DNA of 64,000 nucleotides, taken from the NCBI RefSeq assembly GCF_036632915.2, contig NZ_CP155552.1, positions 2,232,001 to 2,296,000 of the forward strand. The letters are read 5' to 3'. This document shows positions 1 through 64,000 of this stretch, in pieces. The position numbers and the translations under genes were made by a program. Source of the DNA: Faecalibacterium taiwanense (GTDB lineage Bacteria; Bacillota; Clostridia; Oscillospirales; Ruminococcaceae). Every line of letters starts with the position of its first letter. Position 1 is the first letter of the stretch. The notes under the pieces were generated by a model that saw only the letters and a program-made list of their open reading frames with translations, made no database searches and was not told where the DNA came from.

Positions 1-1
1 G

Positions 2-280
2 CGCAATACGCGCGGCTGCACCGGCTTCGTCGGTCCCGCATCCAAGCCCGTTCCCCTCTCTGCTGAAGAAGTAGAGAAGATGGGCGTGGAAAAGGCTGCA
101 CCTTTGGCAGTCGACTTCAACGTCGGCGACACCGTGCAGATCACCGCCGGTCCTCTGGAAGGCTTTATGGGCCTTGTGGAGGAGATCGATACCGAGAACT
201 TCAAAGTGAAGCTCAAGGTCAACATGTTCGGCCGCGAGACCCCCGCAGAGGTGGAGATCGGTCAGGTCGAGCTGCCGTAA
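2..280 (+). CDS. nusG: Transcription termination/antitermination protein NusG, 3' end only
   Basis: Partial gene: the reading frame is open from the left edge of the window and ends in TAA at 280. The visible 92 residues hold the end of the NGN domain (RNTRGCTGFVGP) and a complete C-terminal KOW domain (GDTVQITAGPLEGFMG). NusG binds RNA polymerase and couples it to Rho or the ribosome. The order nusG-rplK-rplA is the standard secE-nusG-rplKAJL arrangement of Firmicutes, which supports the call. An internal ATG at 80 is not the start because the conserved sequence extends upstream of it. Confidence 0.93.
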   Translation, partial: RNTRGCTGFVGPASKPVPLSAEEVEKMGVEKAAPLAVDFNVGDTVQITAGPLEGFMGLVEEIDTENFKVKLKVNMFGRETPAEVEIGQVELP

Positions 281-416
281 CCAACCGGCACAAATCGTTT
301 ACCAAGGTAAGACCGCAGTGCGGTTCTTATAGAGCGTGTGCACTGTGCACATGCTCGTGGGAGGCACGGAGACACCGTGCCGCAACTCACCACAGATTTT
401 TGGAGGTGCATTTATT
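281..416 (+). promoter_or_regulatory. Structured leader between nusG and rplK, possible L1-binding region
   Basis: This 136-base gap holds two inverted repeats: a GC-rich near-palindrome at about 333-357 (GAGCGTGTGCA against TGTGCACATGCTC) and a hairpin at 362-381 (GGCACGG against CCGTGCC). In many bacteria protein L1 binds an mRNA structure ahead of rplK to repress the L11 operon. Whether either structure is that site is inference. An ATG within this region at 336 is in frame with rplK but lacks L11 homology and is rejected as the start. Confidence 0.4.
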
Positions 417-842
417 ATGGCACAGAAAGTTACTGGCTACATTAAGCTGCAGATCGAGGCCGGCAAGGCAACTCCGGCTCCCCCTGTTGGCCCTGCTCTG
501 GGTCAGAAGGGTGTCAACATCATGGCATTCACCAAGGAGTTCAACGAGCGTACCAAGAACCAGATGGGTTATGTGATCCCCGTCGTCATCACTGTGTATG
601 CTGACCGCTCCTTCAGCTTCATCACCAAGACTCCTCCGGCAGCCGTTCTGATCAAGAAGGCAGCTGGCATCAACACCGCTTCCGGCAAGCCCAACAAGGA
701 AAAGGTCGCTTCTCTGACCGCCGCTCAGGTGGAAGAGATCGCCAAGACCAAGATGCCCGACCTGAACGCTGCTTCTCTGGAAGCTGCATGCAGCATGGTT
801 CGCGGCACCTGCCGTTCCATGGGTGTCACCGTCGAGGGCTGA
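417..842 (+). CDS. rplK: 50S ribosomal protein L11
   Basis: 141-residue protein of the usual L11 length, beginning [18 protein letters not shown] and carrying the classic [15 protein letters not shown] segment of the N-terminal domain and the IKKAAGI...GK element of the rRNA-binding C-terminal domain. The start at 417 is set by the TGGAGG ribosome-binding site at 401-406 and by alignment with the family; the longer upstream frame is spurious. L11 forms the GTPase-associated centre of the 50S subunit with 23S rRNA and the L10-L12 stalk encoded downstream. It lies between nusG and rplA in the expected order. Confidence 0.97.
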
Positions 843-899
843 GACATAAACAGTGGGAGGGCATAAAACTGCCCGCATGACCACACAGGAGGATATACA

Positions 900-1592
900 A
901 TGAAACATGGCAAGCACTATGTCGACGCTGCAAAGCTGGTCGATTCTACTAAGGCATATGATGTGAACGAGGCTCTGGAGCTGGCTTGCAAGACCGCTTC
1001 TGCCAAGTTCGACGAGACCGTTGAGCTGCACGTCCGTCTGGGCGTTGACGGCCGTCACGCTGACCAGCAGGTCCGCGGCGCTGTCGTTCTGCCCAACGGC
1101 ACCGGCAAGACCGTCCGCGTCTGCGCAATCGCCAAGGGTCCCGCAGCTGCCGCTGCTGAGGCTGCTGGCGCTGATATCGTCGGTGATGACGAGCTGATCG
1201 CAAAGATCGCCGGCGGCTTCATGGATTTCGACGTTGTCGTGACCACTCCCGATATGATGGGCCGCGTTGGCCGTCTTGGTAAGGTCCTGGGCCCCCGCGG
1301 CCTGATGCCGAACCCCAAGGCCGGCACCGTTGCTCCCGACCTGGGCAAGGCTGTTTCCGAGGCCAAGGCTGGTAAGATCGAGTACCGTCTGGACAAGCAG
1401 AACATCATCCATGTGCCCGTGGGCAAGGCTTCTTTCGGTGCAGAGAAGCTGTACACCAACCTGGACACTGTGATGGAGGCTATTGCCAAGGCAAAGCCCG
1501 CTGCAGCAAAGGGTACCTACTTCAAGAGCGCTACCATCGCCACCACCATGGGCCCTGGCATCCGTCTGAACACCCTGAAGTACGGTGTCTGA
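900..1592 (+). CDS. rplA: 50S ribosomal protein L1
   Basis: 230-residue L1, full length, with the conserved signature [20 protein letters not shown] at about residues 120-139. L1 forms the mobile stalk at the E site and is usually the translational repressor of its own rplK-rplA mRNA. It starts 57 bases after rplK with AGGAGG ahead of the ATG. A stem-loop terminator follows at 1609, so rplKA form a unit separate from rplJL. Confidence 0.97.
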
Positions 1593-1608
1593 TTTGAAGT
1601 TCTGATCG

Positions 1609-1645
1609 TTTTTCTGCCGTTCGTATGGGCGGCAGAAAAATTTTG
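1609..1645 (+). terminator. Rho-independent terminator after rplA
   Basis: The stem TTTTTCTGCC / GGCAGAAAAA closes a 12-base loop and is followed by TTTTG. It lies 16 bases after the rplA stop and ahead of the rplJ promoter. Confidence 0.8.
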
Positions 1646-1666
1646 TCAGAAAATTTCAAAAAAGAC

Positions 1667-1695
1667 TTGACAACTCCGCACGTTTGCGGTAAAAT
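1667..1695 (+). promoter_or_regulatory. Sigma-A promoter for rplJL
   Basis: A perfect -35 TTGACA (1667-1672) and a -10 TAAAAT (1690-1695) are separated by exactly 17 bases. It sits directly after the rplKA terminator and feeds the L10 leader. Confidence 0.85.
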
Positions 1696-1701
1696 AATCA
1701 T

Positions 1702-1869
1702 GCTGTTTTTGAGACAGCAGGTACTGGAGTCCAGTGTAAGGCTATGCCGCCTGCCGAGAAACGTGCGTAAAGTTGTTTTATGCTTCTTTCTCGACCAAGT
1801 GCGGGAAAGAGGCTTTTTTCATACTTGCTCCGGTTTTCGATACAAGTTTTTGAAACGAGGTGAAACCGA
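1702..1869 (+). ncRNA. Ribosomal protein L10 leader with transcription attenuator
   Basis: The 5' UTR of rplJL contains the hallmark arms GACAGCAGGTA (about 1714-1724) and CCTGCCGAG (about 1750-1758) of the L10 leader, the RNA bound by the L10(L12)4 complex for autoregulation. An intrinsic terminator follows: GCTTCTTTCTCG (1782-1793) pairs with CGGGAAAGAGGC (1802-1813) and is followed by six Ts. Known family behaviour is that excess L10-L12 binding favours this terminator. The elements and order are visible directly; function is by family knowledge. Confidence 0.85.
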
Positions 1870-2385
1870 ATGCCCAGTGCAAAGATTCTTTCTGAAAAGC
1901 AGGCTTATGTCGCTGATCTGAAGGCAAAGTTTGAGAGTGCGGTTTCCGGCTGCGTCGTCGCTTACGGCGGCATTAACGTCGAGAACGACACCAAGCTCCG
2001 TAAGGAGCTGCGTGAGGCAGGCGTCGATTACATGGTCGTGAAGAACACCATGCTGCGTCTGGCTGTCAAGGGTACCTCTCTGGAGGGCCTGGCTGAGCAG
2101 TTCAAGGGCGATACCGCTATCGCTTTTGCTCACGAAGCGGATCCCATGTCCGCTGCCCGCATCCTGTGCAAGTATCAGGATGGCGATAAGTCCAAGAAGT
2201 TCGTCGTGAAGGCTGGCTTCATGGAAGGCAAGGTCATGGACGCTGCCGAGACCAACGCAATCGCAAAGCTGCCCAACCGCGAAGGCATGCTGTCCATGTT
2301 CGCAGGCGCCCTCACCAGCACTCTGTCTGGTCTGGCCGTTGCAATGCAGGCTTATGCCGACAAGCAGGAGGAGCCTGCAGCCTGA
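1870..2385 (+). CDS. rplJ: 50S ribosomal protein L10
   Basis: 171-residue L10, usual length. The N-terminal rRNA/L11-binding domain includes VVAYGGINVENDTKLRKELR and DYMVVKNTMLRLAVKGT; the C-terminal helix that anchors L7/L12 dimers is at the end. A GAGGTG ribosome-binding site precedes ATG 1870. With rplL it forms the stalk base of the 50S subunit. The leader at 1702-1869 predicts autogenous attenuation. Confidence 0.97.
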   Translation: MPSAKILSEKQAYVADLKAKFESAVSGCVVAYGGINVENDTKLRKELREAGVDYMVVKNTMLRLAVKGTSLEGLAEQFKGDTAIAFAHEADPMSAARILCKYQDGDKSKKFVVKAGFMEGKVMDAAETNAIAKLPNREGMLSMFAGALTSTLSGLAVAMQAYADKQEEPAA

Positions 2386-2458
2386 TTGCTGCATGACCGC
2401 TGCTTAAACAAAACAAGAAACTAACAAACAAAACCATTGATATTGGAGGGTTACTACT

Positions 2459-2833
2459 ATGGCTTCTGAGAAGATTACTGCCATCATCGACTCCGTTAAG
2501 GAGCTGTCCGTTCTGGAGCTGAAGGAACTGATCGACGCTTACTGCGAAGAGTTCGGTGTTTCCGCTGTTGCTGCTGCTGCTCCCGCTGCTGCTGGCGCTG
2601 CTGCTGCCGCTGAGGAAGAGAAGACTGAGTTCGATGTCATCCTGGCTGAGGCTGGCGCTACCAAGATGCAGGTCATCAAGCTGGTGAAGGAGATCACCGG
2701 TCTGGGCCTGAAGGAAGCTAAGGCTATCGTCGATGGCGCTCCCAAGGCTGTCAAGGAGAAGGTCTCCAAGGCTGAGGCTGAGGACATCCAGAAGAAGCTG
2801 ACCGAGGCTGGCGCTAAGGTCGAGGTCAAGTAA
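2459..2833 (+). CDS. rplL: 50S ribosomal protein L7/L12
   Basis: 124-residue acidic stalk protein. The N-terminal dimerisation helix (about 1-30) is followed by a flexible Ala-rich hinge (about 36-55) and the globular C-terminal domain EKTEFDVIL...[12 protein letters not shown] that recruits translational GTPases. TTGGAGGG precedes the ATG. The 73-base gap to rplJ has no terminator, so the two are co-transcribed. Confidence 0.97.
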
Positions 2834-2870
2834 TTGAACCTCTTCTGAGAGTCGTTCATTCTTGAACAAT

Positions 2871-2906
2871 GAGGTGCCCGTACCGAAAGGTGCGGGCATC
2901 TTTTTG
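2871..2906 (+). terminator. Terminator after rplL
   Basis: The stem GGTGCCCG / CGGGCATC is followed by TTTTTG. It lies 40 bases beyond the rplL stop. Confidence 0.85.
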
Positions 2907-2925
2907 TTGTGCAAAATTATTAGCA

Positions 2926-3064
2926 GCCTCGCCCTCTCCGTCATTGCTGACGCAATGCCACCTCTCCCAAAGAGAGAGGCCTTGGCATGGCGGCAAAGTT
3001 TCCGGCTCAACTGCAAAGTGTGCGGGAGAGCTGCCGAACAAAGTGAGGCTAAGATGGCGAGCCC
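2926..3064. repeat. Interspersed palindromic repeat, family A, copy 1
   Basis: About 140 bases starting CCCTCTCCGTCATTGCTGACGCAATG and ending GAGGCTAAGATGGCGAG (given in parts because of length). Inner features shared with other copies are an AGAGAGGC arm, TGGCATGGCGGCAAAGTTTC and GGGAGAGCTGCCGA. Related copies occur at 4307, 7990, 19704, 35387 and 39415, always intergenic. No coding sequence is credible here. Confidence 0.75.
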
Positions 3065-3105
3065 GTGATCCAAATGCAATTCGCCTTTTCTGCATTCAAA
3101 AACTA

Positions 3106-3114
3106 TGCTATACT
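3106..3114 (+). promoter_or_regulatory. Extended -10 promoter for the aldo/keto reductase gene
   Basis: TGCTATACT is an extended -10 element 58 bases before the start codon; no good -35 is visible. A perfect 8-bp hairpin (CGGCAGAG / CTCTGCCG, about 3132-3157) lies in the short 5' UTR, just ahead of a weak ribosome-binding site. Confidence 0.55.
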
Positions 3115-3171
3115 GTTCTCAACAGGAGGAACGGCAGAGCCTTTGTCCCCTCTGCCGCAAAAAGAGAGTTT

Positions 3172-4308
3172 ATGGAACACCGCAACTGGAACAAAAACAA
3201 CATCCGCACTTCCCTTTTGGGTTACGGCTGTATGCGTTTTCCCACCAAAGCCGACGGCACCATTGACGAAGAGCGCGCCGAAGCTTTGCTGAACACCGCT
3301 AAGGCCGCCGGTGTCAACTACTTCGATACCGCCTATCCCTATCACAACGGCCAGAGTGAGCCGTTTGTGGGCCGCGTGATCGCCAAATGGGACCGCAGCA
3401 GCTTTTATCTTGCCACCAAAATGCCGCTGTGGAAATGCAAAAGCCTGGACGATGCCAAGCGCATTTTTGAAGAGCAACTGCAGCGGCTGGGCGTGGACTA
3501 CATCGACTTCTACCTGCTGCACTCCCTGCACAAGGCCCGGTACGAAAAGGCAAAAGCCATGGGCCTTGTGGACTGGCTGTGGCAGCAGAAGGCCGCAGGA
3601 CGCATCCGGAACTTTGGGTTTTCCTGCCATGACAACTCTGCCGGATTTGAGTATATTCTGCGCGACCAACCGTGGGATTTCTGCCAGCTGCAATACAATT
3701 ATCTGGACCGGGACGACCGTGCCGAGGAGATCAGCGGTGACCGGGGCTATCAGCTGACCGAAGAATGCGGCGTGCCGCTTATCATCATGGAGCCCATCAA
3801 GGGCGGCACTCTGGCATCCCTGCCTGCAGACGCCGCCGCACCGCTGCACGCCCTGCGTCCGGATGCCACCGATGCCTCCTGGGCGCTGCGCTGGGTGGGC
3901 AGCCACAAAAACGTGCATGTGATCCTCTCCGGCATGAGTGCTGAGGATCAGCTGACCGACAACCTTGCCACCTTTAACCATTTTGAACCGCTTTCCCCCG
4001 CCGAGAATGCCGCTGTGGAAAGCGTAGCCAACGAGCTGCACCGCCGCATCAAGATTGGCTGCACCGGCTGCCGGTACTGTATGCCCTGCCCCATGGGGGT
4101 GGACATCCCGGACAATTTCAGCATCTGGAACAAGCTGGGCATGTTCGGCCAGAAAGATGCCATCAAGGCCCAGTGGACCACCTGCTTCCCGGACAGCGAA
4201 AAGGCCCTGCACTGTGTGCGCTGTGGTAAGTGCGAAGCCGTCTGCCCGCAGAAGCTGCCCATCCGTGATTCTCTGGCACAACTGCAAAAGGAGCTGGACG
4301 CACTGTAA
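3172..4308 (+). CDS. Aldo/keto reductase with C-terminal 4Fe-4S ferredoxin domain
   Basis: 378-residue protein starting MEHRNWNKNNIR. The N-terminal TIM-barrel of the aldo/keto reductase superfamily (GYGCMRFP, YFDTAYPYHNGQSE with the catalytic Asp/Tyr, FYLLHSL with the active-site His) spans about residues 1-270. The tail has two clostridial-type clusters, CTGCRYCMPCPMGVDIP and CVRCGKCEAVCPQ, about residues 290-360. This is the COG1453-type architecture, thought to reduce carbonyl or related substrates with ferredoxin electrons; the substrate is unknown. The open frame extends upstream to 2869 but runs through the terminator and repeat, so ATG 3172 is preferred. It is a single-gene unit. Confidence 0.88.
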   Translation: MEHRNWNKNNIRTSLLGYGCMRFPTKADGTIDEERAEALLNTAKAAGVNYFDTAYPYHNGQSEPFVGRVIAKWDRSSFYLATKMPLWKCKSLDDAKRIFEEQLQRLGVDYIDFYLLHSLHKARYEKAKAMGLVDWLWQQKAAGRIRNFGFSCHDNSAGFEYILRDQPWDFCQLQYNYLDRDDRAEEISGDRGYQLTEECGVPLIIMEPIKGGTLASLPADAAAPLHALRPDATDASWALRWVGSHKNVHVILSGMSAEDQLTDNLATFNHFEPLSPAENAAVESVANELHRRIKIGCTGCRYCMPCPMGVDIPDNFSIWNKLGMFGQKDAIKAQWTTCFPDSEKALHCVRCGKCEAVCPQKLPIRDSLAQLQKELDAL

Positions 4309-4409
4309 CTCCTTCCGTCATCGCTGCGCGATGCCACCTCCCTCAAAGAGGGAGGCTTTAAGGCCCCATCTCTGAGGGGGCTGTCGCCGCAGGCGGCTGG
4401 GGGAGTTTC
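4307..4409. repeat. Interspersed palindromic repeat, family A, copy 2
   Basis: Bounded by AACTCCTTCCGTCA and CTGGGGGAGTTT, the inverted outer ends seen in other copies. It contains the arms CCTCCCTCAAAGAGGGAGG and GGGGGCTGTCGCCGCAGGCGGC. Its left edge overlaps the TAA of the aldo/keto reductase gene. Confidence 0.7.
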
Positions 4410-4414
4410 ATAAC

Positions 4415-4455
4415 AAAAAAGACCGTCACACGTTTTTCGTGCAACGGTCTTTTTT
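4415..4455. terminator. Bidirectional terminator between convergent genes
   Basis: AAAAAAGACCGT pairs with ACGGTCTTTTTT around a loop. A-tract and T-tract flank the stem, so it can serve both the reductase gene (+) and the GntR gene (-). Confidence 0.85.
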
Positions 4456-4464
4456 ATGCAGTTC

Positions 4465-5124
4465 TTACCACAGCCGGATGACCTTGATCACACTTTCAGC
4501 CTTATCGCGGGCCAGCTCCAGATGGCGCTGCAGGGAATCTGCCGCACTGTCCCAGTTGTCGGCCAAAGCGGCATCCAGAATTTCCAGATGTTCGTCACAG
4601 GTCTGCTCCTGATTGATCATGCTCACCTTGCCGGTCATGATGCGGAAGCGGGTGTTCAGACCGGTGATGCGGTCATACGCCGAACGCAGGTACTTGTTGG
4701 GCAAAGTGCTCATGAGCAGTTCGTGGAACTCATCGTCCGACTCGCAGAAGTCGGTGATGCTGTCCGGGTGATGCATCAACTCGGCAAATGTCTCCAGCTG
4801 TTCCCGCGGGATGCCGCTGCCATAAGTACGCAGGGCGTAAGGCTCCACCAGCAGGCGCATCTCGAACATGCTGTGCACGTCCTCCTCGGTGATGCCGGAA
4901 ACCATCAGGCCCTTCTTGGGCAGAATGGTGATCAGGCCTTCCTGCTCCAAGCGGCCAAGAGCATCCCGCATGGGGGTGCGGCTGATGTTGCCCATCTCGG
5001 CACAAAGCTTCTGCTCGTTCAAAAACTCGTTGGGCCGGTACTCGCAGTTCAGGATCTTGGTCTTAAGGTACTGGTATGCCTGCAGCTTCAGGCTCGTTTT
5101 GGTCTGCGACTCCATTTCTTTCAT
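4465..5124 (-). CDS. GntR-family (FCD/FadR-type) transcriptional regulator
   Basis: 219 residues from ATG 5124. The N-terminal winged helix (YLKTKILNCEYRPNEFLNEQKLC, with the recognition segment SRTPMRDALGRLEQEGL) is followed by an all-helical FCD ligand domain with FEMRLLVEPYALR, DDEFHELLMS and DEHLEILDAAL; the spaced Asp/His residues are typical of the metal or carboxylate pocket. A GTG at 5133 is nine bases upstream, but AGGAG lies only two bases before it, so ATG 5124 is preferred. FCD regulators usually sense organic acids; no obvious target operon is adjacent. Convergent with the aldo/keto reductase gene. Confidence 0.87.
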   Translation of the reverse strand: MKEMESQTKTSLKLQAYQYLKTKILNCEYRPNEFLNEQKLCAEMGNISRTPMRDALGRLEQEGLITILPKKGLMVSGITEEDVHSMFEMRLLVEPYALRTYGSGIPREQLETFAELMHHPDSITDFCESDDEFHELLMSTLPNKYLRSAYDRITGLNTRFRIMTGKVSMINQEQTCDEHLEILDAALADNWDSAADSLQRHLELARDKAESVIKVIRLW

Positions 5125-5254
5125 GTTCTGCACAACTCCTATTCCCTTTTCCCTTGCAAAGGAAAAGGTTCTTCTCCTATAATACTCTGGGGCGCATGCT
5201 TTCTAACTTCAAAGCATCTTGTATTCTTGCTGCAATCCAAGTAGTATTCCAGTT

Positions 5255-5271
5255 CTATTATTTCATAATAG
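5255..5271. promoter_or_regulatory. Perfect 7-bp inverted repeat in the AT-rich intergenic region
   Basis: CTATTAT-TTC-ATAATAG lies in the 344-base AT-rich gap between the divergent GntR and Fur-family genes. It could be an operator for either regulator; nothing in the sequence decides which. The rest of 5134-5400 is AT-rich without other recognisable elements. Confidence 0.4.
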
Positions 5272-5403
5272 GGCAATTATTACAATACTTTTTTGTGAAC
5301 TTTAGCGCGTTTTATGTTTTATCTAATTTTTATGTCCCATTTTTGCCAAAATCAACAAGTTTTTTTGTGCTTGTAGCCAATGCCGCTTCTTTTGGCCCGG
5401 TTC

Positions 5404-5434
5404 TTTTGCATCCAATGCAAAAATATGCTACAAT
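5404..5434 (+). promoter_or_regulatory. Promoter with overlapping palindromic operator for the Fur-family gene
   Basis: The -35 TTGCAT (5406-5411) and extended -10 TGCTACAAT (TACAAT at 5429-5434) are 17 bases apart. The -35 lies inside a perfect inverted repeat, TTTTGCAT-CCA-ATGCAAAA (5404-5422). A repressor bound here would block RNA polymerase, so autoregulation by the downstream Fur-family protein is a reasonable inference. Confidence 0.7.
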
Positions 5435-5468
5435 GTAAAAAATATTGAAAAGGGTGTGGATCTCTCTT

Positions 5469-5954
5469 ATGGCACGAAGCGACGGCTACAATACCAAGAC
5501 CCGTCAACTGATTTTAGATTATCTCATCAACAACCGGCAGCACGCGGTGAGTGCTTCCAACATTCTGGAGCATCTGGAAGAGCAGGGCGCAAGCCCCAAC
5601 CCCACCACGGTGTACCGCTATCTGGACAAGCTGGCCGGGGAGCAGCGCATCATGAAATACGTTGCCGACAAGGGCGAAAAAGCCGTGTTCCAGTACGTGG
5701 ACGAGGGCCGCCACTGCCGGGAGCATCTGCACCTCAAGTGCGTACAGTGCGGGCGCATCTATCATCTGGACTGCCACTTCATGGACGAGGTGCGCGCCCA
5801 CCTGATGGCAGAGCATGGCTTTACCCTGCAGTGCGAGGGCAGCGTTCTGTATGGTTTGTGCCGCCACTGCGCCCAAAAAGAGGAACAGTCCGACTCTGAT
5901 GGTCAAACCGCACAAAAATGCGCCTGCTGTGTTGACACGGACAAAAAGCCGTGA
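5469..5954 (+). CDS. Fur-family metalloregulator (Zur/PerR-like)
   Basis: 161 residues from ATG 5469. The N-terminal winged helix (ASNILEHLEEQGASPNPTTVYRYLDKL) carries the Fur-type recognition helix. A His-rich hinge GRHCREHLHLKC and two CxxC pairs (CVQC, CRHC) form the structural zinc site and dimerisation domain. Family members repress metal uptake or peroxide-response genes with Zn, Fe or Mn as cofactor; the type cannot be fixed from sequence alone. An in-frame TTG at 5445 and GTG at 5454 are alternatives. Its last codons overlap the asnB T-box promoter. Confidence 0.85.
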   Translation: MARSDGYNTKTRQLILDYLINNRQHAVSASNILEHLEEQGASPNPTTVYRYLDKLAGEQRIMKYVADKGEKAVFQYVDEGRHCREHLHLKCVQCGRIYHLDCHFMDEVRAHLMAEHGFTLQCEGSVLYGLCRHCAQKEEQSDSDGQTAQKCACCVDTDKKP

Positions 5955-5960
5955 TACAAT
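5932..5960 (+). promoter_or_regulatory. Sigma-A promoter for the T-box/asnB transcript
   Basis: Consensus TTGACA (5932-5937), 17-base spacer and TACAAT (5955-5960). It overlaps the 3' end of the Fur-family gene. Confidence 0.85.
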
Positions 5961-5966
5961 GCATGC

Positions 5967-6262
5967 AAGAAAAAGCGTTGACCGGGAAAAGTAAGGTTTC
6001 AATGTCCTCTTTCAGAGAGTGCGGGTAGGTGGAAGCCGCGCAGAGAGCGAAACCCGAACGAACACCCGCAAGCTTCACCCTGAACCTGTTTGTGCAGCAG
6101 TAGGGGCCGACGTGCGCCGCTCGTTATCGCGGCAGTGCTTTCAACGGGGAGAGCGCACAAAAGTGACTGGCATGGTTTTATGCCGGTAATTTAGGTGGCA
6201 CCACGGATACGGCAGCATATTCGTCCTAGCGATTGGGATGAATGAGCTGCCGTATTTTTTAT
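5967..6262 (+). ncRNA. T-box riboswitch, asparagine-specific, ahead of asnB
   Basis: All main T-box parts are present. The T-box bulge sequence AGGTGGCACCACGG is at about 6193-6206. The terminator is ATACGGCAGC (6207-6216) pairing with GCTGCCGTAT (6246-6255), then Ts. Stem I has a distal GGTGGAAGCC element (6028-6037), an inner helix GGTTTC / GAAACC, and a lower helix CGGG / CCCG. Between the helices lie AAAAGTAA (5' side, AGUA-type motif) and CGAACGAACA (3' side). The best-placed specifier is AAC at 6061-6063, an Asn codon followed by A. Uncharged tRNA-Asn should stabilise the antiterminator and turn on asnB. Confidence 0.93.
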
Positions 6263-6283
6263 TTAAAAAGAGGGGTAAGAAAT

Positions 6284-7870
6284 ATGTGTTGTGTTATGGG
6301 CTATACCGGGCACGATCTGAGTGCCGCCAAATTCAAGGAATACCTGCTGCGCACGGTCATGCGCGGCCCGGACGACCAACGTGTGGTGGAAGGGCCTTTT
6401 GGTCTGATGGGCTTTGGCCGCCTTGCCATCATGGGCCTGACGCCGGAAGGCATGCAGCCGTTCTACCGCGGTGCCGACTGTGTGGTGTGCAACGGCGAGC
6501 TGTACGGCTTCCGCTTTGAGAAAGAGATCCTCAAACGCCGCGGCTACAAGTTCCAGTCCGACTGCGACTGCGAGATCCTGCTGCCGCTGTACTATGAGTA
6601 CGGTCTGGATATGTTCCGCCACATGGACTCCGAGTTCGCGCTTATCATGTACGATTCCCGCAAGGACCGGCTCATCGCCGCCCGCGACCCCATCGGCATC
6701 CGTCCGCTGTTCTACGGCTACTCCAAGTCCAGCCACCAGATCGCATTCGCCTCCGAGATGCAGAACCTCATTGGCTGGTGCGACGACATCCGGCCCTTCC
6801 CCATTGGCAGCTACTACTGCGATGGCCGCTTCGTCCGCTATGAGGACATTGCCGATGTGCCCGCCCCCATGCAGGACGACATGGACACCGTGCTGCGGAA
6901 CATCCGCGAAAAGCTGATCGCAGGCGTAGAGAAGCGTCTGGACGCAGATGCCCCTGTGGGCTTCCTGCTCTCCGGCGGTCTGGATTCCTCGCTGGTGTGC
7001 TCCATTGCCGCCAAGAAGCTTGGCAAGCCCATCCGCACCTTTGCCATTGGCATGGACACCGATGCCATTGATCTGAAATATGCGCGCCAGACCGCAGAAT
7101 ATCTGGGCAGCGAGCACCACGAGATCATCATCAACCGGGATATGGTCATCAACAGTCTGGAAGAGGTCATCCGCCTGCTGGGCACCTGGGACATCACCAC
7201 CATCCGCGCCAGCATGGGCATGTACCTGCTGTGCAAGGCCATCCACGAGCAAACCGATGTCCGCGTGCTGCTGACCGGTGAGATCTCCGATGAGCTGTTC
7301 GGCTACAAGTACACCGACTACGCCCCCACCGCCGATGCCTTCCAGCAGGAGAGCCAGAAGCGCATCCGTGAGCTGTACATGTACGATGTGCTGCGCGCCG
7401 ACCGCTGCATCTCCTCCAACAGCATCGAGGCCCGCGTGCCCTTTGGTGATCTGGATTTTGTGCGTTACGTCATGGCCATTGACCCGGAAAAGAAGCTGAA
7501 CAGCTACGGCAAGGGCAAGTATCTGCTGCGCAAGGCCTTTGAGGGCGATTGGCTGCCGCCGGAGATCCTGTGGCGCGAAAAGGCCGCCTTCTCGGATGCT
7601 GTAGGCCACAGCATGGTGGACGATATCAAAGAGTATGCCGAAAGCCTTTACACCGACGAGGAGTTCCAGCTGCGCCGGGCAAACTATTCGGCCCACTGCA
7701 TGCCGTTCACCAAGGAAAGCCTGTTTTACCGTGAAATTTTTGAGAAGTACTACCACGACCAGAGCCGCACCATCGTGGGCTTCTGGATGCCCAACAAGGC
7801 ATGGCCGAACTGCAACGTCAACGACCCCTCTGCCCGCGTGCTGGCAAACTACGGTGCTTCCGGCGTGTAA
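6284..7870 (+). CDS. asnB: Asparagine synthase (glutamine-hydrolysing)
   Basis: 528 residues. The start is fixed by the class II amidotransferase rule that the nucleophilic Cys follows Met: MCCVMGYTG with Cys2; upstream frame overlaps the T-box terminator. Glutaminase domain: RGPDDQR and CNGELYG (residues 1 to about 190). Synthetase domain: the pyrophosphate loop SGGLDSS at about 229, LTGEISDELFGY and SNSIEARVPFGDLDFV. It converts Asp, Gln and ATP to Asn. AGGGG precedes the ATG. The Asn-specific T-box leader agrees with this product. Confidence 0.95.
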   Translation: MCCVMGYTGHDLSAAKFKEYLLRTVMRGPDDQRVVEGPFGLMGFGRLAIMGLTPEGMQPFYRGADCVVCNGELYGFRFEKEILKRRGYKFQSDCDCEILLPLYYEYGLDMFRHMDSEFALIMYDSRKDRLIAARDPIGIRPLFYGYSKSSHQIAFASEMQNLIGWCDDIRPFPIGSYYCDGRFVRYEDIADVPAPMQDDMDTVLRNIREKLIAGVEKRLDADAPVGFLLSGGLDSSLVCSIAAKKLGKPIRTFAIGMDTDAIDLKYARQTAEYLGSEHHEIIINRDMVINSLEEVIRLLGTWDITTIRASMGMYLLCKAIHEQTDVRVLLTGEISDELFGYKYTDYAPTADAFQQESQKRIRELYMYDVLRADRCISSNSIEARVPFGDLDFVRYVMAIDPEKKLNSYGKGKYLLRKAFEGDWLPPEILWREKAAFSDAVGHSMVDDIKEYAESLYTDEEFQLRRANYSAHCMPFTKESLFYREIFEKYYHDQSRTIVGFWMPNKAWPNCNVNDPSARVLANYGASGV

Positions 7871-7880
7871 CGCCAGACCA

Positions 7881-7930
7881 TTTTGAATGTGCTCCGCTTT
7901 GCTTTGCGCATGAATAGCGGAAAGAATATT
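7881..7930. repeat. Short intergenic repeat, family B, copy 1
   Basis: The core runs TTTTGAATGTGCTCCGC, TTTGCTTTGCGCAT, GAATAGCGGAAA. A second copy lies inverted at 8251-8299 and a third in direct orientation at 63606-63652. It sits just after asnB. Confidence 0.65.
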
Positions 7931-7939
7931 CTATAATTT

Positions 7940-7981
7940 GTAGATCGGGAAAATCTGCGGATTTTCCCGATCTACTTTTTC
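7940..7981 (+). terminator. Terminator after asnB
   Basis: GTAGATCGGGAAAATC pairs with GATTTTCCCGATCTAC, a 16-bp perfect stem followed by TTTTT. Confidence 0.88.
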
Positions 7982-7989
7982 ACGCGAGG

Positions 7990-8119
7990 GAACCCTCTCC
8001 GTCACCTGCGGTGACACCTCTCTCAAAGGGAGAGGCTCTGGCGAAACTGGAAACCTTGCCGCCATGCCAAGGGCTCTCCCTTTGGGAGAGCTGCCGAGCG
8101 GAGCGAGGCTGAGAGGGCT
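7990..8119. repeat. Interspersed palindromic repeat, family A, copy 3
   Basis: Outer ends AACCCTCTCCGTCACC and GAGGCTGAGAGGG, with inner TCTGGCGAAACTGGAAACC, CATGCCAAGGGCTCTCCC and GAGAGCTGCCGAGCGGAGC. It lies between the inverted B copies 1 and 2 in a gene-free stretch of 423 bases. Confidence 0.8.
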
Positions 8120-8203
8120 AGCTCTTCCCCCGCTGCGCCGCCGCTTCCATAGGAAGCAGGCGCGGCATCCGCTCCTTGCCGTCCAATCTCCATCTGTGAA
8201 AAT

Positions 8204-8239
8204 GCAATGCCGGGCGGTCCGCAGACCGCCCGGCATTGC
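8204..8239 (-). terminator. Strong hairpin, probable terminator of the TetR gene
   Basis: GCAATGCCGGGCGGTC pairs with GACCGCCCGGCATTGC, a 16-bp GC-rich stem with a 4-base loop. On the minus strand it is followed by ATTTTCAC, 55 bases after the TetR stop. Confidence 0.65.
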
Positions 8240-8250
8240 TCTATTAAAAC

Positions 8251-8299
8251 TATTTTTCCGCTATTCATGCCCAAAGCGCACGCGGCGGGCATTCTAAAT
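8251..8299. repeat. Short intergenic repeat, family B, copy 2 (inverted)
   Basis: Reverse complement of the B core: TTTTTCCGCTATTCATGC, CAAAGCGCACGCGG, GGGCATTCTAAATT. It forms a long imperfect inverted repeat with copy 1, enclosing about 320 bases, and its right end overlaps the last codons of the TetR gene. Confidence 0.65.
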
Positions 8300-8857
8300 T
8301 GTTGTGTTACATCCTGATTTTTGCGCCGCCCGGGCAATGGACGCAAGCAGAGCCACCAGCCGCTTTTCGTCCATCTGGCCGCAGTAGCTGGTGAAGGTGT
8401 AGTAGCAGCCCTGCACGCAGAAGGAAAGCACGATCTTACGCACCACATCGGCATCAAACGAGGGGTCGCTCTCCGAGATGCATTTGCTCATTGCAGCTTC
8501 CACGCGGTTGATGAACAGTCCCTGACGGGAGCCGGAAAACAGAATGCCGATCTCGGTCTGATTCCGGGTAAACGCCCGGAACATTTCCCGGGTCAGCCAC
8601 TCGGTGCGCTCGCTTACATCACGGGCGGTCAACTGCGGCAGGCTTTCCACCACCACCTCCACCATTTCGTCCTCCATGGCGTTGGCCAGCGCATAGATAT
8701 CCTGATAATGCGCATAAAAGGTGGACTTATTGATGCAGGCCAGATCGCACAGTTCCTTGACCTTGATCTTTTCCAGCGGTTTCTGCGCCCGCAGCTCCAT
8801 GAATGCCTGCTTGATGGCACGCTCCGTTTTTTCAATGCGAATATCCAGAAAACCCAC
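8294..8857 (-). CDS. TetR-family transcriptional regulator
   Basis: 187 residues from GTG 8857. The N-terminal HTH reads IKQAFMELRAQKPLEKIKVKE (20-residue part) followed by LCDLACINKSTFYAHYQDI, the diagnostic TetR helix 3 pattern (STFY-HY). The C-terminal half resembles the TetR C-terminal domain seen in DhaS-like Firmicutes regulators (FRAFTRNQTEIGILFSG). Ligand and targets are unknown. The start lacks a strong ribosome-binding site and no better codon is nearby. The last residues overlap a B-family repeat, which may have altered the C-terminus. Confidence 0.83.
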   Translation of the reverse strand: MGFLDIRIEKTERAIKQAFMELRAQKPLEKIKVKELCDLACINKSTFYAHYQDIYALANAMEDEMVEVVVESLPQLTARDVSERTEWLTREMFRAFTRNQTEIGILFSGSRQGLFINRVEAAMSKCISESDPSFDADVVRKIVLSFCVQGCYYTFTSYCGQMDEKRLVALLASIARAAQKSGCNTTI

Positions 8858-8953
8858 CTCTTTTGCTTTTTCGTTGATTATCCAACCATTTTCCTGTTTT
8901 GCGGATAGACAAGGCCCTCAGCCTTTTTTATACTGGGTCTGTCCCCATCCGCA

Positions 8954-9481
8954 TCACTCCTTGCGGTACAGGATGCCTTTTTCTTCCAGCTCTTTTTTGA
9001 TGCGCTCAAAGCTCCCGGCATCCGGGCAGTGCAGGGTGTGCAGATGCACGCCGCCGGTCATGCGGCTCAAAAGTGCTTCCGGCGTGTCCTTGGCCTGCTG
9101 GATGAAGTTGTCCACATCGTAGCGGCTGGCAAGGTTCAGGTTGCCGCGCAGCTCGCCATACAGGTTGTTCTCCACGGCCACATCCACCACGATGCCGCCC
9201 TGATCCACCACGGTGTACAGCTCGGTGCGCATCTCGTCCTCGGTGCTGTGCACGCAGGCCAGAATGGCGGTATAGCCTTTTTCCGCTGGGTGCAGCTGAT
9301 AGCCCCGGGGCGTTGCATCGATCTGCGCACCGCCTGCCCGCAGCAGAGCCACATCCCCCACCACGATCTGGCGCGAGACCCCCAGCAAAGCCGCCAGTGC
9401 GCTGGCACTGACCGGTGCTTCGGCCCCGCTGAGCCGTTTCAGAATGGATTCTCTGCGCTGCGCTGCATTCATGGTTTTCAA
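8954..9481 (-). CDS. niaR: NiaR-like niacin-responsive repressor of NAD synthesis
   Basis: 175 residues, the normal length. An N-terminal HTH_11 domain (RRESILKRL, ALAALLGVSRQIVVGDVALLRAGG) is joined to a 3H domain containing ILACVHSTEDEM, ENNLYGELRGNLNLASR and GGVHLHTLHCP; the conserved His residues bind metal. NiaR represses NAD biosynthesis or niacin uptake genes when nicotinic acid is plentiful. No such target lies in this window, so it acts elsewhere. The start at 9481 is TTG with AAGGAA just upstream; ATG 9472 is the alternative. Confidence 0.9.
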   Translation of the reverse strand: MKTMNAAQRRESILKRLSGAEAPVSASALAALLGVSRQIVVGDVALLRAGGAQIDATPRGYQLHPAEKGYTAILACVHSTEDEMRTELYTVVDQGGIVVDVAVENNLYGELRGNLNLASRYDVDNFIQQAKDTPEALLSRMTGGVHLHTLHCPDAGSFERIKKELEEKGILYRKE

Positions 9482-9514
9482 AGCTTCCTTTCCGCTTTAC
9501 GGTATTATGCTCTT

Positions 9515-9543
9515 ATTGTAGCAAAAGACGGCGGATCATGCAA
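9515..9543 (-). promoter_or_regulatory. Promoter of niaR
   Basis: On the minus strand TTGCAT (complement of 9538-9543) and TACAAT (complement of 9515-9520) are 17 bases apart, 34 bases before the niaR start. Confidence 0.75.
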
Positions 9544-9551
9544 GAATGCGT

Positions 9552-10910
9552 TTACTTTTCCAGCTGCAGGATGGTAGCATAATTGGAGGGCAGCTGCACT
9601 TTCATGCGGCCCCACTCCATGCTGGTCAAAACGGGCTGTGCGCCCACCGTGTCGGCCAACAGGTCCTTTGCAGAGGATGCCTCCACCGGCAGCTGAAATT
9701 CCAGCTGTGCGGGACTGTCGCCGTTGTTCAGCACCACGACGCAGGCCTTTCCATCCAGCACCCGGGCAAAGGCATAGCACTGGGTGGTGAGCTGCAGCTC
9801 TTTCACCTCGCCGTCGGTCAGCTCCGGCAGCTCCGCCTTCAGTCTGCCCAGTGCGGCATACACGCTGGTGACAGGGTTGGTGGTCTCAGCGTCCCTGAAG
9901 TCGGAAAGTTCCAGGCAGGGGCGCAGCGGCCAATCGCTTCCCCACTCTTTTTTGCCTTCAATGCCAAATTCTGAGCCATAATAGATGGACGGAATGCCCC
10001 AAAGCGTATATACTAGAATTGCAATGTGGCGGATGTGCTCCCGGTTGCGCAGCTTGTTGGGCAGGCGCTCCACATCGTGGTTGTCCGAGAACAGATACAG
10101 CCGGGTATCGTGGCACAGGCCCTGCAGACGGCGCATGGTGTGGGCGATCTCGAAATAGTTGTGGTCGTTGTGGCCGCTCCACAGGCCCTTGTGCAGCTCG
10201 TAGTTGGTCACCGAGTGCAGCATCTCCGGGTTTGCCCAGCGGCTGTAATCGCCGTGGATCACCTCGCCCATGAGCCAGAACTCTGGCTTTACCTCGTTGG
10301 CAAGGCGGCGCAGACCGCGCATAAAGTCAAAGTCCAGCACATCGGCTGCGTCCAGACGGATGCCGTCAATGTCAAATTCATCCACCCAGAAGCGGATGGT
10401 ATCGTAGTGGTAGTTCTGCACCTCCGGGTTGCGCTGGTTCAGCTTGACCAGCAGATTGAAGCCGCCCCAGTTTCCGTAGGAAAAGCCGTCGTTGTACTCG
10501 TTGTTGCCCCAGAAATTCACATCGCAGAACCAGTCCTTATAGCGGGCGTTCTCGCGGTTTGCCTTCAGGTCCTGAAACGCAAAGAAATCGCGGCCCACAT
10601 GGTTGAACACGCCGTCCACGATCACCTTCTGGCCCCGGGCATGGCACCGGGCCACAAAGTCCTTGAACTCTGCGTTCGTGCCAAGGCGGCGGTCTACCAG
10701 CCGGTAATCGATGGTGTCGTAGCCATGGGAACCGCTCTCGAACAGCGGGCCGATATAAATGGCCGTGCAGCCGATGTCCGCTGCGTGCTCAGCCCATGCG
10801 TTCAGTTTATTAAACGCGCCGGGCACCGCCTGCCCATCGTTCTCATGTGCGCAGCCGCACAGCCCCAGAGGATAGATGTGATAAAATACCGCGTTGTCAT
10901 ACCAAGCCAT
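9552..10910 (-). CDS. GH13 alpha-amylase-family glycosidase
   Basis: 452 residues, cytoplasmic (no signal peptide). The TIM-barrel carries the four GH13 regions: DGVFNHVG (I), GIRLDAADV with the nucleophile Asp (II), GEVIHGDY with the acid Glu (III) and FSDNHDVERL (IV). The C-terminal beta domain ends at LEK. Likely acts on imported or stored maltodextrins; neopullulanase, maltogenic amylase or alpha-amylase specificity cannot be told apart by eye. It is divergently transcribed from glgB with 236 bases between, which suggests a glycogen/maltodextrin role. Confidence 0.88.
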   Translation of the reverse strand: MAWYDNAVFYHIYPLGLCGCAHENDGQAVPGAFNKLNAWAEHAADIGCTAIYIGPLFESGSHGYDTIDYRLVDRRLGTNAEFKDFVARCHARGQKVIVDGVFNHVGRDFFAFQDLKANRENARYKDWFCDVNFWGNNEYNDGFSYGNWGGFNLLVKLNQRNPEVQNYHYDTIRFWVDEFDIDGIRLDAADVLDFDFMRGLRRLANEVKPEFWLMGEVIHGDYSRWANPEMLHSVTNYELHKGLWSGHNDHNYFEIAHTMRRLQGLCHDTRLYLFSDNHDVERLPNKLRNREHIRHIAILVYTLWGIPSIYYGSEFGIEGKKEWGSDWPLRPCLELSDFRDAETTNPVTSVYAALGRLKAELPELTDGEVKELQLTTQCYAFARVLDGKACVVVLNNGDSPAQLEFQLPVEASSAKDLLADTVGAQPVLTSMEWGRMKVQLPSNYATILQLEK

Positions 10911-10967
10911 TGTTCATACCGCTCCCATACAAAAAAATCAGCCTCCGCCCACTGCGGCGGCAGGAAT

Positions 10968-10976
10968 AGTATAGCA
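10968..10976 (-). promoter_or_regulatory. Extended -10 promoter for the GH13 gene
   Basis: TGCTATACT on the minus strand lies 58 bases upstream of the start. No clear -35 is visible. The remainder of 10977-11146 probably holds the glgB promoter (an AT-rich TTATTGGATATATTG at about 11064-11078) but I cannot place it with confidence. Confidence 0.5.
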
Positions 10977-11146
10977 CAGAATCTGTAAAACATGTTAATT
11001 TTTGCTGATTTTTGTCAAGAATCTACAAGAATATCAGCCACTGTGCCCCATTTCGTCTTATTCTTATTGGATATATTGCCCAAACACCTGTGTCACATGC
11101 AGTGCCGCCGGGCGCTGCCTATCATAGAATGTAAGGAGATCTTTGC

Positions 11147-13096
<1,950 letters not shown>

Positions 13097-13106
13097 TATT
13101 CGTTTC

Positions 13107-13145
13107 AAAATGTCCCGTCTGCGTTCAAAGCGGCGGGACATTTTG
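13107..13145 (+). terminator. Terminator after glgB
   Basis: AAAATGTCCCG pairs with CGGGACATTTT, followed by GCTGTTTT. Confidence 0.8.
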
Positions 13146-13166
13146 CTGTTTTCCGTGCACAGCGGC

Positions 13167-13195
13167 TGGACAGTGCAGATTTTGCTTGCTATACT
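13167..13195 (+). promoter_or_regulatory. Promoter of the GT-C / trigger-factor-like / Fe-S operon
   Basis: TGGACA (13167-13172), a 17-base spacer and extended -10 TGCTATACT (TATACT at 13190-13195). It is 36 bases before the first start codon. Confidence 0.8.
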
Positions 13196-13231
13196 GTAGC
13201 TGTGATATTCTGCAGCTGAGAGGTTTTTGGG

Positions 13232-15151
13232 ATGAGTGGAATCGTTTCCCGTCTGTCTGTCCTTGGCAAGGTCTGGCTGGGCCTTGCTGCCGGGGCACTG
13301 GCGCTTATTGTATTCGGCCTTGCCGCACCGGGCAGCAGCCTGTTTTTTCCGCTGGTGAGCCTGTGGTGCAATGCAGCACTGTTTGCACTGGCGCTGCTGG
13401 TGCTGCGCCGGGCCGGTATGGAGCTGGACCTGTTCCACAAGGCGGTGCTGGTGGGCCTGTGGGCAGCGGCCGTGCTTTACTTTTACTGGACCCTCGGCAG
13501 CCGCACCTTCCTCTACCACTGGGACTACGTAAACTACATTCTAAAGCAGTATCATGCCGAAGCCGCCTTTGCCCAGAGCACAGGCGCAGGCTTCCGGTTT
13601 CTCCTCGATTCCATCACCGAGGACTATACGAATTTCATCACCCTGTTCACCGAGTTCCCGTTCTGCCTGAGCGGCAAGACCGGCGACGACTACGCATTCT
13701 GTCAGGTATTCAGCGTACTGCCCAGCCTGCTGGTGCTGCTGGCGGGCCTGACGGTCAAGGTGGGCCGGATGCTACGGGTAAAGAACCGGTTCTGGTATTT
13801 CCTCATCGGCTTTTCGTGGTGCGCTACCTTCCCGTTCGTGCGCATGTCGGCGGTGCTGGGCCAGCCGGACTGGTTCGGGCTGATTTTTGCCTTCATGCTT
13901 ATGCTGCTCACACTGGACTACCGCTTTGACGGCATCGACCTGCCCCGCTATCTGCTCATCTTCGCCGCCACGGCGGGCATCATCCTCACCCGGCGCTGGT
14001 ACTTATATTTTGTGGTGGGCTACTGCTTTGCCTACGTGCTGATGCTGGCAGTTTCCAGCATCCGGCTGGCAAAAGATGGCCAACCCAGCCGCGCTGTGCA
14101 CCGCATGGTACGGCTGGTGGTGTTCGGCCTGTGTGCGGCCGGGGCCATGGTGCTGCTGCTTCTGCCCATGGTGCGCAAAATTTTAAGCTTTGACTACGCC
14201 GGGCGCTACTCTTACTACAACTTCGGCGGCATCACGCTGGAGCTGGCCGCACAGACACTGCGCATCGGTTTGCTGAACTTCATCCTCATCGGAATGGGGC
14301 TGTGGTTTGCCGCAAAACGCCGTCTGCCTGCCCTGCCCTGCCTTGCAGGGGCAGAGCTGCTGGTGAGCCTTGTGCTGTTTACCCGGGTACAGAACACCGG
14401 CTCCCACCAGATGCTGCTGTTCGTGCCGGGGTGGCTGCTGCTGTTCCTCGTTGGTTCCGCCGCACTGGCCGACGGCCTGAAAAAGCACACCGCCGTCAAG
14501 CTCTGCTACTGGGGCTTTACCATGGTGTTTGCGGTGTCCGTGCGCTGCTCGCCGCTGACCACCGTTGCTCTGCCGGGCTTTGTGGTGGATCATTTTCCCC
14601 TCAAGGCCGTGTCGGAATTCGTCCGGCTGGACAAGCTCACCTACGACCGCACCGACGCCGCCCAGATCCAGCGCGTGGACGACTGGATCGATGCCCACTG
14701 CGATGCGGAAAAGGGCGAGTTCGCCTACATGATCCCCCACGATATGCTGTACAACTCGGACATATTCCAGTACGCCGCCCTGCCGGACATCCAGCTGCAG
14801 GACAAGCTGGCCGCCGGCATCTCCATCCCGGGCACCCACGAGTTCCCGGTGCGGTTCTTCGAGGCAAAGTATGTGCTCACCGCAGAGCCGCTCCCCCAGA
14901 CCTTTGTCAGCGGCGGTGAGCTTTCCGGCCGGTGGAATGCCCTCTTCTGCGCCGCGCGGGATGAGCACTTTACGCAGGCCGCCAGCTTTGACATGGGCAA
15001 CGGCACTGTGTTCACCGTGTGGGAGCGCACCGAGCCTGCCGACCGGGCTGAGGTGGAATATTATCTGGATGCCTTCGCGCAGGAGGATGCCCTCTACCCC
15101 GAAATGTTCTCGCAGGTGGCGGAAGCCTGGCTTGCCGGGCATGGACTTTAA
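13232..15151 (+). CDS. Large multi-pass membrane protein, GT-C glycosyltransferase-like
   Basis: 639 residues with roughly ten to twelve hydrophobic segments through about residue 450 and a soluble C-terminal part of about 180 residues. An acidic/aromatic loop after the third segment (TFLYHWDYVNYI) resembles the first extracytoplasmic loop of GT-C enzymes, which use polyprenyl-linked sugars, but the Asp motif is only suggestive. The C-terminal region resembles the outward domains of such enzymes (DDWIDAHCDAEKGEFAYMIP). Function is not established. It is followed after 36 bases by the trigger-factor-like gene. Confidence 0.6.
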   Translation: MSGIVSRLSVLGKVWLGLAAGALALIVFGLAAPGSSLFFPLVSLWCNAALFALALLVLRRAGMELDLFHKAVLVGLWAAAVLYFYWTLGSRTFLYHWDYVNYILKQYHAEAAFAQSTGAGFRFLLDSITEDYTNFITLFTEFPFCLSGKTGDDYAFCQVFSVLPSLLVLLAGLTVKVGRMLRVKNRFWYFLIGFSWCATFPFVRMSAVLGQPDWFGLIFAFMLMLLTLDYRFDGIDLPRYLLIFAATAGIILTRRWYLYFVVGYCFAYVLMLAVSSIRLAKDGQPSRAVHRMVRLVVFGLCAAGAMVLLLLPMVRKILSFDYAGRYSYYNFGGITLELAAQTLRIGLLNFILIGMGLWFAAKRRLPALPCLAGAELLVSLVLFTRVQNTGSHQMLLFVPGWLLLFLVGSAALADGLKKHTAVKLCYWGFTMVFAVSVRCSPLTTVALPGFVVDHFPLKAVSEFVRLDKLTYDRTDAAQIQRVDDWIDAHCDAEKGEFAYMIPHDMLYNSDIFQYAALPDIQLQDKLAAGISIPGTHEFPVRFFEAKYVLTAEPLPQTFVSGGELSGRWNALFCAARDEHFTQAASFDMGNGTVFTVWERTEPADRAEVEYYLDAFAQEDALYPEMFSQVAEAWLAGHGL

Positions 15152-15187
15152 ATTGCAAACGCTTTGGATATAAAAGGAGTATTTCCC

Positions 15188-16162
15188 ATGGAACAGAATG
15201 CAAACGCCCTGCCCAAGGTCACGCTGGGCCAATACAAGGGGCTGGAATTCACCCGCCGGGTGCGCCCGGTATCGGAAAAGGCCGTGGAGCTGGAGGCGGC
15301 GAACCTCACCCGCACCCGCGCCCCCTTTGCACCGGTGGAAAAGTCCGCCGCGCGCGGGATGCGCGTCACGCTGGATTTTGAGGGCTTCATGGACGGCGCG
15401 CCCATCCCGGAAAGCAAAATGGAAAATGTGACCGTGGTGCTGGGCACCGGTCAGCTGATGCCCGCCGCCGAGGATGCCGTGTACGGCCACAAAGCAGGCG
15501 AGAGCTTCCGATTCGATTTTACCTATCCCGCCGAGTTCCGGGTGCCGGAGCTTTCCGGCAAGACGGCGCAATTCGCCATCACCCTGCACACCGTGGAGCA
15601 AAAGCAGCCTGTACCGCTGGACGATGCCTTTGCCAAGACACTGGGCTTTGATACGGTGGATGCCCTGAAGGAGAGCATCCGCGAGAAGAAGCGCCGCTCC
15701 CACGAGGCCAACGCCGACCGAATTGCCGGAGCCGCCCTGCTGGGCATGGCCGGTGCCAACCTGACGGCGGAGCTGGATAACGCCATTCTGGACCAGAATG
15801 CCGACCATGACATGAGCGCCCTGCGCGAACGGTTGCGCCGCAGCAAGATGACCATGGAGCTGTACTGCAAGGCAGGCCAGACCACACCGGACGAGGTGCG
15901 CGCCGCCTTCCGCCGGGATGCCGAGCGCAAGATGCGCAGCATCCTTGCGGTGCAGGCCATAGCCAAGGCCGAACAGATCACCGTGTCCAACGCAGAGGTG
16001 GATGCCGAGTACGTCCGCCTTTCCAAGCTGCACGATACCCCGGAAGCCGAGATCCGCAATGTGCTCAGCCGGGACGCTGTGGCCTCTGCCGTGATCACTC
16101 AGAAGGTGCAGCGTTTCCTGATCGACCACGCAAACATCACTTCGGTTGTGGAAAAGGAGTAA
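15188..16162 (+). CDS. Trigger-factor-like FKBP-type peptidyl-prolyl isomerase lacking the ribosome-binding domain
   Basis: 324 residues. The FKBP domain (about 55-145) has GMRVTLDFEGFMDGAPIP, VLGTGQLMPAAEDAVYGH and FTYPAEFRVPELSGKTAQF, matching trigger factor motifs including the PxEF and LSGK turns. The helical C-terminal chaperone arm follows (PLDDAFAKTLGFDTVDALKE). The N-terminal ribosome-docking domain, about 110 residues with the GFRKG loop in canonical Tig, is replaced by about 45 unrelated residues. AAGGAG precedes ATG 15188. It is therefore likely a paralogue, not the housekeeping Tig. It sits between a membrane protein and an Fe-S protein, with only 3 bases to the latter. Confidence 0.82.
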   Translation: MEQNANALPKVTLGQYKGLEFTRRVRPVSEKAVELEAANLTRTRAPFAPVEKSAARGMRVTLDFEGFMDGAPIPESKMENVTVVLGTGQLMPAAEDAVYGHKAGESFRFDFTYPAEFRVPELSGKTAQFAITLHTVEQKQPVPLDDAFAKTLGFDTVDALKESIREKKRRSHEANADRIAGAALLGMAGANLTAELDNAILDQNADHDMSALRERLRRSKMTMELYCKAGQTTPDEVRAAFRRDAERKMRSILAVQAIAKAEQITVSNAEVDAEYVRLSKLHDTPEAEIRNVLSRDAVASAVITQKVQRFLIDHANITSVVEKE

Positions 16163-16165
16163 ACT

Positions 16166-17503
16166 ATGGGCTTTTTTACACGCACCGCGATGGATATGCT
16201 GATGAAAACTACCCATCCCGAGATCAACCGCCGCCAGTGCTGGAACCTGCATCCCCATCGCAAGCCCTGCACCGAGTGCAAGGATATCTGCCCCTATGGC
16301 GAACAGATCTTTACCCGCCCGAACCTTGTGAAGGACTGGGACCCCTGTACCGAGTGCGGCCTGTGCGTTTCTGCCTGCCGCAGCGGCTGCATCATCCCTT
16401 CGCCGGAGCAGGTGCAGCGGGACACCTCTGCCGCCGATACCGACAATGACACCATCTGGATCGGCTGCGAAAAGTCCACCCGCAAAAATTCCATGGTGCG
16501 CACCTGCATCTCTGCCCTCACATGGGAGACACTGGCCTACCTTGCCCTGAACAAAAAGATCGTGCTAGACCTGACCCCCTGCGGTGAATGTGAGAACGAC
16601 CTGTGCGCCGCCCAGCTGCGCAAGGAGCTGACAAGGCTTGTGGATTTCTTTGGCCAGCCCATGTTCGAGGCACGGTTCACTCTGGCCTACGAGCCGGACG
16701 AAGCGCTCTACCACGTAAAGGAACTAAGCCGCCGCGAAATGTTTGAGCAGGTGAGCCACGGCTCCAAAAGTGGCACCAAAAAGCTGCTGCAGATGCTGCC
16801 CGGCCTGCACAGCGAGGACGACGGCGGTGTGGATTTCCGCCTTTTGCTGCACCAGCGCACAAAGCAGCTGAAGGCATCCATGGAAACGCCGCTGAAGTAC
16901 GGCTACTACCTGCCCAACTTTACCGATAAATGCTTTGGCTGCGGCAAGTGCGAAAAGGCCTGCCGCGCCGGTGCGCTGAAGCTGGAGGACCTGCCCGACG
17001 GCCAGACCCGCATCGTCATCACGCCGTGGAAGTGCAGCGAGTGCGAGGTGTGCGTGGCCTCCTGCTCCAACCATGGCATCGACGGCATGAAGCTGCGCCA
17101 GCTCACCACCCTTGGCCCGGTAAGTGTACACAAATGCACCAAGACCCTGTGCAAGGAATGCGGCAAGCCCATTGCGCCGGGCAGTGTGGATGGTGTGTGC
17201 ACCGTGTGCCGCATCAAGGCCCGCACCAAAAAGCGGCAGGAAGAAGCCGCTGCCAAGGCAAAGCAGCTGCGTGAGGAGCGGGAAGCCAAAAAGGCTGCAG
17301 AGGAAGCCGCCAAGGCAGCAGCCGAAGCCGGTGCCGCCCCCGCAGAAACCGCTGCGGCCGCTGCCGTGCCTGCTGCGGCCGGTTCCGTGATCACAGCACT
17401 GACCCCGGAAAAAGCAGTCCCCGCCGCGCTGGACGAAACCCCTGCTGCCGCACCGGAAAACACCGCAGAAAAGGATGTGCCCGACACACCGAAAAACGAT
17501 TGA
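16166..17503 (+). CDS. Multi-cluster 4Fe-4S ferredoxin-like protein with zinc-ribbon and Ala/Lys-rich tail
   Basis: 445 residues. Cys groups in order: CTECKDICP, CTECGLCVSACRSGC, CGECENDLC, then a second ferredoxin module CFGCGKCEKACRAG and CSECEVCVASCSNHG, then a ribbon-like CKECGKPI...CTVC near residue 330. From about 355 the protein is a charged Ala/Lys/Glu helix followed by a low-complexity Ala/Pro tail. It suggests an electron-transfer protein with at least three or four clusters; partner unknown. No twin-arginine or signal peptide, so cytoplasmic. AAGGAG precedes the ATG; translationally coupled to the upstream gene. Confidence 0.75.
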   Translation: MGFFTRTAMDMLMKTTHPEINRRQCWNLHPHRKPCTECKDICPYGEQIFTRPNLVKDWDPCTECGLCVSACRSGCIIPSPEQVQRDTSAADTDNDTIWIGCEKSTRKNSMVRTCISALTWETLAYLALNKKIVLDLTPCGECENDLCAAQLRKELTRLVDFFGQPMFEARFTLAYEPDEALYHVKELSRREMFEQVSHGSKSGTKKLLQMLPGLHSEDDGGVDFRLLLHQRTKQLKASMETPLKYGYYLPNFTDKCFGCGKCEKACRAGALKLEDLPDGQTRIVITPWKCSECEVCVASCSNHGIDGMKLRQLTTLGPVSVHKCTKTLCKECGKPIAPGSVDGVCTVCRIKARTKKRQEEAAAKAKQLREEREAKKAAEEAAKAAAEAGAAPAETAAAAAVPAAAGSVITALTPEKAVPAALDETPAAAPENTAEKDVPDTPKND

Positions 17504-17528
17504 CGGCGCACAGATTCAATGCTATACT
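17500..17528 (+). promoter_or_regulatory. Promoter of the peptide-binding protein gene
   Basis: TTGACG (17500-17505), 17-base spacer and extended -10 TGCTATACT (TATACT at 17523-17528). The -35 overlaps the stop codon of the Fe-S gene. Confidence 0.8.
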
Positions 17529-17565
17529 GACCATAAGACCACGCACCGTGGCCACCGACTGTTAC

Positions 17566-17600
17566 AAAGGGGTAACGGAGCTATTTCCGTTACCCCTTTC
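17566..17600 (+). terminator. Strong hairpin in the 5' leader of the peptide-binding protein gene
   Basis: AAAGGGGTAACGGA pairs with TCCGTTACCCCTTT around GCTATT. It lies about 30 bases downstream of the predicted transcription start and 58 bases before the ATG, followed by CTTATCCC rather than a clean T run. It may end read-through from upstream, attenuate, or protect the 5' end. Confidence 0.55.
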
Positions 17601-17657
17601 TTATCCCAAAGCACGAAGCAAGCTTTTGCCAAGATCTTACGAAAGAAGGATTTTACT

Positions 17658-19691
17658 ATGGCTCATTCCATCTCCCGCCGCCAGTTCCTGCAAGGCAGCG
17701 GCGCAGCCGCCCTTTCTGTAGCAGCGGCTGGTCTGCTGAGCAGCTGCGGCGGCTCTTCCGCTTCCAATGGCGGCAGCACCGGCGCTGCCGGCAGCAGCTC
17801 CACCTACACCGTGCTGTATTCCCGTCAGCCCGCCACCCTGAACTATCTGGTCTGCTCAGCTGATCCGGACCTTTACCACGGCACTCAGTGCATCGACACG
17901 CTGGTGGAGTACGACAACCGCGGCAAGATCCGGGAGGGCCTTGCCACTGCTTGGGAGTGGGATGCCGACAGCCTGACATGGACGTTCCACCTGCGGGATG
18001 AGAACTGGGTGGACTGCAACGGCGAGGTGCTTGGCCCTGTGACCGCGCAGGACTTTGTGGATGCGCTGGCCTATGTGCTGAACCCGGACTACGCTTCCTC
18101 CACTGCAAGCCTTGTCACCCCTTATGTGGCCGGTGCGGACGACTACTATAACTACTGCGTTTACCGCAACAACGCCAATAACGGCACCGTGGCCGAGGAC
18201 GGCACTACCTACGTCATTGATGCCAACGGCACCGTGACCGCCGCTGCCGCCGACGGCACCACCACCGAATACCCGGCTGTGGATTTTTCCACCGTGGGCG
18301 TGAAGGCTGTGGACGACCACACCCTGACCTACACGTTGAACTTCGACTTTCCCGGCTTCCTCAGCCTGTTGAGCTACGCTCCCTACGAGCCTGCCTACGG
18401 CCCGCTGCTGGAGGAGTTTGCCGACCAGTTCTGCACCAGCGCCGAGACCGCCTGCAGCTGCGGCGCGTTCTATCTGGCCGAGTACACTCCGCTGGAAAAC
18501 TGGGTGATGAAGAAGAACCCCGAAAACTACGATGCCGACAGCGTTTACATCGACACGGTGCGCTACATCTACAATCAGGAAGAGCTGATCAGCGGCCCGG
18601 AGATGGTCAAGCGCGGCGAGATCGATCAGGCTACCATCAGCTCCGACATTCTGGACAGCTGGCTGGCCGACGACACCACCAAGGACATGGTTTCCATGGA
18701 GCGCCCGGAAACCGGCAAGAGCTACTTCTACATCTTCAATTTCCTGCCCTACCGCCACGAGTTCTCAAACTGGACCGTGACCGGCGTGGATGCCCAGTAC
18801 GAGCCGGACAATTGGGCCAAGGCCATCAACTCCACCAACTTCCGCAGGGCTTTCCTGTATGCCATCAATCCGTCTGTGACGCTGGCCGTCACCGCGCCGG
18901 AAGGCTACGATAACTACAAGCTGCACACCATCACCCCGCCGTCCTTCTGTGCCAACAGCAAAGGCGTGGATTATACTGAGTGCGGCGGCCTTGCAAACCT
19001 CTCCGACTTCTTTGACGAAGCCAAGGCCAAAGAGTACCGTGATGCCGCCGTGGAAGAGCTGACCGCCGCCGGTGTCACCTTCCCTATCAAGATCCAGTAT
19101 CCGTACAACCCCGCTGTGGTGGACTGGGACAAGCAGTGTCAGGTGTTCAAGCAGCAGGTGGAAGCCGTGCTGAACGACGGCTTCGACTTCATCAGCATCA
19201 TCATCACGCAGGGTCCGTCCGACAACTTCCTGAATGCGGTGCGCCGGGTGGGTGCCTACCAGCTGATGTCCTACTACTGGGGTGCCGATTACTCCGACCC
19301 CGAGACCGAGGTGTACCCCTTCTATCAGGAAGCCGGCGACCGCGGCACCTGCTACAGCTTCCTGCGCACCGGCGTGGAGGACGGCATCGTGACCGGCGAG
19401 ACCGCCGACCTCGTGATGCAGTACATGTCCATGGTGGAGAACGCCAAGACCATCACCGAGGATCTGGATGCCCGGTACGAAGCTTTTGCAGATGCAGAAG
19501 CTTTTCTGATCGAGAACGCACTGGTCATCCCGCTGGGGATGCCGGTGCCGCCCTACATTGCCACCCGCCTGAACCTGTGGGAGGGCCAGTACGCGCCCAC
19601 AGGCCTTTCCACCAACCGTCTGAAGGGCGTGCACATCCTCGACCATTACGTTTCCATGGAGGAGTACAACCAGAACCGCGACGCCCGGTAA
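17658..19691 (+). CDS. Oligopeptide ABC transporter substrate-binding lipoprotein (SBP_bac_5)
   Basis: 677 residues. The N-terminus MAHSISRRQFLQGSGAAAL has a twin-arginine-like SRRQFL and a lipobox LLSSC (Cys30), followed by a Ser/Gly linker, so it is an exported membrane-anchored lipoprotein. The body has family-5 features (LNYLVCSADPDLYHGTQCID, VTAQDFVDALAYVLNP, TDYTYTLNF-like strands, FRRAFLYAINP). It would deliver peptides to the permease/ATPase set starting at 19948. AAGAAGG precedes ATG 17658; an upstream in-frame ATG at 17475 lies inside the preceding gene and is rejected. An A-family repeat separates it from the permease genes. Confidence 0.9.
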   Translation: MAHSISRRQFLQGSGAAALSVAAAGLLSSCGGSSASNGGSTGAAGSSSTYTVLYSRQPATLNYLVCSADPDLYHGTQCIDTLVEYDNRGKIREGLATAWEWDADSLTWTFHLRDENWVDCNGEVLGPVTAQDFVDALAYVLNPDYASSTASLVTPYVAGADDYYNYCVYRNNANNGTVAEDGTTYVIDANGTVTAAAADGTTTEYPAVDFSTVGVKAVDDHTLTYTLNFDFPGFLSLLSYAPYEPAYGPLLEEFADQFCTSAETACSCGAFYLAEYTPLENWVMKKNPENYDADSVYIDTVRYIYNQEELISGPEMVKRGEIDQATISSDILDSWLADDTTKDMVSMERPETGKSYFYIFNFLPYRHEFSNWTVTGVDAQYEPDNWAKAINSTNFRRAFLYAINPSVTLAVTAPEGYDNYKLHTITPPSFCANSKGVDYTECGGLANLSDFFDEAKAKEYRDAAVEELTAAGVTFPIKIQYPYNPAVVDWDKQCQVFKQQVEAVLNDGFDFISIIITQGPSDNFLNAVRRVGAYQLMSYYWGADYSDPETEVYPFYQEAGDRGTCYSFLRTGVEDGIVTGETADLVMQYMSMVENAKTITEDLDARYEAFADAEAFLIENALVIPLGMPVPPYIATRLNLWEGQYAPTGLSTNRLKGVHILDHYVSMEEYNQNRDAR

Positions 19692-19703
19692 AAACTGAAT
19701 CGG

Positions 19704-19837
19704 AAACTCCCCCAGTCTGCTGCGCAGACAGCCCCCTCTGGGATGGGGCCTCTGGCGAAACCGGAAACTTTCCCGTCATGCCAAGGGCTCCCTCCCCGAG
19801 GGAGCTGGCTTTGCGCAGCAAAGGCTGAGGGAGTTTT
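19704..19837. repeat. Interspersed palindromic repeat, family A, copy 4
   Basis: Outer inverted ends AAACTCCCCCAG and CTGAGGGAGTTTTT, inner TCTGGCGAAACCGGAAAC, CATGCCAAGGGCTCCCTCC and GGGAGCTGGCTTTGCGCAGC. The terminal stem plus T run could act as a terminator after the binding-protein gene. Confidence 0.8.
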
Positions 19838-19905
19838 TGTTTGCTCCCCATTTTTCCCGCAAAAACTCACAAATCACTTTCCAAACGTAAGATTTTGCGT
19901 TATTC

Positions 19906-19911
19906 TATACT
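19906..19911 (+). promoter_or_regulatory. Probable -10 element for the permease/ATPase genes
   Basis: TATACT lies 37 bases before the first permease start; no good -35 at 17 bases. An imperfect inverted repeat (ACGTAA / TTGCGT, about 19885-19900) lies just upstream and could be an activator site. Confidence 0.45.
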
Positions 19912-19947
19912 TATCTGTATTTATAAAGAAAAGAGAGGTGCACAGCT

Positions 19948-20889
19948 ATGGTGCAATATCTCGCAAAACGCATCGGGCGCTCCATTCTGACCCTGTTCGT
20001 CATTGTGACGCTGGTGTTCTGCCTGCTGCGGCTCATGCCGGTGGAAGGCTACTTTGCAAACTACGAAAAAATGACCGAGGCACAGATCCAGGCCGGGCTG
20101 CAGTCCATGGGCCTGCTGGACCCGCTGCCGGTGCAGATCGGCCATTTCTGGCGGGATGCGCTGCACGGTGATCTGGGCGTGAGCCACATTTACAAGCTCA
20201 ACGCTCCCGTGACCAAGATCCTTGCCCAGAAGCTGCCCATTTCCATCGAAATGGGTGTGCTGGCCATGCTGCTGAGCCTTGTGCTGGGCATCCCGCTGGG
20301 CCTTGTCATGGGCCGTTATAAGGGTCGCTGGCCGGATAAGCTGGGCACGGCATTCATCGTGCTCATTCAGGCGGTGCCTGCGGCAGTGTACTTTTTGTAT
20401 ATCCAGATGTACGGCACCACCGCCATGGGCGTGGGCCTGCTGTTCGATGCCGCCAACTGGCGCTATTGGGTGCTGCCGGTGTGCAGCATGAGCCTTGCAA
20501 ACCTTGCGTTCTACGCCATGTGGCTGCGCCGCTATATGGTGGACGAGAGCAACAAGGACTACGTCAAGCTGGCCCGCGCCAAGGGCGTGAGCGAGAACAA
20601 TATCGCCCTGCACCACGTATTCCGCAACGCCATGGTGCCGCTGGTGCAGTACATTCCCTCCGCATTCCTGAACACCGTCGTCGGCTCCATCTACATCGAA
20701 AGCCTGTACAGCATCCCGGGCATGGGCGGTCTGCTGGTCACCTGTGTGCAGCGCCACGACAATACCATGGTGCAGGGCATCGTGCTGCTGTACGCCTGCG
20801 TGGGCATCATCGGCCTGATTTTGGGCGATGTGCTCATGGTACTCATTGATCCCCGCATCAACTTTGGCAAGAAAGAAGGTGGACGCTGA
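19948..20889 (+). CDS. Peptide ABC transporter permease, DppB/OppB type
   Basis: 313 residues, six predicted membrane segments. The N-terminus MVQYLAKRIGRSILTLFVIVT is typical of OppB, and the EAA-type loop that contacts the ATPase is DYVKLARAKGVSENNIALHH (residues about 205-224). The C-terminal half has IESLYSIPGMGGL, another family hallmark. GAGAGG precedes the ATG. Its stop overlaps the next start by one base (TGATG), so translation is coupled. Confidence 0.92.
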   Translation: MVQYLAKRIGRSILTLFVIVTLVFCLLRLMPVEGYFANYEKMTEAQIQAGLQSMGLLDPLPVQIGHFWRDALHGDLGVSHIYKLNAPVTKILAQKLPISIEMGVLAMLLSLVLGIPLGLVMGRYKGRWPDKLGTAFIVLIQAVPAAVYFLYIQMYGTTAMGVGLLFDAANWRYWVLPVCSMSLANLAFYAMWLRRYMVDESNKDYVKLARAKGVSENNIALHHVFRNAMVPLVQYIPSAFLNTVVGSIYIESLYSIPGMGGLLVTCVQRHDNTMVQGIVLLYACVGIIGLILGDVLMVLIDPRINFGKKEGGR

Positions 20890-21920
20890 TGCTCTCTTTT
20901 CTGAAACGCGAAAAATCGAAGCAGCTGGAGGACCAGCTGAATGCTGCTCAGGCACAGCGCCGCACCGGCTGGGAAAATCTGCCGGAGGATGAGCTGTTCA
21001 CCCCCGCCGGGTTCAGTGAGGAACAGGCCGAAGCCACCGCCAGCTCCAACTACAGCTACTGGGGCAGCACCTTCCGTGCCTTTTTCAAGAACAAGTTCGC
21101 CGTGGCCCTGCTGATCGCGCTGGTGGTCGTGGTTGCCTTTGCCTTCATCCAGCCCCACCTGCCCGGTCAGGCAGACCCGAACCTGTGCGCCGTGGACCCT
21201 GTGACCGGCATCCAGTACCGCAACATCGCCCCTGGGCAGGACGGCTTTATCTGGGGTTCCAACTCCATCGGTCAGGACCTGTGGGCACGCATCTGGGCCG
21301 GTGCACGCACCAGTCTGACTATCGCCTTCTTCGTGGCCCTCATCGAAGCTGTGGTGGGCATTACCGCCGGTGTGCTGTGGGGCTATGTGCGCGGGCTGGA
21401 CTTTGTGTTCACCGAGCTGTACAACATCTTCGATAACATTCCCACCGCCATCGTGCTGATCCTCATTTCCTATGTAGCCACCCCCAGCATCTGGACCATG
21501 GTCCTTGGCATGGCCATCAAGGGCTGGATCGAAATGGCACGCTTCATCCGCAACCAGATCCTCATTATCCGCGACCGGGATTATAATGTGGCTTCCCGCT
21601 GCATCGGCACGCCCACCATCCGCATCGTGCTGCGCAACCTGCTGCCCTACCTCGTCTCGGTCATCATGCTGCGCATGGCCCTCACCATCCCGGAAGCCAT
21701 TGGCAACGAGGTGTTCATCACCTACATCGGTCTGGGCCTGTCCGTGGAGACCCCCTCGCTGGGCAACCTGGTCAACGATGGCCGCAAGGTGATGATGCAG
21801 GCCGGGCTGCGCTACCAGCTGCTGTACCCCACCCTCATCCTGAGCTTTGTTACCATTGCGTTCTATCTGATCGGCAACGCCTTCTCGGATGCTGCCGATC
21901 CGAAGAACCATCTGCAGTAA
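20889..21920 (+). CDS. Peptide ABC transporter permease, DppC/OppC type
   Basis: 343 residues. A cytoplasmic N-terminal extension of about 60 residues precedes the first membrane segment (NKFAVALLIALVVVVAFAFI). The partner motif GQDLWARIWAGARTSL and the EAA loop DYNVASRCIGTPTIRIVLRN are typical of OppC. Together with the preceding gene it forms the heterodimeric pore. Thirteen bases separate it from the ATPase gene. Confidence 0.92.
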   Translation: MLSFLKREKSKQLEDQLNAAQAQRRTGWENLPEDELFTPAGFSEEQAEATASSNYSYWGSTFRAFFKNKFAVALLIALVVVVAFAFIQPHLPGQADPNLCAVDPVTGIQYRNIAPGQDGFIWGSNSIGQDLWARIWAGARTSLTIAFFVALIEAVVGITAGVLWGYVRGLDFVFTELYNIFDNIPTAIVLILISYVATPSIWTMVLGMAIKGWIEMARFIRNQILIIRDRDYNVASRCIGTPTIRIVLRNLLPYLVSVIMLRMALTIPEAIGNEVFITYIGLGLSVETPSLGNLVNDGRKVMMQAGLRYQLLYPTLILSFVTIAFYLIGNAFSDAADPKNHLQ

Positions 21921-21932
21921 GGAGGGGATATC

Positions 21933-22985
21933 ATGGAACACAACCAGCTCATTCTCTCCGCAAAAGATGTCAACATCCAGTTCAACCTGCGTGGAAAAGT
22001 GCTGCACGCCATCCGTGGCATCGATCTTGACCTCTATCAGGGAGAGGTGCTTGCCATCGTAGGCGAGAGCGGCTCCGGCAAGAGCGTTTTTACCAAGAGC
22101 TTCATGGGCCTGCTGGATGCCAACGGCTCCATTACCAGCGGCACCATTGATTACTACGGCATGGCGGACGGCAAGCCGCTGCGCCTTTCTGACCTCAGAA
22201 CCGAAAAGGACTGGCTGCGGGTACGCGGCCGCGAGATCGCCATGGTCATGCAGGACCCCATGACCAGCCTGAACCCGCTGAAGACCATCGGGGCACAGAT
22301 CATGGAAGCCGTTGCCCTGCATCAGGGCTTAAAGGGCGCTGCCGCCAAGGAAAAAACGCTGGAATACCTGCGGGATGTGGGCATCTCTGACCCGGAAAAG
22401 CGCTTTAAGCAGTACCCGCACGAGTTTTCCGGCGGCATGCGCCAGCGTGTGGTCATTGCCATTGCGGTGGCCTGCAGCCCCAAGATCCTGATCTGCGACG
22501 AGCCTACCACCGCACTGGACGTGACCATTCAAGCCCAGATTTTGCAGCTTTTGAAGGAGATGCGGTTCAAGTACGATCTGACCATCGTCATGATCACCCA
22601 CGATCTGGGCGTTGTGGCAAACATTGCAGACCGCGTGGCTGTGATGTACGCAGGCGACATTGTGGAGATCGGCACTGCTGACGAAATTTATTACGATCCC
22701 CGCCACCCCTACACATGGGCACTGCTTTCCAGTATGCCGCAGATGGGCGTGAAGGGCGAGGACCTGTTCAACATCGTGGGCACACCGCCAAACCTGTTTG
22801 CGGAAATTCGCGGCGATGCTTTTGCACCCCGCAACCCGCAGGCACTGAAGATCGATTTTGTCAAGCGCCCGCCTTACTTTGAGGTAACGCCCACCCACAA
22901 GGCCAAAACATGGCTGCTGGACCCCCGGGCACCCAAGATCGAGCCGCCTGCTGCGGTAAAAATGCTGCGAGAGGAGGGGCTGTAA
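21933..22985 (+). CDS. Peptide ABC transporter ATP-binding protein, DppD/OppD type
   Basis: 350 residues. Walker [10 protein letters not shown]-loop [10 protein letters not shown], signature FSGGMRQRV, Walker [13 protein letters not shown] and switch His in MITHDLGVV. The C-terminal oligopeptide/dipeptide extension ([13 protein letters not shown] and [13 protein letters not shown]) is present; the family's usual Fe-S Cys cluster is not visible there. It energises import with the next subunit. GGAGGGG precedes ATG 21933. Confidence 0.93.
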
Positions 22986-22986
22986 G

Positions 22987-23916
22987 ATGGAAAATGAACG
23001 CGAAGTTCTTTTGGAAGTGAACCACCTGAACGTAACCTACGGCTCCGGCAAAAAAGCATATGAAGCTGTGCAGGATGCCAACTTTAAAATTTATAAGGGC
23101 GAGACCTTCGGCCTTGTAGGCGAAAGCGGCAGCGGCAAAACTACCATTGGCCGGGCCATCCTGCGCATCCTGCCAACTTCCGGCGGCGAGATCCTTTATA
23201 AAGGCCAGAAGATCAACGGCAGAATTTCCCGCCATCTGGACAGGCAGATCATCAAAGAGATCCAGATGATCTTTCAGGACCCGCAGTCCTCGCTGAACGA
23301 GCGCGCCAAGGTGAGCTATATCGTGGGCGAAGGCCTGCAGAACGTCCGGCCTGATCTTTCCACCGCCCAGCAGGAGGAAAAGGTGCGTCAGGCTCTGCTG
23401 GACGTGGGTCTGCTGCCGGAATTTGCCTCCCGCTTCCCGCACGAATTTTCCGGCGGACAGCGCCAGCGCATCGGCATTGCCCGGGCCCTGATCGTGGAGC
23501 CGGAGTTCATCGTTGCCGATGAGCCCATCAGTGCACTGGATATGTCCATCCGTGCACAGGTGCTGAACCTGCTGCGCCGCCTGCAGAAGGAACGCGGCAT
23601 CACCTACCTGTTCATCGCCCACGATCTTTCCGTGATGCGCTACATCTCCGACCGCATCGCCGTCATCCACAAGGGCCGCATCGTGGAGCTGGCCGGGGCC
23701 GAAGAGTTGACAGCCCACGCCATCCACCCCTATACCCGCAGCCTGCTTTCCTCCATTCCCATGCCGGACCCCCGCCGGGAGCGGCAGAAAAAGCTGCTGG
23801 TGTACGACCCCGCCATGCACGACTACTCCAGAGAGGCCCCCCAGTGGCGCGAACTGCGGCCTGAGCATTTTGTACTGTGCAGCGCTGCCGAAGCCGAGCA
23901 GTGGCTGCTGCGCTGA
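22987..23916 (+). CDS. Peptide ABC transporter ATP-binding protein, DppF/OppF type
   Basis: 309 residues. Walker [11 protein letters not shown]-loop [10 protein letters not shown], signature FSGGQRQRI, Walker [13 protein letters not shown], switch IAHDLSVM, and the [12 protein letters not shown] motif of the OppF C-terminal extension. It starts one base after the stop of the partner ATPase. A small hairpin (CCCGA / TCGGG, 23919-23932) just after the stop may be a weak terminator. Confidence 0.93.
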
Positions 23917-23981
23917 CCCCCGACATTTCGGGCTGAATCGTTGTTTTACGGCTCTTTTACGCAACATTCAAAGTTTATTTC

Positions 23982-24010
23982 TTGACATTCTCCGGCAGCT
24001 CCACTACAAT
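23982..24010 (+). promoter_or_regulatory. Promoter of the acyl-CoA ligase gene
   Basis: Perfect TTGACA (23982-23987), 17-base spacer and TACAAT (24005-24010). The transcript would have a leader of about 120 bases. Confidence 0.85.
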
Positions 24011-24058
24011 AGAATCTACATCATTGATTCTGATTTTTGAGTTATTAGCGTGTTCTGA

Positions 24059-24096
24059 CCGGCGGCTTTCATCTTCTTTGCAAAGCTGTCGGCTTT
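24059..24096 (+). promoter_or_regulatory. Terminator-like hairpin in the acyl-CoA ligase leader
   Basis: CCGGCGGCTTT pairs with AAAGCTGTCGG, followed by CTTTTAG. It lies within the 5' UTR, about 42 bases before the start codon. No known riboswitch consensus was recognised around it. Confidence 0.4.
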
Positions 24097-24137
24097 TAGC
24101 AATGAAAAGAAGAAGAAAGAAAAGAGGACTTTATTCT

Positions 24138-25874
24138 ATGACTACTGAACAGCATGAACCGCTCTATGCGTCCACTGCGAAGCCCTGGCTGAAGTACTAT
24201 GACCAGAAATACATCGACATGCCTCTTCCTAAGTGCAGCGCCTTTGAGTATCTCTGCCATCAGAACAAGAACCATCTGAGCGAGACCGCCCTGGAGTATT
24301 ATGGCCGCAAATTCACCTTTGCAGACCTCTTTGTGAATGTCAAGAAAACCGCTGCCGCCTTCCGTGCTCTCGGCGTGAAGAAGGGCGACATCATCACCGT
24401 TGTCAGTGTGATGACCCCCGAGGTGATCTATGCCTTCTACGCTGTCGATATGATCGGCGCAACGCTGAATCTGGTGGACCCGCGCTACAGCGTTGAGGGT
24501 ATCCACGAGTACATCGAAGAGGTAGATTCCCGCCTGCTGATCTGCCTGAATGTGACCTATGAGCGCTGCCACAAGGCAGAAAAGCGCACCAATGTGGAGC
24601 GCGTTCTGGTCATCAGCCCCGCAGACTCTCTGCCGCTGCATCTGGCCGTCGGCTACAAGCTGACCAACCCCGATAAGAACCGCTACAAGTCCAATGTGAT
24701 CCACTGGAAGGACTTTATTGCACAGGGCAAGGATCAGAGCATGAACGCCGAACCCTACGACCCGCAGCACGCCTGCGTGGTGGTGCACACCGGCGGCACC
24801 ACCGGTTCGCCCAAGGGCGTTATGCTGACCGACGACTGCTTTAACTCTCTGGCCCACGAATTCATCGCCCAGAGCAACCTGTTCTGCCGCGGCCAGAAGC
24901 TGATGAACGTCATGCCTCCGTTCATTGCCTACGGCTATGCCTGCGGCGTGCACATGCCGCTGGTCATGGGCCTGCACGTCGTCATCATCCCCAATCTGGA
25001 CCCCGACAAGCTGGGCACACTGATCTGGAAGCACAAGCCCGAGCACATGTTCGGCGTTCCGGCCCACTACCAGCAGATGGCAGCTTCTCCGCTGCTCAAG
25101 AAGAAGAAGGATCTCTCCTTCATCCGCAACTATGCCGCCGGCGGCGACTCGCTGCCGCTGGGCGCTGAGCTGACTGTGAACGAGTTCCTGAAGGCGCACA
25201 ACGTGGAATATCCGCTGGCCAAGGGCTACGGCATGACCGAGGTCGCCTCTGCCGCTACCGTTGCCGCCGGCAACGTGACCAAGCCCGGCAGCGTGGGCAT
25301 TCCCATGCTGAACACGGTGGTGTCCATTTTTGAGCCTGGCACCGAGACCGAACTGCCCATCGGTGAGCGCGGCGAGATCTGCATCTGCACCCCCACCGTC
25401 ATGAAGGGCTACTACAATAAGCCCGAGGAGACCGACATGATCCTGCGCCGCCATGCAGACGGCCAGATCTGGGCACACACCGGCGATGTCGGCTACATGG
25501 ACGAGGACGGCTTTGTGTATCTGGATTCCCGCATCAAGCGCATGATCATCCGTCACGATGGCTTCAAGGTGTTCCCGTCCATGATCGAGAACGTCATCAG
25601 CCGCCACCCGGCCGTGCATCAGTGCTCGGTGGTGGGCTGCACCGATAAGGACCATGTGCAGGGCCGTCTGCCTTTCGTGTATGTGGTGCTGGACCCGGAA
25701 GGCGACAAGAAAAAGCGCCAGATCGTGCGGGAACTGCGCCAGCTGTGCAATGAAGAGCTGCCGGAGTATGTGCAGCCGGTGGGCTACAAGTTCATCTCCG
25801 AAATGCCCTTTACCCCTGTTGGCAAGGTGGACTACCGCAAGCTGGAAGAAGAGATCACTCCCCGCGATTACTGA
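24138..25874 (+). CDS. AMP-forming acyl-CoA synthetase / ligase
   Basis: 578 residues of the ANL superfamily. Motifs: the P-loop VHTGGTTGSPKGVMLT (about residue 215-230), the aromatic motif GYGMTEVAS, the ribose-binding Asp in HTGDVGYMDEDGF and the hinge/catalytic Lys near the end (FTPVGKVDYRKLE). It activates a carboxylate as acyl-AMP and usually loads it on CoA. No signal peptide; no partner genes. Medium- or long-chain fatty acid is the likely substrate but is not shown by the sequence. AGAGGA precedes ATG 24138; the longer upstream frame overlaps the promoter. Confidence 0.88.
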   Translation: MTTEQHEPLYASTAKPWLKYYDQKYIDMPLPKCSAFEYLCHQNKNHLSETALEYYGRKFTFADLFVNVKKTAAAFRALGVKKGDIITVVSVMTPEVIYAFYAVDMIGATLNLVDPRYSVEGIHEYIEEVDSRLLICLNVTYERCHKAEKRTNVERVLVISPADSLPLHLAVGYKLTNPDKNRYKSNVIHWKDFIAQGKDQSMNAEPYDPQHACVVVHTGGTTGSPKGVMLTDDCFNSLAHEFIAQSNLFCRGQKLMNVMPPFIAYGYACGVHMPLVMGLHVVIIPNLDPDKLGTLIWKHKPEHMFGVPAHYQQMAASPLLKKKKDLSFIRNYAAGGDSLPLGAELTVNEFLKAHNVEYPLAKGYGMTEVASAATVAAGNVTKPGSVGIPMLNTVVSIFEPGTETELPIGERGEICICTPTVMKGYYNKPEETDMILRRHADGQIWAHTGDVGYMDEDGFVYLDSRIKRMIIRHDGFKVFPSMIENVISRHPAVHQCSVVGCTDKDHVQGRLPFVYVVLDPEGDKKKRQIVRELRQLCNEELPEYVQPVGYKFISEMPFTPVGKVDYRKLEEEITPRDY

Positions 25875-25907
25875 TCCTGAACTTCACCCTGTAATTTTTC
25901 AGACACT

Positions 25908-25936
25908 GAGCTCTCCCGAAAGGGAGAGCTTTTTTG
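25908..25936 (+). terminator. Terminator after the acyl-CoA ligase gene
   Basis: AGCTCTCCCGAAAGGGAGAGCT, i.e. a 9-bp stem with GAAA-type loop, followed by TTTTT. Confidence 0.85.
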
Positions 25937-25989
25937 TATGGAAGAAACCGCAGAATACGGACGCAGCGATGGCCGCAATTTTTTGAATT

Positions 25990-26025
25990 TTGTCAGTTGA
26001 CAATTTTTACTTTCCATTTTATCAT
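25990..26025 (+). promoter_or_regulatory. Promoter with overlapping palindrome for the SGNH hydrolase gene
   Basis: TTGACA (25997-26002), 17-base spacer and TATCAT (26020-26025). The -35 is part of the perfect inverted repeat TTGTCA-GT-TGACAA (25990-26003), a possible repressor site. Confidence 0.65.
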
Positions 26026-26079
26026 AGAGACAACAGCTGTGCCGCACAGGTGCAGTCATTCCAGAAAGAAGGAATTACA

Positions 26080-27117
26080 ATGAAAAACAAAAAGTTTGCC
26101 AGCTTTCTGGCCGCAGCGGCAGCGCTTGTGCTGCTGGCCATGCCTGCATTTGCTGCCGACGAACAGACGGAGCTGCCTGCCGCCGAAGCAGCAGAGGTGC
26201 AGCAGGAGCAGACCGCAGCGCCTGCCGAGCAGGAGACCGCCCTGCCCGCCGATGCCCAGACAGCCGGCGAACCGGAGCAGCAGCTCACCTATGTGGCGCT
26301 GGGCGACAGCATCACCTCCGGTGTCGGCCTTGCCGATATGAAATACAACATCGCCCAGATCGGCTACGATCTGCAGCCGAACTTTGAGGGCTACCCTTCC
26401 CAATGCTACACCGCCCTTGTGGGCAAGGGCCTTGGGCTGGACCGCCAGCACGCGATCAATCTGGGCCTGCCCGGCCTGATGAGCCCTGACATGCTGGATA
26501 TGGTGCAGAACAGCGCCATGCCCAAGATGAATCAGGCTTCCGGCGCATATTACGTCTACCCGGAATATCAGGAGTATCTGCGCAAGGCCGATATCATTTC
26601 CATCCAGATCGGCTCCAACGACGCGCTGGTGCCCTGCATCGTGGGTCTGGGCGAGGCCACCAACTGGAAGAGCGAGCAGCTTGCCGCACTGATGGTCAGC
26701 GGTGCCCTGCGTGATTTCAACTTCCAGAAGCTTGGGCTCTTCCTCGAAGCGCTGAACCGTATGACCCTTACCTTTGACGAGAGCCGCGCCACCAACCGCC
26801 TGCTGTTCCGCGGCATGGATGAGATCTGCGATCAGGCCTATACCAATGTGACCGCCAGCCTGCCGCAGATCGTGGCCAGTATCCGCGCACTGAACCCGGA
26901 TGCCAAAATCGTGCTGCTGGGTTACACCAACCCCGTGCCTCTGCTGCCCGCATGGAACCGCTATTTCAGCAAATTGAACCGCTTTGCCAAAGACCTTGCC
27001 GCACAGGAAGGCTTGATCTATGTGGACATTCCCCGTGCGCAGACCGCTGCCGACGGCCACCCCACCGTTAAGGGCCACCAGTACATTGCACAGCAGATCC
27101 TGAATGCGATCCAGTAA
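26080..27117 (+). CDS. Secreted SGNH/GDSL-family hydrolase
   Basis: 345 residues. A signal peptide (MKNKKFASFLAAAAALVLLA, cleavage after AFA at about 25) is followed by a 40-residue Ala/Glu/Gln linker. The catalytic fold begins at VALGDSITSG (Ser77 nucleophile), with NLGLPGL (block II), IGSNDA (block III Asn) and DGHPTVKGH near the C-terminus (Asp-x-x-His). It is an extracytoplasmic esterase/lipase with unknown substrate, perhaps acting on cell-wall or host acetyl or acyl groups. AAGAAGG precedes ATG 26080. Monocistronic. Confidence 0.88.
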   Translation: MKNKKFASFLAAAAALVLLAMPAFAADEQTELPAAEAAEVQQEQTAAPAEQETALPADAQTAGEPEQQLTYVALGDSITSGVGLADMKYNIAQIGYDLQPNFEGYPSQCYTALVGKGLGLDRQHAINLGLPGLMSPDMLDMVQNSAMPKMNQASGAYYVYPEYQEYLRKADIISIQIGSNDALVPCIVGLGEATNWKSEQLAALMVSGALRDFNFQKLGLFLEALNRMTLTFDESRATNRLLFRGMDEICDQAYTNVTASLPQIVASIRALNPDAKIVLLGYTNPVPLLPAWNRYFSKLNRFAKDLAAQEGLIYVDIPRAQTAADGHPTVKGHQYIAQQILNAIQ

Positions 27118-27130
27118 TTCTTTATGACCA

Positions 27131-27170
27131 AAAACAGCCGGCCTCCGCGCAGGAGACCGGCTGTTTCTTT
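27131..27170. terminator. Terminator between convergent SGNH and ABC-exporter genes
   Basis: AAACAGCCGG pairs with CCGGCTGTTT, with A-rich and T-rich flanks, so it can act in both directions. Confidence 0.85.
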
Positions 27171-27183
27171 GTAGAACCCGTTT

Positions 27184-28854
27184 TCAGCTCAGCCGGCCGC
27201 TTTCCACCGAGAAGCTGATATCTACCGCAGCCATGGTAGACTTGCGGTGGGAGACCAACAGCACCGTTTTGTCTTTGCACTCTGCCCGCACAGCCTTGAG
27301 GATCACGCCCTCATTCAGGCTGTCCAGATTGGAGGTAGGCTCGTCCAGCAGCAGGAAGGGTGCATCATGCAGGAAGGCACGCGCCACACCGATGCGCTGG
27401 CGCTCGCCGCCGGAAAGTGCACCGCCCAGCTCACCCACCGGGGTATCATAGCCCTTGGGCAGGCTGTGGATAAAGCCGTCCAGCGCAGCCTTTTTGCAGG
27501 CTGCTTCCACCTCTTCCCGGGTGGCATCCCGCTTTGCAATGCGGATGTTGTTCTCAATGGTATCGTCGAACAGCTCGGTCTCCTGCGTCACAAGGCTTTC
27601 CTGTTCGCGCAGGGCGGCGGTGTTCACGCGGCGGATATCCTCTGCGCCAAAGCGGATGCTGCCGCTGGATACATCCCAGAAGCGCATCAGCAGCCGCAGG
27701 AAGGTAGACTTTCCGCTGCCGGAGCGGCCGGTGATGCCCACGATCTTCTTTTCCGGAATGGTCAGGCTCAGGTCATGCAGCACCTCCTCATTGGCATAGG
27801 CAAAGTTCACATGCTCTGCCGCAGCACCTGCAAATGCGGTGTCTGTGCCGTCGGTCACATCGGCGGTGACGGGCTGTTCGTCCAGCAGGTCCAGCACGCG
27901 GTCTGCGCTGGCGAACACCTGCGTCAGGCTGGCACCAAGGTTTGCCAGCGCCACCACCGGGCCAAAGGAGCTGAGGGCCGAAAGGGTGCACACCAGTACG
28001 CCCTCCACGCCCATTTTACCGCTCTGGTAAAGGTTCAGGCTCACACCCAGCACGGCCAGCACCGTGAGCAGGATCAAGGTGTTCGTGATGGCCACGGTCA
28101 GGCCCTCGCGGTATTTCATCGCCTTCTGCTTTTCGCCCAGCATCTCACTGTGGGCCGTGATGCCCTCGGCGCGGGCTGCGGTGTCCTGATACTGCAGGGT
28201 ATCCTTCAGGCCGCGCAGGCTTTCCAGCACATAGCTGTTGGTATCGGCCAGTGCCTGACGGTACTCCCGGGCGGCACGGTCGCCGCGCTTTGCGCTCCAC
28301 ACCGGCAGGGCCACGCCCACCAGCAGATAGCCCGCCAGCAGCACCAGCGCAGGCAGGATGTGCCAGCTGCCCACGAAGCCCGTCATGCCGATGACGCAGA
28401 TGCACGCGATGCAGATGGGCGAAATGGTGTGGGCGTAGAACACCTCCAGCGCCTCGATGTCGGCCGTGATGAGCGAGATCAGGTCGCCGCGGTCACGGCC
28501 TTCCAGCTTTGCAGGGGTCAGACGGCGCAAGGCACCGAACACCTTATCGCGGATCAGGGCCAGCAGCTTGAAGGCGATATAGTGGTTGGATGCCTGCTCT
28601 GCGTAACGCAGAACGCCGCGCAGCAGCGCAAACACCAGAATGCAGGCAAAGGCCGTGCCCACGGTCCTCACCGGGCTTGCAAGCCCCAGCGCACGCAGGA
28701 TGCCAAAGCCGCCGAAGATGGTAATGAAGGTGGCGCAGAAGTGGCCTGCCACCCCCATCACGATCGCTGCCAGCATAACGGGCAGCATGGGCTTTACCAG
28801 TACGATCAGCCGTCCCACAATGGCAAAGGGGCTGCGATGATTGATTTTATTCAT
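27184..28854 (-). CDS. ABC exporter half-transporter, CydC-like
   Basis: 556 residues: six-helix exporter membrane domain (1 to about 320) fused to an ATPase with Walker A GRSGSGKSTF, signature LSGGERQRIGVARAF, Walker B FLLLDEPTSNLD and switch LLVSHRKSTM. The short switch and the HRSPFAIVGRLIVLVKPMLP start resemble the CydC-like half of heterodimeric exporters. CydDC exports cysteine/glutathione, but no cydAB oxidase is present and the organism appears anaerobic, so a different cargo (metal chelate, haem or thiol) is likely. Last gene of a three-gene operon led by the DtxR-like regulator. Confidence 0.82.
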   Translation of the reverse strand: MNKINHRSPFAIVGRLIVLVKPMLPVMLAAIVMGVAGHFCATFITIFGGFGILRALGLASPVRTVGTAFACILVFALLRGVLRYAEQASNHYIAFKLLALIRDKVFGALRRLTPAKLEGRDRGDLISLITADIEALEVFYAHTISPICIACICVIGMTGFVGSWHILPALVLLAGYLLVGVALPVWSAKRGDRAAREYRQALADTNSYVLESLRGLKDTLQYQDTAARAEGITAHSEMLGEKQKAMKYREGLTVAITNTLILLTVLAVLGVSLNLYQSGKMGVEGVLVCTLSALSSFGPVVALANLGASLTQVFASADRVLDLLDEQPVTADVTDGTDTAFAGAAAEHVNFAYANEEVLHDLSLTIPEKKIVGITGRSGSGKSTFLRLLMRFWDVSSGSIRFGAEDIRRVNTAALREQESLVTQETELFDDTIENNIRIAKRDATREEVEAACKKAALDGFIHSLPKGYDTPVGELGGALSGGERQRIGVARAFLHDAPFLLLDEPTSNLDSLNEGVILKAVRAECKDKTVLLVSHRKSTMAAVDISFSVESGRLS

Positions 28855-28856
28855 GA

Positions 28857-30587
28857 TCAGGCATCCTCCTCTTCCAGTGTTTCCAGCTGCCGCTGTGCCA
28901 GATACAGGCGGCTGTAAGCCCCCTGCCGGGCCAGCAATTCGGCGTGGGTGCCCTGCTCGATCACACGGCCATTGCTCATTGCATAGATGCAGTCGCTGTG
29001 CACCACGTTTGCCAGACGGTGCGAAATGAGGATGATCGTCTTTTTTCCGGCCAGACTGTGGATGGCCTGCATGATGTCGTTCTCGCTCTCGGCATCCACG
29101 TTGGAGGTAGCCTCGTCGAAGAGGTAGATGGGCGTATCATGCAGCAGGGCCCGCGCCATGGCAAGGCGCTGGCGCTGGCCGCCGGAAAGATTGCTGCCGC
29201 CCTCATGCAGAGCGGTCTGCAGGCCGTTCTGGCTGCGGCAGAAATCGGCCAGATTCACCTGTTCCAATGCCGCCCAGAGCTGTGCCTCGTCCGCGTCCGG
29301 CTTTGCCATGCGCAGGTTGCTCTCCACCGTACCCTTGAAGATGGCGGCGTTGTGGGGCACCAGTGTCAGGGTGCGCAGACGCTGTTCCTGCTGCAGCTCC
29401 TGCACCGGCACGCCGCCCAGCGTCACGCTGCCGGTATAGCCGGTGCGGCTGCCGGACAGCAGCGCCGCAATGGTGCTTTTGCCGCAGCCGCTCTCACCCA
29501 CCAGCGAGACAAAGCTGCCCTGCGGAATGGTAAAGGAGACATCGTTCAGGATGGTGCGGTCCTTCTCGTAGCCAAAGGTGACATGCTCAAGCTTCAGAGT
29601 CGTATTCTCTCCGGGCACGCGGTCACCATCGGCAGGCTCTTCCGCTGCCAGAAGCTTGAAGATCTTCTCTGCCGAAGCGGCACCGTTCATGGCAATGTGG
29701 AAGTAGCTGCCCAGCAGCCGCAGCGGCAGGAAAAAGTCCGCCGCCAGCAGCACGATGGTCAATGTGGCGGTCAGGGTCAGCCGGCCTGCCGCAAATGCAG
29801 CCACCGCGCTGATGATGCCAAGGCCCGCACCGCCGTAAGCCATCAGGTCCATCAGTGTCACCGAGTTCAGCTGCATGGTGAGCACCTTCATGGTGATCTT
29901 GCGGAAGCGCTCGGCCTGCGCGTTCATCTGCTCGTGCTTCCAGCCGTCGGCCTGATAAATTTTCAGGGTGGTCAGGCCCTGAATGTTCTCAAGGAAGCTG
30001 TCGCCAAGGGTGGTGTATTCGCCCCAGTAGTTCGCCAGCAGCTTTTTGGCAAACTTCTGCACTGCCACAATGGACATGGGGATCAGCGGCACGCAGCACA
30101 GCAGGATGATGGCCGACCGTGCGTGCACACCCACCAGCAGCACAAACAGGGTAACGGGTGCCAGCAGGCTGTAAAACAGCTGCGGCAGATATTTTGCAAA
30201 GTAGGTGTCGATCTGCTCCACACCTTCGCTGGCCAGCATCACCACCTCGCTGGTGGCCGCCGTCTCGGTGTAGTTGGGGCCAAGGCGGGCAAGCTTTGCG
30301 TAGATGCTGCTGCGCAGGGTGCGCTTGACATCCTTGGAAGCCTGATCGCTCATGGCCGATGCCAGCATGGTAAAGGCAAAGCGCATGGGCACCGTGGCAA
30401 GGCAGAGCACAAGGTTCTGCCACAGCTGTGCACTGGTCAGGCTGCCCGCAAAGGCTGCGCCCACCAGCTGGGCAATGGCCCGCACAAAGATCACGTTGCA
30501 CAGCATCCCCAGCCATTGGAAAGCCACATTGGCTCCCACATAGCGCAGTGCACCGCGGTCAAAGGACAGCAATTTTTTATTGATCAC
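28857..30587 (-). CDS. ABC exporter half-transporter, CydD-like
   Basis: 576 residues: exporter membrane domain and ATPase with Walker A GESGCGKSTI, signature LSGGQRQRLAMARAL, Walker B IYLFDEATSNVD and switch ILISHRLANV. It starts with GTG overlapping the stop of the DtxR-like gene (GTGA) and ends two bases before the CydC-like gene, so the three are tightly coupled. The two halves probably form a heterodimer with both sites near-consensus. Control by the upstream GTTAG box suggests that it belongs to the metal regulon. Confidence 0.85.
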   Translation of the reverse strand: MINKKLLSFDRGALRYVGANVAFQWLGMLCNVIFVRAIAQLVGAAFAGSLTSAQLWQNLVLCLATVPMRFAFTMLASAMSDQASKDVKRTLRSSIYAKLARLGPNYTETAATSEVVMLASEGVEQIDTYFAKYLPQLFYSLLAPVTLFVLLVGVHARSAIILLCCVPLIPMSIVAVQKFAKKLLANYWGEYTTLGDSFLENIQGLTTLKIYQADGWKHEQMNAQAERFRKITMKVLTMQLNSVTLMDLMAYGGAGLGIISAVAAFAAGRLTLTATLTIVLLAADFFLPLRLLGSYFHIAMNGAASAEKIFKLLAAEEPADGDRVPGENTTLKLEHVTFGYEKDRTILNDVSFTIPQGSFVSLVGESGCGKSTIAALLSGSRTGYTGSVTLGGVPVQELQQEQRLRTLTLVPHNAAIFKGTVESNLRMAKPDADEAQLWAALEQVNLADFCRSQNGLQTALHEGGSNLSGGQRQRLAMARALLHDTPIYLFDEATSNVDAESENDIMQAIHSLAGKKTIILISHRLANVVHSDCIYAMSNGRVIEQGTHAELLARQGAYSRLYLAQRQLETLEEEDA

Positions 30588-30988
30588 TGGGCTTTCTCCG
30601 TTTCTGCTTTTTCTGCATCACTGCCAAACAGACGCTCATATTCGCCGGTAAAGATGCGCTCCGGCAGTGCACTGGTCATGGCAAGGGCAGCGGTAAAGCG
30701 CTCTTCTTCGCTCAGCGGCTCACCGACCGGCGGGAAATGGGTCAGGATCGTTTTCAGCTCCCGATCCACCTGTTTTGCCACCCAGATGCCCCGGTCTGTC
30801 ATATAGATCTTGCCGTAGTGCTCCTTTACGATCATGCCGCGCTCCATGAGCAGATTCATGATACGCACCACCGAGGGCTTGGTCACGCCAAGCTTTTCGG
30901 CAATGCTGCGGGAGCTGATATCCAGATGGGTCTGTGAGACTTCGTAGATCGCCAGCAGATAGCGCAGATGCGCCGACGTCAGTTCCAT
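30584..30988 (-). CDS. DtxR/MntR-like transcriptional regulator
   Basis: 134 residues from ATG 30988 (AGAGAG upstream; the in-frame GTG at 30997 is too close to it). Winged helix LRYLLAIYEVSQ, SRSIAEKLGVTKPSVVRIMNLLMERG, GKIYMTDRG matches the DtxR N-terminal domain; a short helical dimerisation part follows and there is no SH3-like third domain, as in MntR. By eye the usual metal-ligand cluster (E-x2-E-H type in the second domain) reads ERFTAALAMTS, so the canonical ligands look lost. It heads the operon with the two ABC exporter genes and has a GTTAG-type box just upstream. Confidence 0.78.
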   Translation of the reverse strand: MELTSAHLRYLLAIYEVSQTHLDISSRSIAEKLGVTKPSVVRIMNLLMERGMIVKEHYGKIYMTDRGIWVAKQVDRELKTILTHFPPVGEPLSEEERFTAALAMTSALPERIFTGEYERLFGSDAEKAETEKAQ

Positions 30989-31023
30989 GCCGATCACTCT
31001 CTTGTTCTGATAGATTTTCCAAT

Positions 31024-31039
31024 GTTATCCAAAGCTAAC
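31024..31039 (-). promoter_or_regulatory. GTTAG-N6-CTAAC-type operator upstream of the DtxR-like operon
   Basis: On the minus strand it reads GTTAG-CTTTGG-ATAAC, one mismatch from the perfect inverted repeats near 35148 and 35234. It is 35 bases upstream of the regulator start, where an operator is expected; the core promoter there is not clear. Confidence 0.65.
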
Positions 31040-31055
31040 TTTTTGTTTCTGAAAA

Positions 31056-31090
31056 AAGGGCGCGAGCCGAAACTTCCAGCCCGCGCCCTT
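31056..31090 (-). terminator. Terminator of the feo operon
   Basis: On the minus strand AAGGGCGCG pairs with CGCGCCCTT and is followed by TTTTTCAG. It lies 18 bases after the stop of the FeoB-associated gene. Confidence 0.88.
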
Positions 31091-31108
31091 TGCGGATCAT
31101 TTCAATGC

Positions 31109-31291
31109 TCAGTGACAGCCGCTGCAACCGCTGCAGCTGCCATTGCAGCCGCCTTCGCCGCAGCCGCTGCACCCACTGCAGCCGCCGCCATGCTTGTGGG
31201 AGTGCCATGTGATCCAGCCCACACCGCCAAACACGATGACTGCCACAATGATCGTGGGCAGATTAAAATTTGCAGCGAGGAATTCCATCAT
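31109..31291 (-). CDS. FeoB-associated Cys-rich membrane peptide
   Basis: 60 residues from ATG 31291 (AAAGGG ten bases upstream; the longer frame to a TTG at 31315 includes that site). One membrane helix (TIIVAVIVFGGVGWITWHSH) is followed by a cytoplasmic or extracellular tail of about 25 residues with His-x-His and a run of Cys-Ser-Gly-Cys repeats. This matches the FeoB-associated Cys-rich family (PF12669 type), thought to assist Fe2+ transfer. It follows feoB by 33 bases as last gene of the operon. Confidence 0.85.
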   Translation of the reverse strand: MMEFLAANFNLPTIIVAVIVFGGVGWITWHSHKHGGGCSGCSGCGEGGCNGSCSGCSGCH

Positions 31292-31324
31292 ACAAAACAC
31301 GCCCTTTCCGTGCAAAGCGTTCTT

Positions 31325-33511
31325 TTAGATCTTGGAGATGTCGATTTTGACCTCGTTGTCGCCAACATACTTGTTGGGACGGACCAGCAGGTAGATGAAG
31401 CCAACCAGAACAACAGCAGCCACGATGGTGAAGAAGTTGAAGCCGACCTCACCAGTGATCAGGCCGCCCAGCTGGTACACCACCAGAGCGGCGCAGTAAG
31501 CCAGAGCGCACATATAACCAATGGCGATGGCGGTCCACTTGCCGTTGTTCATCTCGCGCTTGATGGCGCCCATAGCAGCGAAGCAGGGAGCGCACAGCAG
31601 GTTGAAGATCATGAAGGCGTAAGCCGACAGAGCGGTGTAGTCCTGCGCAACAGCAGCCCAGATCTCATCGCCGTTCTCAGACAGCTCGCCGCCGAAGTGA
31701 TACAGAACACCGAAGGTACCAACCACGTTCTCCTTTGCGATCAGGCCGGAGACGGAAGCGACAGTTGCACGCCAGTTGCCGAAGCCCAGAGGTGCAAAGA
31801 TCCATGCGACCTTGGTAGCGATCGCAGCCAGCACGGAGTTGTCCTGATCCTCGACCATGCCGAAGACACCGTTCTCGAAGCCGAAGCCCTGCAGGAACCA
31901 CAGCACAACGGTAGCGGCCAGAATGACGGAGCCTGCGCGCTTGATGAAGGACCAGCCGCGCTCCCAGGTTGCACGGAACACGTTGCCCCATGCAGGCACA
32001 TGGTATGCGGGCAGCTCCATCACGAAGGGAGCGGGATCACCTGCGAAGAGCTTGGTCTTCTTCAGGATCACGCCGGAGCAGATGATGGCAGCCATGCCAA
32101 TGAAGTAAGCAGAGACAGCCACCAGAGAAGAACCGCCGAACATCGCACCTGCGATGAGGCCGATGATGGGCATCTTTGCGCCGCAGGGGATGAAGCAGGT
32201 GGTCATGATGGTCATGCGGCGGTCACGCTCGTTCTCGATGGTACGGGAAGCCATAACACCGGGCACGCCGCAGCCGGTACCGACCAGCACGGGGATGAAG
32301 CTTTTACCGGACAGGCCGAACTTGCGGAAGATACGGTCCATGATGAAGGCGACACGGGACATATAGCCCACATCCTCCAGAATGGACAGCAGGAAGAACA
32401 GCACCAGCATCTGGGGAACGAAGCCCAGAACTGCGCCGACACCGGCAACGATGCCGTCCATGATCAGGCCGTACAGCCAGCCTGCCACGCCGATGCTCTC
32501 CAGCAAGCCGCCCAGAGCACCCGGCACGATCTCAGCGAACAGGACATCGTTGGTCCAGTCGGTGGCAAAGGTACCAATGGCCCAGCCGCCGTCTGCAATG
32601 GAGGTGCCCATGGACAGGGAGTACATCAGGAACATGACCAGTGCGAAGATGGGCAGAGCCAGAATACGGTTGGTCACGATCTGGTCGATCTTATCGGAAA
32701 CGGTCAGGTGCTCCACGCGGGCCTTTTTCTTAACAGCTTTGCCCACGACGGTGTTGATATATGCATAGCGCTGGTTGGTGATGATGCTCTCAGCGTCATC
32801 GTCCATCTCAGCTTCGCAGTCCTTGATGTGCTGGTCGATGTGGTCGGTCAGGCTCTTGTCGAGCTTCAGCTCGTCCATGACCTTCTCGTCGCGCTCGAAC
32901 AGCTTGACGGCATACCAGCGCAGGAAGCGGTCATCCACCTTGCCCTGAATGGACTCTTCGATGTGGGCAATGGCGTGCTCCACGCTGCCGGTGAACACAT
33001 GGGGCAGCTCAGCAGCCTTGGTAGCCTTTGCAGCAGCCACAGCAGCCTTTGCAGCAGCCTCGGTGCCCTCGCCCTTCAGTGCGCTGATCTCCACCGCCTG
33101 ACAGCCCAGCTCTGCGCTCAGCTTCTTCAGGTCGATCTTATCACCGTTCTTGCGCACCAGATCGATCATGTTCACAGCCATGACCACCGGGATGCCCAGC
33201 TCGATCAGCTGGGTGGTCAGGTACAGGTTACGCTCAATGTTGGTACCATCGATGATGTTCAGGATGGCATCGGGCTTCTCCTTGACCAGATAAGTACGGG
33301 AAACCACTTCTTCCAGCGTGTACGGAGACAGCGAGTAGATACCGGGCAGGTCCTGAATGATAACATCCTTATCGCCCTTCAGCTTGCCTTCCTTCTTTTC
33401 CACCGTAACGCCGGGCCAGTTGCCGACATACTGGTTGGAGCCGGTCAGATTGTTGAACAGGGTCGTTTTACCGCAGTTCGGGTTGCCGGCAAGTGCAATT
33501 TTAATGCTCAT
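31325..33511 (-). CDS. feoB: Ferrous iron transport protein B
   Basis: 728 residues. The N-terminal G domain has G1 GNPNCGKTT (8-16), the switch region NWPGVTVEKKEG, G3 DLPG and G4 NMID. A helical GDI-like spacer follows, then the Gate-core-Gate membrane domain with PCGAKMPIIG and FIPVLVGTGCGVPG segments that carry conserved Cys residues. Full-length for the Firmicute type. It imports Fe2+ across the membrane. GAGG precedes ATG 33511. The operon order feoA-feoA-feoB-Cys-rich peptide is common in Clostridia. Confidence 0.96.
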   Translation of the reverse strand: MSIKIALAGNPNCGKTTLFNNLTGSNQYVGNWPGVTVEKKEGKLKGDKDVIIQDLPGIYSLSPYTLEEVVSRTYLVKEKPDAILNIIDGTNIERNLYLTTQLIELGIPVVMAVNMIDLVRKNGDKIDLKKLSAELGCQAVEISALKGEGTEAAAKAAVAAAKATKAAELPHVFTGSVEHAIAHIEESIQGKVDDRFLRWYAVKLFERDEKVMDELKLDKSLTDHIDQHIKDCEAEMDDDAESIITNQRYAYINTVVGKAVKKKARVEHLTVSDKIDQIVTNRILALPIFALVMFLMYSLSMGTSIADGGWAIGTFATDWTNDVLFAEIVPGALGGLLESIGVAGWLYGLIMDGIVAGVGAVLGFVPQMLVLFFLLSILEDVGYMSRVAFIMDRIFRKFGLSGKSFIPVLVGTGCGVPGVMASRTIENERDRRMTIMTTCFIPCGAKMPIIGLIAGAMFGGSSLVAVSAYFIGMAAIICSGVILKKTKLFAGDPAPFVMELPAYHVPAWGNVFRATWERGWSFIKRAGSVILAATVVLWFLQGFGFENGVFGMVEDQDNSVLAAIATKVAWIFAPLGFGNWRATVASVSGLIAKENVVGTFGVLYHFGGELSENGDEIWAAVAQDYTALSAYAFMIFNLLCAPCFAAMGAIKREMNNGKWTAIAIGYMCALAYCAALVVYQLGGLITGEVGFNFFTIVAAVVLVGFIYLLVRPNKYVGDNEVKIDISKI

Positions 33512-33536
33512 TGCTTAATCCTTCCTCCCTTTGGGA

Positions 33537-33758
33537 TCAGACTACTTCGATCATTTCAGCATCGGCCTTGCGCACGCTCAGCTCGTAGTTGCGCACGGTC
33601 AGCTCCATGGGGTCACCCAGAGGTGCCACCTTACGGACATAGATCTCAACACCCTTGGTGATGCCCATGTCCATGATGCGGCGCTTGACCGGGCCTTCAC
33701 CGTGCAGCTTTGCCACAGTAGCAGTCTCGCCGACCTTTACGTCTTTCAGAGTTTTCAT
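33537..33758 (-). CDS. feoA: Ferrous iron transport protein A (second copy in operon)
   Basis: 73 residues starting MKTLKDVKVGETATVAKLHG. The SH3-like FeoA fold has GPVKRRIMDMGITKGVEIYV and PLGDPMELTVRNYELSVRK, the family hallmark. AGGAGG lies nine bases before ATG 33758; the longer open frame upstream has no FeoA similarity. It probably binds or regulates FeoB in the cytoplasm. It is 25 bases from feoB. Confidence 0.92.
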   Translation of the reverse strand: MKTLKDVKVGETATVAKLHGEGPVKRRIMDMGITKGVEIYVRKVAPLGDPMELTVRNYELSVRKADAEMIEVV

Positions 33759-33840
33759 ACTTAACCATCCTCCTCTGCTTGTCTTTATAGAGAGACTATT
33801 CCAGTTTCGGAGCAGCTCCCAAACAGCGCCGGGGCACTGT

Positions 33841-34056
33841 TCAGCCAATCATGATACGGTTTGCCATGGTCTTGTCTAGCGCGATGCGGCTCTCCTTGAC
33901 CTGAATGATCAGGTTGCCTGCGATCTCGTTGACGACCGTTACCTCACTGTCCACCACAAAACCCAGCTCTGCCAGATGCAGCCGGATCTCGTCCTTGCCG
34001 GTGATCTTTTTGATGGTGACGGTCTCCCCTGCTTTTGCCATTGTCAAAGGCATCAT
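33841..34056 (-). CDS. feoA: FeoA-like SH3 protein (first gene of feo operon)
   Basis: 71 residues from ATG 34056 (a second ATG follows directly). MPLTMAKAGETVTIKKITG and RLHLAELGFVVDSEVTVVNE match FeoA, but it lacks the PLGDP loop found in the second copy and instead has AGNLIIQVKESRIALDK. Tandem FeoA proteins are common in Clostridia; the two copies may have different contacts on FeoB. The start is chosen by GGGAAG upstream; the frame to 34113 crosses the promoter region. Confidence 0.88.
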   Translation of the reverse strand: MMPLTMAKAGETVTIKKITGKDEIRLHLAELGFVVDSEVTVVNEIAGNLIIQVKESRIALDKTMANRIMIG

Positions 34057-34098
34057 ACTTCCGCTTCCCTTCCTGTTTGAATCTGGGATATCGCTGCG

Positions 34099-34192
34099 GT
34101 TAGTCAGCCGCAACTACCAACGTGGATAGTTTACGCTCACTAACCTTTTATGTCAATAGTTTTTTCACAATTAAAAGTTAGTTCATATGAAC
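34099..34192 (-). promoter_or_regulatory. feo promoter with three GTTAG-type boxes
   Basis: On the minus strand the -35 TTGACA (complement of 34151-34156) and -10 TAAACT (complement of 34128-34133) are 17 bases apart. Three 16-bp degenerate inverted repeats surround it. One at 34129-34144 (GTTAG-TGAGCG-TAAAC read on the minus strand) covers the -10 and spacer. One at 34099-34114 (GTTAG-TCAGCC-GCAAC on plus) lies just downstream of the start site. One at 34177-34192 (GTTAG-TTCATA-TGAAC on plus) lies upstream of the -35. A fourth, weaker one is at 34268-34283 (GTTAG-CCATTG-TTTAC). The layout predicts metal-dependent repression. Confidence 0.72.
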
Positions 34193-34371
34193 AAACAATT
34201 TTTCTGCCCGATTTTTTCCGTTTTTTCACCACAATCAACAACAACTAACTCAAATTATTGAATCAAAGTTAGCCATTGTTTACATTTTCTTGTTCTTTTT
34301 TGGCTGCATCTTGTAAACTATCACAAAGCTTTTTCTCTGCCCTGCTGTGCTCTTTTGCTGCAAATGACACA

Positions 34372-34408
34372 GCCGCGCGGTACAGTGGTCAGTCTGCACC
34401 GCGCGGCC
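34372..34408 (-). terminator. GC-rich hairpin after the DUF3793 gene
   Basis: CCGCGCGGT pairs with ACCGCGCGG. It is about 95 bases beyond the DUF3793 stop; no T run follows, so terminator function is uncertain. A further small hairpin lies at about 34434-34465. No credible gene occupies 34284-34501. Confidence 0.4.
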
Positions 34409-34501
34409 GCGTGTCAAAAGGAGGATTTCTTTCCTGCCAGTGCGTGGACACCAGCAGGTGCCAGGATAAAAAGAGAGTATTTGAAAAGAGAATGACAAAT
34501 T

Positions 34502-35086
34502 TTAAGCCGCCACGGCAAGGCGGAGAATCGGTGTTCCGCTGTGGAACAGCCGCAGATAGACTGCTGTGCACTTGCTCAGCTGGTCAAAGTGCTTCTGCGC
34601 TGCATCCGGGTCGCCATAGGACTTCCAGCAGCCGCAGCAGGTAAAGTTCTTGCCGCGGTTCTCGATAAAGCCCACAACATCGCCCAGAGGATAGCCAAGG
34701 AACACCCCGATCTCATGCGGAAATTCTGCCGAACAGCACAGCTTGCGGGAAAGCTGAGTGAGCATATTGCCCACATCCGGTGCTTCGCCCGCTTCCGGCA
34801 GGCGGTAGCCCTCCTGCCGCAGAAAGCTCTGCACCTTTTCATCTGCCAGCACGGCAGCCAGCCTACTTTCGCGGTAGACATACACAAGATACCGGTGGTT
34901 GAGCACGCAGCCCTTGAGCACCCGCACACGCAGGCCCTTGGGGTTCAGCTGAGTGTTCCAGTTTTTCACCCGGCGCGCAAGGTCGGCGCAGTCGCGGGTC
35001 TCATAGCGGAACAGGCCTGCCGGTTTCAGGCTTGCCAGCACCGGGGCACACTGTTCGATCATGACCGTTTCAAAATTACGCTCCAT
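34502..35086 (-). CDS. DUF3793 family protein
   Basis: 194 residues. The conserved C-terminal block HEIGVFLGYPLGDVVGFIEN...CCGCWKSYGDPDAAQKHFDQLSKC (given in two parts) is diagnostic of DUF3793, with Cys residues that might bind metal. No signal peptide or membrane helix. Function unknown; in gut Clostridia such genes are often near feo, flavodoxin or other iron-limitation genes. Here two perfect GTTAG-N6-CTAAC boxes precede it, which ties it to the same regulon as feo and the ABC exporter. Confidence 0.85.
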   Translation of the reverse strand: MERNFETVMIEQCAPVLASLKPAGLFRYETRDCADLARRVKNWNTQLNPKGLRVRVLKGCVLNHRYLVYVYRESRLAAVLADEKVQSFLRQEGYRLPEAGEAPDVGNMLTQLSRKLCCSAEFPHEIGVFLGYPLGDVVGFIENRGKNFTCCGCWKSYGDPDAAQKHFDQLSKCTAVYLRLFHSGTPILRLAVAA

Positions 35087-35147
35087 GTCTGCGCCCTCCC
35101 GCCTTGTTTCTCCGGGCTATTGTTCCCCGGATGCGCCGTGGTTATGA

Positions 35148-35163
35148 GTTAGATATTTCTAAC
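35148..35163. promoter_or_regulatory. Perfect GTTAG-N6-CTAAC box in the DUF3793 leader
   Basis: GTTAGATATTTCTAAC, 62 bases upstream of the DUF3793 start and about 90 bases downstream of its predicted transcription start. Its inner sequence is nearly the same as in the second box at 35234. Confidence 0.7.
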
Positions 35164-35233
35164 CCCGATTCCAAAAAAGAAGCAGCTTTGCGCGGAGCAT
35201 TCAAGGCTTCGGCCTGCCGATCTGTTTCTTGTG

Positions 35234-35286
35234 GTTAGTTATTTCTAACGTGACTGTATCTTACCACAGCGGTGGGCCGTTGTCAA
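35234..35286 (-). promoter_or_regulatory. DUF3793 promoter with adjacent GTTAG box
   Basis: On the minus strand TTGACA (complement of 35281-35286), 17-base spacer and TAAGAT (complement of 35258-35263). The perfect box GTTAGTTATTTCTAAC (35234-35249) begins right at the expected start site, a repressor position. Confidence 0.75.
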
Positions 35287-35372
35287 CACTTTTCTTGAAA
35301 AAAGTTATTCGTGGCAAACCGCAGTTTTCTCCGCCTCGCTTTTTGTGCATTCTACCGTTTTGAGATACGGTA

Positions 35373-35381
35373 TGGTATAAT
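35373..35381 (+). promoter_or_regulatory. Extended -10 promoter for the uridine-kinase-like gene
   Basis: TGGTATAAT fits the extended -10 consensus; no clear -35. The transcript would carry A-family repeat copy 5 in its 5' UTR. Confidence 0.5.
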
Positions 35382-35386
35382 AAGGA

Positions 35387-35507
35387 AAACTCTCTCAGGC
35401 GCTAACGCGCCAGCTCCCCCGAAGGGGGAGCTCTTTATAGAGTCAGCGCATTCAAAAGCTCTCTCCTTCGGGAGAGCTGGCATTGCGCAGCAATGACTGA
35501 GAGGGTT
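35387..35507. repeat. Interspersed palindromic repeat, family A, copy 5
   Basis: Outer ends AAACTCTCTCAG and CTGAGAGGGTT. It includes two internal hairpins: GAGCTCCCCC-type (AGCTCCCCCGAAGGGGGAGCT) and GCTCTCTCCTTCGGGAGAGC, and the GCATTGCGCAGCAATG element. Confidence 0.8.
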
Positions 35508-35533
35508 CTATCTTATAAAAGGAGCACGCATCC

Positions 35534-36133
35534 ATGCCACAGAACATTGCACCGCCGGGCCTGATCTCCCTTCTTGCCGCCGCACTGGCACAGCAGCCCA
35601 CAAAGCCGCTGGTGCTGGCGCTGGATGGCCGCTGCGGCAGCGGCAAGACCACCCTTGCAAATACGCTGGCCCGGCAGTTTCCGGCCAGCATCACCCTGCA
35701 CACCGATGATTTTTACCTGCCGCCTGCACAGCGCATCCGCGGCTGGGAGAAAACGCCCTGCGCCAATATGGACCTTGCCCGCCTGCGGGACGAAGCCCTG
35801 CGCCCAGCCTACGAGGGCCAGGCGGTGCAGTACCGTGCCTATTCCTGCCGCGAGGGTGCGTACCTGCCCGCGCGGGAGCTGGCCGCGCAGCCGCTGGTGA
35901 TTTTGGAGGGCAGCTACAGCCACCACCCGCTGCTGACCGGTTACGAAACGCTGCGGGTGTTCCTGACCTACGCAAAAGAAGAGCAGACCCGCCGCCTGCA
36001 GGCGCGGGAGGGGGAGCGATATGCCAATTTTGCCGCCCGGTGGGTGCCGCTGGAGGAGGGCTATTTTGCCCAGTACCACATTGCGGAGACGGCGGATTTT
36101 GTGGTAGACACCACCCAAAGCGGGACGATTTGA
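35534..36133 (+). CDS. Uridine-kinase-like P-loop phosphotransferase
   Basis: 199 residues. Walker A DGRCGSGKTT (about residues 31-40), then TLHTDDFYLPPAQR (acceptor-site Asp pair as in uridine/phosphoribulokinase family) and VILEGSYSHH (Walker B-like strand). Length and motifs match uridine kinase-like proteins often annotated only as P-loop kinases. The phosphate acceptor is not certain. AAAAGGAG precedes ATG 35534. Monocistronic. Confidence 0.8.
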   Translation: MPQNIAPPGLISLLAAALAQQPTKPLVLALDGRCGSGKTTLANTLARQFPASITLHTDDFYLPPAQRIRGWEKTPCANMDLARLRDEALRPAYEGQAVQYRAYSCREGAYLPARELAAQPLVILEGSYSHHPLLTGYETLRVFLTYAKEEQTRRLQAREGERYANFAARWVPLEEGYFAQYHIAETADFVVDTTQSGTI

Positions 36134-36203
36134 AATGGCTTTCGCGCCGCCGGTAAGACCAAGGTGCCATATAGCAAAGCGGAAGAGCACCCCTTGAACC
36201 GAA

Positions 36204-36240
36204 CAAAGCCGGACAGCTTGCGGGCTGTCCGGCTTTTGGT
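36204..36240. terminator. Bidirectional terminator between kinase and rfb genes
   Basis: AAAGCCGGACAGC pairs with GCTGTCCGGCTTT, followed on plus by TTGGTTTT; on minus an AAAGCC start gives GTTCGG, so plus-strand use is the better one. Confidence 0.75.
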
Positions 36241-36260
36241 TTTGCTTGGTTTACAGGCTG

Positions 36261-37325
36261 TTACTTATTCTTGTACATATCCTGATAGTAGTTCTGGTAA
36301 TCACCGCTGGTGACATGGTCCATCCACTCCTGATGGTTCAGGTACCAGTCGATGGTCAGCACGATGCCCTTTTCAAAGGGGGTCTCGGGGTACCAGCCCA
36401 GATCGTTCTTGATCTTGGTGGGGTCGATGCCATAGCGGCGGTCGTGACCCAGACGGTCGGCCACATGCTTGATGAGGTCCTCGCTGATGCCCTCGTCCTG
36501 CAGACGGTCGTGGAGCTGGTTGATGATGGTCTTGACGATGAAGATGTTGGGGCGCTCGTTGTGGCCGCCCACGTTGTACACCTCACCGATCTTGCCGCCG
36601 TTGGCTACCATGTCGATGGCCTTGCAGTGATCTTCCACATACAGCCAGTCGCGGATCTGCATACCGTCGCCGTAGACGGGCAGCTGCTTGTGGTGCTTGA
36701 CGTTGTTGATCATCAGGGGGATCAGCTTCTCCGGGAACTGGTAGGGGCCGTAGTTGTTGGAGCAGCGGGTGATGTTCACGGGCATGCCGTAGGTATCGTG
36801 GAATGCCATAACGAACATATCGGCGCTGGCCTTGGAGGAAGAATAGGGGCTGTGGGGGCACAGGGGGGTGGTCTCCATAAAGTAGCCGTCCGCACCCAGT
36901 GCGCCGTACACCTCATCGGTGGACACCTGCAGGTACTTCTTGCCCTCTTTCCAAGTCTTGGCATCGGCATCATACCATGCTTCCTTGGCGCGCTGCAGCA
37001 GGTTGACGGTGCCCATCACGTTGCTCTGCACAAAAATTTCGGGGTTCTTGATGGAGCGGTCCACGTGGCTCTCGGCGGCAAAGTTGATGACGTAATCGAA
37101 ATCGTACTTCTGGAACAGGCCTTCCACCAGCTCCTTGTCGCAGATATCGCCCTGCACGAACACATGGCGGGGGTCGCCCTCCACATCCTTCAGGTTTTCC
37201 AGATTGCCGGCGTAGGTCAGCTTATCCAGATTGACCAGCAGGATCTCCGGGTATTTCTTGAGCATATAATGCACAAAGTTGGAGCCAATAAAACCGGCGC
37301 AGCCGGTGATCAGATAGGTTTTCAT
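36261..37325 (-). CDS. rfbB: dTDP-glucose 4,6-dehydratase
   Basis: 354 residues, extended SDR fold. The NAD-binding GCAGFIGSNFVHYML start (Gly-x2-Gly-x2-Gly) and catalytic triad are clear: Thr in VSTDEVYGALG and YSSSKASADM for Tyr-x3-Lys, with Asp/Glu in TDEVYG. RCSNNYGPYQFPEK and YGDGMQIRDWLYVEDH are strong RmlB signatures. It makes dTDP-4-keto-6-deoxyglucose. AGAGG precedes the ATG. It is the third gene of an rfbA-rfbD-rfbB operon read leftwards. Confidence 0.95.
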   Translation of the reverse strand: MKTYLITGCAGFIGSNFVHYMLKKYPEILLVNLDKLTYAGNLENLKDVEGDPRHVFVQGDICDKELVEGLFQKYDFDYVINFAAESHVDRSIKNPEIFVQSNVMGTVNLLQRAKEAWYDADAKTWKEGKKYLQVSTDEVYGALGADGYFMETTPLCPHSPYSSSKASADMFVMAFHDTYGMPVNITRCSNNYGPYQFPEKLIPLMINNVKHHKQLPVYGDGMQIRDWLYVEDHCKAIDMVANGGKIGEVYNVGGHNERPNIFIVKTIINQLHDRLQDEGISEDLIKHVADRLGHDRRYGIDPTKIKNDLGWYPETPFEKGIVLTIDWYLNHQEWMDHVTSGDYQNYYQDMYKNK

Positions 37326-37343
37326 AGGTTCAATTTCCTCTTT

Positions 37344-38261
37344 TCAGTCTTTCATCCCGTTGTCGCCGTCCCAGTGGGCGAAGAAGCAGGCCAGAGCGTC
37401 TCTCCAGTCGCGCACATCGTTGCCCACGGTGCAGCGCAGCATCCGGTTGTCCAGTGCGCTCCACTTGGGGCGGTCGGCGCTTTCCGGGTGCTTTGCCTTG
37501 TATTCCTCGCTGGTGCAGGGTGCCACAGCGGCATCCACGCCGGACAGGCGGATGATCTCGGACGCAAAATCATACCACGAGCAGATGCCCTCGCCGGTGC
37601 AGTGATACAGGCCGTACTCGTGGGTCACGCACAACTGCAGGATCTCGTGGGCCAGATCCACCGCGTTGGTGGGGTTGCCGCACTGGTCATTGACCACTTC
37701 CAGCTTGCCAAACTTCTTGCCTGCGTTCACGATGGTCTTGACGAAGTTTTTGCCGTAGTAGCTGTAGAGCCACGCGGTGCGCACGATGAAGTGACGGTGG
37801 CAGAACTGCTCCACATACTTTTCCCCCATGAGCTTGGTAGAGCCATAGGCGCTGATGGGGCCGGGAATGGTGGCTTCGTCCTGTGCAACGCCGCCGTTCT
37901 CACGGCCGGAGAACACATAATCGGTGGAGACGTGTACCAGTCGTGCACCGGTCTTTTCCGCTGCCTGTGCCAGATTGCGGGGGCCGAGGGCGTTTGCCTT
38001 GAAGGCGGCATCATGGTTCACTTCGCAGCCGTCCACATTGGTGTAGGCAGCGCAGTTGATGATGACATCCGGGCGGTTGCGGCGGATGAACTCGTCCACC
38101 ATTTTGTAGTTGGAGATATCCAGATCCGGCAGGTCCACGGCGATCACCGTGGCATTGAGCAGCTTTTCGGGGATGGGGCCGATCTCGCTGCGGCCTTCGC
38201 GCAGCTGCTTGAGGATCTCGGTGCCCAGCTGACCCTTGCAGCCGGTAACAATGATTTTCAT
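37344..38261 (-). CDS. rfbD: dTDP-4-dehydrorhamnose reductase
   Basis: 305 residues. N-terminal NAD(P)-binding VTGCKGQLGTEILKQL, DLDISNY, NCAAYTNVDGCE, VSTDYVFSGRE and the YGSTKLMGE catalytic Tyr-x3-Lys segment, then RTAWLYSYYGKNFVKT. All are RmlD signatures. It reduces dTDP-4-keto-rhamnose to dTDP-rhamnose. Eighteen bases separate it from rfbB and 21 from rfbA. No rfbC epimerase is encoded between them or fused. Confidence 0.94.
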   Translation of the reverse strand: MKIIVTGCKGQLGTEILKQLREGRSEIGPIPEKLLNATVIAVDLPDLDISNYKMVDEFIRRNRPDVIINCAAYTNVDGCEVNHDAAFKANALGPRNLAQAAEKTGARLVHVSTDYVFSGRENGGVAQDEATIPGPISAYGSTKLMGEKYVEQFCHRHFIVRTAWLYSYYGKNFVKTIVNAGKKFGKLEVVNDQCGNPTNAVDLAHEILQLCVTHEYGLYHCTGEGICSWYDFASEIIRLSGVDAAVAPCTSEEYKAKHPESADRPKWSALDNRMLRCTVGNDVRDWRDALACFFAHWDGDNGMKD

Positions 38262-38282
38262 ATGGGTATGCCTCTCTTTTGC

Positions 38283-39170
38283 TTAATAGCGCAGCTTGCC
38301 GTCTGCAACGTTCTTCAGGTGCTGGCCGTAAGGACTCTTGCCGTAGCGCTCAGCGCTTTCCAGCAGGGTGTCGCGGTCGATCCAGCCGTACTTGAAGGCG
38401 ATCTCTTCCGGCGCACTGATCTTGATGCCCTGACGCTTCTCGATCATGCGCACAAAATCGGCTGCCTCCACCAGACTGTCCATGGTGCCGGTGTCCAGCC
38501 ATGCAAAACCGCGGCCCAGCAGCTGAACATCCAGCTCGTCCTTCTTCAGATACATGTCATTCAAGGTGGTGATCTCCAGCTCGCCGCGGGCAGAGGGCTT
38601 GACCTGCTTTGCCATCTTCACAACCTCTTTGTTATAGAAGTACAGGCCGGTGATGGCGTAGTTGGACTTGGGATGCTGCGGCTTTTCCTCCACGCTGAGC
38701 ACCTTGCCGTCCTTGTCGAACTCCACGATGCCAAAACGCTCCGGGTCCTGCACATAGTAGCCGAACACGGTGCAGCGGCCTTTGTTTTCCGCATTGGCGG
38801 CGGCGGTCTTGAGGATCTTGGAGAAGCCGTTGCCGTAGAAGATGTTATCGCCCAGGATCATGGCGCAGCAGTCGTCGCCAATGAACTCTTCGCCCAGAAT
38901 GAAGGCCTGTGCCAGACCGTCCGGAGAGGGCTGAACTTTATACTGCAGATGGATGCCGTACTGGCTGCCATCACCCAGCAGCGCCTCAAAGCGAGGCGTA
39001 TCGGTCGGGGTGGAGATGATCAGGATGTCCTGAATGCCTGCCAGCATCAGCGTGGACAGGGGGTAATAGATCATCGGCTTGTCGTAGACCGGCAGCAGCT
39101 GCTTGCTGGTGACCATAGTCAGCGGGTAAAGCCGGGTGCCGGCACCGCCGGCAAGAATGATACCTTTCAT
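38283..39170 (-). CDS. rfbA: Glucose-1-phosphate thymidylyltransferase
   Basis: 295 residues. The nucleotidyltransferase motif [44 protein letters not shown] and ILGDNIFYG are all RmlA hallmarks. It makes dTDP-glucose from dTTP and glucose-1-phosphate, first step to dTDP-rhamnose. AAAGGAG precedes ATG 39170. First gene of the operon; promoter at 39342-39370. Confidence 0.96.
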
Positions 39171-39341
39171 ATTTGTGCACTCCTTTAAAATAGATTGAAA
39201 AGTTGTGCAGCTGTACGCCGCCCAGACGGGAGACCGCCCGGATGACGTATGGATTCAAAGCGGAGCTGCGTCCGCTGTAAACAAATTCAGGAGCCGCTCT
39301 CCCCTGCCCGGAACGGCAAAATGGGAATAACAGTTCACTTT

Positions 39342-39370
39342 ATTTTACTATCAAATCACACAAAAAGCAA
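39342..39370 (-). promoter_or_regulatory. Promoter of the rfbADB operon
   Basis: Minus strand TTGCTT (complement of 39365-39370), 17-base spacer, TAAAAT (complement of 39342-39347). The leader to rfbA is about 165 bases, with no recognised motif. Confidence 0.7.
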
Positions 39371-39373
39371 GAA

Positions 39374-39413
39374 AGAACGGCTTTCCCGAAAAATTTTCCG
39401 GAAAAGCCGTTCT
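39374..39413 (-). terminator. Terminator of the glycosyltransferase operon
   Basis: AGAACGGCTTT and AAAGCCGTTCT pair with an inner CCCG/CCGG extension; on the minus strand TTCTTGCTTTTT follows. It separates the glycosyltransferase genes from the rfb promoter. Confidence 0.8.
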
Positions 39414-39414
39414 G

Positions 39415-39501
39415 AAACTCCTTCAATCTCGCATTTGTTCCGCTCAAAAGGCCCCCTCTCCGAGGGGGCTGGCAATGCCGCAGGCATTGGCTGGGGGAGT
39501 T
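39415..39501. repeat. Interspersed palindromic repeat, family A, copy 6 (short)
   Basis: Outer ends GAAACTCCTTCAA and GGCTGGGGGAGTTA; inner GGCCCCCTCTCCGAGGGGGC and GGCAATGCCGCAGGCATTGG. Its right end includes the stop codon of the glycosyltransferase gene. Confidence 0.7.
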
Positions 39502-40291
39502 ACCACGCAAAGCCCCACTTGGAGAAATAGCGCAGCAGGCTGCGCAGCTGCCACAAAAAGGGCTTCAGACTGCGGTGCGCGGCGCGGTGCCATGCATGGA
39601 TGGCCGTATACTGGGGCACCAGATACGCTTTGCCCCGGGTGCGCATCTTCTGGGTGAGATCGGCGTCCTCCACATACATGAAGTAGTCCTCATCAAAGCC
39701 GCCCACAGCCTTGAACACCGCAGTGTCCACGGCCGAGAAGCTGCCGGTGCAGAACTCGATCTCGGTGGGTTTTGTCAGGTCTTTGTCCGCCATGAGATAG
39801 CGCTCGTTGTACTTTGCCCAGAATTTCAGGCAGGGCAGCTGGCGGTACACCATGGCCCGCACACTGCACCGGCGCAGCGGCAGACGCTGGGGCCGCCCGT
39901 CCGGGAAGGTGAGCGCGGGCCGCGCCATCACCACGCCGGGGTGCTGTGCCATCCAGTCCGCAAGGTCACTCAGCGTATCCGCAGTGAGCTGGATATCCGG
40001 GTTCAGGATAAAGTGCACCCGGCTTTGCAGCAGGCTGAGCACCGTGTTGTGGCCGGTGCCAAAGCCGCCGTTCTCTGTGCGGCAGAGCACCTCCACCTTC
40101 TGGTCCTCGCGGATGTGCAGGGTGCCGTCCTTCGCGGCCTTGGCAAGGCGCTGGCCGCTGCCGTCCGGGCTGGCGTTGTCCACCAGATACAGTGTCAGCG
40201 GGTGGCGGCGGGTGCAGTCCAGCACGGTCTGTGCCGCCCTGAGCGCTTCATCCGCGCCGTTATAAACTACGATACAAGCAGAAAGTTCCAT
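39500..40291 (-). CDS. GT2 glycosyltransferase, rhamnosyltransferase-like
   Basis: 263 residues from ATG 40291 with GGAG eight bases upstream (the in-frame GTG at 40300 lacks a site). GT-A fold: SACIVVYNGADEAL, LVDNASPDGSGQ, ENGGFGTGHN, FILNPDIQL (Asn-Pro-Asp variant of the DxD metal motif) and GGFDEDYFMYVEDADLTQK (catalytic ED-type motif). This pattern matches WbbL-type rhamnosyltransferases. With dTDP-rhamnose genes alongside, rhamnose transfer to cell-surface polysaccharide is likely. Stop codon lies within a repeat copy. Confidence 0.87.
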   Translation of the reverse strand: MELSACIVVYNGADEALRAAQTVLDCTRRHPLTLYLVDNASPDGSGQRLAKAAKDGTLHIREDQKVEVLCRTENGGFGTGHNTVLSLLQSRVHFILNPDIQLTADTLSDLADWMAQHPGVVMARPALTFPDGRPQRLPLRRCSVRAMVYRQLPCLKFWAKYNERYLMADKDLTKPTEIEFCTGSFSAVDTAVFKAVGGFDEDYFMYVEDADLTQKMRTRGKAYLVPQYTAIHAWHRAAHRSLKPFLWQLRSLLRYFSKWGFAW

Positions 40292-40296
40292 GTCGT

Positions 40297-42720
40297 TCAC
40301 TCCAGCGGTTTGATGTCAAAGCTGAAGTCCTCTTTCATCAGGTCAAAGTTCGGGTTCATGCAGGGGTCGCCTGCGGCCAGCTGCTTTGCCCACCGCTTCT
40401 GGAAGCGCTCCACCTCCGAGATGAAGCGCTTGCGCTTGACCGGGTTCTCGTCCAGACCGCGGCTCTTGCTCTCGTAGTGGTACAGCTGTGCAAACGGGGT
40501 GAACACGTTGGTATAGCCCGCTTCGCGCACGCGCACGCAGAAGTCCACGTCGTTGAAGGCCACAGCAAAGCTCTCGTCCAGACCATTCACCTGCTCGTAG
40601 ACGCTCCTGCGCACCATCAGGCAGGCGGCAGTGACCGCATACACATCCTGTGCATAGACCAGACGTCCCATATAGCCGGGGTGGCCCACCGGGAAGTTCT
40701 TGTGCATGTGGGCCGCAAGGGTCAAAAAGCCGAAGCCGATGCCCGCGTGCTGGATGGTGTTGTCCGGATAAAGCAGCTTTGCGCCCACGCAGCCCACACG
40801 GTCCTGCTGGGCGTACATGAGCATTTCTTCGATCCAGCGCGGAGAAATGACCTCGGTATCGTTGTTGAGCAGCAGCAGATATTCGCCGGTGGCTTCCTTT
40901 GCGCCAAAGTTGTTCAGGGCGCTGTAGTTGAAGCCGGTGCCCTGCCATGTGATCACCTTCAGGTTTTTGTGCTCCTTCTGCAGCTTTTCATAGCAGCGGA
41001 AGGTGGCAGGCTCCCTGCTGTTGTTCTCGATGACGATGATCTCAAGATCCTCATAGGTGCTCCTGCGGTAGATGGACTCCACGCAGGTGCGCAGGTCGGA
41101 AGAATGGTCGCAGCTGGGGATCAGGATGCTGACCCGGCCCGGCTTTGTGATGGTATAGTCCGTCTTATAGAAGCCCGGCGTACCCGGGATCATGGAAACT
41201 TCATCCACCGGCACACCCACACGCTCGTAGTGGGCATACAGGGCCTTGACCGCAGCTTCCAGACAGTAGGTTTTGGCCGAAATGTTGCTTGCCACGCTGG
41301 TGGGGCTGGAGCGCCAGTAGTACAGCAGGTGCGGGATATGCACGATCTTGTGCGCCTTTTCGGTCAGGCGCAGGTAGAGGTCATAGTCCTGACTGCCGTT
41401 GTAGGCTGCACGCTCATCGCCGCCCACAGCGGCCAGCAGCTTTGCGCTGAACACGCTCAGGTGGCAGATATAGTTGTTGGAGCGCAGATTATCCAGCATA
41501 TAATCCGGCTTGAAATGGTAAACGGTCAGATGGTCGATGTCGCCCTCAAAGGTCACTTCATCCGTATACACAAAGTCTGCGCCCTGTTCGGCAATGGCCT
41601 GTGCCACGTACCACAGAGCACAGGGGTGCAGGATATCATCGTGGTCCAGCAGGGCGATGAACTCGCCCGTTGCCAGCGCAAAGCCCTGATTGGTGTTGCC
41701 CGCAATGCCCTCGTTCTTTTCCAGCTTCTGGTAACGGATGCGGGGGTCTTCCGCAGCACGGGCTGCTACGGTCTGGCCCACCGTCTCGTCCTGTCCGGCA
41801 TCCACAAGGCACAGCTCCCAGTTCTGATAGGTCTGGTTCTGCACCGAGTCCAGCAGCTCCACCAGAAACTGCTGCGGCGTATTGTACAGCGGCACCACGA
41901 TGCTGATGCGCGGCGCGGCGGGCTGGTCGGCCGCCTGCCTTACCAGCAGCTCTGCGCTGGCAAAGCGGTCGGCGCGCATGGTCCTGCCCGGGAACAGCTT
42001 CGCATATTCCTTTTTGGCCTTTGCCTGCGCACGCACGCCGGAAATGCCCACCCGGCGCAGCTGGCCCAGAAAGACGAACGGCGGGAAGGTGTGTGCCAGC
42101 TGACGGCCCTTGCTGACAAAGTAGCGCAGCGGCCAGCTCATCTTCCAGAAAGTAGAGCTGGTCACATTGTTCAGTGTCTTTTCCAGATCCTGCTCATGGC
42201 TGCGGCTCAGCGAAAGATCGCTGCGCAGACGCTCCAGCTGAGCCGTCTGCTCTTCGCCGGTGCGTTCGGCCTGCTGCATCCGCTCTCGCAGATCGTCCAG
42301 CGTCATCTCGTAGCCTGCCAGCAGCTGCTGTGCATCCTGCACAGCGGCGCTGCGGCAGAACAGCGCGGTCTGCTGGGCTTTGCCGCGGTTCTTCCACTCA
42401 AAATCCCGGTACAGGCCCTGTGCGGCCAGCTGCTTTGCACAGTCAGCCATGGCCGATGCATCGGTGCATACCAGCAGCACCTGTGCACACTGCAGTGCGG
42501 GCAGATCCACCCATTCCGGGTCCTCCACCACCAGCAGGGCAGCGGTGCCCTGCTCTGCATTCTCCGGCAGCAGCTGTGCGCCGGCCTTTTCCAGTGCTTC
42601 GGCCAGTGCGCCGCTGCCGCCCAGCACCTGAATGCTGGCAGGGGTCAGCTCCCGCACGATGCGCTGCGCCAGTGCACGGCAGCGCTCGGCCTGTCGTTTG
42701 GTTTCTTTTTCCTGATCCAT
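40297..42720 (-). CDS. Tandem-GT2 glycosyltransferase with N-terminal SAM-fold-like and coiled-coil region
   Basis: 807 residues. Residues 1 to about 135 have a Rossmann-like pattern (IQVLGGSGALAEALEKAG, AALLVVEDPEWVDL); about 140-190 is a predicted coiled coil rich in Gln/Glu/Arg. GT2 domain 1 (about 275-500) has ISIVVPLYNTPQQFL and LLDHDDILHP; GT2 domain 2 (about 525-780) has VSILIPSCDHSSDL, LLLNNDTEVI and ESFAVAFNDVDFCVRVREAG. Two catalytic domains suggest a bifunctional or processive enzyme for a surface polysaccharide such as a rhamnan. Five bases separate it from the downstream GT2 gene. Confidence 0.86.
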   Translation of the reverse strand: MDQEKETKRQAERCRALAQRIVRELTPASIQVLGGSGALAEALEKAGAQLLPENAEQGTAALLVVEDPEWVDLPALQCAQVLLVCTDASAMADCAKQLAAQGLYRDFEWKNRGKAQQTALFCRSAAVQDAQQLLAGYEMTLDDLRERMQQAERTGEEQTAQLERLRSDLSLSRSHEQDLEKTLNNVTSSTFWKMSWPLRYFVSKGRQLAHTFPPFVFLGQLRRVGISGVRAQAKAKKEYAKLFPGRTMRADRFASAELLVRQAADQPAAPRISIVVPLYNTPQQFLVELLDSVQNQTYQNWELCLVDAGQDETVGQTVAARAAEDPRIRYQKLEKNEGIAGNTNQGFALATGEFIALLDHDDILHPCALWYVAQAIAEQGADFVYTDEVTFEGDIDHLTVYHFKPDYMLDNLRSNNYICHLSVFSAKLLAAVGGDERAAYNGSQDYDLYLRLTEKAHKIVHIPHLLYYWRSSPTSVASNISAKTYCLEAAVKALYAHYERVGVPVDEVSMIPGTPGFYKTDYTITKPGRVSILIPSCDHSSDLRTCVESIYRRSTYEDLEIIVIENNSREPATFRCYEKLQKEHKNLKVITWQGTGFNYSALNNFGAKEATGEYLLLLNNDTEVISPRWIEEMLMYAQQDRVGCVGAKLLYPDNTIQHAGIGFGFLTLAAHMHKNFPVGHPGYMGRLVYAQDVYAVTAACLMVRRSVYEQVNGLDESFAVAFNDVDFCVRVREAGYTNVFTPFAQLYHYESKSRGLDENPVKRKRFISEVERFQKRWAKQLAAGDPCMNPNFDLMKEDFSFDIKPLE

Positions 42721-42850
42721 TCCGATCTCCGCTCCTATGGAACTTTTTTATCTTAAAATGATCTCTCAAAAAATCACACGATTTATAGTATACCAAATCC
42801 GGCATGATTTGAGAAGGTTTTGCGCGCATTTCTTTGCAGTTTTCCACTGC

Positions 42851-43900
42851 TTACCAGTGGAACAGGCTGTGCAGCCAGCCAAAGAACCCACCGCCGGAGC
42901 TGCCGGAAGTGGAAATGCTCACACCCGTGTAGTAGTGGCTCAGGATCTCCCGGTAGCCCATGCCCTGCTCCTGTGCGTAACCCACAGCACCGCACTGGCT
43001 CATGCCCACGCCATGGCCAAAGCCGTAATAGGTCATGCAGGGAGTGCCGCTTTCGTCCGCGCCAAAGTCGAAGCAGTAGCGGGAGGAAACGAACTGGCCG
43101 ATATAGCGGTAGCTGCGGCCATTGGAAACAAAGGTGTTGTACTGCACAAAGCCGCCCAGATCCTTGTGGGTGGTGTCGGCGCTGACGTAGGGCTCGCCGG
43201 TGCGGCTGTCGTTATACTCTTTATAGGTATAGTCTTTTCCGATGACCCGGCGCAGCTTGTTGTGGTACTGCTCCTCGTAGGGGCTCTCCACGCTCTGCAG
43301 ATACGGCACATCGGTGCCCCATGCGTCCCGGCCGGAGCAGGTGCCGTACACGCCGGTCTGGGTGTTGTAGCCCGCACTGGCCGACCACACGGCGTCGCAG
43401 ACGCTGCCGTTGTAGGTAAGGATCTCATTTTTCACCGGTTCCACCGCCCTGCGGATGGCTTCCCGTGCCGAGGACGGGATCTGATCCACCGGAGTGTAGA
43501 TAAGCGCATTGGCAGAGGAGCCGTACTGCTTGTGGTATTCCAGATAGGAATGGATGGCCACCGCCTGTGCCTTCCACGCCTGCTGGGCGGCGCTGGCGCT
43601 GACATAGCTGCCAATGGAGCCAAGCTCCGTGTAGGTAATGCCCACAAGGCAGTCCACAAGGTTCAGCGTAACATTGCGCTGCAGGCCTTTTCCCTTGATG
43701 TTGAGGTAAGGCATGGTGATGGTATCACTGGTGCCAAAGAGCCATGCAAGGCAGTTTTCCTCCTCGGCAGGGATCAGGGTCGTGTCCGCGCCGCCCATAG
43801 TGGTGGCTGCCGAAGCCGCCGGGGCCAGCACGCAAACGCACAGCGCTGCTGCCAGCACAAACGCCGCCGCGCGGCGCACAAACCGATGCAGATGTTTCAA
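42851..43900 (-). CDS. SpoIID/LytB-domain secreted protein (amidase-enhancer-like)
   Basis: 349 residues from a TTG at 43900, chosen because AGGAGG ends seven bases ahead; the longer frame to a GTG at 43957 lacks a site. A signal peptide (RRAAAFVLAAALCVCVLAPA) is followed by a SpoIID domain with WKAQAVAIHSYLEYHKQYG, SASAGYNTQTGVYGT and the diagnostic GHGVGMSQCGAVGYAQ. SpoIID proteins are lytic transglycosylases or activators acting on peptidoglycan, in engulfment of spore formers and in vegetative cells otherwise. No sporulation genes accompany it. Confidence 0.9.
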   Translation of the reverse strand: MKHLHRFVRRAAAFVLAAALCVCVLAPAASAATTMGGADTTLIPAEEENCLAWLFGTSDTITMPYLNIKGKGLQRNVTLNLVDCLVGITYTELGSIGSYVSASAAQQAWKAQAVAIHSYLEYHKQYGSSANALIYTPVDQIPSSAREAIRRAVEPVKNEILTYNGSVCDAVWSASAGYNTQTGVYGTCSGRDAWGTDVPYLQSVESPYEEQYHNKLRRVIGKDYTYKEYNDSRTGEPYVSADTTHKDLGGFVQYNTFVSNGRSYRYIGQFVSSRYCFDFGADESGTPCMTYYGFGHGVGMSQCGAVGYAQEQGMGYREILSHYYTGVSISTSGSSGGGFFGWLHSLFHW

Positions 43901-44007
43901 AAGTGATCTCCTCCTGTTTTTTGCAGATTTCTGACTGTATTTTTTACAGTGTAACACAGCCTGCGCCTGCGGGCAAGGACTGGACTTTCGTTTTCACATC
44001 TGGACAA

Positions 44008-44051
44008 AGAAGAAACCGGAGGGCCTTTCCCGTTCGGGCTGCTCTCCGGTC
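44008..44051 (-). terminator. Terminator of the GGDEF/HD-GYP gene
   Basis: ACCGGAG pairs with CTCCGGT, with further internal pairing; on the minus strand TTCTTCTTT follows. Four bases beyond the stop codon. Confidence 0.7.
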
Positions 44052-44055
44052 TGAT

Positions 44056-45978
44056 TTATAAGGTCTCCGGCCGACGACGCATGGCATCGTCGATCTCGTT
44101 CTCGATCTCCCGCAGGCAGTCCAGCAGCACCGGATTGAACGCCCCGGCCTCGCCGGTGCAAAGCATCTGCACTGCAGCCGCGCAGGGTACCGGCGGCTGG
44201 CTTCCGCTGCCAGTAGTCAGCGTTTCGTAGGCATCCGCAAGGCCGACCACCTGTGCCGCAATGGGGATCTGTTCGCCAACCAGCTGGTCCGGGTAGCCGC
44301 TGCCGTCGTACCGCTCGTGGTGCCAGCGGCAGATCTGATAGGCTACCCGCACAAAATCTTCGTCGCGGTAGGCATCCAGCTCTTCCAGCATCCGTGCACC
44401 CAGCAGGGTATGCTGGCGCATGATTTCTTCATCCTCCGGCGTGCGCGGCTCCGGGCTGTTCAGGACCTGCTCCCCGATCTCCATTTTGCCAATGTCGTGC
44501 AGCACCGAGGCCATGCTGATGGTACGGCGCATCTCCTGCGTCAGGGGGTAAGTCTCGGTCTTTTGCACCAGATGGTCCAGCAGCATTCCGGTCAGGGTGC
44601 TGATGTGCTGCACATGGGTGCGGCTCTCGCCGTTGCGTCGCTCCACCACCCGGCTCAGAATGCCGATCATCATTTGGCTGCGCTTTTCCTTTTGCGACAC
44701 CTGATCCGCCACCATGGCGCTCAGGCGGCGCTGCTTTGCATACATGCGGATGGTGTTGGTAATGCGCTGATACACCACCCTTGCATCAAAGGGGCGGCTG
44801 ATATAATCGGACGCACCCAGATCAAAGGCGCGGCGCACCGTGTCCACATTGTCCTCGCTGGAGATCATGATGACCGGGATCTCTTCCAGCATTCCGCGCT
44901 GGCTCATGGCTTCCAGCACAGTAAAGCCGTCAATGCCGGTCATGTGGATATCCAGCAGCACAACGGAGATGCCGGTGGGGTTCTGTTCCAGCAGGCGCAG
45001 GCAGTCCTCGCCGGAAGCCGCTTCGGCAGTGTCGAACTGGCTGTTCAGCATCTGGCTGAGCAGCATCCGGTTCATGGCCGAGTCGTCCACGATGAGCACA
45101 CTCTGGCGGCTGTGGGTGGGCTGCAGGGCGTGCGGCTCCGGCTGACGCTCGGTGATCACGGTGTTTTTCTGGATGCGTGCATAGTGCATCAGCCGTTCCG
45201 CGTGCTGCACCGCATCGTCCACATTTTCGTCGTCGATCCACACGCCGCCAATGCTGGCCGACATGCGGATGCGGGAGTAGCCCGGCACGCTGGCCGCCTG
45301 CAGCTGCAGACGGATCTGTTCCAGACGCGGGCTGAGCTGTTCCTGCCGGATGTCCGGCAGCAGCAAAAGCAGCCTGCCGCCGTCGTAGCGGATCAGGCGG
45401 TCTTTTTCCGAAAGGCCGCGCCGGATGGTGCTTACCGCCGTTTCCAGCACGCTGTTGCCCGCACCGGAGCCGTAAACATCGTTGGAGAACTTCAGATCGT
45501 CCATATCCAGCATCGCCACACCGGCGGTAATGCTGCGGTAGCGGTAGTTCTCATCATAATAGGTGCGGTTGTAGGCACCGGTCAGCGGGTCGCGGTAGCG
45601 CTTTTCCCGCTCGTCGGTAATGCTGTTGAGCAGCCGCTCACCGTTTTCCGGGTCCAGCAGAACGCTGCGGTCGATCTTGCGGGTCAGCTCCAGCACACAG
45701 AGTTGGCCATCCACCTGCACACAGCTGGCCGTGATCTCGTACAGTTCCTGCCCAAAGTATTCCAGCCTTGTTTTCCGGGTGTTCTTTTCCAGCGCCTGCC
45801 TTGCCACGCAGTTTTCACACGGACGGCTGCGCCGCCACTGGGCATAGCAGGGCGCGCTGCCCTTTTTGCCGCCCTGCACCTCGTCCGCCTTCATCAGGCG
45901 CACCGTCATGAACACCTTGCGGAGCTGGCGCATTTCCTCTTCCATCTGCTGGCGTGTTCTGTCTTTTTTGCTCATCAT
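44056..45978 (-). CDS. GGDEF(degenerate)-receiver-HD-GYP signalling protein
   Basis: 640 residues from ATG 45978 (second ATG follows). An N-terminal segment carries CYAQWRRSRPCENC (C-x10-C-x2-C). A GGDEF-like domain (about 135-265) keeps DPLTGAYNRTYYDEN and the fold, but the active site is YDGGRLLLL instead of GGDEF, so cyclase activity is doubtful. A CheY receiver (about 285-405) has VDDSAMN, the phospho-acceptor in LLDIHMTGIDG, and the Lys position reads SRPFDA. The HD-GYP domain (about 430-640) has ASVLHDIGKMEI and HHERYDGSGYP intact. It is probably a phosphorylation-controlled c-di-GMP phosphodiesterase or related hydrolase. Confidence 0.9.
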   Translation of the reverse strand: MMSKKDRTRQQMEEEMRQLRKVFMTVRLMKADEVQGGKKGSAPCYAQWRRSRPCENCVARQALEKNTRKTRLEYFGQELYEITASCVQVDGQLCVLELTRKIDRSVLLDPENGERLLNSITDEREKRYRDPLTGAYNRTYYDENYRYRSITAGVAMLDMDDLKFSNDVYGSGAGNSVLETAVSTIRRGLSEKDRLIRYDGGRLLLLLPDIRQEQLSPRLEQIRLQLQAASVPGYSRIRMSASIGGVWIDDENVDDAVQHAERLMHYARIQKNTVITERQPEPHALQPTHSRQSVLIVDDSAMNRMLLSQMLNSQFDTAEAASGEDCLRLLEQNPTGISVVLLDIHMTGIDGFTVLEAMSQRGMLEEIPVIMISSEDNVDTVRRAFDLGASDYISRPFDARVVYQRITNTIRMYAKQRRLSAMVADQVSQKEKRSQMMIGILSRVVERRNGESRTHVQHISTLTGMLLDHLVQKTETYPLTQEMRRTISMASVLHDIGKMEIGEQVLNSPEPRTPEDEEIMRQHTLLGARMLEELDAYRDEDFVRVAYQICRWHHERYDGSGYPDQLVGEQIPIAAQVVGLADAYETLTTGSGSQPPVPCAAAVQMLCTGEAGAFNPVLLDCLREIENEIDDAMRRRPETL

Positions 45979-46039
45979 CGCATATCCCCCGCTGCAAAAC
46001 CGCGCGTTTTGAGCCGCACGGCATTCCTTCACGAATAAC

Positions 46040-46069
46040 ATTATACTATTTTTTACCAGAATACGTCAA
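46040..46069 (-). promoter_or_regulatory. Promoter of the GGDEF/HD-GYP gene
   Basis: Minus strand TTGACG (complement of 46064-46069), 18-base spacer and TATAAT (complement of 46040-46045). The rest of 46070-46270 holds no gene or motif that I recognise. Confidence 0.7.
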
Positions 46070-46273
46070 TCTTCACCCCTTGCAGCCCGCGGTGCGGAAT
46101 GTGTCGTTTTGATCCTGTAAAATCAACGTAAGCTCTTTATTTTTGTCAAATTTCCTCATCAGACACCGTACTGTGCCGCACAAAGCGACGCAAATTGGGG
46201 AGTGCAGTTTTCCGGCCGTCTGCTGCCCGCTCTGCCCGGGAACAGTCCACGTGTTTCCGCCGGAAACTCAGTC

Positions 46274-46302
46274 TTGATTTTGTGCGCAGAATCCGCTATA
46301 AT
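46274..46302 (+). promoter_or_regulatory. Promoter of tRNA-Leu
   Basis: TTGATT (46274-46279), 17-base spacer and TATAAT (46297-46302), 27 bases before the tRNA. Confidence 0.8.
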
Positions 46303-46329
46303 AGTAACGTTCTTTTGAATTGTATATCA

Positions 46330-46413
46330 GCCGGTGTGTCGGAATGGCAGACGAGGGGGACTCAAAATCCCTTGTGCTAATAACACGTGTGGGTTCGACC
46401 CCCACCACCGGCA
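46330..46413 (+). tRNA. tRNA-Leu (anticodon CAA)
   Basis: 84 bases. Acceptor GCCGGTG (46330-46336) pairs with CACCGGC (46406-46412), discriminator A at 46413. Anticodon arm GGGGA-CTCAAAA-TCCCT gives anticodon CAA at 46363-46365. The long variable arm (TTGTGCTAATAACACG) is that of a class II tRNA, and the T-arm reads GTGGGTTCGACCCCCAC. CCA is not encoded. Reads UUG codons. Confidence 0.95.
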
Positions 46414-46560
46414 TAAAAAGGAAGCCCTCCAGCTTGTCTGGGGGGCTTTCTTTTATCTGCGGCGTGTGAGCGGGTCGAACAGCACGACCCTGCACAGCAG
46501 GGGAGCAATCAGCCCTGCGGGCTGTTGCTCAGTGCGCGGGAGACCCCCACCACCGGCATA
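46370..46560 (+). repeat. 191-bp direct repeat, left copy, including 3' part of tRNA-Leu
   Basis: Identical base for base with 54586-54776. It starts in the anticodon stem of tRNA-Leu and runs through its 3' end, its terminator and 120 further bases. Near its right end the sequence ACCCCCACCACCGGCAT repeats the last 16 bases of the tRNA plus T, giving a nested tRNA-end copy at about 46543-46559. It has the form of an attachment site. Confidence 0.9.
46418..46456 (+). terminator. tRNA-Leu terminator
   Basis: AAGCCCTCCAG pairs with CTGGGGGGCTT, followed by TCTTTT. A second copy at 54634-54672 is part of the direct repeat. Confidence 0.85.
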
Positions 46561-46562
46561 GC

Positions 46563-46607
46563 AAGCAGCTCGAAATCGAAAGGTTTTGGGCTGCTTTTCT
46601 TTTTCTG
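46563..46607 (+). terminator. Hairpin with T run at the left end of the presumed island
   Basis: AGCAGC pairs with GCTGCT, then TTTCTTTTT. It lies directly after the left repeat. Confidence 0.5.
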
Positions 46608-46694
46608 CTCAGTTTCTTATACTTTGGTGTTTTCTGGGAAGATGCGGAATCATTTTCAGTTGTTGACCCGCTGACAGCCTGACACATTGCCTGC

Positions 46695-46730
46695 AAGCAC
46701 CGATTTCTTTGCGGAAACCGGTGCTTTTTG
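46695..46730 (+). terminator. Terminator-like hairpin upstream of the sensor kinase
   Basis: AAGCACCGATTTC pairs with GAAACCGGTGCTT (one mismatch region), followed by TTT. No gene ends just before it, so it may be a remnant of a lost gene. Confidence 0.6.
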
Positions 46731-46733
46731 CAA

Positions 46734-46762
46734 TTGCACTTTCCCCGGGAGATTATTATACT
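46734..46762 (+). promoter_or_regulatory. Promoter of the two-component system
   Basis: TTGCAC (46734-46739), 17-base spacer and TATACT (46757-46762), 43 bases before the kinase start. Confidence 0.75.
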
Positions 46763-46805
46763 TATAAAAAAGGCCGGGATGCTGCAAGGACAGGAGGGAA
46801 AGCGT

Positions 46806-48293
46806 ATGGCACGGAACAAAACCGCACAGGGCGGTATATCCCTGCGCCGCAAGGTCACGGCATGGCTTGCCGCGATTTTGCTGGTCACCATGCTTTCTAC
46901 TGGCATTGCTACCATGGCAGGTCAGTGGACGGTACGCTCCTTTGATATGCTGCTGGCCGACAACGCCGTCTGCTACACGGTGCAAAACGCCCTCAAGGAC
47001 GAAACACAGGCCTTTGCACGCTATGTGCGCCAGCCTACTTCTGAAACCGAACAGGCCTATACCGCCGCCTGCACCGCTTCCGAGCAGAGCCTTGCGGCCC
47101 TGCCCTTCGATTATGCCCGCATCGGCGAGGAGCGCTATGCCCGCACATGGAACCTTTTGCAAGGGTATGCGGGCTATCGGCAGGAGCGGGATGCCTTTTT
47201 GCAGCTTTCCCCCTCGGCAGATACCTATATTGAACAAATGTACCATGTGATGGCACTGCAGGACTACCTTGCCGAGTATGCGCTACGTCTGACACAGGCC
47301 ACGCTGGAACAGGAAAACGCCCTTTACAGCAGCACGGCGGCTCACATCCGGCATCTGCCGTGGCTGTATCTGGGGCTGTTCCTGACGGCGGCTGTACTGG
47401 TGCTGCTGCTCATCCGGGTGCTGAGCCGCGCTGTTGTGCGTCCGCTGCTGCGGCTGGCGCAGGCTTCCCGCAGCATTGCCGAGGGCGATTTTTCCAGGCC
47501 GGACCTACCGGTGAAAAGCAGCGACGAGGTGGGGCGGCTGACGGGAACCTTCAACCAGATGAAGCACGCCATGGCGCAGCAGCTGACCACCCAGCAGGCT
47601 TTGCACCGGGAAGAGGTGCGGAACCTTGCACTGGAAAAAGATCTGGAGCACACCCGGCTGGAGGTGCTTAAAAGTCAGGTGAATCCGCATTTTCTGTTCA
47701 ACACCCTGAACATGATCTCCTGCATGGCGCGGCTGGAGGATGCTTCCACCACCGACCAGATGATCGTGCATCTGGGCAGTTTGTTCCGGCACAACCTGCG
47801 CACCAAGCGCCAGCAGATCACGCTGGAGGAGGAACTGGACGGGCTGGAGGACTACATTTATTTGCAGCAAATGCGGTTCGACGGACGCATTACCGTAGAA
47901 AAAAGCATCCGGGTGCAGCCTGCGGCGGTTTTGGTGCCGTCCTTTATGCTGCAGCCTGTGGTGGAAAACGCTTACTCGCATGGGCTCAAGTCCCGCGAGG
48001 AAGGCGGACGCATCCTGCTGCGGGCATGGATGCAGGGCAAGGTGCTGGTGCTCACAGTTGCAGACAACGGCAAGGGGATGACCCCAGAGGAGCTGGATGC
48101 CGTGCAGGCAAAAATTGCCCAGAGCGAGCAGACCGGCCGCAGCATTGGCCTTGGCAATATTTCCCGCCGCATCGGGATGCTGTATCCGGGCGGTAAAATG
48201 CAGGTATACAGCCGCGCAGACTGCGGTACTGTGGTGCGGTTTGAGCTCCCGCAAACGCAGCAGCCGGAAGAAAAGGAGGAGACGCTCTCGTGA
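46806..48293 (+). CDS. Sensor histidine kinase, YesM/LytS type
   Basis: 495 residues from ATG 46806 (GGAGGG upstream). Two membrane helices (about 18-40 and 180-205) flank an extracytoplasmic sensor of about 140 residues. A HAMP domain follows (RPLLRLAQASRSIAEGDFS), then a coiled coil and the His_kinase domain with LKSQVNPHFLFNTLNMI (phospho-His), and an HATPase with VVENAYSHGLKS and ADNGKGM. The gene overlaps its response regulator. In this family the signal is commonly a sugar or organic acid, and the neighbouring TRAP transporter is the likely target. Confidence 0.92.
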   Translation: MARNKTAQGGISLRRKVTAWLAAILLVTMLSTGIATMAGQWTVRSFDMLLADNAVCYTVQNALKDETQAFARYVRQPTSETEQAYTAACTASEQSLAALPFDYARIGEERYARTWNLLQGYAGYRQERDAFLQLSPSADTYIEQMYHVMALQDYLAEYALRLTQATLEQENALYSSTAAHIRHLPWLYLGLFLTAAVLVLLLIRVLSRAVVRPLLRLAQASRSIAEGDFSRPDLPVKSSDEVGRLTGTFNQMKHAMAQQLTTQQALHREEVRNLALEKDLEHTRLEVLKSQVNPHFLFNTLNMISCMARLEDASTTDQMIVHLGSLFRHNLRTKRQQITLEEELDGLEDYIYLQQMRFDGRITVEKSIRVQPAAVLVPSFMLQPVVENAYSHGLKSREEGGRILLRAWMQGKVLVLTVADNGKGMTPEELDAVQAKIAQSEQTGRSIGLGNISRRIGMLYPGGKMQVYSRADCGTVVRFELPQTQQPEEKEETLS

Positions 48294-49081
48294 AGTGCAA
48301 ATTGCTGGTGGCAGAGGATGAATTGATCGAGCGCAAGGTGCTGTGCCGGACCTTGCAGAAGTATCTGGGAGACCTGATCTGCCTGTACGAAGCCAAAAAC
48401 GGCAGAGAGGCTCTGGAAATTTTTGCCCGCGAAGCGCCGCAGGTGGCTGTGCTGGACATTGAAATGCCGGGTCTCACTGGGCTGGAGGTGGCGCGCAAGA
48501 TCCGTGAAACAGACAAAAATTGCGCCATCCTGTTCCTGACCGGCTTTGATAAGTTCGACTACGCACGGCAGGCGATCTCTGTGCGGGCGATGGACTATCT
48601 GCTCAAGCCTTACAACGAGCAGGAACTGGTATTCGCGGTGGAGGATGCCATCCGGCAGGTGTCGGTGCCGCTGCCTGCCCACCCGGCACAGCCCCCTGCG
48701 CCTGCAGAGCCTCTCCGCCGGGAAGAGGACGAGGATATGCGCACCGCCATCATCCGTGCCGAGATCAGCCGCTTCATCGACGCTCATTATAGGGAGGATA
48801 TCTCCATGCAGGATGCCGCCGCTGCGCTGCGCTACTCGGACGCCTACTTCTGCAAGTTGTTCAAGCAGTGCTTTAAGGTAAACTTTTCGGCCTACCTGAA
48901 CGAATACCGGGTGGACAAGGCGCGCCAGCTGATTTTGGACCCGCGCCTGAGCCTGAAGGATATCGGCGCTGCTGTGGGTTACAGCGACGCCAACTATTTT
49001 ACAAGGGTGTTCAAGCGCCTGACCGGCCAGACCCCTTCGGAATACCGCGTAGCCGCAGCGGAAAAAGCGGCACAAGGATAA
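48290..49081 (+). CDS. Response regulator, YesN type (receiver plus AraC DNA-binding domain)
   Basis: 263 residues from GTG 48290, which overlaps the kinase stop (GTGA) and has GGAGG upstream. Receiver (1 to about 120) with AEDE, the phospho-acceptor in VLDIEMPGLTG and KPYNEQE. AraC-type C-terminal domain (about 165-260) with SMQDAAAALRYSDAYFCKLFKQ and DIGAAVGYSDANYFTRVFKR, the two HTH motifs. It probably activates the TRAP genes that start 226 bases downstream. Confidence 0.93.
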   Translation: MKCKLLVAEDELIERKVLCRTLQKYLGDLICLYEAKNGREALEIFAREAPQVAVLDIEMPGLTGLEVARKIRETDKNCAILFLTGFDKFDYARQAISVRAMDYLLKPYNEQELVFAVEDAIRQVSVPLPAHPAQPPAPAEPLRREEDEDMRTAIIRAEISRFIDAHYREDISMQDAAAALRYSDAYFCKLFKQCFKVNFSAYLNEYRVDKARQLILDPRLSLKDIGAAVGYSDANYFTRVFKRLTGQTPSEYRVAAAEKAAQG

Positions 49082-49095
49082 ATCGGATCCAAAAG

Positions 49096-49147
49096 AAGCG
49101 CTCGTTCTTTCCTGCCTGTGAACAGGAGAGGAACGGGTGCTTTTTTG
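49096..49147 (+). terminator. Terminator after the response regulator
   Basis: AGCGCTCGTTCTTTCCTG pairs imperfectly with CAGGAGAGGAACGGGTGCT and is followed by TTTTTT. Confidence 0.75.
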
Positions 49148-49183
49148 TTTTTGCCAGTTTTTTTCGTCCAAAAAACACAAAAA

Positions 49184-49272
49184 TTGTACTTGGATACAAC
49201 AAAGACAAAATCGTACTGCGTTTCACAAAATAATCCGGTTTCGCAAAAATGAACGAGTTGTTAAAATACAAT
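49184..49272 (+). promoter_or_regulatory. Candidate activator site and -10 for the TRAP operon
   Basis: TTGTA-CTTGGA-TACAA (49184-49199) is a perfect 5-bp inverted repeat. The -10 TACAAT is at 49267-49272 and no good -35 is visible, which fits an activator-dependent promoter. A related TCGTACTGCG lies at about 49211. Confidence 0.45.
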
Positions 49273-49306
49273 CATAGAAAAAACGTGAAAAGAGAGGATG
49301 CCATTC

Positions 49307-50332
49307 ATGAAGAGAAGAACGTTTTTGTCGCTGATGGGCGCAGCGGCACTGACCAGCAGCATGATGCTTACCGGCTGCGGTGCCGGCTCCGGTGACGACC
49401 GCAAGATCGTGCGCATCGGCCATGTGCAGTCCCAGACCCACCCGGATCATCTAGGACTGGAAGCCTTTGCCAACTACATCAACGAGAAGCTGGGCGATAA
49501 GTACCGTGTAGAGGTGTACCCCAGCGAGCTGCTGGGCTCCCAGACCGAAATGGTGCAGCTGACCCAGACCGGTGCCATCGACTTTGTGGTGGCGTCCACT
49601 GCCATCATGGAAACCTTCAGTGCCAAATACCAGATCTTCAACCTGCCTTACCTGTTCTCCAGCGTAGAAGCCTACCATGAGGCGATGGACGACCCCGAAG
49701 TGACGGACCCCATTTTCAAGACCACTTCCAAGGCCGGTCTGGAAACGGTGGCATGGCTGGATGCCGGCACCCGCAACTTCTACACCATCAAGACCCCCAT
49801 CAACCAGCCCTCCGACCTGAAGGGTCTGAAGATCCGCGTGCAGCAGTCGCCCACCAACGTGGAAATGATGCGTCTGCTGGGCGGCACCGCTACGCCCATG
49901 GGCTTCGGCGATGTGTACACCGCCTTGCAGGCCGGTATTCTGGATGGTGCCGAGAATAATGAGCTGGCTCTGACCGATAACGGTCACGGCGATATCTGCA
50001 AGTATTACTCCTACGATATGCATCAGATGGTGCCGGACCTGCTGGTGGCAAACTACGCCTTCCTGAACGAGCTCAGCGACGAGGAGCGCGCGATCTTTGA
50101 AGAGGGCTTCCAGATCGTGAAGCGCACCGAGCAGGACGCTTGGGAGGATGCCGTGACCGAGGCCAAGGACAAGGCCGAGAACGAGCAGCACGTCAACTTT
50201 ATTTACCCGGACACTGCACCGTTTCAGGAGGCTATGGCCCCCCTGCACGATTCCGTGCTGGCAGCAAACCCGGAATTGCAGCCCATTTATGACCTGATCC
50301 AGCAGCACAACGCTGCCCACACTGCGGACTGA
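49307..50332 (+). CDS. TRAP transporter solute-binding lipoprotein (DctP family)
   Basis: 341 residues from ATG 49307 (AGAGAGG upstream; the ATG at 49298 is too close to that site). The N-terminus MKRRTFLSLMGAAALTSSMM ends in lipobox LTGC (Cys24). The DctP fold shows FANYINEKLGDKYRVEVYPSE (long strand-helix), QTGAIDFVVAS, WLDAGTRNFY, DLKGLKIRVQQSP with the conserved Arg that binds a carboxylate, and GAENNELAL. The substrate is probably a sugar acid or other organic anion. The stop is 11 bases before dctQ. Confidence 0.93.
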   Translation: MKRRTFLSLMGAAALTSSMMLTGCGAGSGDDRKIVRIGHVQSQTHPDHLGLEAFANYINEKLGDKYRVEVYPSELLGSQTEMVQLTQTGAIDFVVASTAIMETFSAKYQIFNLPYLFSSVEAYHEAMDDPEVTDPIFKTTSKAGLETVAWLDAGTRNFYTIKTPINQPSDLKGLKIRVQQSPTNVEMMRLLGGTATPMGFGDVYTALQAGILDGAENNELALTDNGHGDICKYYSYDMHQMVPDLLVANYAFLNELSDEERAIFEEGFQIVKRTEQDAWEDAVTEAKDKAENEQHVNFIYPDTAPFQEAMAPLHDSVLAANPELQPIYDLIQQHNAAHTAD

Positions 50333-50343
50333 GGAGGAGCATC

Positions 50344-50898
50344 ATGGAAAAACTGAGAAATACCCTGAACAAGGTGCTCAACCTGCTGGCAGGTCTGAGC
50401 ATGACGGTCATGGTGGTGCTGACCACCTATCAGGTCATCGTACGTTATATTTTCAACTCTCCCTCCACATGGTCGGAGGAACTGGTGGGTTATCTGTTCG
50501 GCTGGAGCACCATGCTGGGTGCCACCATCGTCTCCGGCGAGCGCGGCCACATGAACATCCCCGTGCTGGTGGACCGGTTCAACCCCACCATGCGCAAGGC
50601 CTTCAACATTTTTGCCGAGATCATTGCGTTCGTTTTCTCCGCGACCATTCTGGTGTTCGGCGGTTTTCAGGTGTCCCAGCTGGCTATGGGACAGCAGACC
50701 TCCTCGCTGGGCGTAGCTGTGGGCGTGTTCTACTGGGTCATGCCCATCTGCGGCGTGATCATTCTGGTGTATTCCGTGCTGAACATTATCGGCATCGCCA
50801 ACGGCTCCATCTGTCTGGATACCCCGGAGGATGCAGACTTTGCAAAGGTGGAAGCCGAAATGGCTGCCGATGCCGACAAGGAAAATAAGGAGGACTAA
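50344..50898 (+). CDS. TRAP transporter small permease (DctQ family)
   Basis: 184 residues, four membrane helices. The family motif NSPSTWSEELVGYLFGW is at about 39-55. GAGGAGG precedes the ATG. An acidic Ala/Glu/Asp tail of about 25 residues extends into the cytoplasm. It bridges binding protein and large permease. Confidence 0.92.
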   Translation: MEKLRNTLNKVLNLLAGLSMTVMVVLTTYQVIVRYIFNSPSTWSEELVGYLFGWSTMLGATIVSGERGHMNIPVLVDRFNPTMRKAFNIFAEIIAFVFSATILVFGGFQVSQLAMGQQTSSLGVAVGVFYWVMPICGVIILVYSVLNIIGIANGSICLDTPEDADFAKVEAEMAADADKENKED

Positions 50899-50901
50899 GC
50901 T

Positions 50902-52203
50902 GTGGCAATTCAAGCGTTACTCGTAATTCTGGCAGTGCTGCTGGTGCTGCTGTTCCTCGGCGTGCCCATCTCGTACGCCATTGCAGTCTCTTCCCTGACT
51001 GCCATCCTTTCTTCCATTGACCTGAACGTGGCCGTGCTGACCGCTGCCCAGCGCACCTTTGTGGGCATGAGCAAGTTCAGTCTGACCGCCATCCCGTTCT
51101 TTATTCTGGCCGGCAACATCATGAATCAGGGCGGCATCGCCAAACGTCTGGTGGATTTCGTCATGGCTATTCTGGGCAAGATGCCCGGCGCACTGCTGGT
51201 GACCAACATCGGCACCAACGCTCTGTTCGGCGCCATCTCCGGCTCTGCATCCGCTGCGGCTGCCGCCGTTGGCTCCATGATCCGCGACGGTGCCGAGGAG
51301 CAGGGCTACGACCCCGCCGTGACCGCTGCCACCAATGCCGCTTCCTCCTGCTCCGGTTTGCTGATCCCACCGTCCAACGCCCTGATTACCTACTCTCTGG
51401 CATCCGGCGGCACCTCTGTGGCTGCGCTGTTCATGGCCGGTTACATTCCCGGCATCATCTGGGCGCTGTGCTGCTGCGTGGTGGGCGTGCTGCTGGCGGT
51501 CAAGCTGGGCTATAAAGGCACCCCCGGCAAGTTTGACTGGAAAAATCTCGGCATCTGCACCCTGCGCGCCCTGCCTTCCCTGTCCCTGATCATCGTGGTC
51601 ATCGGCGGCATCATCGGCGGTGTGTTCTCTGCCACCGAAGGCTCTGCCATTGCCGTTGTCTATGCGCTGATCCTTGCTTTCTGCTACCGCTCCATCAACC
51701 TGAAGAGCCTGTGGAAGATCCTCGTGGACTCTGCCAAGATGTCCGGCATGGTGGTGTTCCTTGTAGGCGTTTCCAACATTCTGGGCTGGGTCATGGCCTT
51801 TTTGCAGATCCCGGATGCTGTGGCGGCAGCTCTGCTGAGCCTGACCAGCAATAAGTACATCATCCTGCTCATCATGAACGTGATCCTGCTGGTGTCCGGC
51901 ACCTTTATGGATGTGACTCCGGCCATCCTCATCTTCACCCCGCTGTTCCTGCCCATCTGCCAGAGCTTTGGCATGAGCACCATCCAGTTCGGTCTGATCC
52001 TCGTGTATAACCTGTGCATCGGCAACATCACCCCGCCTGTGGGCAACGCACTGTTCGTGGGCATCAAGGTGGGCCGCACCTCGCTTTCCAAGGTCATGCC
52101 GTACATGCTTATGTACTATGTGGCCATCATCGGCGGCCTGCTGCTGGTCACCTTTATCCCGGCAGTGTCTACCGCACTGCCGCAGGCAATGGGCCTGATG
52201 TAA
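50902..52203 (+). CDS. TRAP transporter large permease (DctM family)
   Basis: 433 residues with about twelve membrane segments; starts with GTG after AAGGAGG. Signatures: FLGVPISYAIAVSS, FSLTAIPFFILAGNIMNQGGIAKRL, FGAISGSASAAAAAVGSMI, PPSNALITYSLASGG and NLCIGNITPPVGNALFVG. It forms the ion-coupled channel (Na+ in most members). Last gene of dctPQM, with a terminator 24 bases beyond. Confidence 0.94.
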   Translation: MAIQALLVILAVLLVLLFLGVPISYAIAVSSLTAILSSIDLNVAVLTAAQRTFVGMSKFSLTAIPFFILAGNIMNQGGIAKRLVDFVMAILGKMPGALLVTNIGTNALFGAISGSASAAAAAVGSMIRDGAEEQGYDPAVTAATNAASSCSGLLIPPSNALITYSLASGGTSVAALFMAGYIPGIIWALCCCVVGVLLAVKLGYKGTPGKFDWKNLGICTLRALPSLSLIIVVIGGIIGGVFSATEGSAIAVVYALILAFCYRSINLKSLWKILVDSAKMSGMVVFLVGVSNILGWVMAFLQIPDAVAAALLSLTSNKYIILLIMNVILLVSGTFMDVTPAILIFTPLFLPICQSFGMSTIQFGLILVYNLCIGNITPPVGNALFVGIKVGRTSLSKVMPYMLMYYVAIIGGLLLVTFIPAVSTALPQAMGLM

Positions 52204-52226
52204 CTGAGACATTCCCTTCTTCTCCT

Positions 52227-52264
52227 AAAAGGCGGTACCTGCTTTGCGGCGGGCACCGCCTTTT
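52227..52264 (+). terminator. Terminator after dctM
   Basis: AAAAGGCGGT pairs with ACCGCCTTTT around an internal CC/GG extension, followed by CC. Strong stem. Confidence 0.8.
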
Positions 52265-52272
52265 CCTGTCTC

Positions 52273-52302
52273 TTGCACAAAGGCAGTCTTATGCGCTATA
52301 CT
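52273..52302 (+). promoter_or_regulatory. Promoter of the orphan TRAP binding protein
   Basis: TTGCAC (52273-52278), 18-base spacer and TATACT (52297-52302), 24 bases before the start. Confidence 0.75.
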
Positions 52303-52325
52303 ATCTGCAAAGGGAGGGAGACACC

Positions 52326-53312
52326 ATGCGCAGACGGACTTTTTTAGCCGGGCTGGGCTTTGCAGCCTTGCAGCTGGCAGGCTGCAGCGCAAAGTCGCAG
52401 ACCACACCGGACTATGTGCTGACCTATGCCGACAACCAGCCCGCCGGGTACCCCACTACGCAGGGCGCGCAGTATTTTGCAGACCTTGTGCAGCAGCAGA
52501 CCGGGGGCAAGGTGGTCATTCAGGTCAAGGCGAACGGCGAGTACGGCTCGGAACAGCAGGTGTGGGAACAGCTTGCCATTGGCGGCGTAGATTTTGCCCG
52601 TGTGTCGCTCTCGGTGGTCACGGACGATCTGCCCCGGCTCAACGTGCTGCTGCTGCCGTATCTCTACCGGGATGCCGACCACATGTGGCGCGTGCTGGAC
52701 GGCAGCATCGGGGCTGAGTTTTTGCAGGACTTTACCGCGCAGGGGCGCGTGGGCCTGAGCTGGTACGACGCGGGTGCCCGCTCGTTCTATGCCCGTCAGC
52801 CGGTGCGCAGCCTAAGCGATCTGCAGGGCAAGACCATCCGCGTGCAGGATTCGCAGATCGTGATCGACATGATCCGCCTGCTGGGTGCAGTGCCGGAGAC
52901 CACGGCGTACAGCGATGTCTACTCGGCGCTTGAGACCGGGCAGATCGATGCCGCCGAAAACAACTGGCCGGCCTACTATTCCATGGAGCACTACAAGGTG
53001 GCACGGTACTACATGGCCGATGAGCACAGCCGCGTACCGGAGGTGCAGCTGGCTTCCGGCCGCACATGGGATGCACTGCCGGAGGAATATCGGCAGACCC
53101 TGCAAGCGTGCGCCCGGGCATCGGCGCAGTACGAGCGCCAACTCTGGGCACAGGAGGAAACAGCTGCCCGAAAAGCGGCATTGGCTGGCGGGTGCCGGGA
53201 ACTGCCGCTGCCCGAAGAAGAAATGCAGAACTTCCGGCAGCTGGTGCAGCCGCTGTACCGAAAATACTGTGCCGACTATCTGCCGCTGGTGGAAGAGATA
53301 CAGGCAGAGTGA
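52326..53312 (+). CDS. Orphan TRAP-type solute-binding lipoprotein (DctP family)
   Basis: 328 residues from ATG 52326 (GGGAGGG upstream). MRRRTFLAGLGFAALQLAGC ends in a lipobox (Cys20). DctP features: GVDFARVSLSVV, WYDAGARSFYARQP, SLSDLQGKTIRVQDSQIVID (ligand Arg in IRVQ) and IDAAENNWPAYY. It is distinct from the binding protein at 49307 and has its own promoter. It may be an alternative subunit for the same permease, widening specificity, or the extracytoplasmic input of the two-component system. Confidence 0.9.
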   Translation: MRRRTFLAGLGFAALQLAGCSAKSQTTPDYVLTYADNQPAGYPTTQGAQYFADLVQQQTGGKVVIQVKANGEYGSEQQVWEQLAIGGVDFARVSLSVVTDDLPRLNVLLLPYLYRDADHMWRVLDGSIGAEFLQDFTAQGRVGLSWYDAGARSFYARQPVRSLSDLQGKTIRVQDSQIVIDMIRLLGAVPETTAYSDVYSALETGQIDAAENNWPAYYSMEHYKVARYYMADEHSRVPEVQLASGRTWDALPEEYRQTLQACARASAQYERQLWAQEETAARKAALAGGCRELPLPEEEMQNFRQLVQPLYRKYCADYLPLVEEIQAE

Positions 53313-53404
53313 CAACCGAAAAGGGACGAGTCAAATAAAAAGGCTCACAGCTTTGAGGTTATGCTGCGGAGCACTTTTCCTCCACGTCCCCACTCCGTGG
53401 AACA

Positions 53405-53440
53405 GCAAACAAGCCAGACCCGCCGGTCTGGCTTGTTTGC
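53405..53440. terminator. Bidirectional hairpin between convergent genes
   Basis: CAAACAAGCCAGACC pairs perfectly with GGTCTGGCTTGTTTG around CGCC. It lies between the TRAP binding protein and the leftward secreted-protein gene; no T run on either side beyond the stem. Confidence 0.6.
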
Positions 53441-53513
53441 AATATCAAAATAAATGTTTCCGCTGAATATACCCAAGGTGCAGCGGAGGACCTTCTGAAT
53501 CAAAAACTCTCCC

Positions 53514-54215
53514 TTAGCTCACATATTCATCGGTCACGCTGATGATGTTGGCATTGCCTTCCAGACTTTCATACACGTTCACGACGGCATAGTGCATCTC
53601 AGCACCCGGATAAACCGTGGTTGCTTCGCACAGGATGCGGTAGTTCGTGCCTGCCACGGTCTGGGTGCTCAACAGAGCCACCGGCACATAATCCACACCT
53701 ACAAGGCCCTCGGTGGCCTTGTTGAACGCCGCCGTGGCTTCCTCCGTCATGGCGGGGGACTCCGCTTCCTGCCAGGTGCCCACAGCGTCTTCCTTGTAGT
53801 CCAGATTTGTCAGGCACAGCGGGTCGCCGATGTCCAGAATTTCTGCCTTGCCCAGCCAGCCGCGCTGCAGCGTGACCACAACATACTCTTCCTGTGCGCC
53901 CGGTACGACGACAGTCGCCTTGCACAGAATGCGGTACTGGATACCGGAGCCGGTGGTGCGGCTTGCCAGCAGGGCCACGGGCGTGTAGGAAACGCCCTCC
54001 AGACCTTCAAAGGCCTTGTCGAACACTTTGCGGACTTTCTCGGTCAGTGCCGGGTCGGAAGCACGCTTCCAGCTGCTGGAAATACAGTTTTCCTCAGCCA
54101 CAGCAGAAACTGGTTCCACCGTCTCTGCCGAAAGTGCGTATGCCTGTACCGCGCCGCCTGCCAGCAGGGAAAGAGCCATCACAGCCGTCATGCAAACAGA
54201 AACCGTCTTTTTCAT
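53514..54215 (-). CDS. Secreted two-repeat protein with cystatin-like QxVxG motif
   Basis: 233 residues from ATG 54215. A signal peptide (MKKTVSVCMTAVMALSLLAG, cleavage around AYA) is followed by two tandem repeats of about 85 residues. Repeat 1 runs from SSSWKRASDPALTEKVRKVF to the ILDIGDPL strand; repeat 2 runs from GTWQEAESPAMTEEATAAFN to ANIISVTDEYVS. Both follow helix, VPVALL strand, then YRILCEATTV strand, then VVNVY strand, the order of a cystatin fold. Repeat 2 has TQTVAGTNY, i.e. the QxVxG protease-contact motif; repeat 1 has SRTTGSGIQY and lost it. Each repeat has one Cys at the same place. Function unproven: protease inhibitor or another cystatin-fold secreted protein. Confidence 0.62.
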   Translation of the reverse strand: MKKTVSVCMTAVMALSLLAGGAVQAYALSAETVEPVSAVAEENCISSSWKRASDPALTEKVRKVFDKAFEGLEGVSYTPVALLASRTTGSGIQYRILCKATVVVPGAQEEYVVVTLQRGWLGKAEILDIGDPLCLTNLDYKEDAVGTWQEAESPAMTEEATAAFNKATEGLVGVDYVPVALLSTQTVAGTNYRILCEATTVYPGAEMHYAVVNVYESLEGNANIISVTDEYVS

Positions 54216-54585
54216 AATAATATATTCCCTCTTCTTATTGTGTGTCGCTGCCGGGGTGTGCACCCGGTTTTGTCGCTTCATTCTGGATACAAATGAGCCG
54301 CCCTCGGAATTGCACGGGTTTGAAATATTTTCCAAAAAAAGAAAAAAGCCTGTGTGCACAGTCCTGAATGACAGGCTCTGCATCCCTCCTGAACATCCCT
54401 CCAATTTCCATTTGGGCGATCCAAATCGAAAAAACAGAGTAGAGGGAAAACGCATCGAAAAATCGTGGATATTTCAAATTATTGTTCATTGAGGCGTGAA
54501 TTTTGCCTTTGTGAAGTGGGAACCAGATATCACTAGATATCACTGGATGACACCAGATGGAAGATGAGGATAAAAACTCAAAATT

Positions 54586-54776
54586 CCTTGTGCTAATAAC
54601 ACGTGTGGGTTCGACCCCCACCACCGGCATAAAAAGGAAGCCCTCCAGCTTGTCTGGGGGGCTTTCTTTTATCTGCGGCGTGTGAGCGGGTCGAACAGCA
54701 CGACCCTGCACAGCAGGGGAGCAATCAGCCCTGCGGGCTGTTGCTCAGTGCGCGGGAGACCCCCACCACCGGCATA
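54586..54776 (+). repeat. 191-bp direct repeat, right copy, with tRNA-Leu 3' fragment
   Basis: Identical to 46370-46560. Left of it ACTCAAAAT also matches the tRNA anticodon loop (54576-54584) before identity breaks at one base, so homology extends slightly further left. The tRNA 5' half is missing, hence no functional tRNA here. The 370 bases between the secreted-protein start and this copy hold no gene; short repeats of GATATCACT occur at about 54526-54545. Confidence 0.9.
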
Positions 54777-54825
54777 AAAGCCCATCAGGCATTCGCCCAA
54801 TGCCGTTAAGTTAAGAGGCTAAAGA

Positions 54826-54864
54826 AAAATAGACTTCATCGAAAAGATGAGGTCTATTTTTTTT
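54826..54864. terminator. Hairpin with T run after the right repeat
   Basis: AAAATAGACTTCATC pairs with GATGAGGTCTATTTT, followed by TTTTG. It may be the terminator of a gene now lost, or serve both strands. Confidence 0.7.
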
Positions 54865-54908
54865 GAAAAAGATCAGAAACAGATTTTACGCACCCTTTGC
54901 CGGATATG

Positions 54909-54948
54909 CCAAGGCCCCCACAGAACACGGGCTCTGCAGGGGCCTTGC
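54909..54948 (-). terminator. Hairpin downstream of rpiR-type gene
   Basis: CAAGGCCCC pairs with GGGGCCTTG, with inner CACAGA/TCTG pairing. Twelve bases beyond the RpiR stop on the minus strand; no T run. Confidence 0.5.
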
Positions 54949-54958
54949 GGGCAATATT

Positions 54959-55804
54959 TTACAGCATTTTGACCGCCAGTGCTTCACTGGTGCGATCCTG
55001 TGCGGCGTTGGCATTTTCGGGGTCGTCCATGGTGTAGCGCAGCACCAGCACTTCAGCCACATACAGCAGCGCCACCTTGACCGGGATGTTGCCGGAGTCC
55101 AGCGGGCTTTCCTGCGCACCACACAGCAGCACGATATCCGCCAGCTTTGCGCCGGGCGAATCCTCATAATGGGTGAGCAGAATGATCTTTGCGCCCGCCG
55201 CCTTGGCCGCGCGCAGCGTTTCCAGCATATCGCGGGTAGCGCCGGAATAGGAAACGAACAGCACCACATCCTCCGGGGTCATCAGGCTGGCCGTGATCAG
55301 CTGCATATGGCTGTCGCCTGCCGTGCGGAACTTGGTGGAGAAGCAGGCAAAGCGGGCGCAGATATCATTTGCAATATACATGCTGCCGCCCTGACCAAGG
55401 CAGTACACCTGCCGGGCCTTGTGCATCAGCTCCGAAGCCTTGTCCACCGCCTCCGGCGAAAGATTGTTCTGGGTGCCGTTGATGGTAGTCATCAGCAAGG
55501 CGCTGGCGTGCTCGCACAAAGTTGCCGTGTCGGCATCCGGCTCCGGCACATGCTGGTTGACCAGTGCACCGGTGGCGTTGGCCTGCGCCAGCGCAATGCG
55601 CATTTCATGATAGCCCTCAAACCCCAGCGCCCGGCAGAAGCGGAACACCGTTGCCTCTGCCACACAGCACTCCTTTGCCAGCGAGGAGATGGACAGATAC
55701 TGTGCCTCTGCCGCGTGCTGCACAAGATAGTCCGCCACGGTGCGGCCCGATTTTGTCAGGTCGCCCTGATGCTGCTGCAGCAGCTCCCAAAAATTCGTTG
55801 CCAT
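54959..55804 (-). CDS. RpiR-family regulator of the sialic-acid operon (NanR-like)
   Basis: 281 residues. N-terminal HTH_6 domain (TVADYLVQHAAEAQYLSISS, LAKECCVAEATVFRFCRALGF) and C-terminal SIS sugar-phosphate-binding domain (QVYCLGQGGSMYIANDIC, LFVSYSGATRDMLETLRAAK). It is transcribed away from the nan genes with 473 bases between. RpiR regulators of sialate operons respond to N-acetylmannosamine-6-phosphate or related phosphosugars. Three TGAAA-N5-TTTC sites in the gap are its probable operators. Confidence 0.9.
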   Translation of the reverse strand: MATNFWELLQQHQGDLTKSGRTVADYLVQHAAEAQYLSISSLAKECCVAEATVFRFCRALGFEGYHEMRIALAQANATGALVNQHVPEPDADTATLCEHASALLMTTINGTQNNLSPEAVDKASELMHKARQVYCLGQGGSMYIANDICARFACFSTKFRTAGDSHMQLITASLMTPEDVVLFVSYSGATRDMLETLRAAKAAGAKIILLTHYEDSPGAKLADIVLLCGAQESPLDSGNIPVKVALLYVAEVLVLRYTMDDPENANAAQDRTSEALAVKML

Positions 55805-55986
55805 TTTTCTTTTTCCTCTTTTCCGGCGCAGCAGTCCACCGACCCGGATCAGCTGCCGACCGTTTCATTCACCTTTATAAAAAGTATAAAAGAATCGTCC
55901 CCGCTTCGCAAGAGACGCATTGCCCACATTTTGGCCCGCAGTTCTGTGCAGAGCACACAGTTTTGGCGGAAAAACTGGCCATTTTG

Positions 55987-56033
55987 TGAAAATATCTTTC
56001 AATTTTACATTTTTGTTTAGAAAAACATTTTCA
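55987..56033. promoter_or_regulatory. Two upstream operator copies for the RpiR-type regulator
   Basis: TGAAAATATCTTTCA (55987-56001) and, in opposite orientation, AGAAAAACATTTTCA (56019-56033; its complement reads TGAAAATGTTTTTCT). Both fit TGAAAATRTYTTTCW. They are 32 bases apart, about three helical turns. Confidence 0.65.
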
Positions 56034-56171
56034 CTATCGTTTTGGTGGGTTTGTACCATTTTGTAATAGTTTCAGAAGAGTAAAGCAAGATTTTCTTTGC
56101 ATTTCAACATATATCCCACACTTTTGTGCACAATGCACACTGTCATTCTGAAAATTTATGAAAACCATGAA

Positions 56172-56200
56172 TGGACAAAATGAAAATATTTTTCTATAAT
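56172..56200 (+). promoter_or_regulatory. nan promoter with operator across the -10
   Basis: TGGACA (56172-56177), 17-base spacer and perfect TATAAT (56195-56200). The third operator copy TGAAAATATTTTTCT (56181-56195) fills the spacer and touches the -10, a repressor position. Confidence 0.8.
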
Positions 56201-56277
56201 GGAGCCATCAAGAGCGGCCGCTGGCACGGCAGGCCGCCAACAACGTGAAGCATCTTGAATGCGAAGGAGAAACTACT

Positions 56278-57627
56278 ATGAAAAACTGCATTTCCCGCCG
56301 TTCGTTCCTGAAGGCCGCTGGCATTCTGGGCGCAGCCGGCGCTCTGGCCGCATGCGGCGGCTCTTCTGCAAGCACCAGCACTGCTGCTTCCACCGCAGGT
56401 TCTACTGCTGCAAGCGCAGCTGCTTCTTCCACCAGCATCAAGCTGTGGACATACCCCATCGGCGGCTGGGGCAATGACGACACTGTTCAGGGTCTGGTTT
56501 CCAGCTTCAACGCAAAGTATCCTGACATCAAGGTCACTGTGGAGTATCTGGACTACACCAACGGCGACGATCAGGTGAACACCGCCATCGAGGGCGGCAG
56601 CGCACCTGATCTGATCATGGAAGGTCCCGAGCGTCTGGTTGCAAACTGGGGCGCAAAGGGCGTTATGGCTCCGCTGAACGACCTGTGGACCGATGATGCC
56701 AAGAAGGACATCTACGAGTCCGTTGAGTCCGCCTGCAAGGACACTGCCGGCAACTACTACGAGTATCCCCTGTGCATGACCGCACACTGCATGGCCGTGA
56801 ACATGACCAAGGTCAAGGAAGTGGGCGCTGACCAGTACATTGATACCGACAAGCACACCTGGAGCACCGACGGCTTCCTGAAGACCGTTGACGCCCTGTA
56901 CAACGGCGGTTACGAGAACGTTGCAGCCATCTACTGCGCAGGTCAGGGCGGCGACCAGGGCACCCGCGCGATCATCAACAACATGTACGGCGGCACCTTT
57001 ACCGATGCAGCCCACACCAAGTACACTGCCGACTCCGCCGAGAACATCAAGGCGATCCAGACCCTGCACGACACCAAGGGCATCAACTTTGACGCTTCCA
57101 TCGCAGGCGGCGACGAGATCACCCTGTTCCGCAACGGCACCCTGCAGATGGCATTCTGCTGGAACATTGCACAGCAGGCCAACAGCGACAACAACGCCGC
57201 CGGTCTGACCAACGATGGCGACGAGATCTTCCCCATGGCCTTCCCCACCGACAGCGGCGACCCGAAGCTGTGTGGCGGCATCTGGGGCTTCGGCATCTTT
57301 GATAACGGCGACGAGGCCAAGATCGAAGCAGCCAGGACCTTCATCGACTTCATCGCTGCCGACCCCGATCAGGTCAAGGACAGCGTGCTGGCTTCCACCT
57401 ACTTCCCGGTCCGTACCAGCGTGGGCGACATCTACGCCGACAACGAGATCATGAGCGAGTACAGCAAGTTCATGGCTTATCTGGGCGACTACTACCAGAT
57501 CACTCCGGGCTGGGCAACCGCACGCACCGAGTGGTGGAACATGCTGCAGCGCGTCGGCTCCGGTGAGGATGTCGAGACTGCCGTCAAGACCTTTGTGGAC
57601 AACGCAAACGCTGCCGCACAGGCATAA
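56278..57627 (+). CDS. Sialic-acid ABC transporter substrate-binding lipoprotein (CUT1 family)
   Basis: 449 residues. MKNCISRRSFLKAAGILGAA contains a twin-arginine motif (SRRSFL) and lipobox LAAC (Cys26), with a Ser/Thr/Ala linker after it. Family-1 binding-protein features include APDLIMEGPERLVANWG and YEYPLCMTAHCMAVNMTKV. Its place as first gene after the RpiR operator region and before nanA/nanE/nanK makes sialic acid (Neu5Ac or a related form) the likely ligand. AAGGAG precedes ATG 56278. No ATPase gene is in the cluster; CUT1 importers often share an MsmK-type ATPase encoded elsewhere. Confidence 0.87.
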   Translation: MKNCISRRSFLKAAGILGAAGALAACGGSSASTSTAASTAGSTAASAAASSTSIKLWTYPIGGWGNDDTVQGLVSSFNAKYPDIKVTVEYLDYTNGDDQVNTAIEGGSAPDLIMEGPERLVANWGAKGVMAPLNDLWTDDAKKDIYESVESACKDTAGNYYEYPLCMTAHCMAVNMTKVKEVGADQYIDTDKHTWSTDGFLKTVDALYNGGYENVAAIYCAGQGGDQGTRAIINNMYGGTFTDAAHTKYTADSAENIKAIQTLHDTKGINFDASIAGGDEITLFRNGTLQMAFCWNIAQQANSDNNAAGLTNDGDEIFPMAFPTDSGDPKLCGGIWGFGIFDNGDEAKIEAARTFIDFIAADPDQVKDSVLASTYFPVRTSVGDIYADNEIMSEYSKFMAYLGDYYQITPGWATARTEWWNMLQRVGSGEDVETAVKTFVDNANAAAQA

Positions 57628-57667
57628 GCCCATCCACTCTGCCGGGGGCAGATAATTATTGACGCTT

Positions 57668-57708
57668 CGCCCCTTCCTCGAAGATCCCGACGAGGGAGGG
57701 GCTTTATT
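57668..57708 (+). terminator. Intercistronic hairpin between binding protein and permease genes
   Basis: GCCCCTTCCTCG pairs with CGAGGGAGGGGC, followed by TTTATTTG. Probably a partial terminator or mRNA stabiliser that makes the binding protein more abundant than the permeases. Confidence 0.7.
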
Positions 57709-57737
57709 TGTAAAAAAAATCATAACCGAAAGGAACG

Positions 57738-58661
57738 GTGATTCTCTTGGCTGCAAAAACGGCGATCAAAGAGCCTAAGCGCAGCAGTGCGCTGGTACGG
57801 CGCGAGACCTTCGCTTCCTATTGCTTCCTGCTGCCCAGCCTGATCTTCTTCCTGGGCTTCGTCATCTATCCCATGGTGCTGTGCGTGGTGACCAGCTTCT
57901 TCGATTCCACCATGAACCGTGCCGACATCTTTGTGGGGCTTGCAAACTATAAGGAACTGTTCACAGACCCCATCTTTCTGGGTGCCTTAAAGAACACCTT
58001 CATCATCGTGGTGGTGTCTGTGCCCGTCACCTGCGCCTTCTCGCTGTGGGTCTCCTCTGCCATCGTAGACCTGCCCGAGTGGGCTACCAGCCTTTTCCGC
58101 TGCGTGTTCTACCTGCCCGTGGTCACCGGCTCCGTGGCTGTTACCGTGGTGTGGAAGTGGATGTACAACAACTACTACGGCATCTTCAACTATCTGGGCA
58201 AGACTCTGGGCCTCATTGACAAGAACATCAACTGGCTGGGCGATGAGCGCTTTGCTCTGGGCTGCATCATCCTGATCCTGCTCACCACCTCTGTGGGCCA
58301 GCCCATCGTGCTGTACGTTTCCGCTCTGGGCAATGTGGACCAGTCCATCGTGGAAGCTGCAGAAGTGGATGGTGCCACCGATTTCCAGTGCTTCTGGAAG
58401 ATCAAGTGGCCCGCCATCATGCCCACCACTCTGTACATTCTGGTCATTACCACCATCAACTCCTTCCAGTGCTTTGCGCTGATCCAGCTGCTGACTTCCG
58501 GCGGCCCCAACCACAGCACCGATACCATCATGTACTACATCTACTACACCGCCTTCAAGCTGTACCGCTACGGCTACGGCAACGCAATGGGTGTGGTGCT
58601 GGCAGTCATCATCGCCATTCTGTCGGCTGTCCAGTTCAAGCTGGGCAACCAGGATAATTAA
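57738..58661 (+). CDS. Sialic-acid ABC transporter permease 1 (CUT1, MalF-like)
   Basis: 307 residues from GTG 57738 (AAAGGA upstream; TTG 57747 is an alternative). Six membrane segments starting FCFLLPSLIFFLGFVIYP-like. The EAA loop is EAAEVDGATDFQCFWKIKWP (about residues 213-232). FASYCF near the N-terminus and the C-terminal YRYGYGNAMGVVLAVI are typical of sugar permeases. The partner permease gene starts 15 bases downstream but is frameshifted. Confidence 0.88.
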   Translation: MILLAAKTAIKEPKRSSALVRRETFASYCFLLPSLIFFLGFVIYPMVLCVVTSFFDSTMNRADIFVGLANYKELFTDPIFLGALKNTFIIVVVSVPVTCAFSLWVSSAIVDLPEWATSLFRCVFYLPVVTGSVAVTVVWKWMYNNYYGIFNYLGKTLGLIDKNINWLGDERFALGCIILILLTTSVGQPIVLYVSALGNVDQSIVEAAEVDGATDFQCFWKIKWPAIMPTTLYILVITTINSFQCFALIQLLTSGGPNHSTDTIMYYIYYTAFKLYRYGYGNAMGVVLAVIIAILSAVQFKLGNQDN

Positions 58662-58676
58662 AGGAGGTGCCGGACA

Positions 58677-59650
58677 ATGAGTGCAAATGCCGCTGCAAAA
58701 AAGCAAAAACCGTTGAAGCGTCACCCCAGCAAGCTCAAGAAGATGAGCGCCTACATGATCCTGACGCTGATCCTCATCAGCATCGTTGCGGTGCTGTTCG
58801 CCTTCCCGCTGTACTGGATCATCACCGGTTCCTTCAAGACCGGTGCCGCCATCAATGCCACCACCCCCGAATGGTGGCCCAGCCAGTGGGTGCTGACCAA
58901 CTACCAGAAGCTGTTTTCCGGCAAGAGCGCCCCGCTGTGGCAGCTGGCTGTGCCCTTTGGTTCCAAGTTCAGCGCTAACGGCGAGCCCATCTACTTCTCG
59001 GTAGGCCCCACCGCTCCCGCTGCCATCCGCTGGATGCTCAACACCGTGTTCATGGCCGTCATGTCTATGATCCTCACCTGCATCACCGCCGCCATGGCCG
59101 GCTATGCACTGGCAAAAAAGCGCTTTGTAGGCCGCAAGCTGCTGTTCACCCTCATCGTGTGTGCAATGGCTCTGCCCAAGCAGGTCATTCTGATCCCCTG
59201 CTGCGCGAAATGAGCAGCCTGAACCTGTACAACACCATCTGGGCCGTCATCTTCCCCATCGTGGGCTGGCCCTTTGGTGTGTTCCTGATGAAGCAGTTCA
59301 GTGAGGGCATCCCCACTGAGATGCTGGAAGCAGCCCGCATCGACGGTGCAAGCGAGGCCAAGACCTTCATCGACATCGTGCTGCCCATGGTCAAGCCGGG
59401 CATCGGTGCACTGGCCATTTTTACCTTCATCAACAGCTGGAACGACTACTTCATGCAGTTGATCATGCTGTCCAGCACCAGCAACCTGACCATCTCGCTG
59501 GGCATTGCAAAGCTGCAGGCTGAGAACAGCACCGACTTTGGCCTGATCATGGCAGGTGCCGCACTGGCTGCTGTGCCTATCATCATCATCTTCCTCATTT
59601 TCCAGAAGTACTTTACCAAGGGCATCGCTATGGGTGCTGTTAAGGGCTAA
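58677..59650 (+). pseudogene. Sialic-acid ABC transporter permease 2 (MalG-like), frameshifted
   Basis: The frame from ATG 58677 (AAAGGAGG upstream) encodes a MalG-type permease until ILIPCCAK and stops at 59213. The rest continues in another frame from the same place: LREMSSLNLYNTIWAV, the EAA loop EAARIDGASEAKTF and the C-terminal KYFTKGIAMGAVKG to 59650. The family spells the junction ILIPLLREM, so one C missing from the run CCCC at 59195-59198 explains it; with it the product would be 324 residues. Either a sequencing/assembly error, a real inactivation or slippage at the C run. All other nan genes are intact. Confidence 0.88.
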
Positions 59651-59852
59651 AATCCCGACCGCCGCCTGCGGCGGAAACAGGAGGATTTTTGGCGCAGCGG
59701 TCTGCAAGACGCAAGGCCCGCCCAAGGGCCGAAGCGGATGCAGGGCACCGCAAGAGGGCATTGAACCCGTTACCCGAAACAGAAAGCGTACGAGCTTGAT
59801 GCAAAATCATTTCATCTGTATTTATTACTATTTTTAAAGAAGGGTTTGGAAC

Positions 59853-60782
59853 ATGAAAGATATCAAAAAATATCAGGGTGTCATCCCCGCCTTTTACGCC
59901 TGCTACGACGCAGAGGGCAATATTTCCACCGAGGGCGTCAAGGCCCTTACCCGCCATCTGATCGCCAAAGGCGTCAAGGGCGTGTATGTAGGCGGTTCCT
60001 CCGGCGAGTGCATCTACCAGCACGTGGATGAGCGCAAGGCCGTTCTGGAAGCCGTGATGAGCGAAGCCAAGGGCAAGCTGACCGTCATTGCGCATGTCGG
60101 CTGCAACAATACCGCCGACAGCGTGGAGCTGGCCCGCCATGCCGAGAGCGTGGGCGTAGATGCCATTGCATCCATTCCTCCCATCTACTTCCACCTGCCG
60201 GAGTACGCCATTGCAAAGTACTGGAACGATATGTCCGCTGCTGCTCCCAACACCGAGTTCGTCATCTACAATATCCCGCAGCTGGCAGGCACCGGCCTGA
60301 CCATGAGCCTGCTGAAGGAAATGCTCAAGAACCCCAATGTAGTGGCTGTGAAGAACAGCTCCATGCCCACGCAGGACATCCAGATGTTCAAGGATGCCGG
60401 TATCGCCGCCCGCGGCGAGGGGAATTTTGTGGTGTTCAACGGCCCCGATGAGCAGTTCGTTTCCGGCCGCGTCATCGGCGCAGACGGCGGCATCGGCGGC
60501 ACCTACGCCGTCATGCCCGAGCTGTATCTGGCCATGAACAACCACATCAACAAGGGCGAGATCGAAGCCGCCCGCGCCATCCAGTACGATGCCGACCGCA
60601 TCATCTACAAGATGTGCGAAGCCCACGGCAACCTGTACGCCGTGCAGAAGGAGATCCTGCGCCGGATGTACGGTCTGGAGCTGGGCGGCGTGCGTGAGCC
60701 GATGCCCGGCCTGATCCCGGAAGATGAAGCCATCGTGGCCGAAGCACAGGCCATGATCGAAGCTGCCATCGCAAAGCTGTAA
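59853..60782 (+). CDS. nanA: N-acetylneuraminate lyase (DapA/NanA family)
   Basis: 309 residues, class I aldolase TIM barrel. YVGGSSGECIYQ holds the carboxylate-binding Ser/Gly motif, FVIYNIPQLAGT the catalytic Tyr (YNIP) and VVAVKNSS the Schiff-base Lys. The YNIP and GGSSGE spellings agree with lyases of the sialate type rather than DapA. It cleaves Neu5Ac to ManNAc and pyruvate. AAGAAGGG precedes ATG. The 200 bases before it hold a GC-rich hairpin (CCGCC/GGCGG at about 59658-59676) and no gene. Confidence 0.9.
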   Translation: MKDIKKYQGVIPAFYACYDAEGNISTEGVKALTRHLIAKGVKGVYVGGSSGECIYQHVDERKAVLEAVMSEAKGKLTVIAHVGCNNTADSVELARHAESVGVDAIASIPPIYFHLPEYAIAKYWNDMSAAAPNTEFVIYNIPQLAGTGLTMSLLKEMLKNPNVVAVKNSSMPTQDIQMFKDAGIAARGEGNFVVFNGPDEQFVSGRVIGADGGIGGTYAVMPELYLAMNNHINKGEIEAARAIQYDADRIIYKMCEAHGNLYAVQKEILRRMYGLELGGVREPMPGLIPEDEAIVAEAQAMIEAAIAKL

Positions 60783-60792
60783 AATTGAAGCA

Positions 60793-60841
60793 GCGCCCCT
60801 CTCCGTCTCTTTTCAGAGGGGAGAGCGGGCGCTTGTTTTTG
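60793..60841 (+). terminator. Hairpin between nanA and the YhcH-like gene
   Basis: GCGCCCCTCTCC pairs with GGAGAGCGGGCGC, followed by TTGTTTTT. May be a partial terminator within the operon. Confidence 0.65.
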
Positions 60842-60853
60842 GAGGGACGTTTT

Positions 60854-61303
60854 ATGATCTGTGATACCCTGCAGCACCTGACGCGCTACAAGGGCCTTTG
60901 CAAAAATCTCGACACGGCCATTGATTACCTGCTGACCCACGACCCTGCCAGCCTGCCTCTGGGCCGCACCGAGGTGGATGGCGAGGAAGTATTCATCAAC
61001 ACGATGGATGCCACGCTCCATTCGGACGATGGCTACCACCCGGAATATCACAAAAAGTACGCCGACCTGCAGCTCGACATCACCGGCAGCGAGGGCTGGG
61101 GCTTTACCACAAATCCCGGCAGGGAGATCGGCGATTTTACCGGCGACTGCGGTTTTCAGGACAGCGCCAGTGTCGTGACCGGCACACTGGGCGAAGGACG
61201 CTTTGTGCTGTTCTTCCCCACGGAGCTGCACAAACCCGGCCTTGTACAGCACGGCTGCGTGGGCGTGCGCAAGGCTGTTGTAAAGATTCGGATGGAGGAT
61301 TGA
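60854..61303 (+). CDS. YhcH/YjgK/YiaL family protein, NanQ-like sialic-acid anomerase
   Basis: 149 residues from ATG 60854 with GGAGGG upstream. Features of the DUF386 cupin-like family: INTMDATLHSDDGYHPEYHKK (with conserved Glu/His), ADLQLDITGSEGWGF and FFPTELHKPGLVQ (metal-binding Glu/His). E. coli NanQ (YhcH) speeds the anomer conversion of Neu5Ac, a role that fits between lyase and epimerase here. Three bases separate its stop from nanE. Confidence 0.87.
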   Translation: MICDTLQHLTRYKGLCKNLDTAIDYLLTHDPASLPLGRTEVDGEEVFINTMDATLHSDDGYHPEYHKKYADLQLDITGSEGWGFTTNPGREIGDFTGDCGFQDSASVVTGTLGEGRFVLFFPTELHKPGLVQHGCVGVRKAVVKIRMED

Positions 61304-61306
61304 ACG

Positions 61307-62029
61307 ATGGATAAGGAAAAGCTGTTTGCTCAGATCAAGGGTGGTCTGATCGTCTCCTGTCAGGCACTGGAGACGGAGCCCCTGTACACGAAAGAAGGCG
61401 GCGTGATGCCGCTGATGGCAAAAGCCGCCGCCATGAGCGGTGCTGTGGGCATCCGTGCCAACACCGTGCGCGACATTACCCAGATCAAGCAGGTGGTGGA
61501 TCTGCCGGTCATCGGCATCATCAAAAAGGACTACCCCGGCACGCCCATGTACATCACCGTTACCATGAAGGAAGTGGACGAGCTGGTGGAGTGCGGCGTG
61601 GACATCCTTGCCGTGCAGGGCACCGGTGCCCTGCGCCCGGACGGCTCCACCTCTGCCCAGTTCATCCGCGCCATCAAGGCAAAGTACCCCGACCAGCTGG
61701 TCATGGCCGACTGCGACAACTTTGAGAATGCCATGGCCTGCGCCGAAGCCGGTGCCGACTTTGTGGGCACCACCATGCGCGGCTACACCCCGGAGACAAA
61801 AGGCATTGACGATATCGACTTTGATTTTGTCCATAAGCTGGCCGCAGAGTGCCCGGCAAAGGTCATTGCCGAGGGCCACATCCACTACCCGGAGCAGGCG
61901 GTCAAGGCGCTGGAAGCCGGTGCATTCGCACTGGTGGTGGGCGGTGCCATCACCCGCCCGGCAGAGATCACGGCCCGCTTTACCGGTGCCATCAACGCCG
62001 CAAAAAGTAAAATGGAGTGTGCCGGATGA
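61307..62029 (+). CDS. nanE: N-acetylmannosamine-6-phosphate 2-epimerase
   Basis: 240 residues, TIM barrel. GLIVSCQALETEPLY, VGIRANTVRDITQIK, PVIGIIKKDYPG, MADCDNFENAMACAEAGADF, GTTMRGYT and AEGHIHYPEQAVKALEAGA are all NanE signatures, including the catalytic Lys (IIKKDY) and Glu (AEGH). It converts ManNAc-6-P to GlcNAc-6-P. The stop overlaps the start of nanK (ATGA). Confidence 0.95.
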   Translation: MDKEKLFAQIKGGLIVSCQALETEPLYTKEGGVMPLMAKAAAMSGAVGIRANTVRDITQIKQVVDLPVIGIIKKDYPGTPMYITVTMKEVDELVECGVDILAVQGTGALRPDGSTSAQFIRAIKAKYPDQLVMADCDNFENAMACAEAGADFVGTTMRGYTPETKGIDDIDFDFVHKLAAECPAKVIAEGHIHYPEQAVKALEAGAFALVVGGAITRPAEITARFTGAINAAKSKMECAG

Positions 62030-62955
62030 AACAGTATTTTGGCATTGATATCGGCGGCACAGCCGTCAAGCTGGGCATCGTGGACGAGACCGGCAGGGTG
62101 CTGCTCAAGGGCGAAGAGAGCGTGAGCTTTGACGGCTACCAGACGCCTGTTCTCACCACCGTGCGCAGGGCCGCAAAGGAGTTTTTGACTGCAAATTCCA
62201 TCCCGGTGGAAAGCCTTGCGGGCATCGGCGTTTCGGCCACCGGTCAGATCGACAGCCGCAAGGGCATCGTGGCCGGTACCTGCGGCAACTTTCCCAATTA
62301 CATCGGCAGCCCTATCAAGTCTGCGCTGGAAGAGGACTTCGGCCTGCCCGTCACAGTGGCCAACGACGCCAACTGCATGACACTGGGTGAAGTGTGGGTC
62401 GGCGCTGCACAGGGCTATACGGACGTGATCGGTGTGACCCTTGGTACCGGCGTGGGCGGCGGCATCCTGACCGGAGGCCATTTGTTAGAGGGTGCACGGG
62501 GCCTTGGCGGTGAGCTGGGTCACTACCGCACTCACGCGCTGGACGGTGTGGACTGTACCTGCGGCGCAAAGGGCTGCTGGGAACGCTACGCTGCCACCAC
62601 CGCGCTGGTGCGCGCCGCACAGGAAAAGAACCCCGATTGGAAGGATGGCCGCGCCATCTTTGCCGCAGCCGAAGCAGGCAACGAGACAGTTCTTGCCCTG
62701 CTGGACCACTGGACGGACGAGATCGCACAGGGCCTTGCAGGCATGGTGCACATTTTCAACCCGCAGCTCATTCTGATCGGCGGCGGCGTGAGCGCGCAGC
62801 AGAAACTGCTGATCGAACCCATTGCCGCAAAGGTGAAAGCATCGGTCATGCCCGCCTTTGCAGAGGGGCTGGAAGTGCGCGCCGCTCAGCTGCACAACGA
62901 TGCCGGTATGGTGGGCGCAGTGTACTACTTCCGACAGACCATGGAAAAGGAGTAA
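62026..62955 (+). CDS. nanK: N-acetylmannosamine kinase (ROK family)
   Basis: 309 residues from ATG 62026 (GGAG eight bases upstream), overlapping the nanE stop; an in-frame GTG at 62017 is rejected. ROK features: GIDIGGTAVKLGIVD (phosphate 1), ANDANCMTLGEVWVG, LGTGVGGGIL, and the zinc motif GHYRTHALDGVDCTCGAKG followed by CWERY. It phosphorylates ManNAc to feed NanE. Glucokinase activity is an alternative, but context favours ManNAc. Confidence 0.92.
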   Translation: MKQYFGIDIGGTAVKLGIVDETGRVLLKGEESVSFDGYQTPVLTTVRRAAKEFLTANSIPVESLAGIGVSATGQIDSRKGIVAGTCGNFPNYIGSPIKSALEEDFGLPVTVANDANCMTLGEVWVGAAQGYTDVIGVTLGTGVGGGILTGGHLLEGARGLGGELGHYRTHALDGVDCTCGAKGCWERYAATTALVRAAQEKNPDWKDGRAIFAAAEAGNETVLALLDHWTDEIAQGLAGMVHIFNPQLILIGGGVSAQQKLLIEPIAAKVKASVMPAFAEGLEVRAAQLHNDAGMVGAVYYFRQTMEKE

Positions 62956-62961
62956 TCATAT

Positions 62962-63600
62962 ATGAAAACACATATCCTCTGTCTGGGCGATTCCAACACC
63001 CACGGCTACTGCGCCGACCCCAACGACTGCGCCGACCACGGCATCCGCTTCAATGAAGAGGAGCGCTGGACCTGCCGCCTGCAGAAGGCGCTGGGCGACG
63101 AATACCTTGTGACCGAAGAGGGACTTTCCGGCCGCACCACCGTATTTGTGGACCCCATCCACGAATCCATGGATGCCCTCAGCGTCATCTATGCCCTGCT
63201 CAAGAGCCACGAGGTCATCGACCTGCTCATCATCATGCTGGGCACGAACGATGTGAAGGAGCGCTTTGGTGCCAATGCCGCCTGCATTGCTGCAGGCATG
63301 GAGCGGCTCATCCTCAAAGCAAAGAGCGTGGACTGCTGGGGCACCAAGCAGCCCAACATTCTGGTGGTGGCACCTCCTCCCATCGGCGCAGGCTTCCACG
63401 ACGCTGTGATGGGCGATGGCTGTGTGGAAAAATCTGCCGGTGTGGCAGAGCAGCTCCGCATCATCTGCGAGCGGCAGGGCGTGCACTTCCTGGACGCAAA
63501 GGACTGCGAGTTCAACAAGGTGGACTTCATGCACCTGACCCGCAAGGGCCACGCACAGCTGGCGGAGCTGCTGGCAAAAGAAGTGCCGGGCCTGATCTGA
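62962..63600 (+). CDS. SGNH-fold esterase, probable sialate or sugar O-acetylesterase
   Basis: 212 residues, no signal peptide. ILCLGDSNTHGYC has the Ser nucleophile (block I), EGLSGRTTVF the Gly (II), LGTNDVKERFG the Asn (III) and VDFMHLTRKGH the Asp-x2-His (V). As last gene of the nan operon, seven bases after nanK with AAGGAG, it would remove O-acetyl groups from imported sialic acid inside the cell, a cytosolic alternative to secreted NanS. The substrate is inferred from context only. Confidence 0.83.
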   Translation: MKTHILCLGDSNTHGYCADPNDCADHGIRFNEEERWTCRLQKALGDEYLVTEEGLSGRTTVFVDPIHESMDALSVIYALLKSHEVIDLLIIMLGTNDVKERFGANAACIAAGMERLILKAKSVDCWGTKQPNILVVAPPPIGAGFHDAVMGDGCVEKSAGVAEQLRIICERQGVHFLDAKDCEFNKVDFMHLTRKGHAQLAELLAKEVPGLI

Positions 63601-63605
63601 GCACG

Positions 63606-63652
63606 ATTTTAAATGCTCTCCGCTTCGCTCTGAGCATCTTTAGCGGAATTAT
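63606..63652. repeat. Short intergenic repeat, family B, copy 3
   Basis: TTTTAAATGCTCTCCGC, TTCGCTCTGAGCATC, TTTAGCGGAATT. Like copy 1 it lies directly after a stop codon and before a terminator. Confidence 0.65.
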
Positions 63653-63664
63653 TATTTTTATTGG

Positions 63665-63702
63665 GTTCTCAAAAAGCCTGCGGGCTTTTTGAGAACTTTT
63701 TT
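63665..63702 (+). terminator. Terminator of the nan operon
   Basis: GTTCTCAAAAAGCC pairs with GGCTTTTTGAGAAC, followed by TTTTTT. Confidence 0.9.
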
Positions 63703-63783
63703 CACGAAATAGGGTCATAACCACAAACGGCATCAAACTCACAAGCAGCCTATATTTTATTTTTAATTTCCGTTTTGTTCATC

Positions 63784-63812
63784 TTGTAAAACATAGCAGA
63801 ATCGGCTATACT
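63784..63812 (+). promoter_or_regulatory. Promoter of the last, partial gene
   Basis: TTGTAA (63784-63789), 17-base spacer and TATACT (63807-63812). Confidence 0.75.
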
Positions 63813-63846
63813 TTCCGCAGAAAGATCCATTGAAAGGAACTGTGCC

Positions 63847-64000
63847 ATGCCTGAACTTTTAAAAGTGCCTGTCACCCCTGCTCAGCAGGCAAGAGATGCC
63901 CTTCTCGGTGCCCTTGTGGGCCTTGCCCGGGCCACCACCAGCGAGCCCAAAACGGACGACACCGACGAGGTGCTGAACGCCGGTCTGCGCCTTGCCGCGC
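63847..64000 (+). CDS. Unrecognised protein, 5' end only
   Basis: The frame is open from ATG 63847 to the window edge (51 residues), with AAAGGAAC nine bases upstream and a good promoter. It begins MPELLKVPVTPAQQARDALL and continues into an Ala/Leu-rich helix-like stretch. I cannot place it in a family from this fragment. Confidence 0.7.
   Translation, partial: MPELLKVPVTPAQQARDALLGALVGLARATTSEPKTDDTDEVLNAGLRLAA

What the first reader, a model, noticed from the sequence alone, without database searches (positions are those of the whole stretch)
46370..54776. 8.2-kb segment bounded by a perfect 191-bp direct repeat that starts inside tRNA-Leu
Seen: 46370-46560 and 54586-54776 are identical and include the tRNA-Leu 3' half, its terminator and 120 bases more. 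Between them lie a YesM/YesN system, dctPQM, an orphan TRAP binding protein and a secreted protein. Established: integrases of islands and ICEs target tRNA 3' ends and leave direct repeats. Odd here: no integrase, and the repeat is far longer than normal att cores. Inference: an old island reduced by deletion, a duplication by recombination, or a cassette site that can loop out by homologous recombination.
Basis: partly seen in the sequence, partly recalled or inferred. Interest (0 to 1): 0.8.

Follow-up and report, generated by a model that had tools for sequence, protein, structure and literature searches.

The report
Decayed mobile island beside tRNA-Leu gene
An 8-kb block of transport genes in a gut bacterium is the worn-down remnant of a mobile element that had inserted in a tRNA gene, and related elements at the same spot cut the host tRNA gene in two while bringing a spare copy of their own.

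Summary
The repeat is real: 46370-46560 equals 54586-54776, and the match extends to 201 bp (46360-46560 / 54576-54776) with one mismatch. It starts in the anticodon stem-loop of tRNA-Leu(CAA).

The segment is most likely the relic of an integrative element at a hotspot used across Faecalibacterium. On the left, 46561-46643 is that family's left end, cut after the last 9 codons of its integrase gene. It is fused at 46643|46644 to the last codons of a Crp-type gene. Next comes a yesMN-dctPQM-dctP2 cassette, 95-97% identical to four species whose rpoB region is only 88-89% identical. At 54375 begins the family's right arm, then the core and a displaced tRNA 3' half.

The same-species genome G028 lacks the cassette and has a 48.5-kb element inserted within the same anticodon-loop core. 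"An old island reduced by deletion" is therefore the best reading. The repeat looks long because the true core is about 10 bp and both sides run into the same downstream DNA.

It resembles a CIME (cis-mobilizable element); competence of its left site is untested. More surprising is what relatives show: elements that split the host tRNA and carry a replacement tRNA-Leu(CAA).

The parts
46330..46413 (+). intact tRNA-Leu(CAA), the insertion target
   Evidence: ARAGORN
46360..46369 (+). insertion core ACTCAAAATC in the anticodon stem-loop; the same-species genome G028 is interrupted within this core by a 48.5-kb element
46360..46560 (+). left copy of the 201-bp direct repeat
46414..46541 (+). unit X: terminator-like hairpin plus dispersed palindromic repeat, no gene
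46542..46560 (+). second copy of the tRNA 3' end (core2)
46561..46643 (-). left end of the element family, a relic: 46542-46643 is 99% identical to the G015 element end; 46617-46643 are the last 9 codons (stop included) of the tyrosine integrase gene
46644..46674 (+). last 9 codons plus stop of a Crp-type regulator gene (and one base before them); the complete gene stands directly upstream of yesM in G014, and the same DNA in G003, G008 and G029
46806..48293 (+). YesM-type histidine kinase
   Evidence: Pfam His_kinase, HAMP, HATPase_c; start codon chosen by eye
48290..49081 (+). YesN-type response regulator with AraC domain
49298..50332 (+). TRAP solute-binding protein DctP
50344..50898 (+). 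TRAP small permease DctQ
50902..52203 (+). TRAP large permease DctM
52326..53312 (+). second TRAP solute-binding protein
   Evidence: searched from 52353
53514..54215 (-). secreted protein, no Pfam or NCBIfam match; its 3' part (to 53655) is linked to the cassette in G003
54375..54575 (+). right arm of the element family; two CATCCCTCC repeats at 54381 and 54394; 94-96% identical to right ends in seven other genomes
54576..54585 (+). right core, ACTCAAAATT (the comparators have ACTCAAAATC)
54576..54776 (+). right copy of the repeat: displaced tRNA-Leu 3' half, X and core2

Best explanation
The 8.2-kb segment is a decayed integrative (conjugative or mobilizable) element, CIME-like, at the tRNA-Leu(CAA) hotspot of Faecalibacterium. 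Steps SHOWN by sequence: (1) the family's integrase elements sit in the anticodon loop of this tRNA at a roughly 10-bp core; (2) the segment carries that family's left-end scar at 46561-46643 and right arm plus core at 54375-54585; (3) its yesMN-dctPQM-dctP2 cargo is far closer to other species than the host genome is, and a same-species genome lacks it; (4) a junction at 46643|46644 joins the integrase tail to the tail of a Crp-type gene, so DNA carried between them elsewhere is missing here. Steps INFERRED: an element carrying the cargo arrived from another Faecalibacterium species and inserted, with its attP bearing the tRNA 3' half, so the tRNA was rebuilt at 46330-46413 and the old 3' half was displaced to 54576; one or more deletions then removed integrase, excisionase, replication and transfer genes, leaving cargo between two att-derived ends. 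Today it should be immobile on its own. It could be carried along if a new element of the family inserts at the tRNA core (accretion), or be lost by homologous recombination across the 201-bp repeat, which would restore tRNA-X-right flank.
For: The left-end scar 46542-46643 is 99% identical to a G015 element end, and the homology of seven further element left ends stops at about 46643-46648. The integrase tail IFPENTKV* matches the G028 integrase end IFPENAKV*. In G003, G008, G029 and G014 the DNA just before 46644 is a Crp-type gene, not an integrase (Pfam on the G014 copy). The right arm occurs full-length 9 times outside the window, and all 9 run into a core and a tRNA-Leu 3' half. All intact right ends share about 1 kb or more upstream of the arm, but the window's homology begins exactly at the arm, 54375. 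Same-species G028 has the same left flank (98.9%) and right flank (about 98%), a split tRNA and a 48.5-kb element in between, and no cassette match above 69% beyond short dispersed repeats. Cassette identity: G003 96.6, G029 96.1, G008 96.0, G014 95.1, G030 90.2, G012 83.6, G016 79.8%; rpoB-region identity: 88.7, 89.1, 88.0, 89.1, 95.2, 93.3, 89.0%. The rpoB tree puts the window's genome with G028 and then G030 (support 100); the cassette tree places it beside G003/G008 and away from G030 and G012. G003 and G008 have integrase fragments and the cassette within about 3.5 and 6.3 kb of the tRNA or displaced half.
Against: The left side has no CATCCCTCC arm repeats, which the G028 element has on both sides, so it cannot be called a complete attL. 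X-core2 lies between the tRNA and the left-end scar and is not explained by one simple insertion. The two window copies share a 1-bp deletion not seen in the six other aligned copies, which points to copying or gene conversion within this lineage and not only to independent donor and recipient copies. The right core has a C-to-T change. In G029 the cassette is 31 kb from the displaced half, in G014 it is on another contig, and in G030 and G012 it lies elsewhere on the chromosome, so it is not proven element cargo in the donor.
Confidence: 0.83

Rival explanations
1. The cassette came in by ordinary homologous or illegitimate recombination of chromosomal DNA from another Faecalibacterium species into an already element-scarred site; no element carried it.
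For: The cassette sits near the same tRNA on the chromosome of G003 and G008 with element remnants between. The window's left junction has no evident homology.
Against: It needs an illegitimate join exactly at the start of the right arm (54375) as well as at 46644. A decayed element gives both ends at once.
Confidence: 0.2
2. The 201-bp repeat is a tandem duplication or gene conversion made by homologous recombination within this lineage, unrelated to site-specific insertion.
For: The copies share a 1-bp deletion absent from six other aligned copies.
Against: The left boundary of the repeat falls at the insertion core used by the family, and the right copy is preceded by the family's right arm, as in 9 of 9 other full-length arms. 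Gene conversion may still have homogenised the copies afterwards.
Confidence: 0.07
3. A working reversible cassette that loops out by homologous recombination between the repeats to switch the TRAP system off.
For: A 201-bp repeat, 99.5% identical, is long enough for RecA-dependent deletion (general knowledge). The predicted product equals the chromosome of G028 without its element.
Against: No recombinase or re-entry route is present; loss would be one-way. No reads were available.
Confidence: 0.05
4. Assembly artefact.
For: A repeat longer than short reads can be mis-joined.
Against: Single contig; copies differ at one base; flanks and right-hand structure are matched in G028; the odd left junction is not at the repeat edge.
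Confidence: 0.02

Closest known systems
CIME (cis-mobilizable element) and tandem accretion, as in Streptococcus (PMC5704250, PMC7563491; passages seen)
   Same: Cargo between att-derived ends at a tRNA/housekeeping-gene hotspot, integrase and transfer genes lost, decayed elements and live elements stacked at the same site in relatives; classical CIMEs there are 1.2-13 kb.
   Different: The left end lacks the arm repeats that the G028 element has; mobilization was not tested; here the remnant is directly next to the target gene, whereas PMC7563491 reports the most decayed elements as farthest from the target.
microCIME (130-220 bp, geneless; PMC7563491, passages seen)
   Same: Unit X is geneless and 145 bp from one tRNA 3' end to the next.
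   Different: core2 holds only the last 19 bp or so of the tRNA pattern and lacks the ACTCAAAAT insertion core of this family, so it is not shown to be an att-bounded unit.
tRNA-dependent lysogeny of actinobacteriophages (PMC10865867, abstract and passages seen)
   Same: [quoted passage not shown] phage Gaia even uses tRNA-Leu-CAA, with Omega as the rebuilding counterpart.
   Different: Here the carriers are conjugative or mobilizable elements of Faecalibacterium; need for the tRNA is untested, and a tRNA-Leu(UAA) is present in the window's genome.
Canonical tRNA islands (Islander, PMC4383910; start of abstract seen in a listing)
   Same: Target gene regenerated, displaced fragment marks the far end.
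   Different: Here the regenerated tRNA and the displaced fragment are followed by a further identical 145 bp, making the repeat unusually long. Phage HP1 with a 182-bp att identity is a precedent that I recall; one search did not verify it.

Membership tests
CIME | integration and transfer genes lost | tested here: met
   Segment genes are YesMN, TRAP and a secreted protein; only a 9-codon integrase tail remains; own genome has no relative of the family integrase at E <= 1e-40, best 25% identity.
CIME | derived from an ICE/IME by deletion | tested here: met
   Left-end scar fused to a Crp-gene tail; right arm without the about 1 kb that the intact right ends share upstream.
CIME | attR retained | tested here: met
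   Right arm 94-96% identical with both CATCCCTCC repeats, core with one change (ACTCAAAATT), displaced 3' half. Function untested.
CIME | attL retained | tested here: inconclusive
   Core and tRNA present, but no CATCCCTCC repeats on the left, unlike the G028 element; other decayed left ends (G015, G003) lack nearby repeats too.
CIME | can be mobilized in cis after accretion of an ICE/IME | not testable with these tools
   Needs mating experiments.
microCIME (unit X) | geneless unit of 130-220 bp | tested here: met
   145 bp between copies of the tRNA 3' end.
microCIME (unit X) | bounded by att sites of an integrative element | tested here: not met
   core2 lacks the ACTCAAAAT core.
tRNA-dependent integration (window segment) | host tRNA broken and replaced by an element-borne tRNA | tested here: not met
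   The window's tRNA-Leu is intact and is its only tRNA gene. The feature is met in relatives, not here.
tRNA-dependent integration (relatives' elements) | short core, host tRNA split, same-isotype tRNA carried | tested here: met
   9 of 31 genomes have the split tRNA-Leu with a complete tRNA-Leu(CAA) 186 or 372 bp downstream.
tRNA-dependent integration (relatives' elements) | element tRNA required for survival | not tested
   Needs gene removal; tRNA-Leu(UAA) may also read UUG (general knowledge).

The most novel reading that the evidence does not exclude
The window holds a relic of a family of conjugative or mobilizable elements that practise 'tRNA-dependent integration'. They cut the host tRNA-Leu(CAA) in the anticodon loop with a roughly 10-bp core and replace it with their own complete tRNA-Leu(CAA), placed just before the integrase. 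That tRNA then serves as a fresh landing site, giving ladders of broken tRNA 5' halves and stacked elements. This would extend the 2024 phage phenomenon to conjugation, tie the host's decoding of UUG to the element, and explain why this site keeps collecting elements and remnants such as the 8.2-kb segment.
Probability: 0.6. Interest if true: 0.65.

Novelty: new member of a known kind. Interest (0 to 1): 0.42.

Why it matters
It shows, with junctions to the base, how a transport and regulation cassette entered one Faecalibacterium genome through a tRNA hotspot and stayed after the vehicle decayed. The site itself offers a testable case of mobile elements that break an essential-looking host tRNA gene and supply the substitute, known so far (in what I could search) for phages.

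Tried and rejected
GC and GC3 of the segment against its flanks: not informative. A resident integrase able to move the segment: none close in the window's own genome. Filing X as a microCIME: size fits, att bounds do not. Calling the G028 element a full ICE: it has integrase, HTH_17 proteins, RepA_N, ParA and relaxase but no match to T4SS-DNA_transf or P-loop_TraG inside it, so IME or decayed ICE. The G029 element has relaxase, coupling protein and VirB4-like matches inside it; the G015 element has the same three, the VirB4-like one being a 338-aa frame. The rpoB tree was wrong because loci had mixed strands; it was redone with direction adjusted. A loop meant to print the Crp proteins of G003, G008 and G029 printed nothing; for those three the claim rests on the DNA shown. 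No paper on these Faecalibacterium tRNA-Leu elements, or on conjugative elements with a replacement tRNA, appeared in the listings (one search listed 12 of 17).
Full report
OBSERVATION. The direct repeat is confirmed: 191 bp identical, extending to 201 bp with one mismatch (46360-46560 and 54576-54776). It begins in the anticodon stem-loop of the window's only tRNA gene, tRNA-Leu(CAA) 46330-46413. Each copy reads: core ACTCAAAAT(C/T), tRNA 3' half, terminator-like hairpin, dispersed palindrome, and a second tRNA 3' end. In the own genome (one contig, 2,955,389 bases) the whole stretch matches only these two places; four other hits are short.

THE SITE IN RELATIVES. The genus set held 31 genomes including the own one. 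In 20 of 31 the tRNA-Leu(CAA) is intact. In 9 of 31 (G002, G008, G013, G014, G015, G027, G028, G029, G030) the gene is split after the anticodon-loop core. For G021 the matching gene is tRNA-Leu(UAA), and for G026 no locus was fetched. In G030 the 5' half is more diverged (90%) and was recognised. The right arm (window 54375-54575) has matches in 9 of 31 genomes, G013 only in a 25-base motif. Outside the window there are 9 full-length copies in 7 genomes and one partial copy in G015. All 9 continue into a core and a tRNA-Leu 3' half. A related integrase (498 aa, Pfam Phage_integrase) gave 7 full-length matches in 6 of 11 searched genomes, and truncated pieces beside this tRNA site in G003, G008, G015, G018 and G030; the own genome has none at E <= 1e-40, and its best match is 25% identical. 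The same search also found more distant integrases (42-53%) elsewhere in several genomes.

SAME-SPECIES COMPARISON. G028 (labelled same species; contig length equals Faecalibacterium sp. I4-3-84) has the left flank at 98.9% up to the core, then a 48.5-kb element, the right arm, the displaced 3' half with X, and the same right flank at about 98%. It has no copy of the cassette: its best matches to the segment are 67-69% paralogous stretches and short dispersed repeats. The nearest other species show right flank after the tRNA (G012) or after a displaced 3' half (G030), with no X and no cassette there.

JUNCTIONS. Left: window 46561-46643 matches the left end of these elements (46542-46643 is 99% to G015) and includes the last 9 codons of the integrase gene, stop included (IFPENTKV*, G028 has IFPENAKV*). 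At 46644 the sequence becomes the end of a Crp-type gene (RNHFQLLTR*), and the DNA directly upstream of this point in G003, G008, G029 and G014 is that gene (the G014 protein hits cNMP_binding and HTH_Crp_2). Right: homology to element ends starts exactly at 54375. The intact right ends share roughly 1 kb or more upstream of the arm with each other, which the window lacks (one decayed G015 copy shares only 277 bp). In G028 the genes there include an HTH_17 protein and RepA_N, then ParA.

ORIGIN OF THE CARGO. Over 6.5 kb the cassette is 95-97% identical to G003, G008, G029 and G014, 90% to G030, 84% to G012 and 80% to G016 (5.1 kb). Over about 5 kb around rpoB the order is reversed: G030 95%, G012 93%, the others 88-89%, and G028 99.2%. 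The rpoB-region tree joins the window's genome to G028 and G030 with support 100. The cassette tree puts it next to G003+G008 (that pair 97; neighbouring splits 78 and 92) and far from G030 and G012. Transfer between species is the straightforward reading. Where the cassette lies in the others varies: about 3.5 kb from the tRNA in G003 and 6.3 kb from a displaced half in G008, both with integrase pieces; 31 kb away in G029; another contig in G014; elsewhere on the chromosome in G030 and G012. So carriage by an element is inferred, not shown.

MECHANISM. Shown: element ends at both sides, deletion-type junction, foreign cargo, hotspot. Inferred: arrival by an integrase of this family with an attP whose tRNA 3' half rebuilt the gene, then decay. 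The length of the repeat follows from the core lying in the anticodon loop and from both sides carrying the same 3' half and X. Not explained: why X-core2 stands between the tRNA and the left-end scar. X-core2 is found before several different sequences (right flank in the window and G028, element left end in the window and G015, others in G008, G018, G029). The two window copies share a 1-bp deletion absent from six other aligned copies, which hints at gene conversion; it is one indel in a run of T and weak evidence. An alternative order of events, in which a second element upstream excised and left this one behind, fits the stacked arrangement of G008 and G015 but is not needed.

KNOWN KINDS. 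CIMEs are elements that lost integration and transfer genes but kept attL and attR, often stacked by accretion (passages of PMC5704250; PMC7563491). The window segment fits except that the left site lacks the CATCCCTCC repeats present on both sides of the G028 element. ICE/IME abundance in F. prausnitzii is already noted (passages of PMC6295017). The segment is therefore a new member of a known kind.

THE MORE UNUSUAL THING. In the split-tRNA genomes the host 5' half is followed, 186 bp from its start, by a complete tRNA-Leu(CAA) belonging to the element, or by another broken 5' half and then the complete gene at 372 bp (G002, G013, G029). G014 has the displaced 3' half of such an element tRNA behind a right arm, as expected if one element inserted in another's tRNA. 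G027 has a different left arm and a different tRNA-Leu(CAA) at the same 186-bp spacing. Relaxase matches lie inside the G028, G029, G015 and G002 elements (G002 partial); coupling protein and VirB4-like matches lie inside G029 and G015 but not inside G028, G002 or G030. This parallels tRNA-dependent lysogeny of phages (abstract and passages of PMC10865867). PMC11476347 (passages) mentions the idea for phage-related sequences of Sinorhizobium. I found no report for conjugative elements in the searches. Whether the host depends on the element tRNA is untested; the window's genome also has tRNA-Leu(UAA), (UAG) and (GAG).

Noticed in passing
L037 10533-12356 (G028); L041, L046, L048, L053, L056, L031, L032: Elements split tRNA-Leu(CAA) in the anticodon loop and carry a complete tRNA-Leu(CAA) 186 bp downstream of the host 5' half, before the integrase; ladders of two broken halves in G002, G013 and G029.
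   Followed up: partly
L033 1501-1771 (G027): A separate version: different left arm and different replacement tRNA-Leu(CAA), same 186-bp spacing.
   Followed up: partly
L070 1-278 (G014): Right arm followed by the displaced 3' half of an element-borne tRNA and then an element left end, as expected for insertion of one element into another's tRNA.
   Followed up: partly
tRNA-Leu(CAA) 3' ends: Genomes with untouched sites mostly encode the 3' CCA, while the genomes with element traces at this tRNA mostly do not (for example CGGCATAA in the window).
   Followed up: no
window 53514-54215 (-): Secreted protein without Pfam or NCBIfam match; by eye two similar halves of about 90 residues. An 80% relative lies in G012:C66.
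   Followed up: no
window 54959-62955: Right flank is an RpiR-type regulator, sugar ABC transporter and genes resembling sialic-acid breakdown (lyase, epimerase, ROK kinase).
   Followed up: partly
window 46475-46540: Part of X is a dispersed palindromic repeat with diverged copies at many places in the genus.
   Followed up: no
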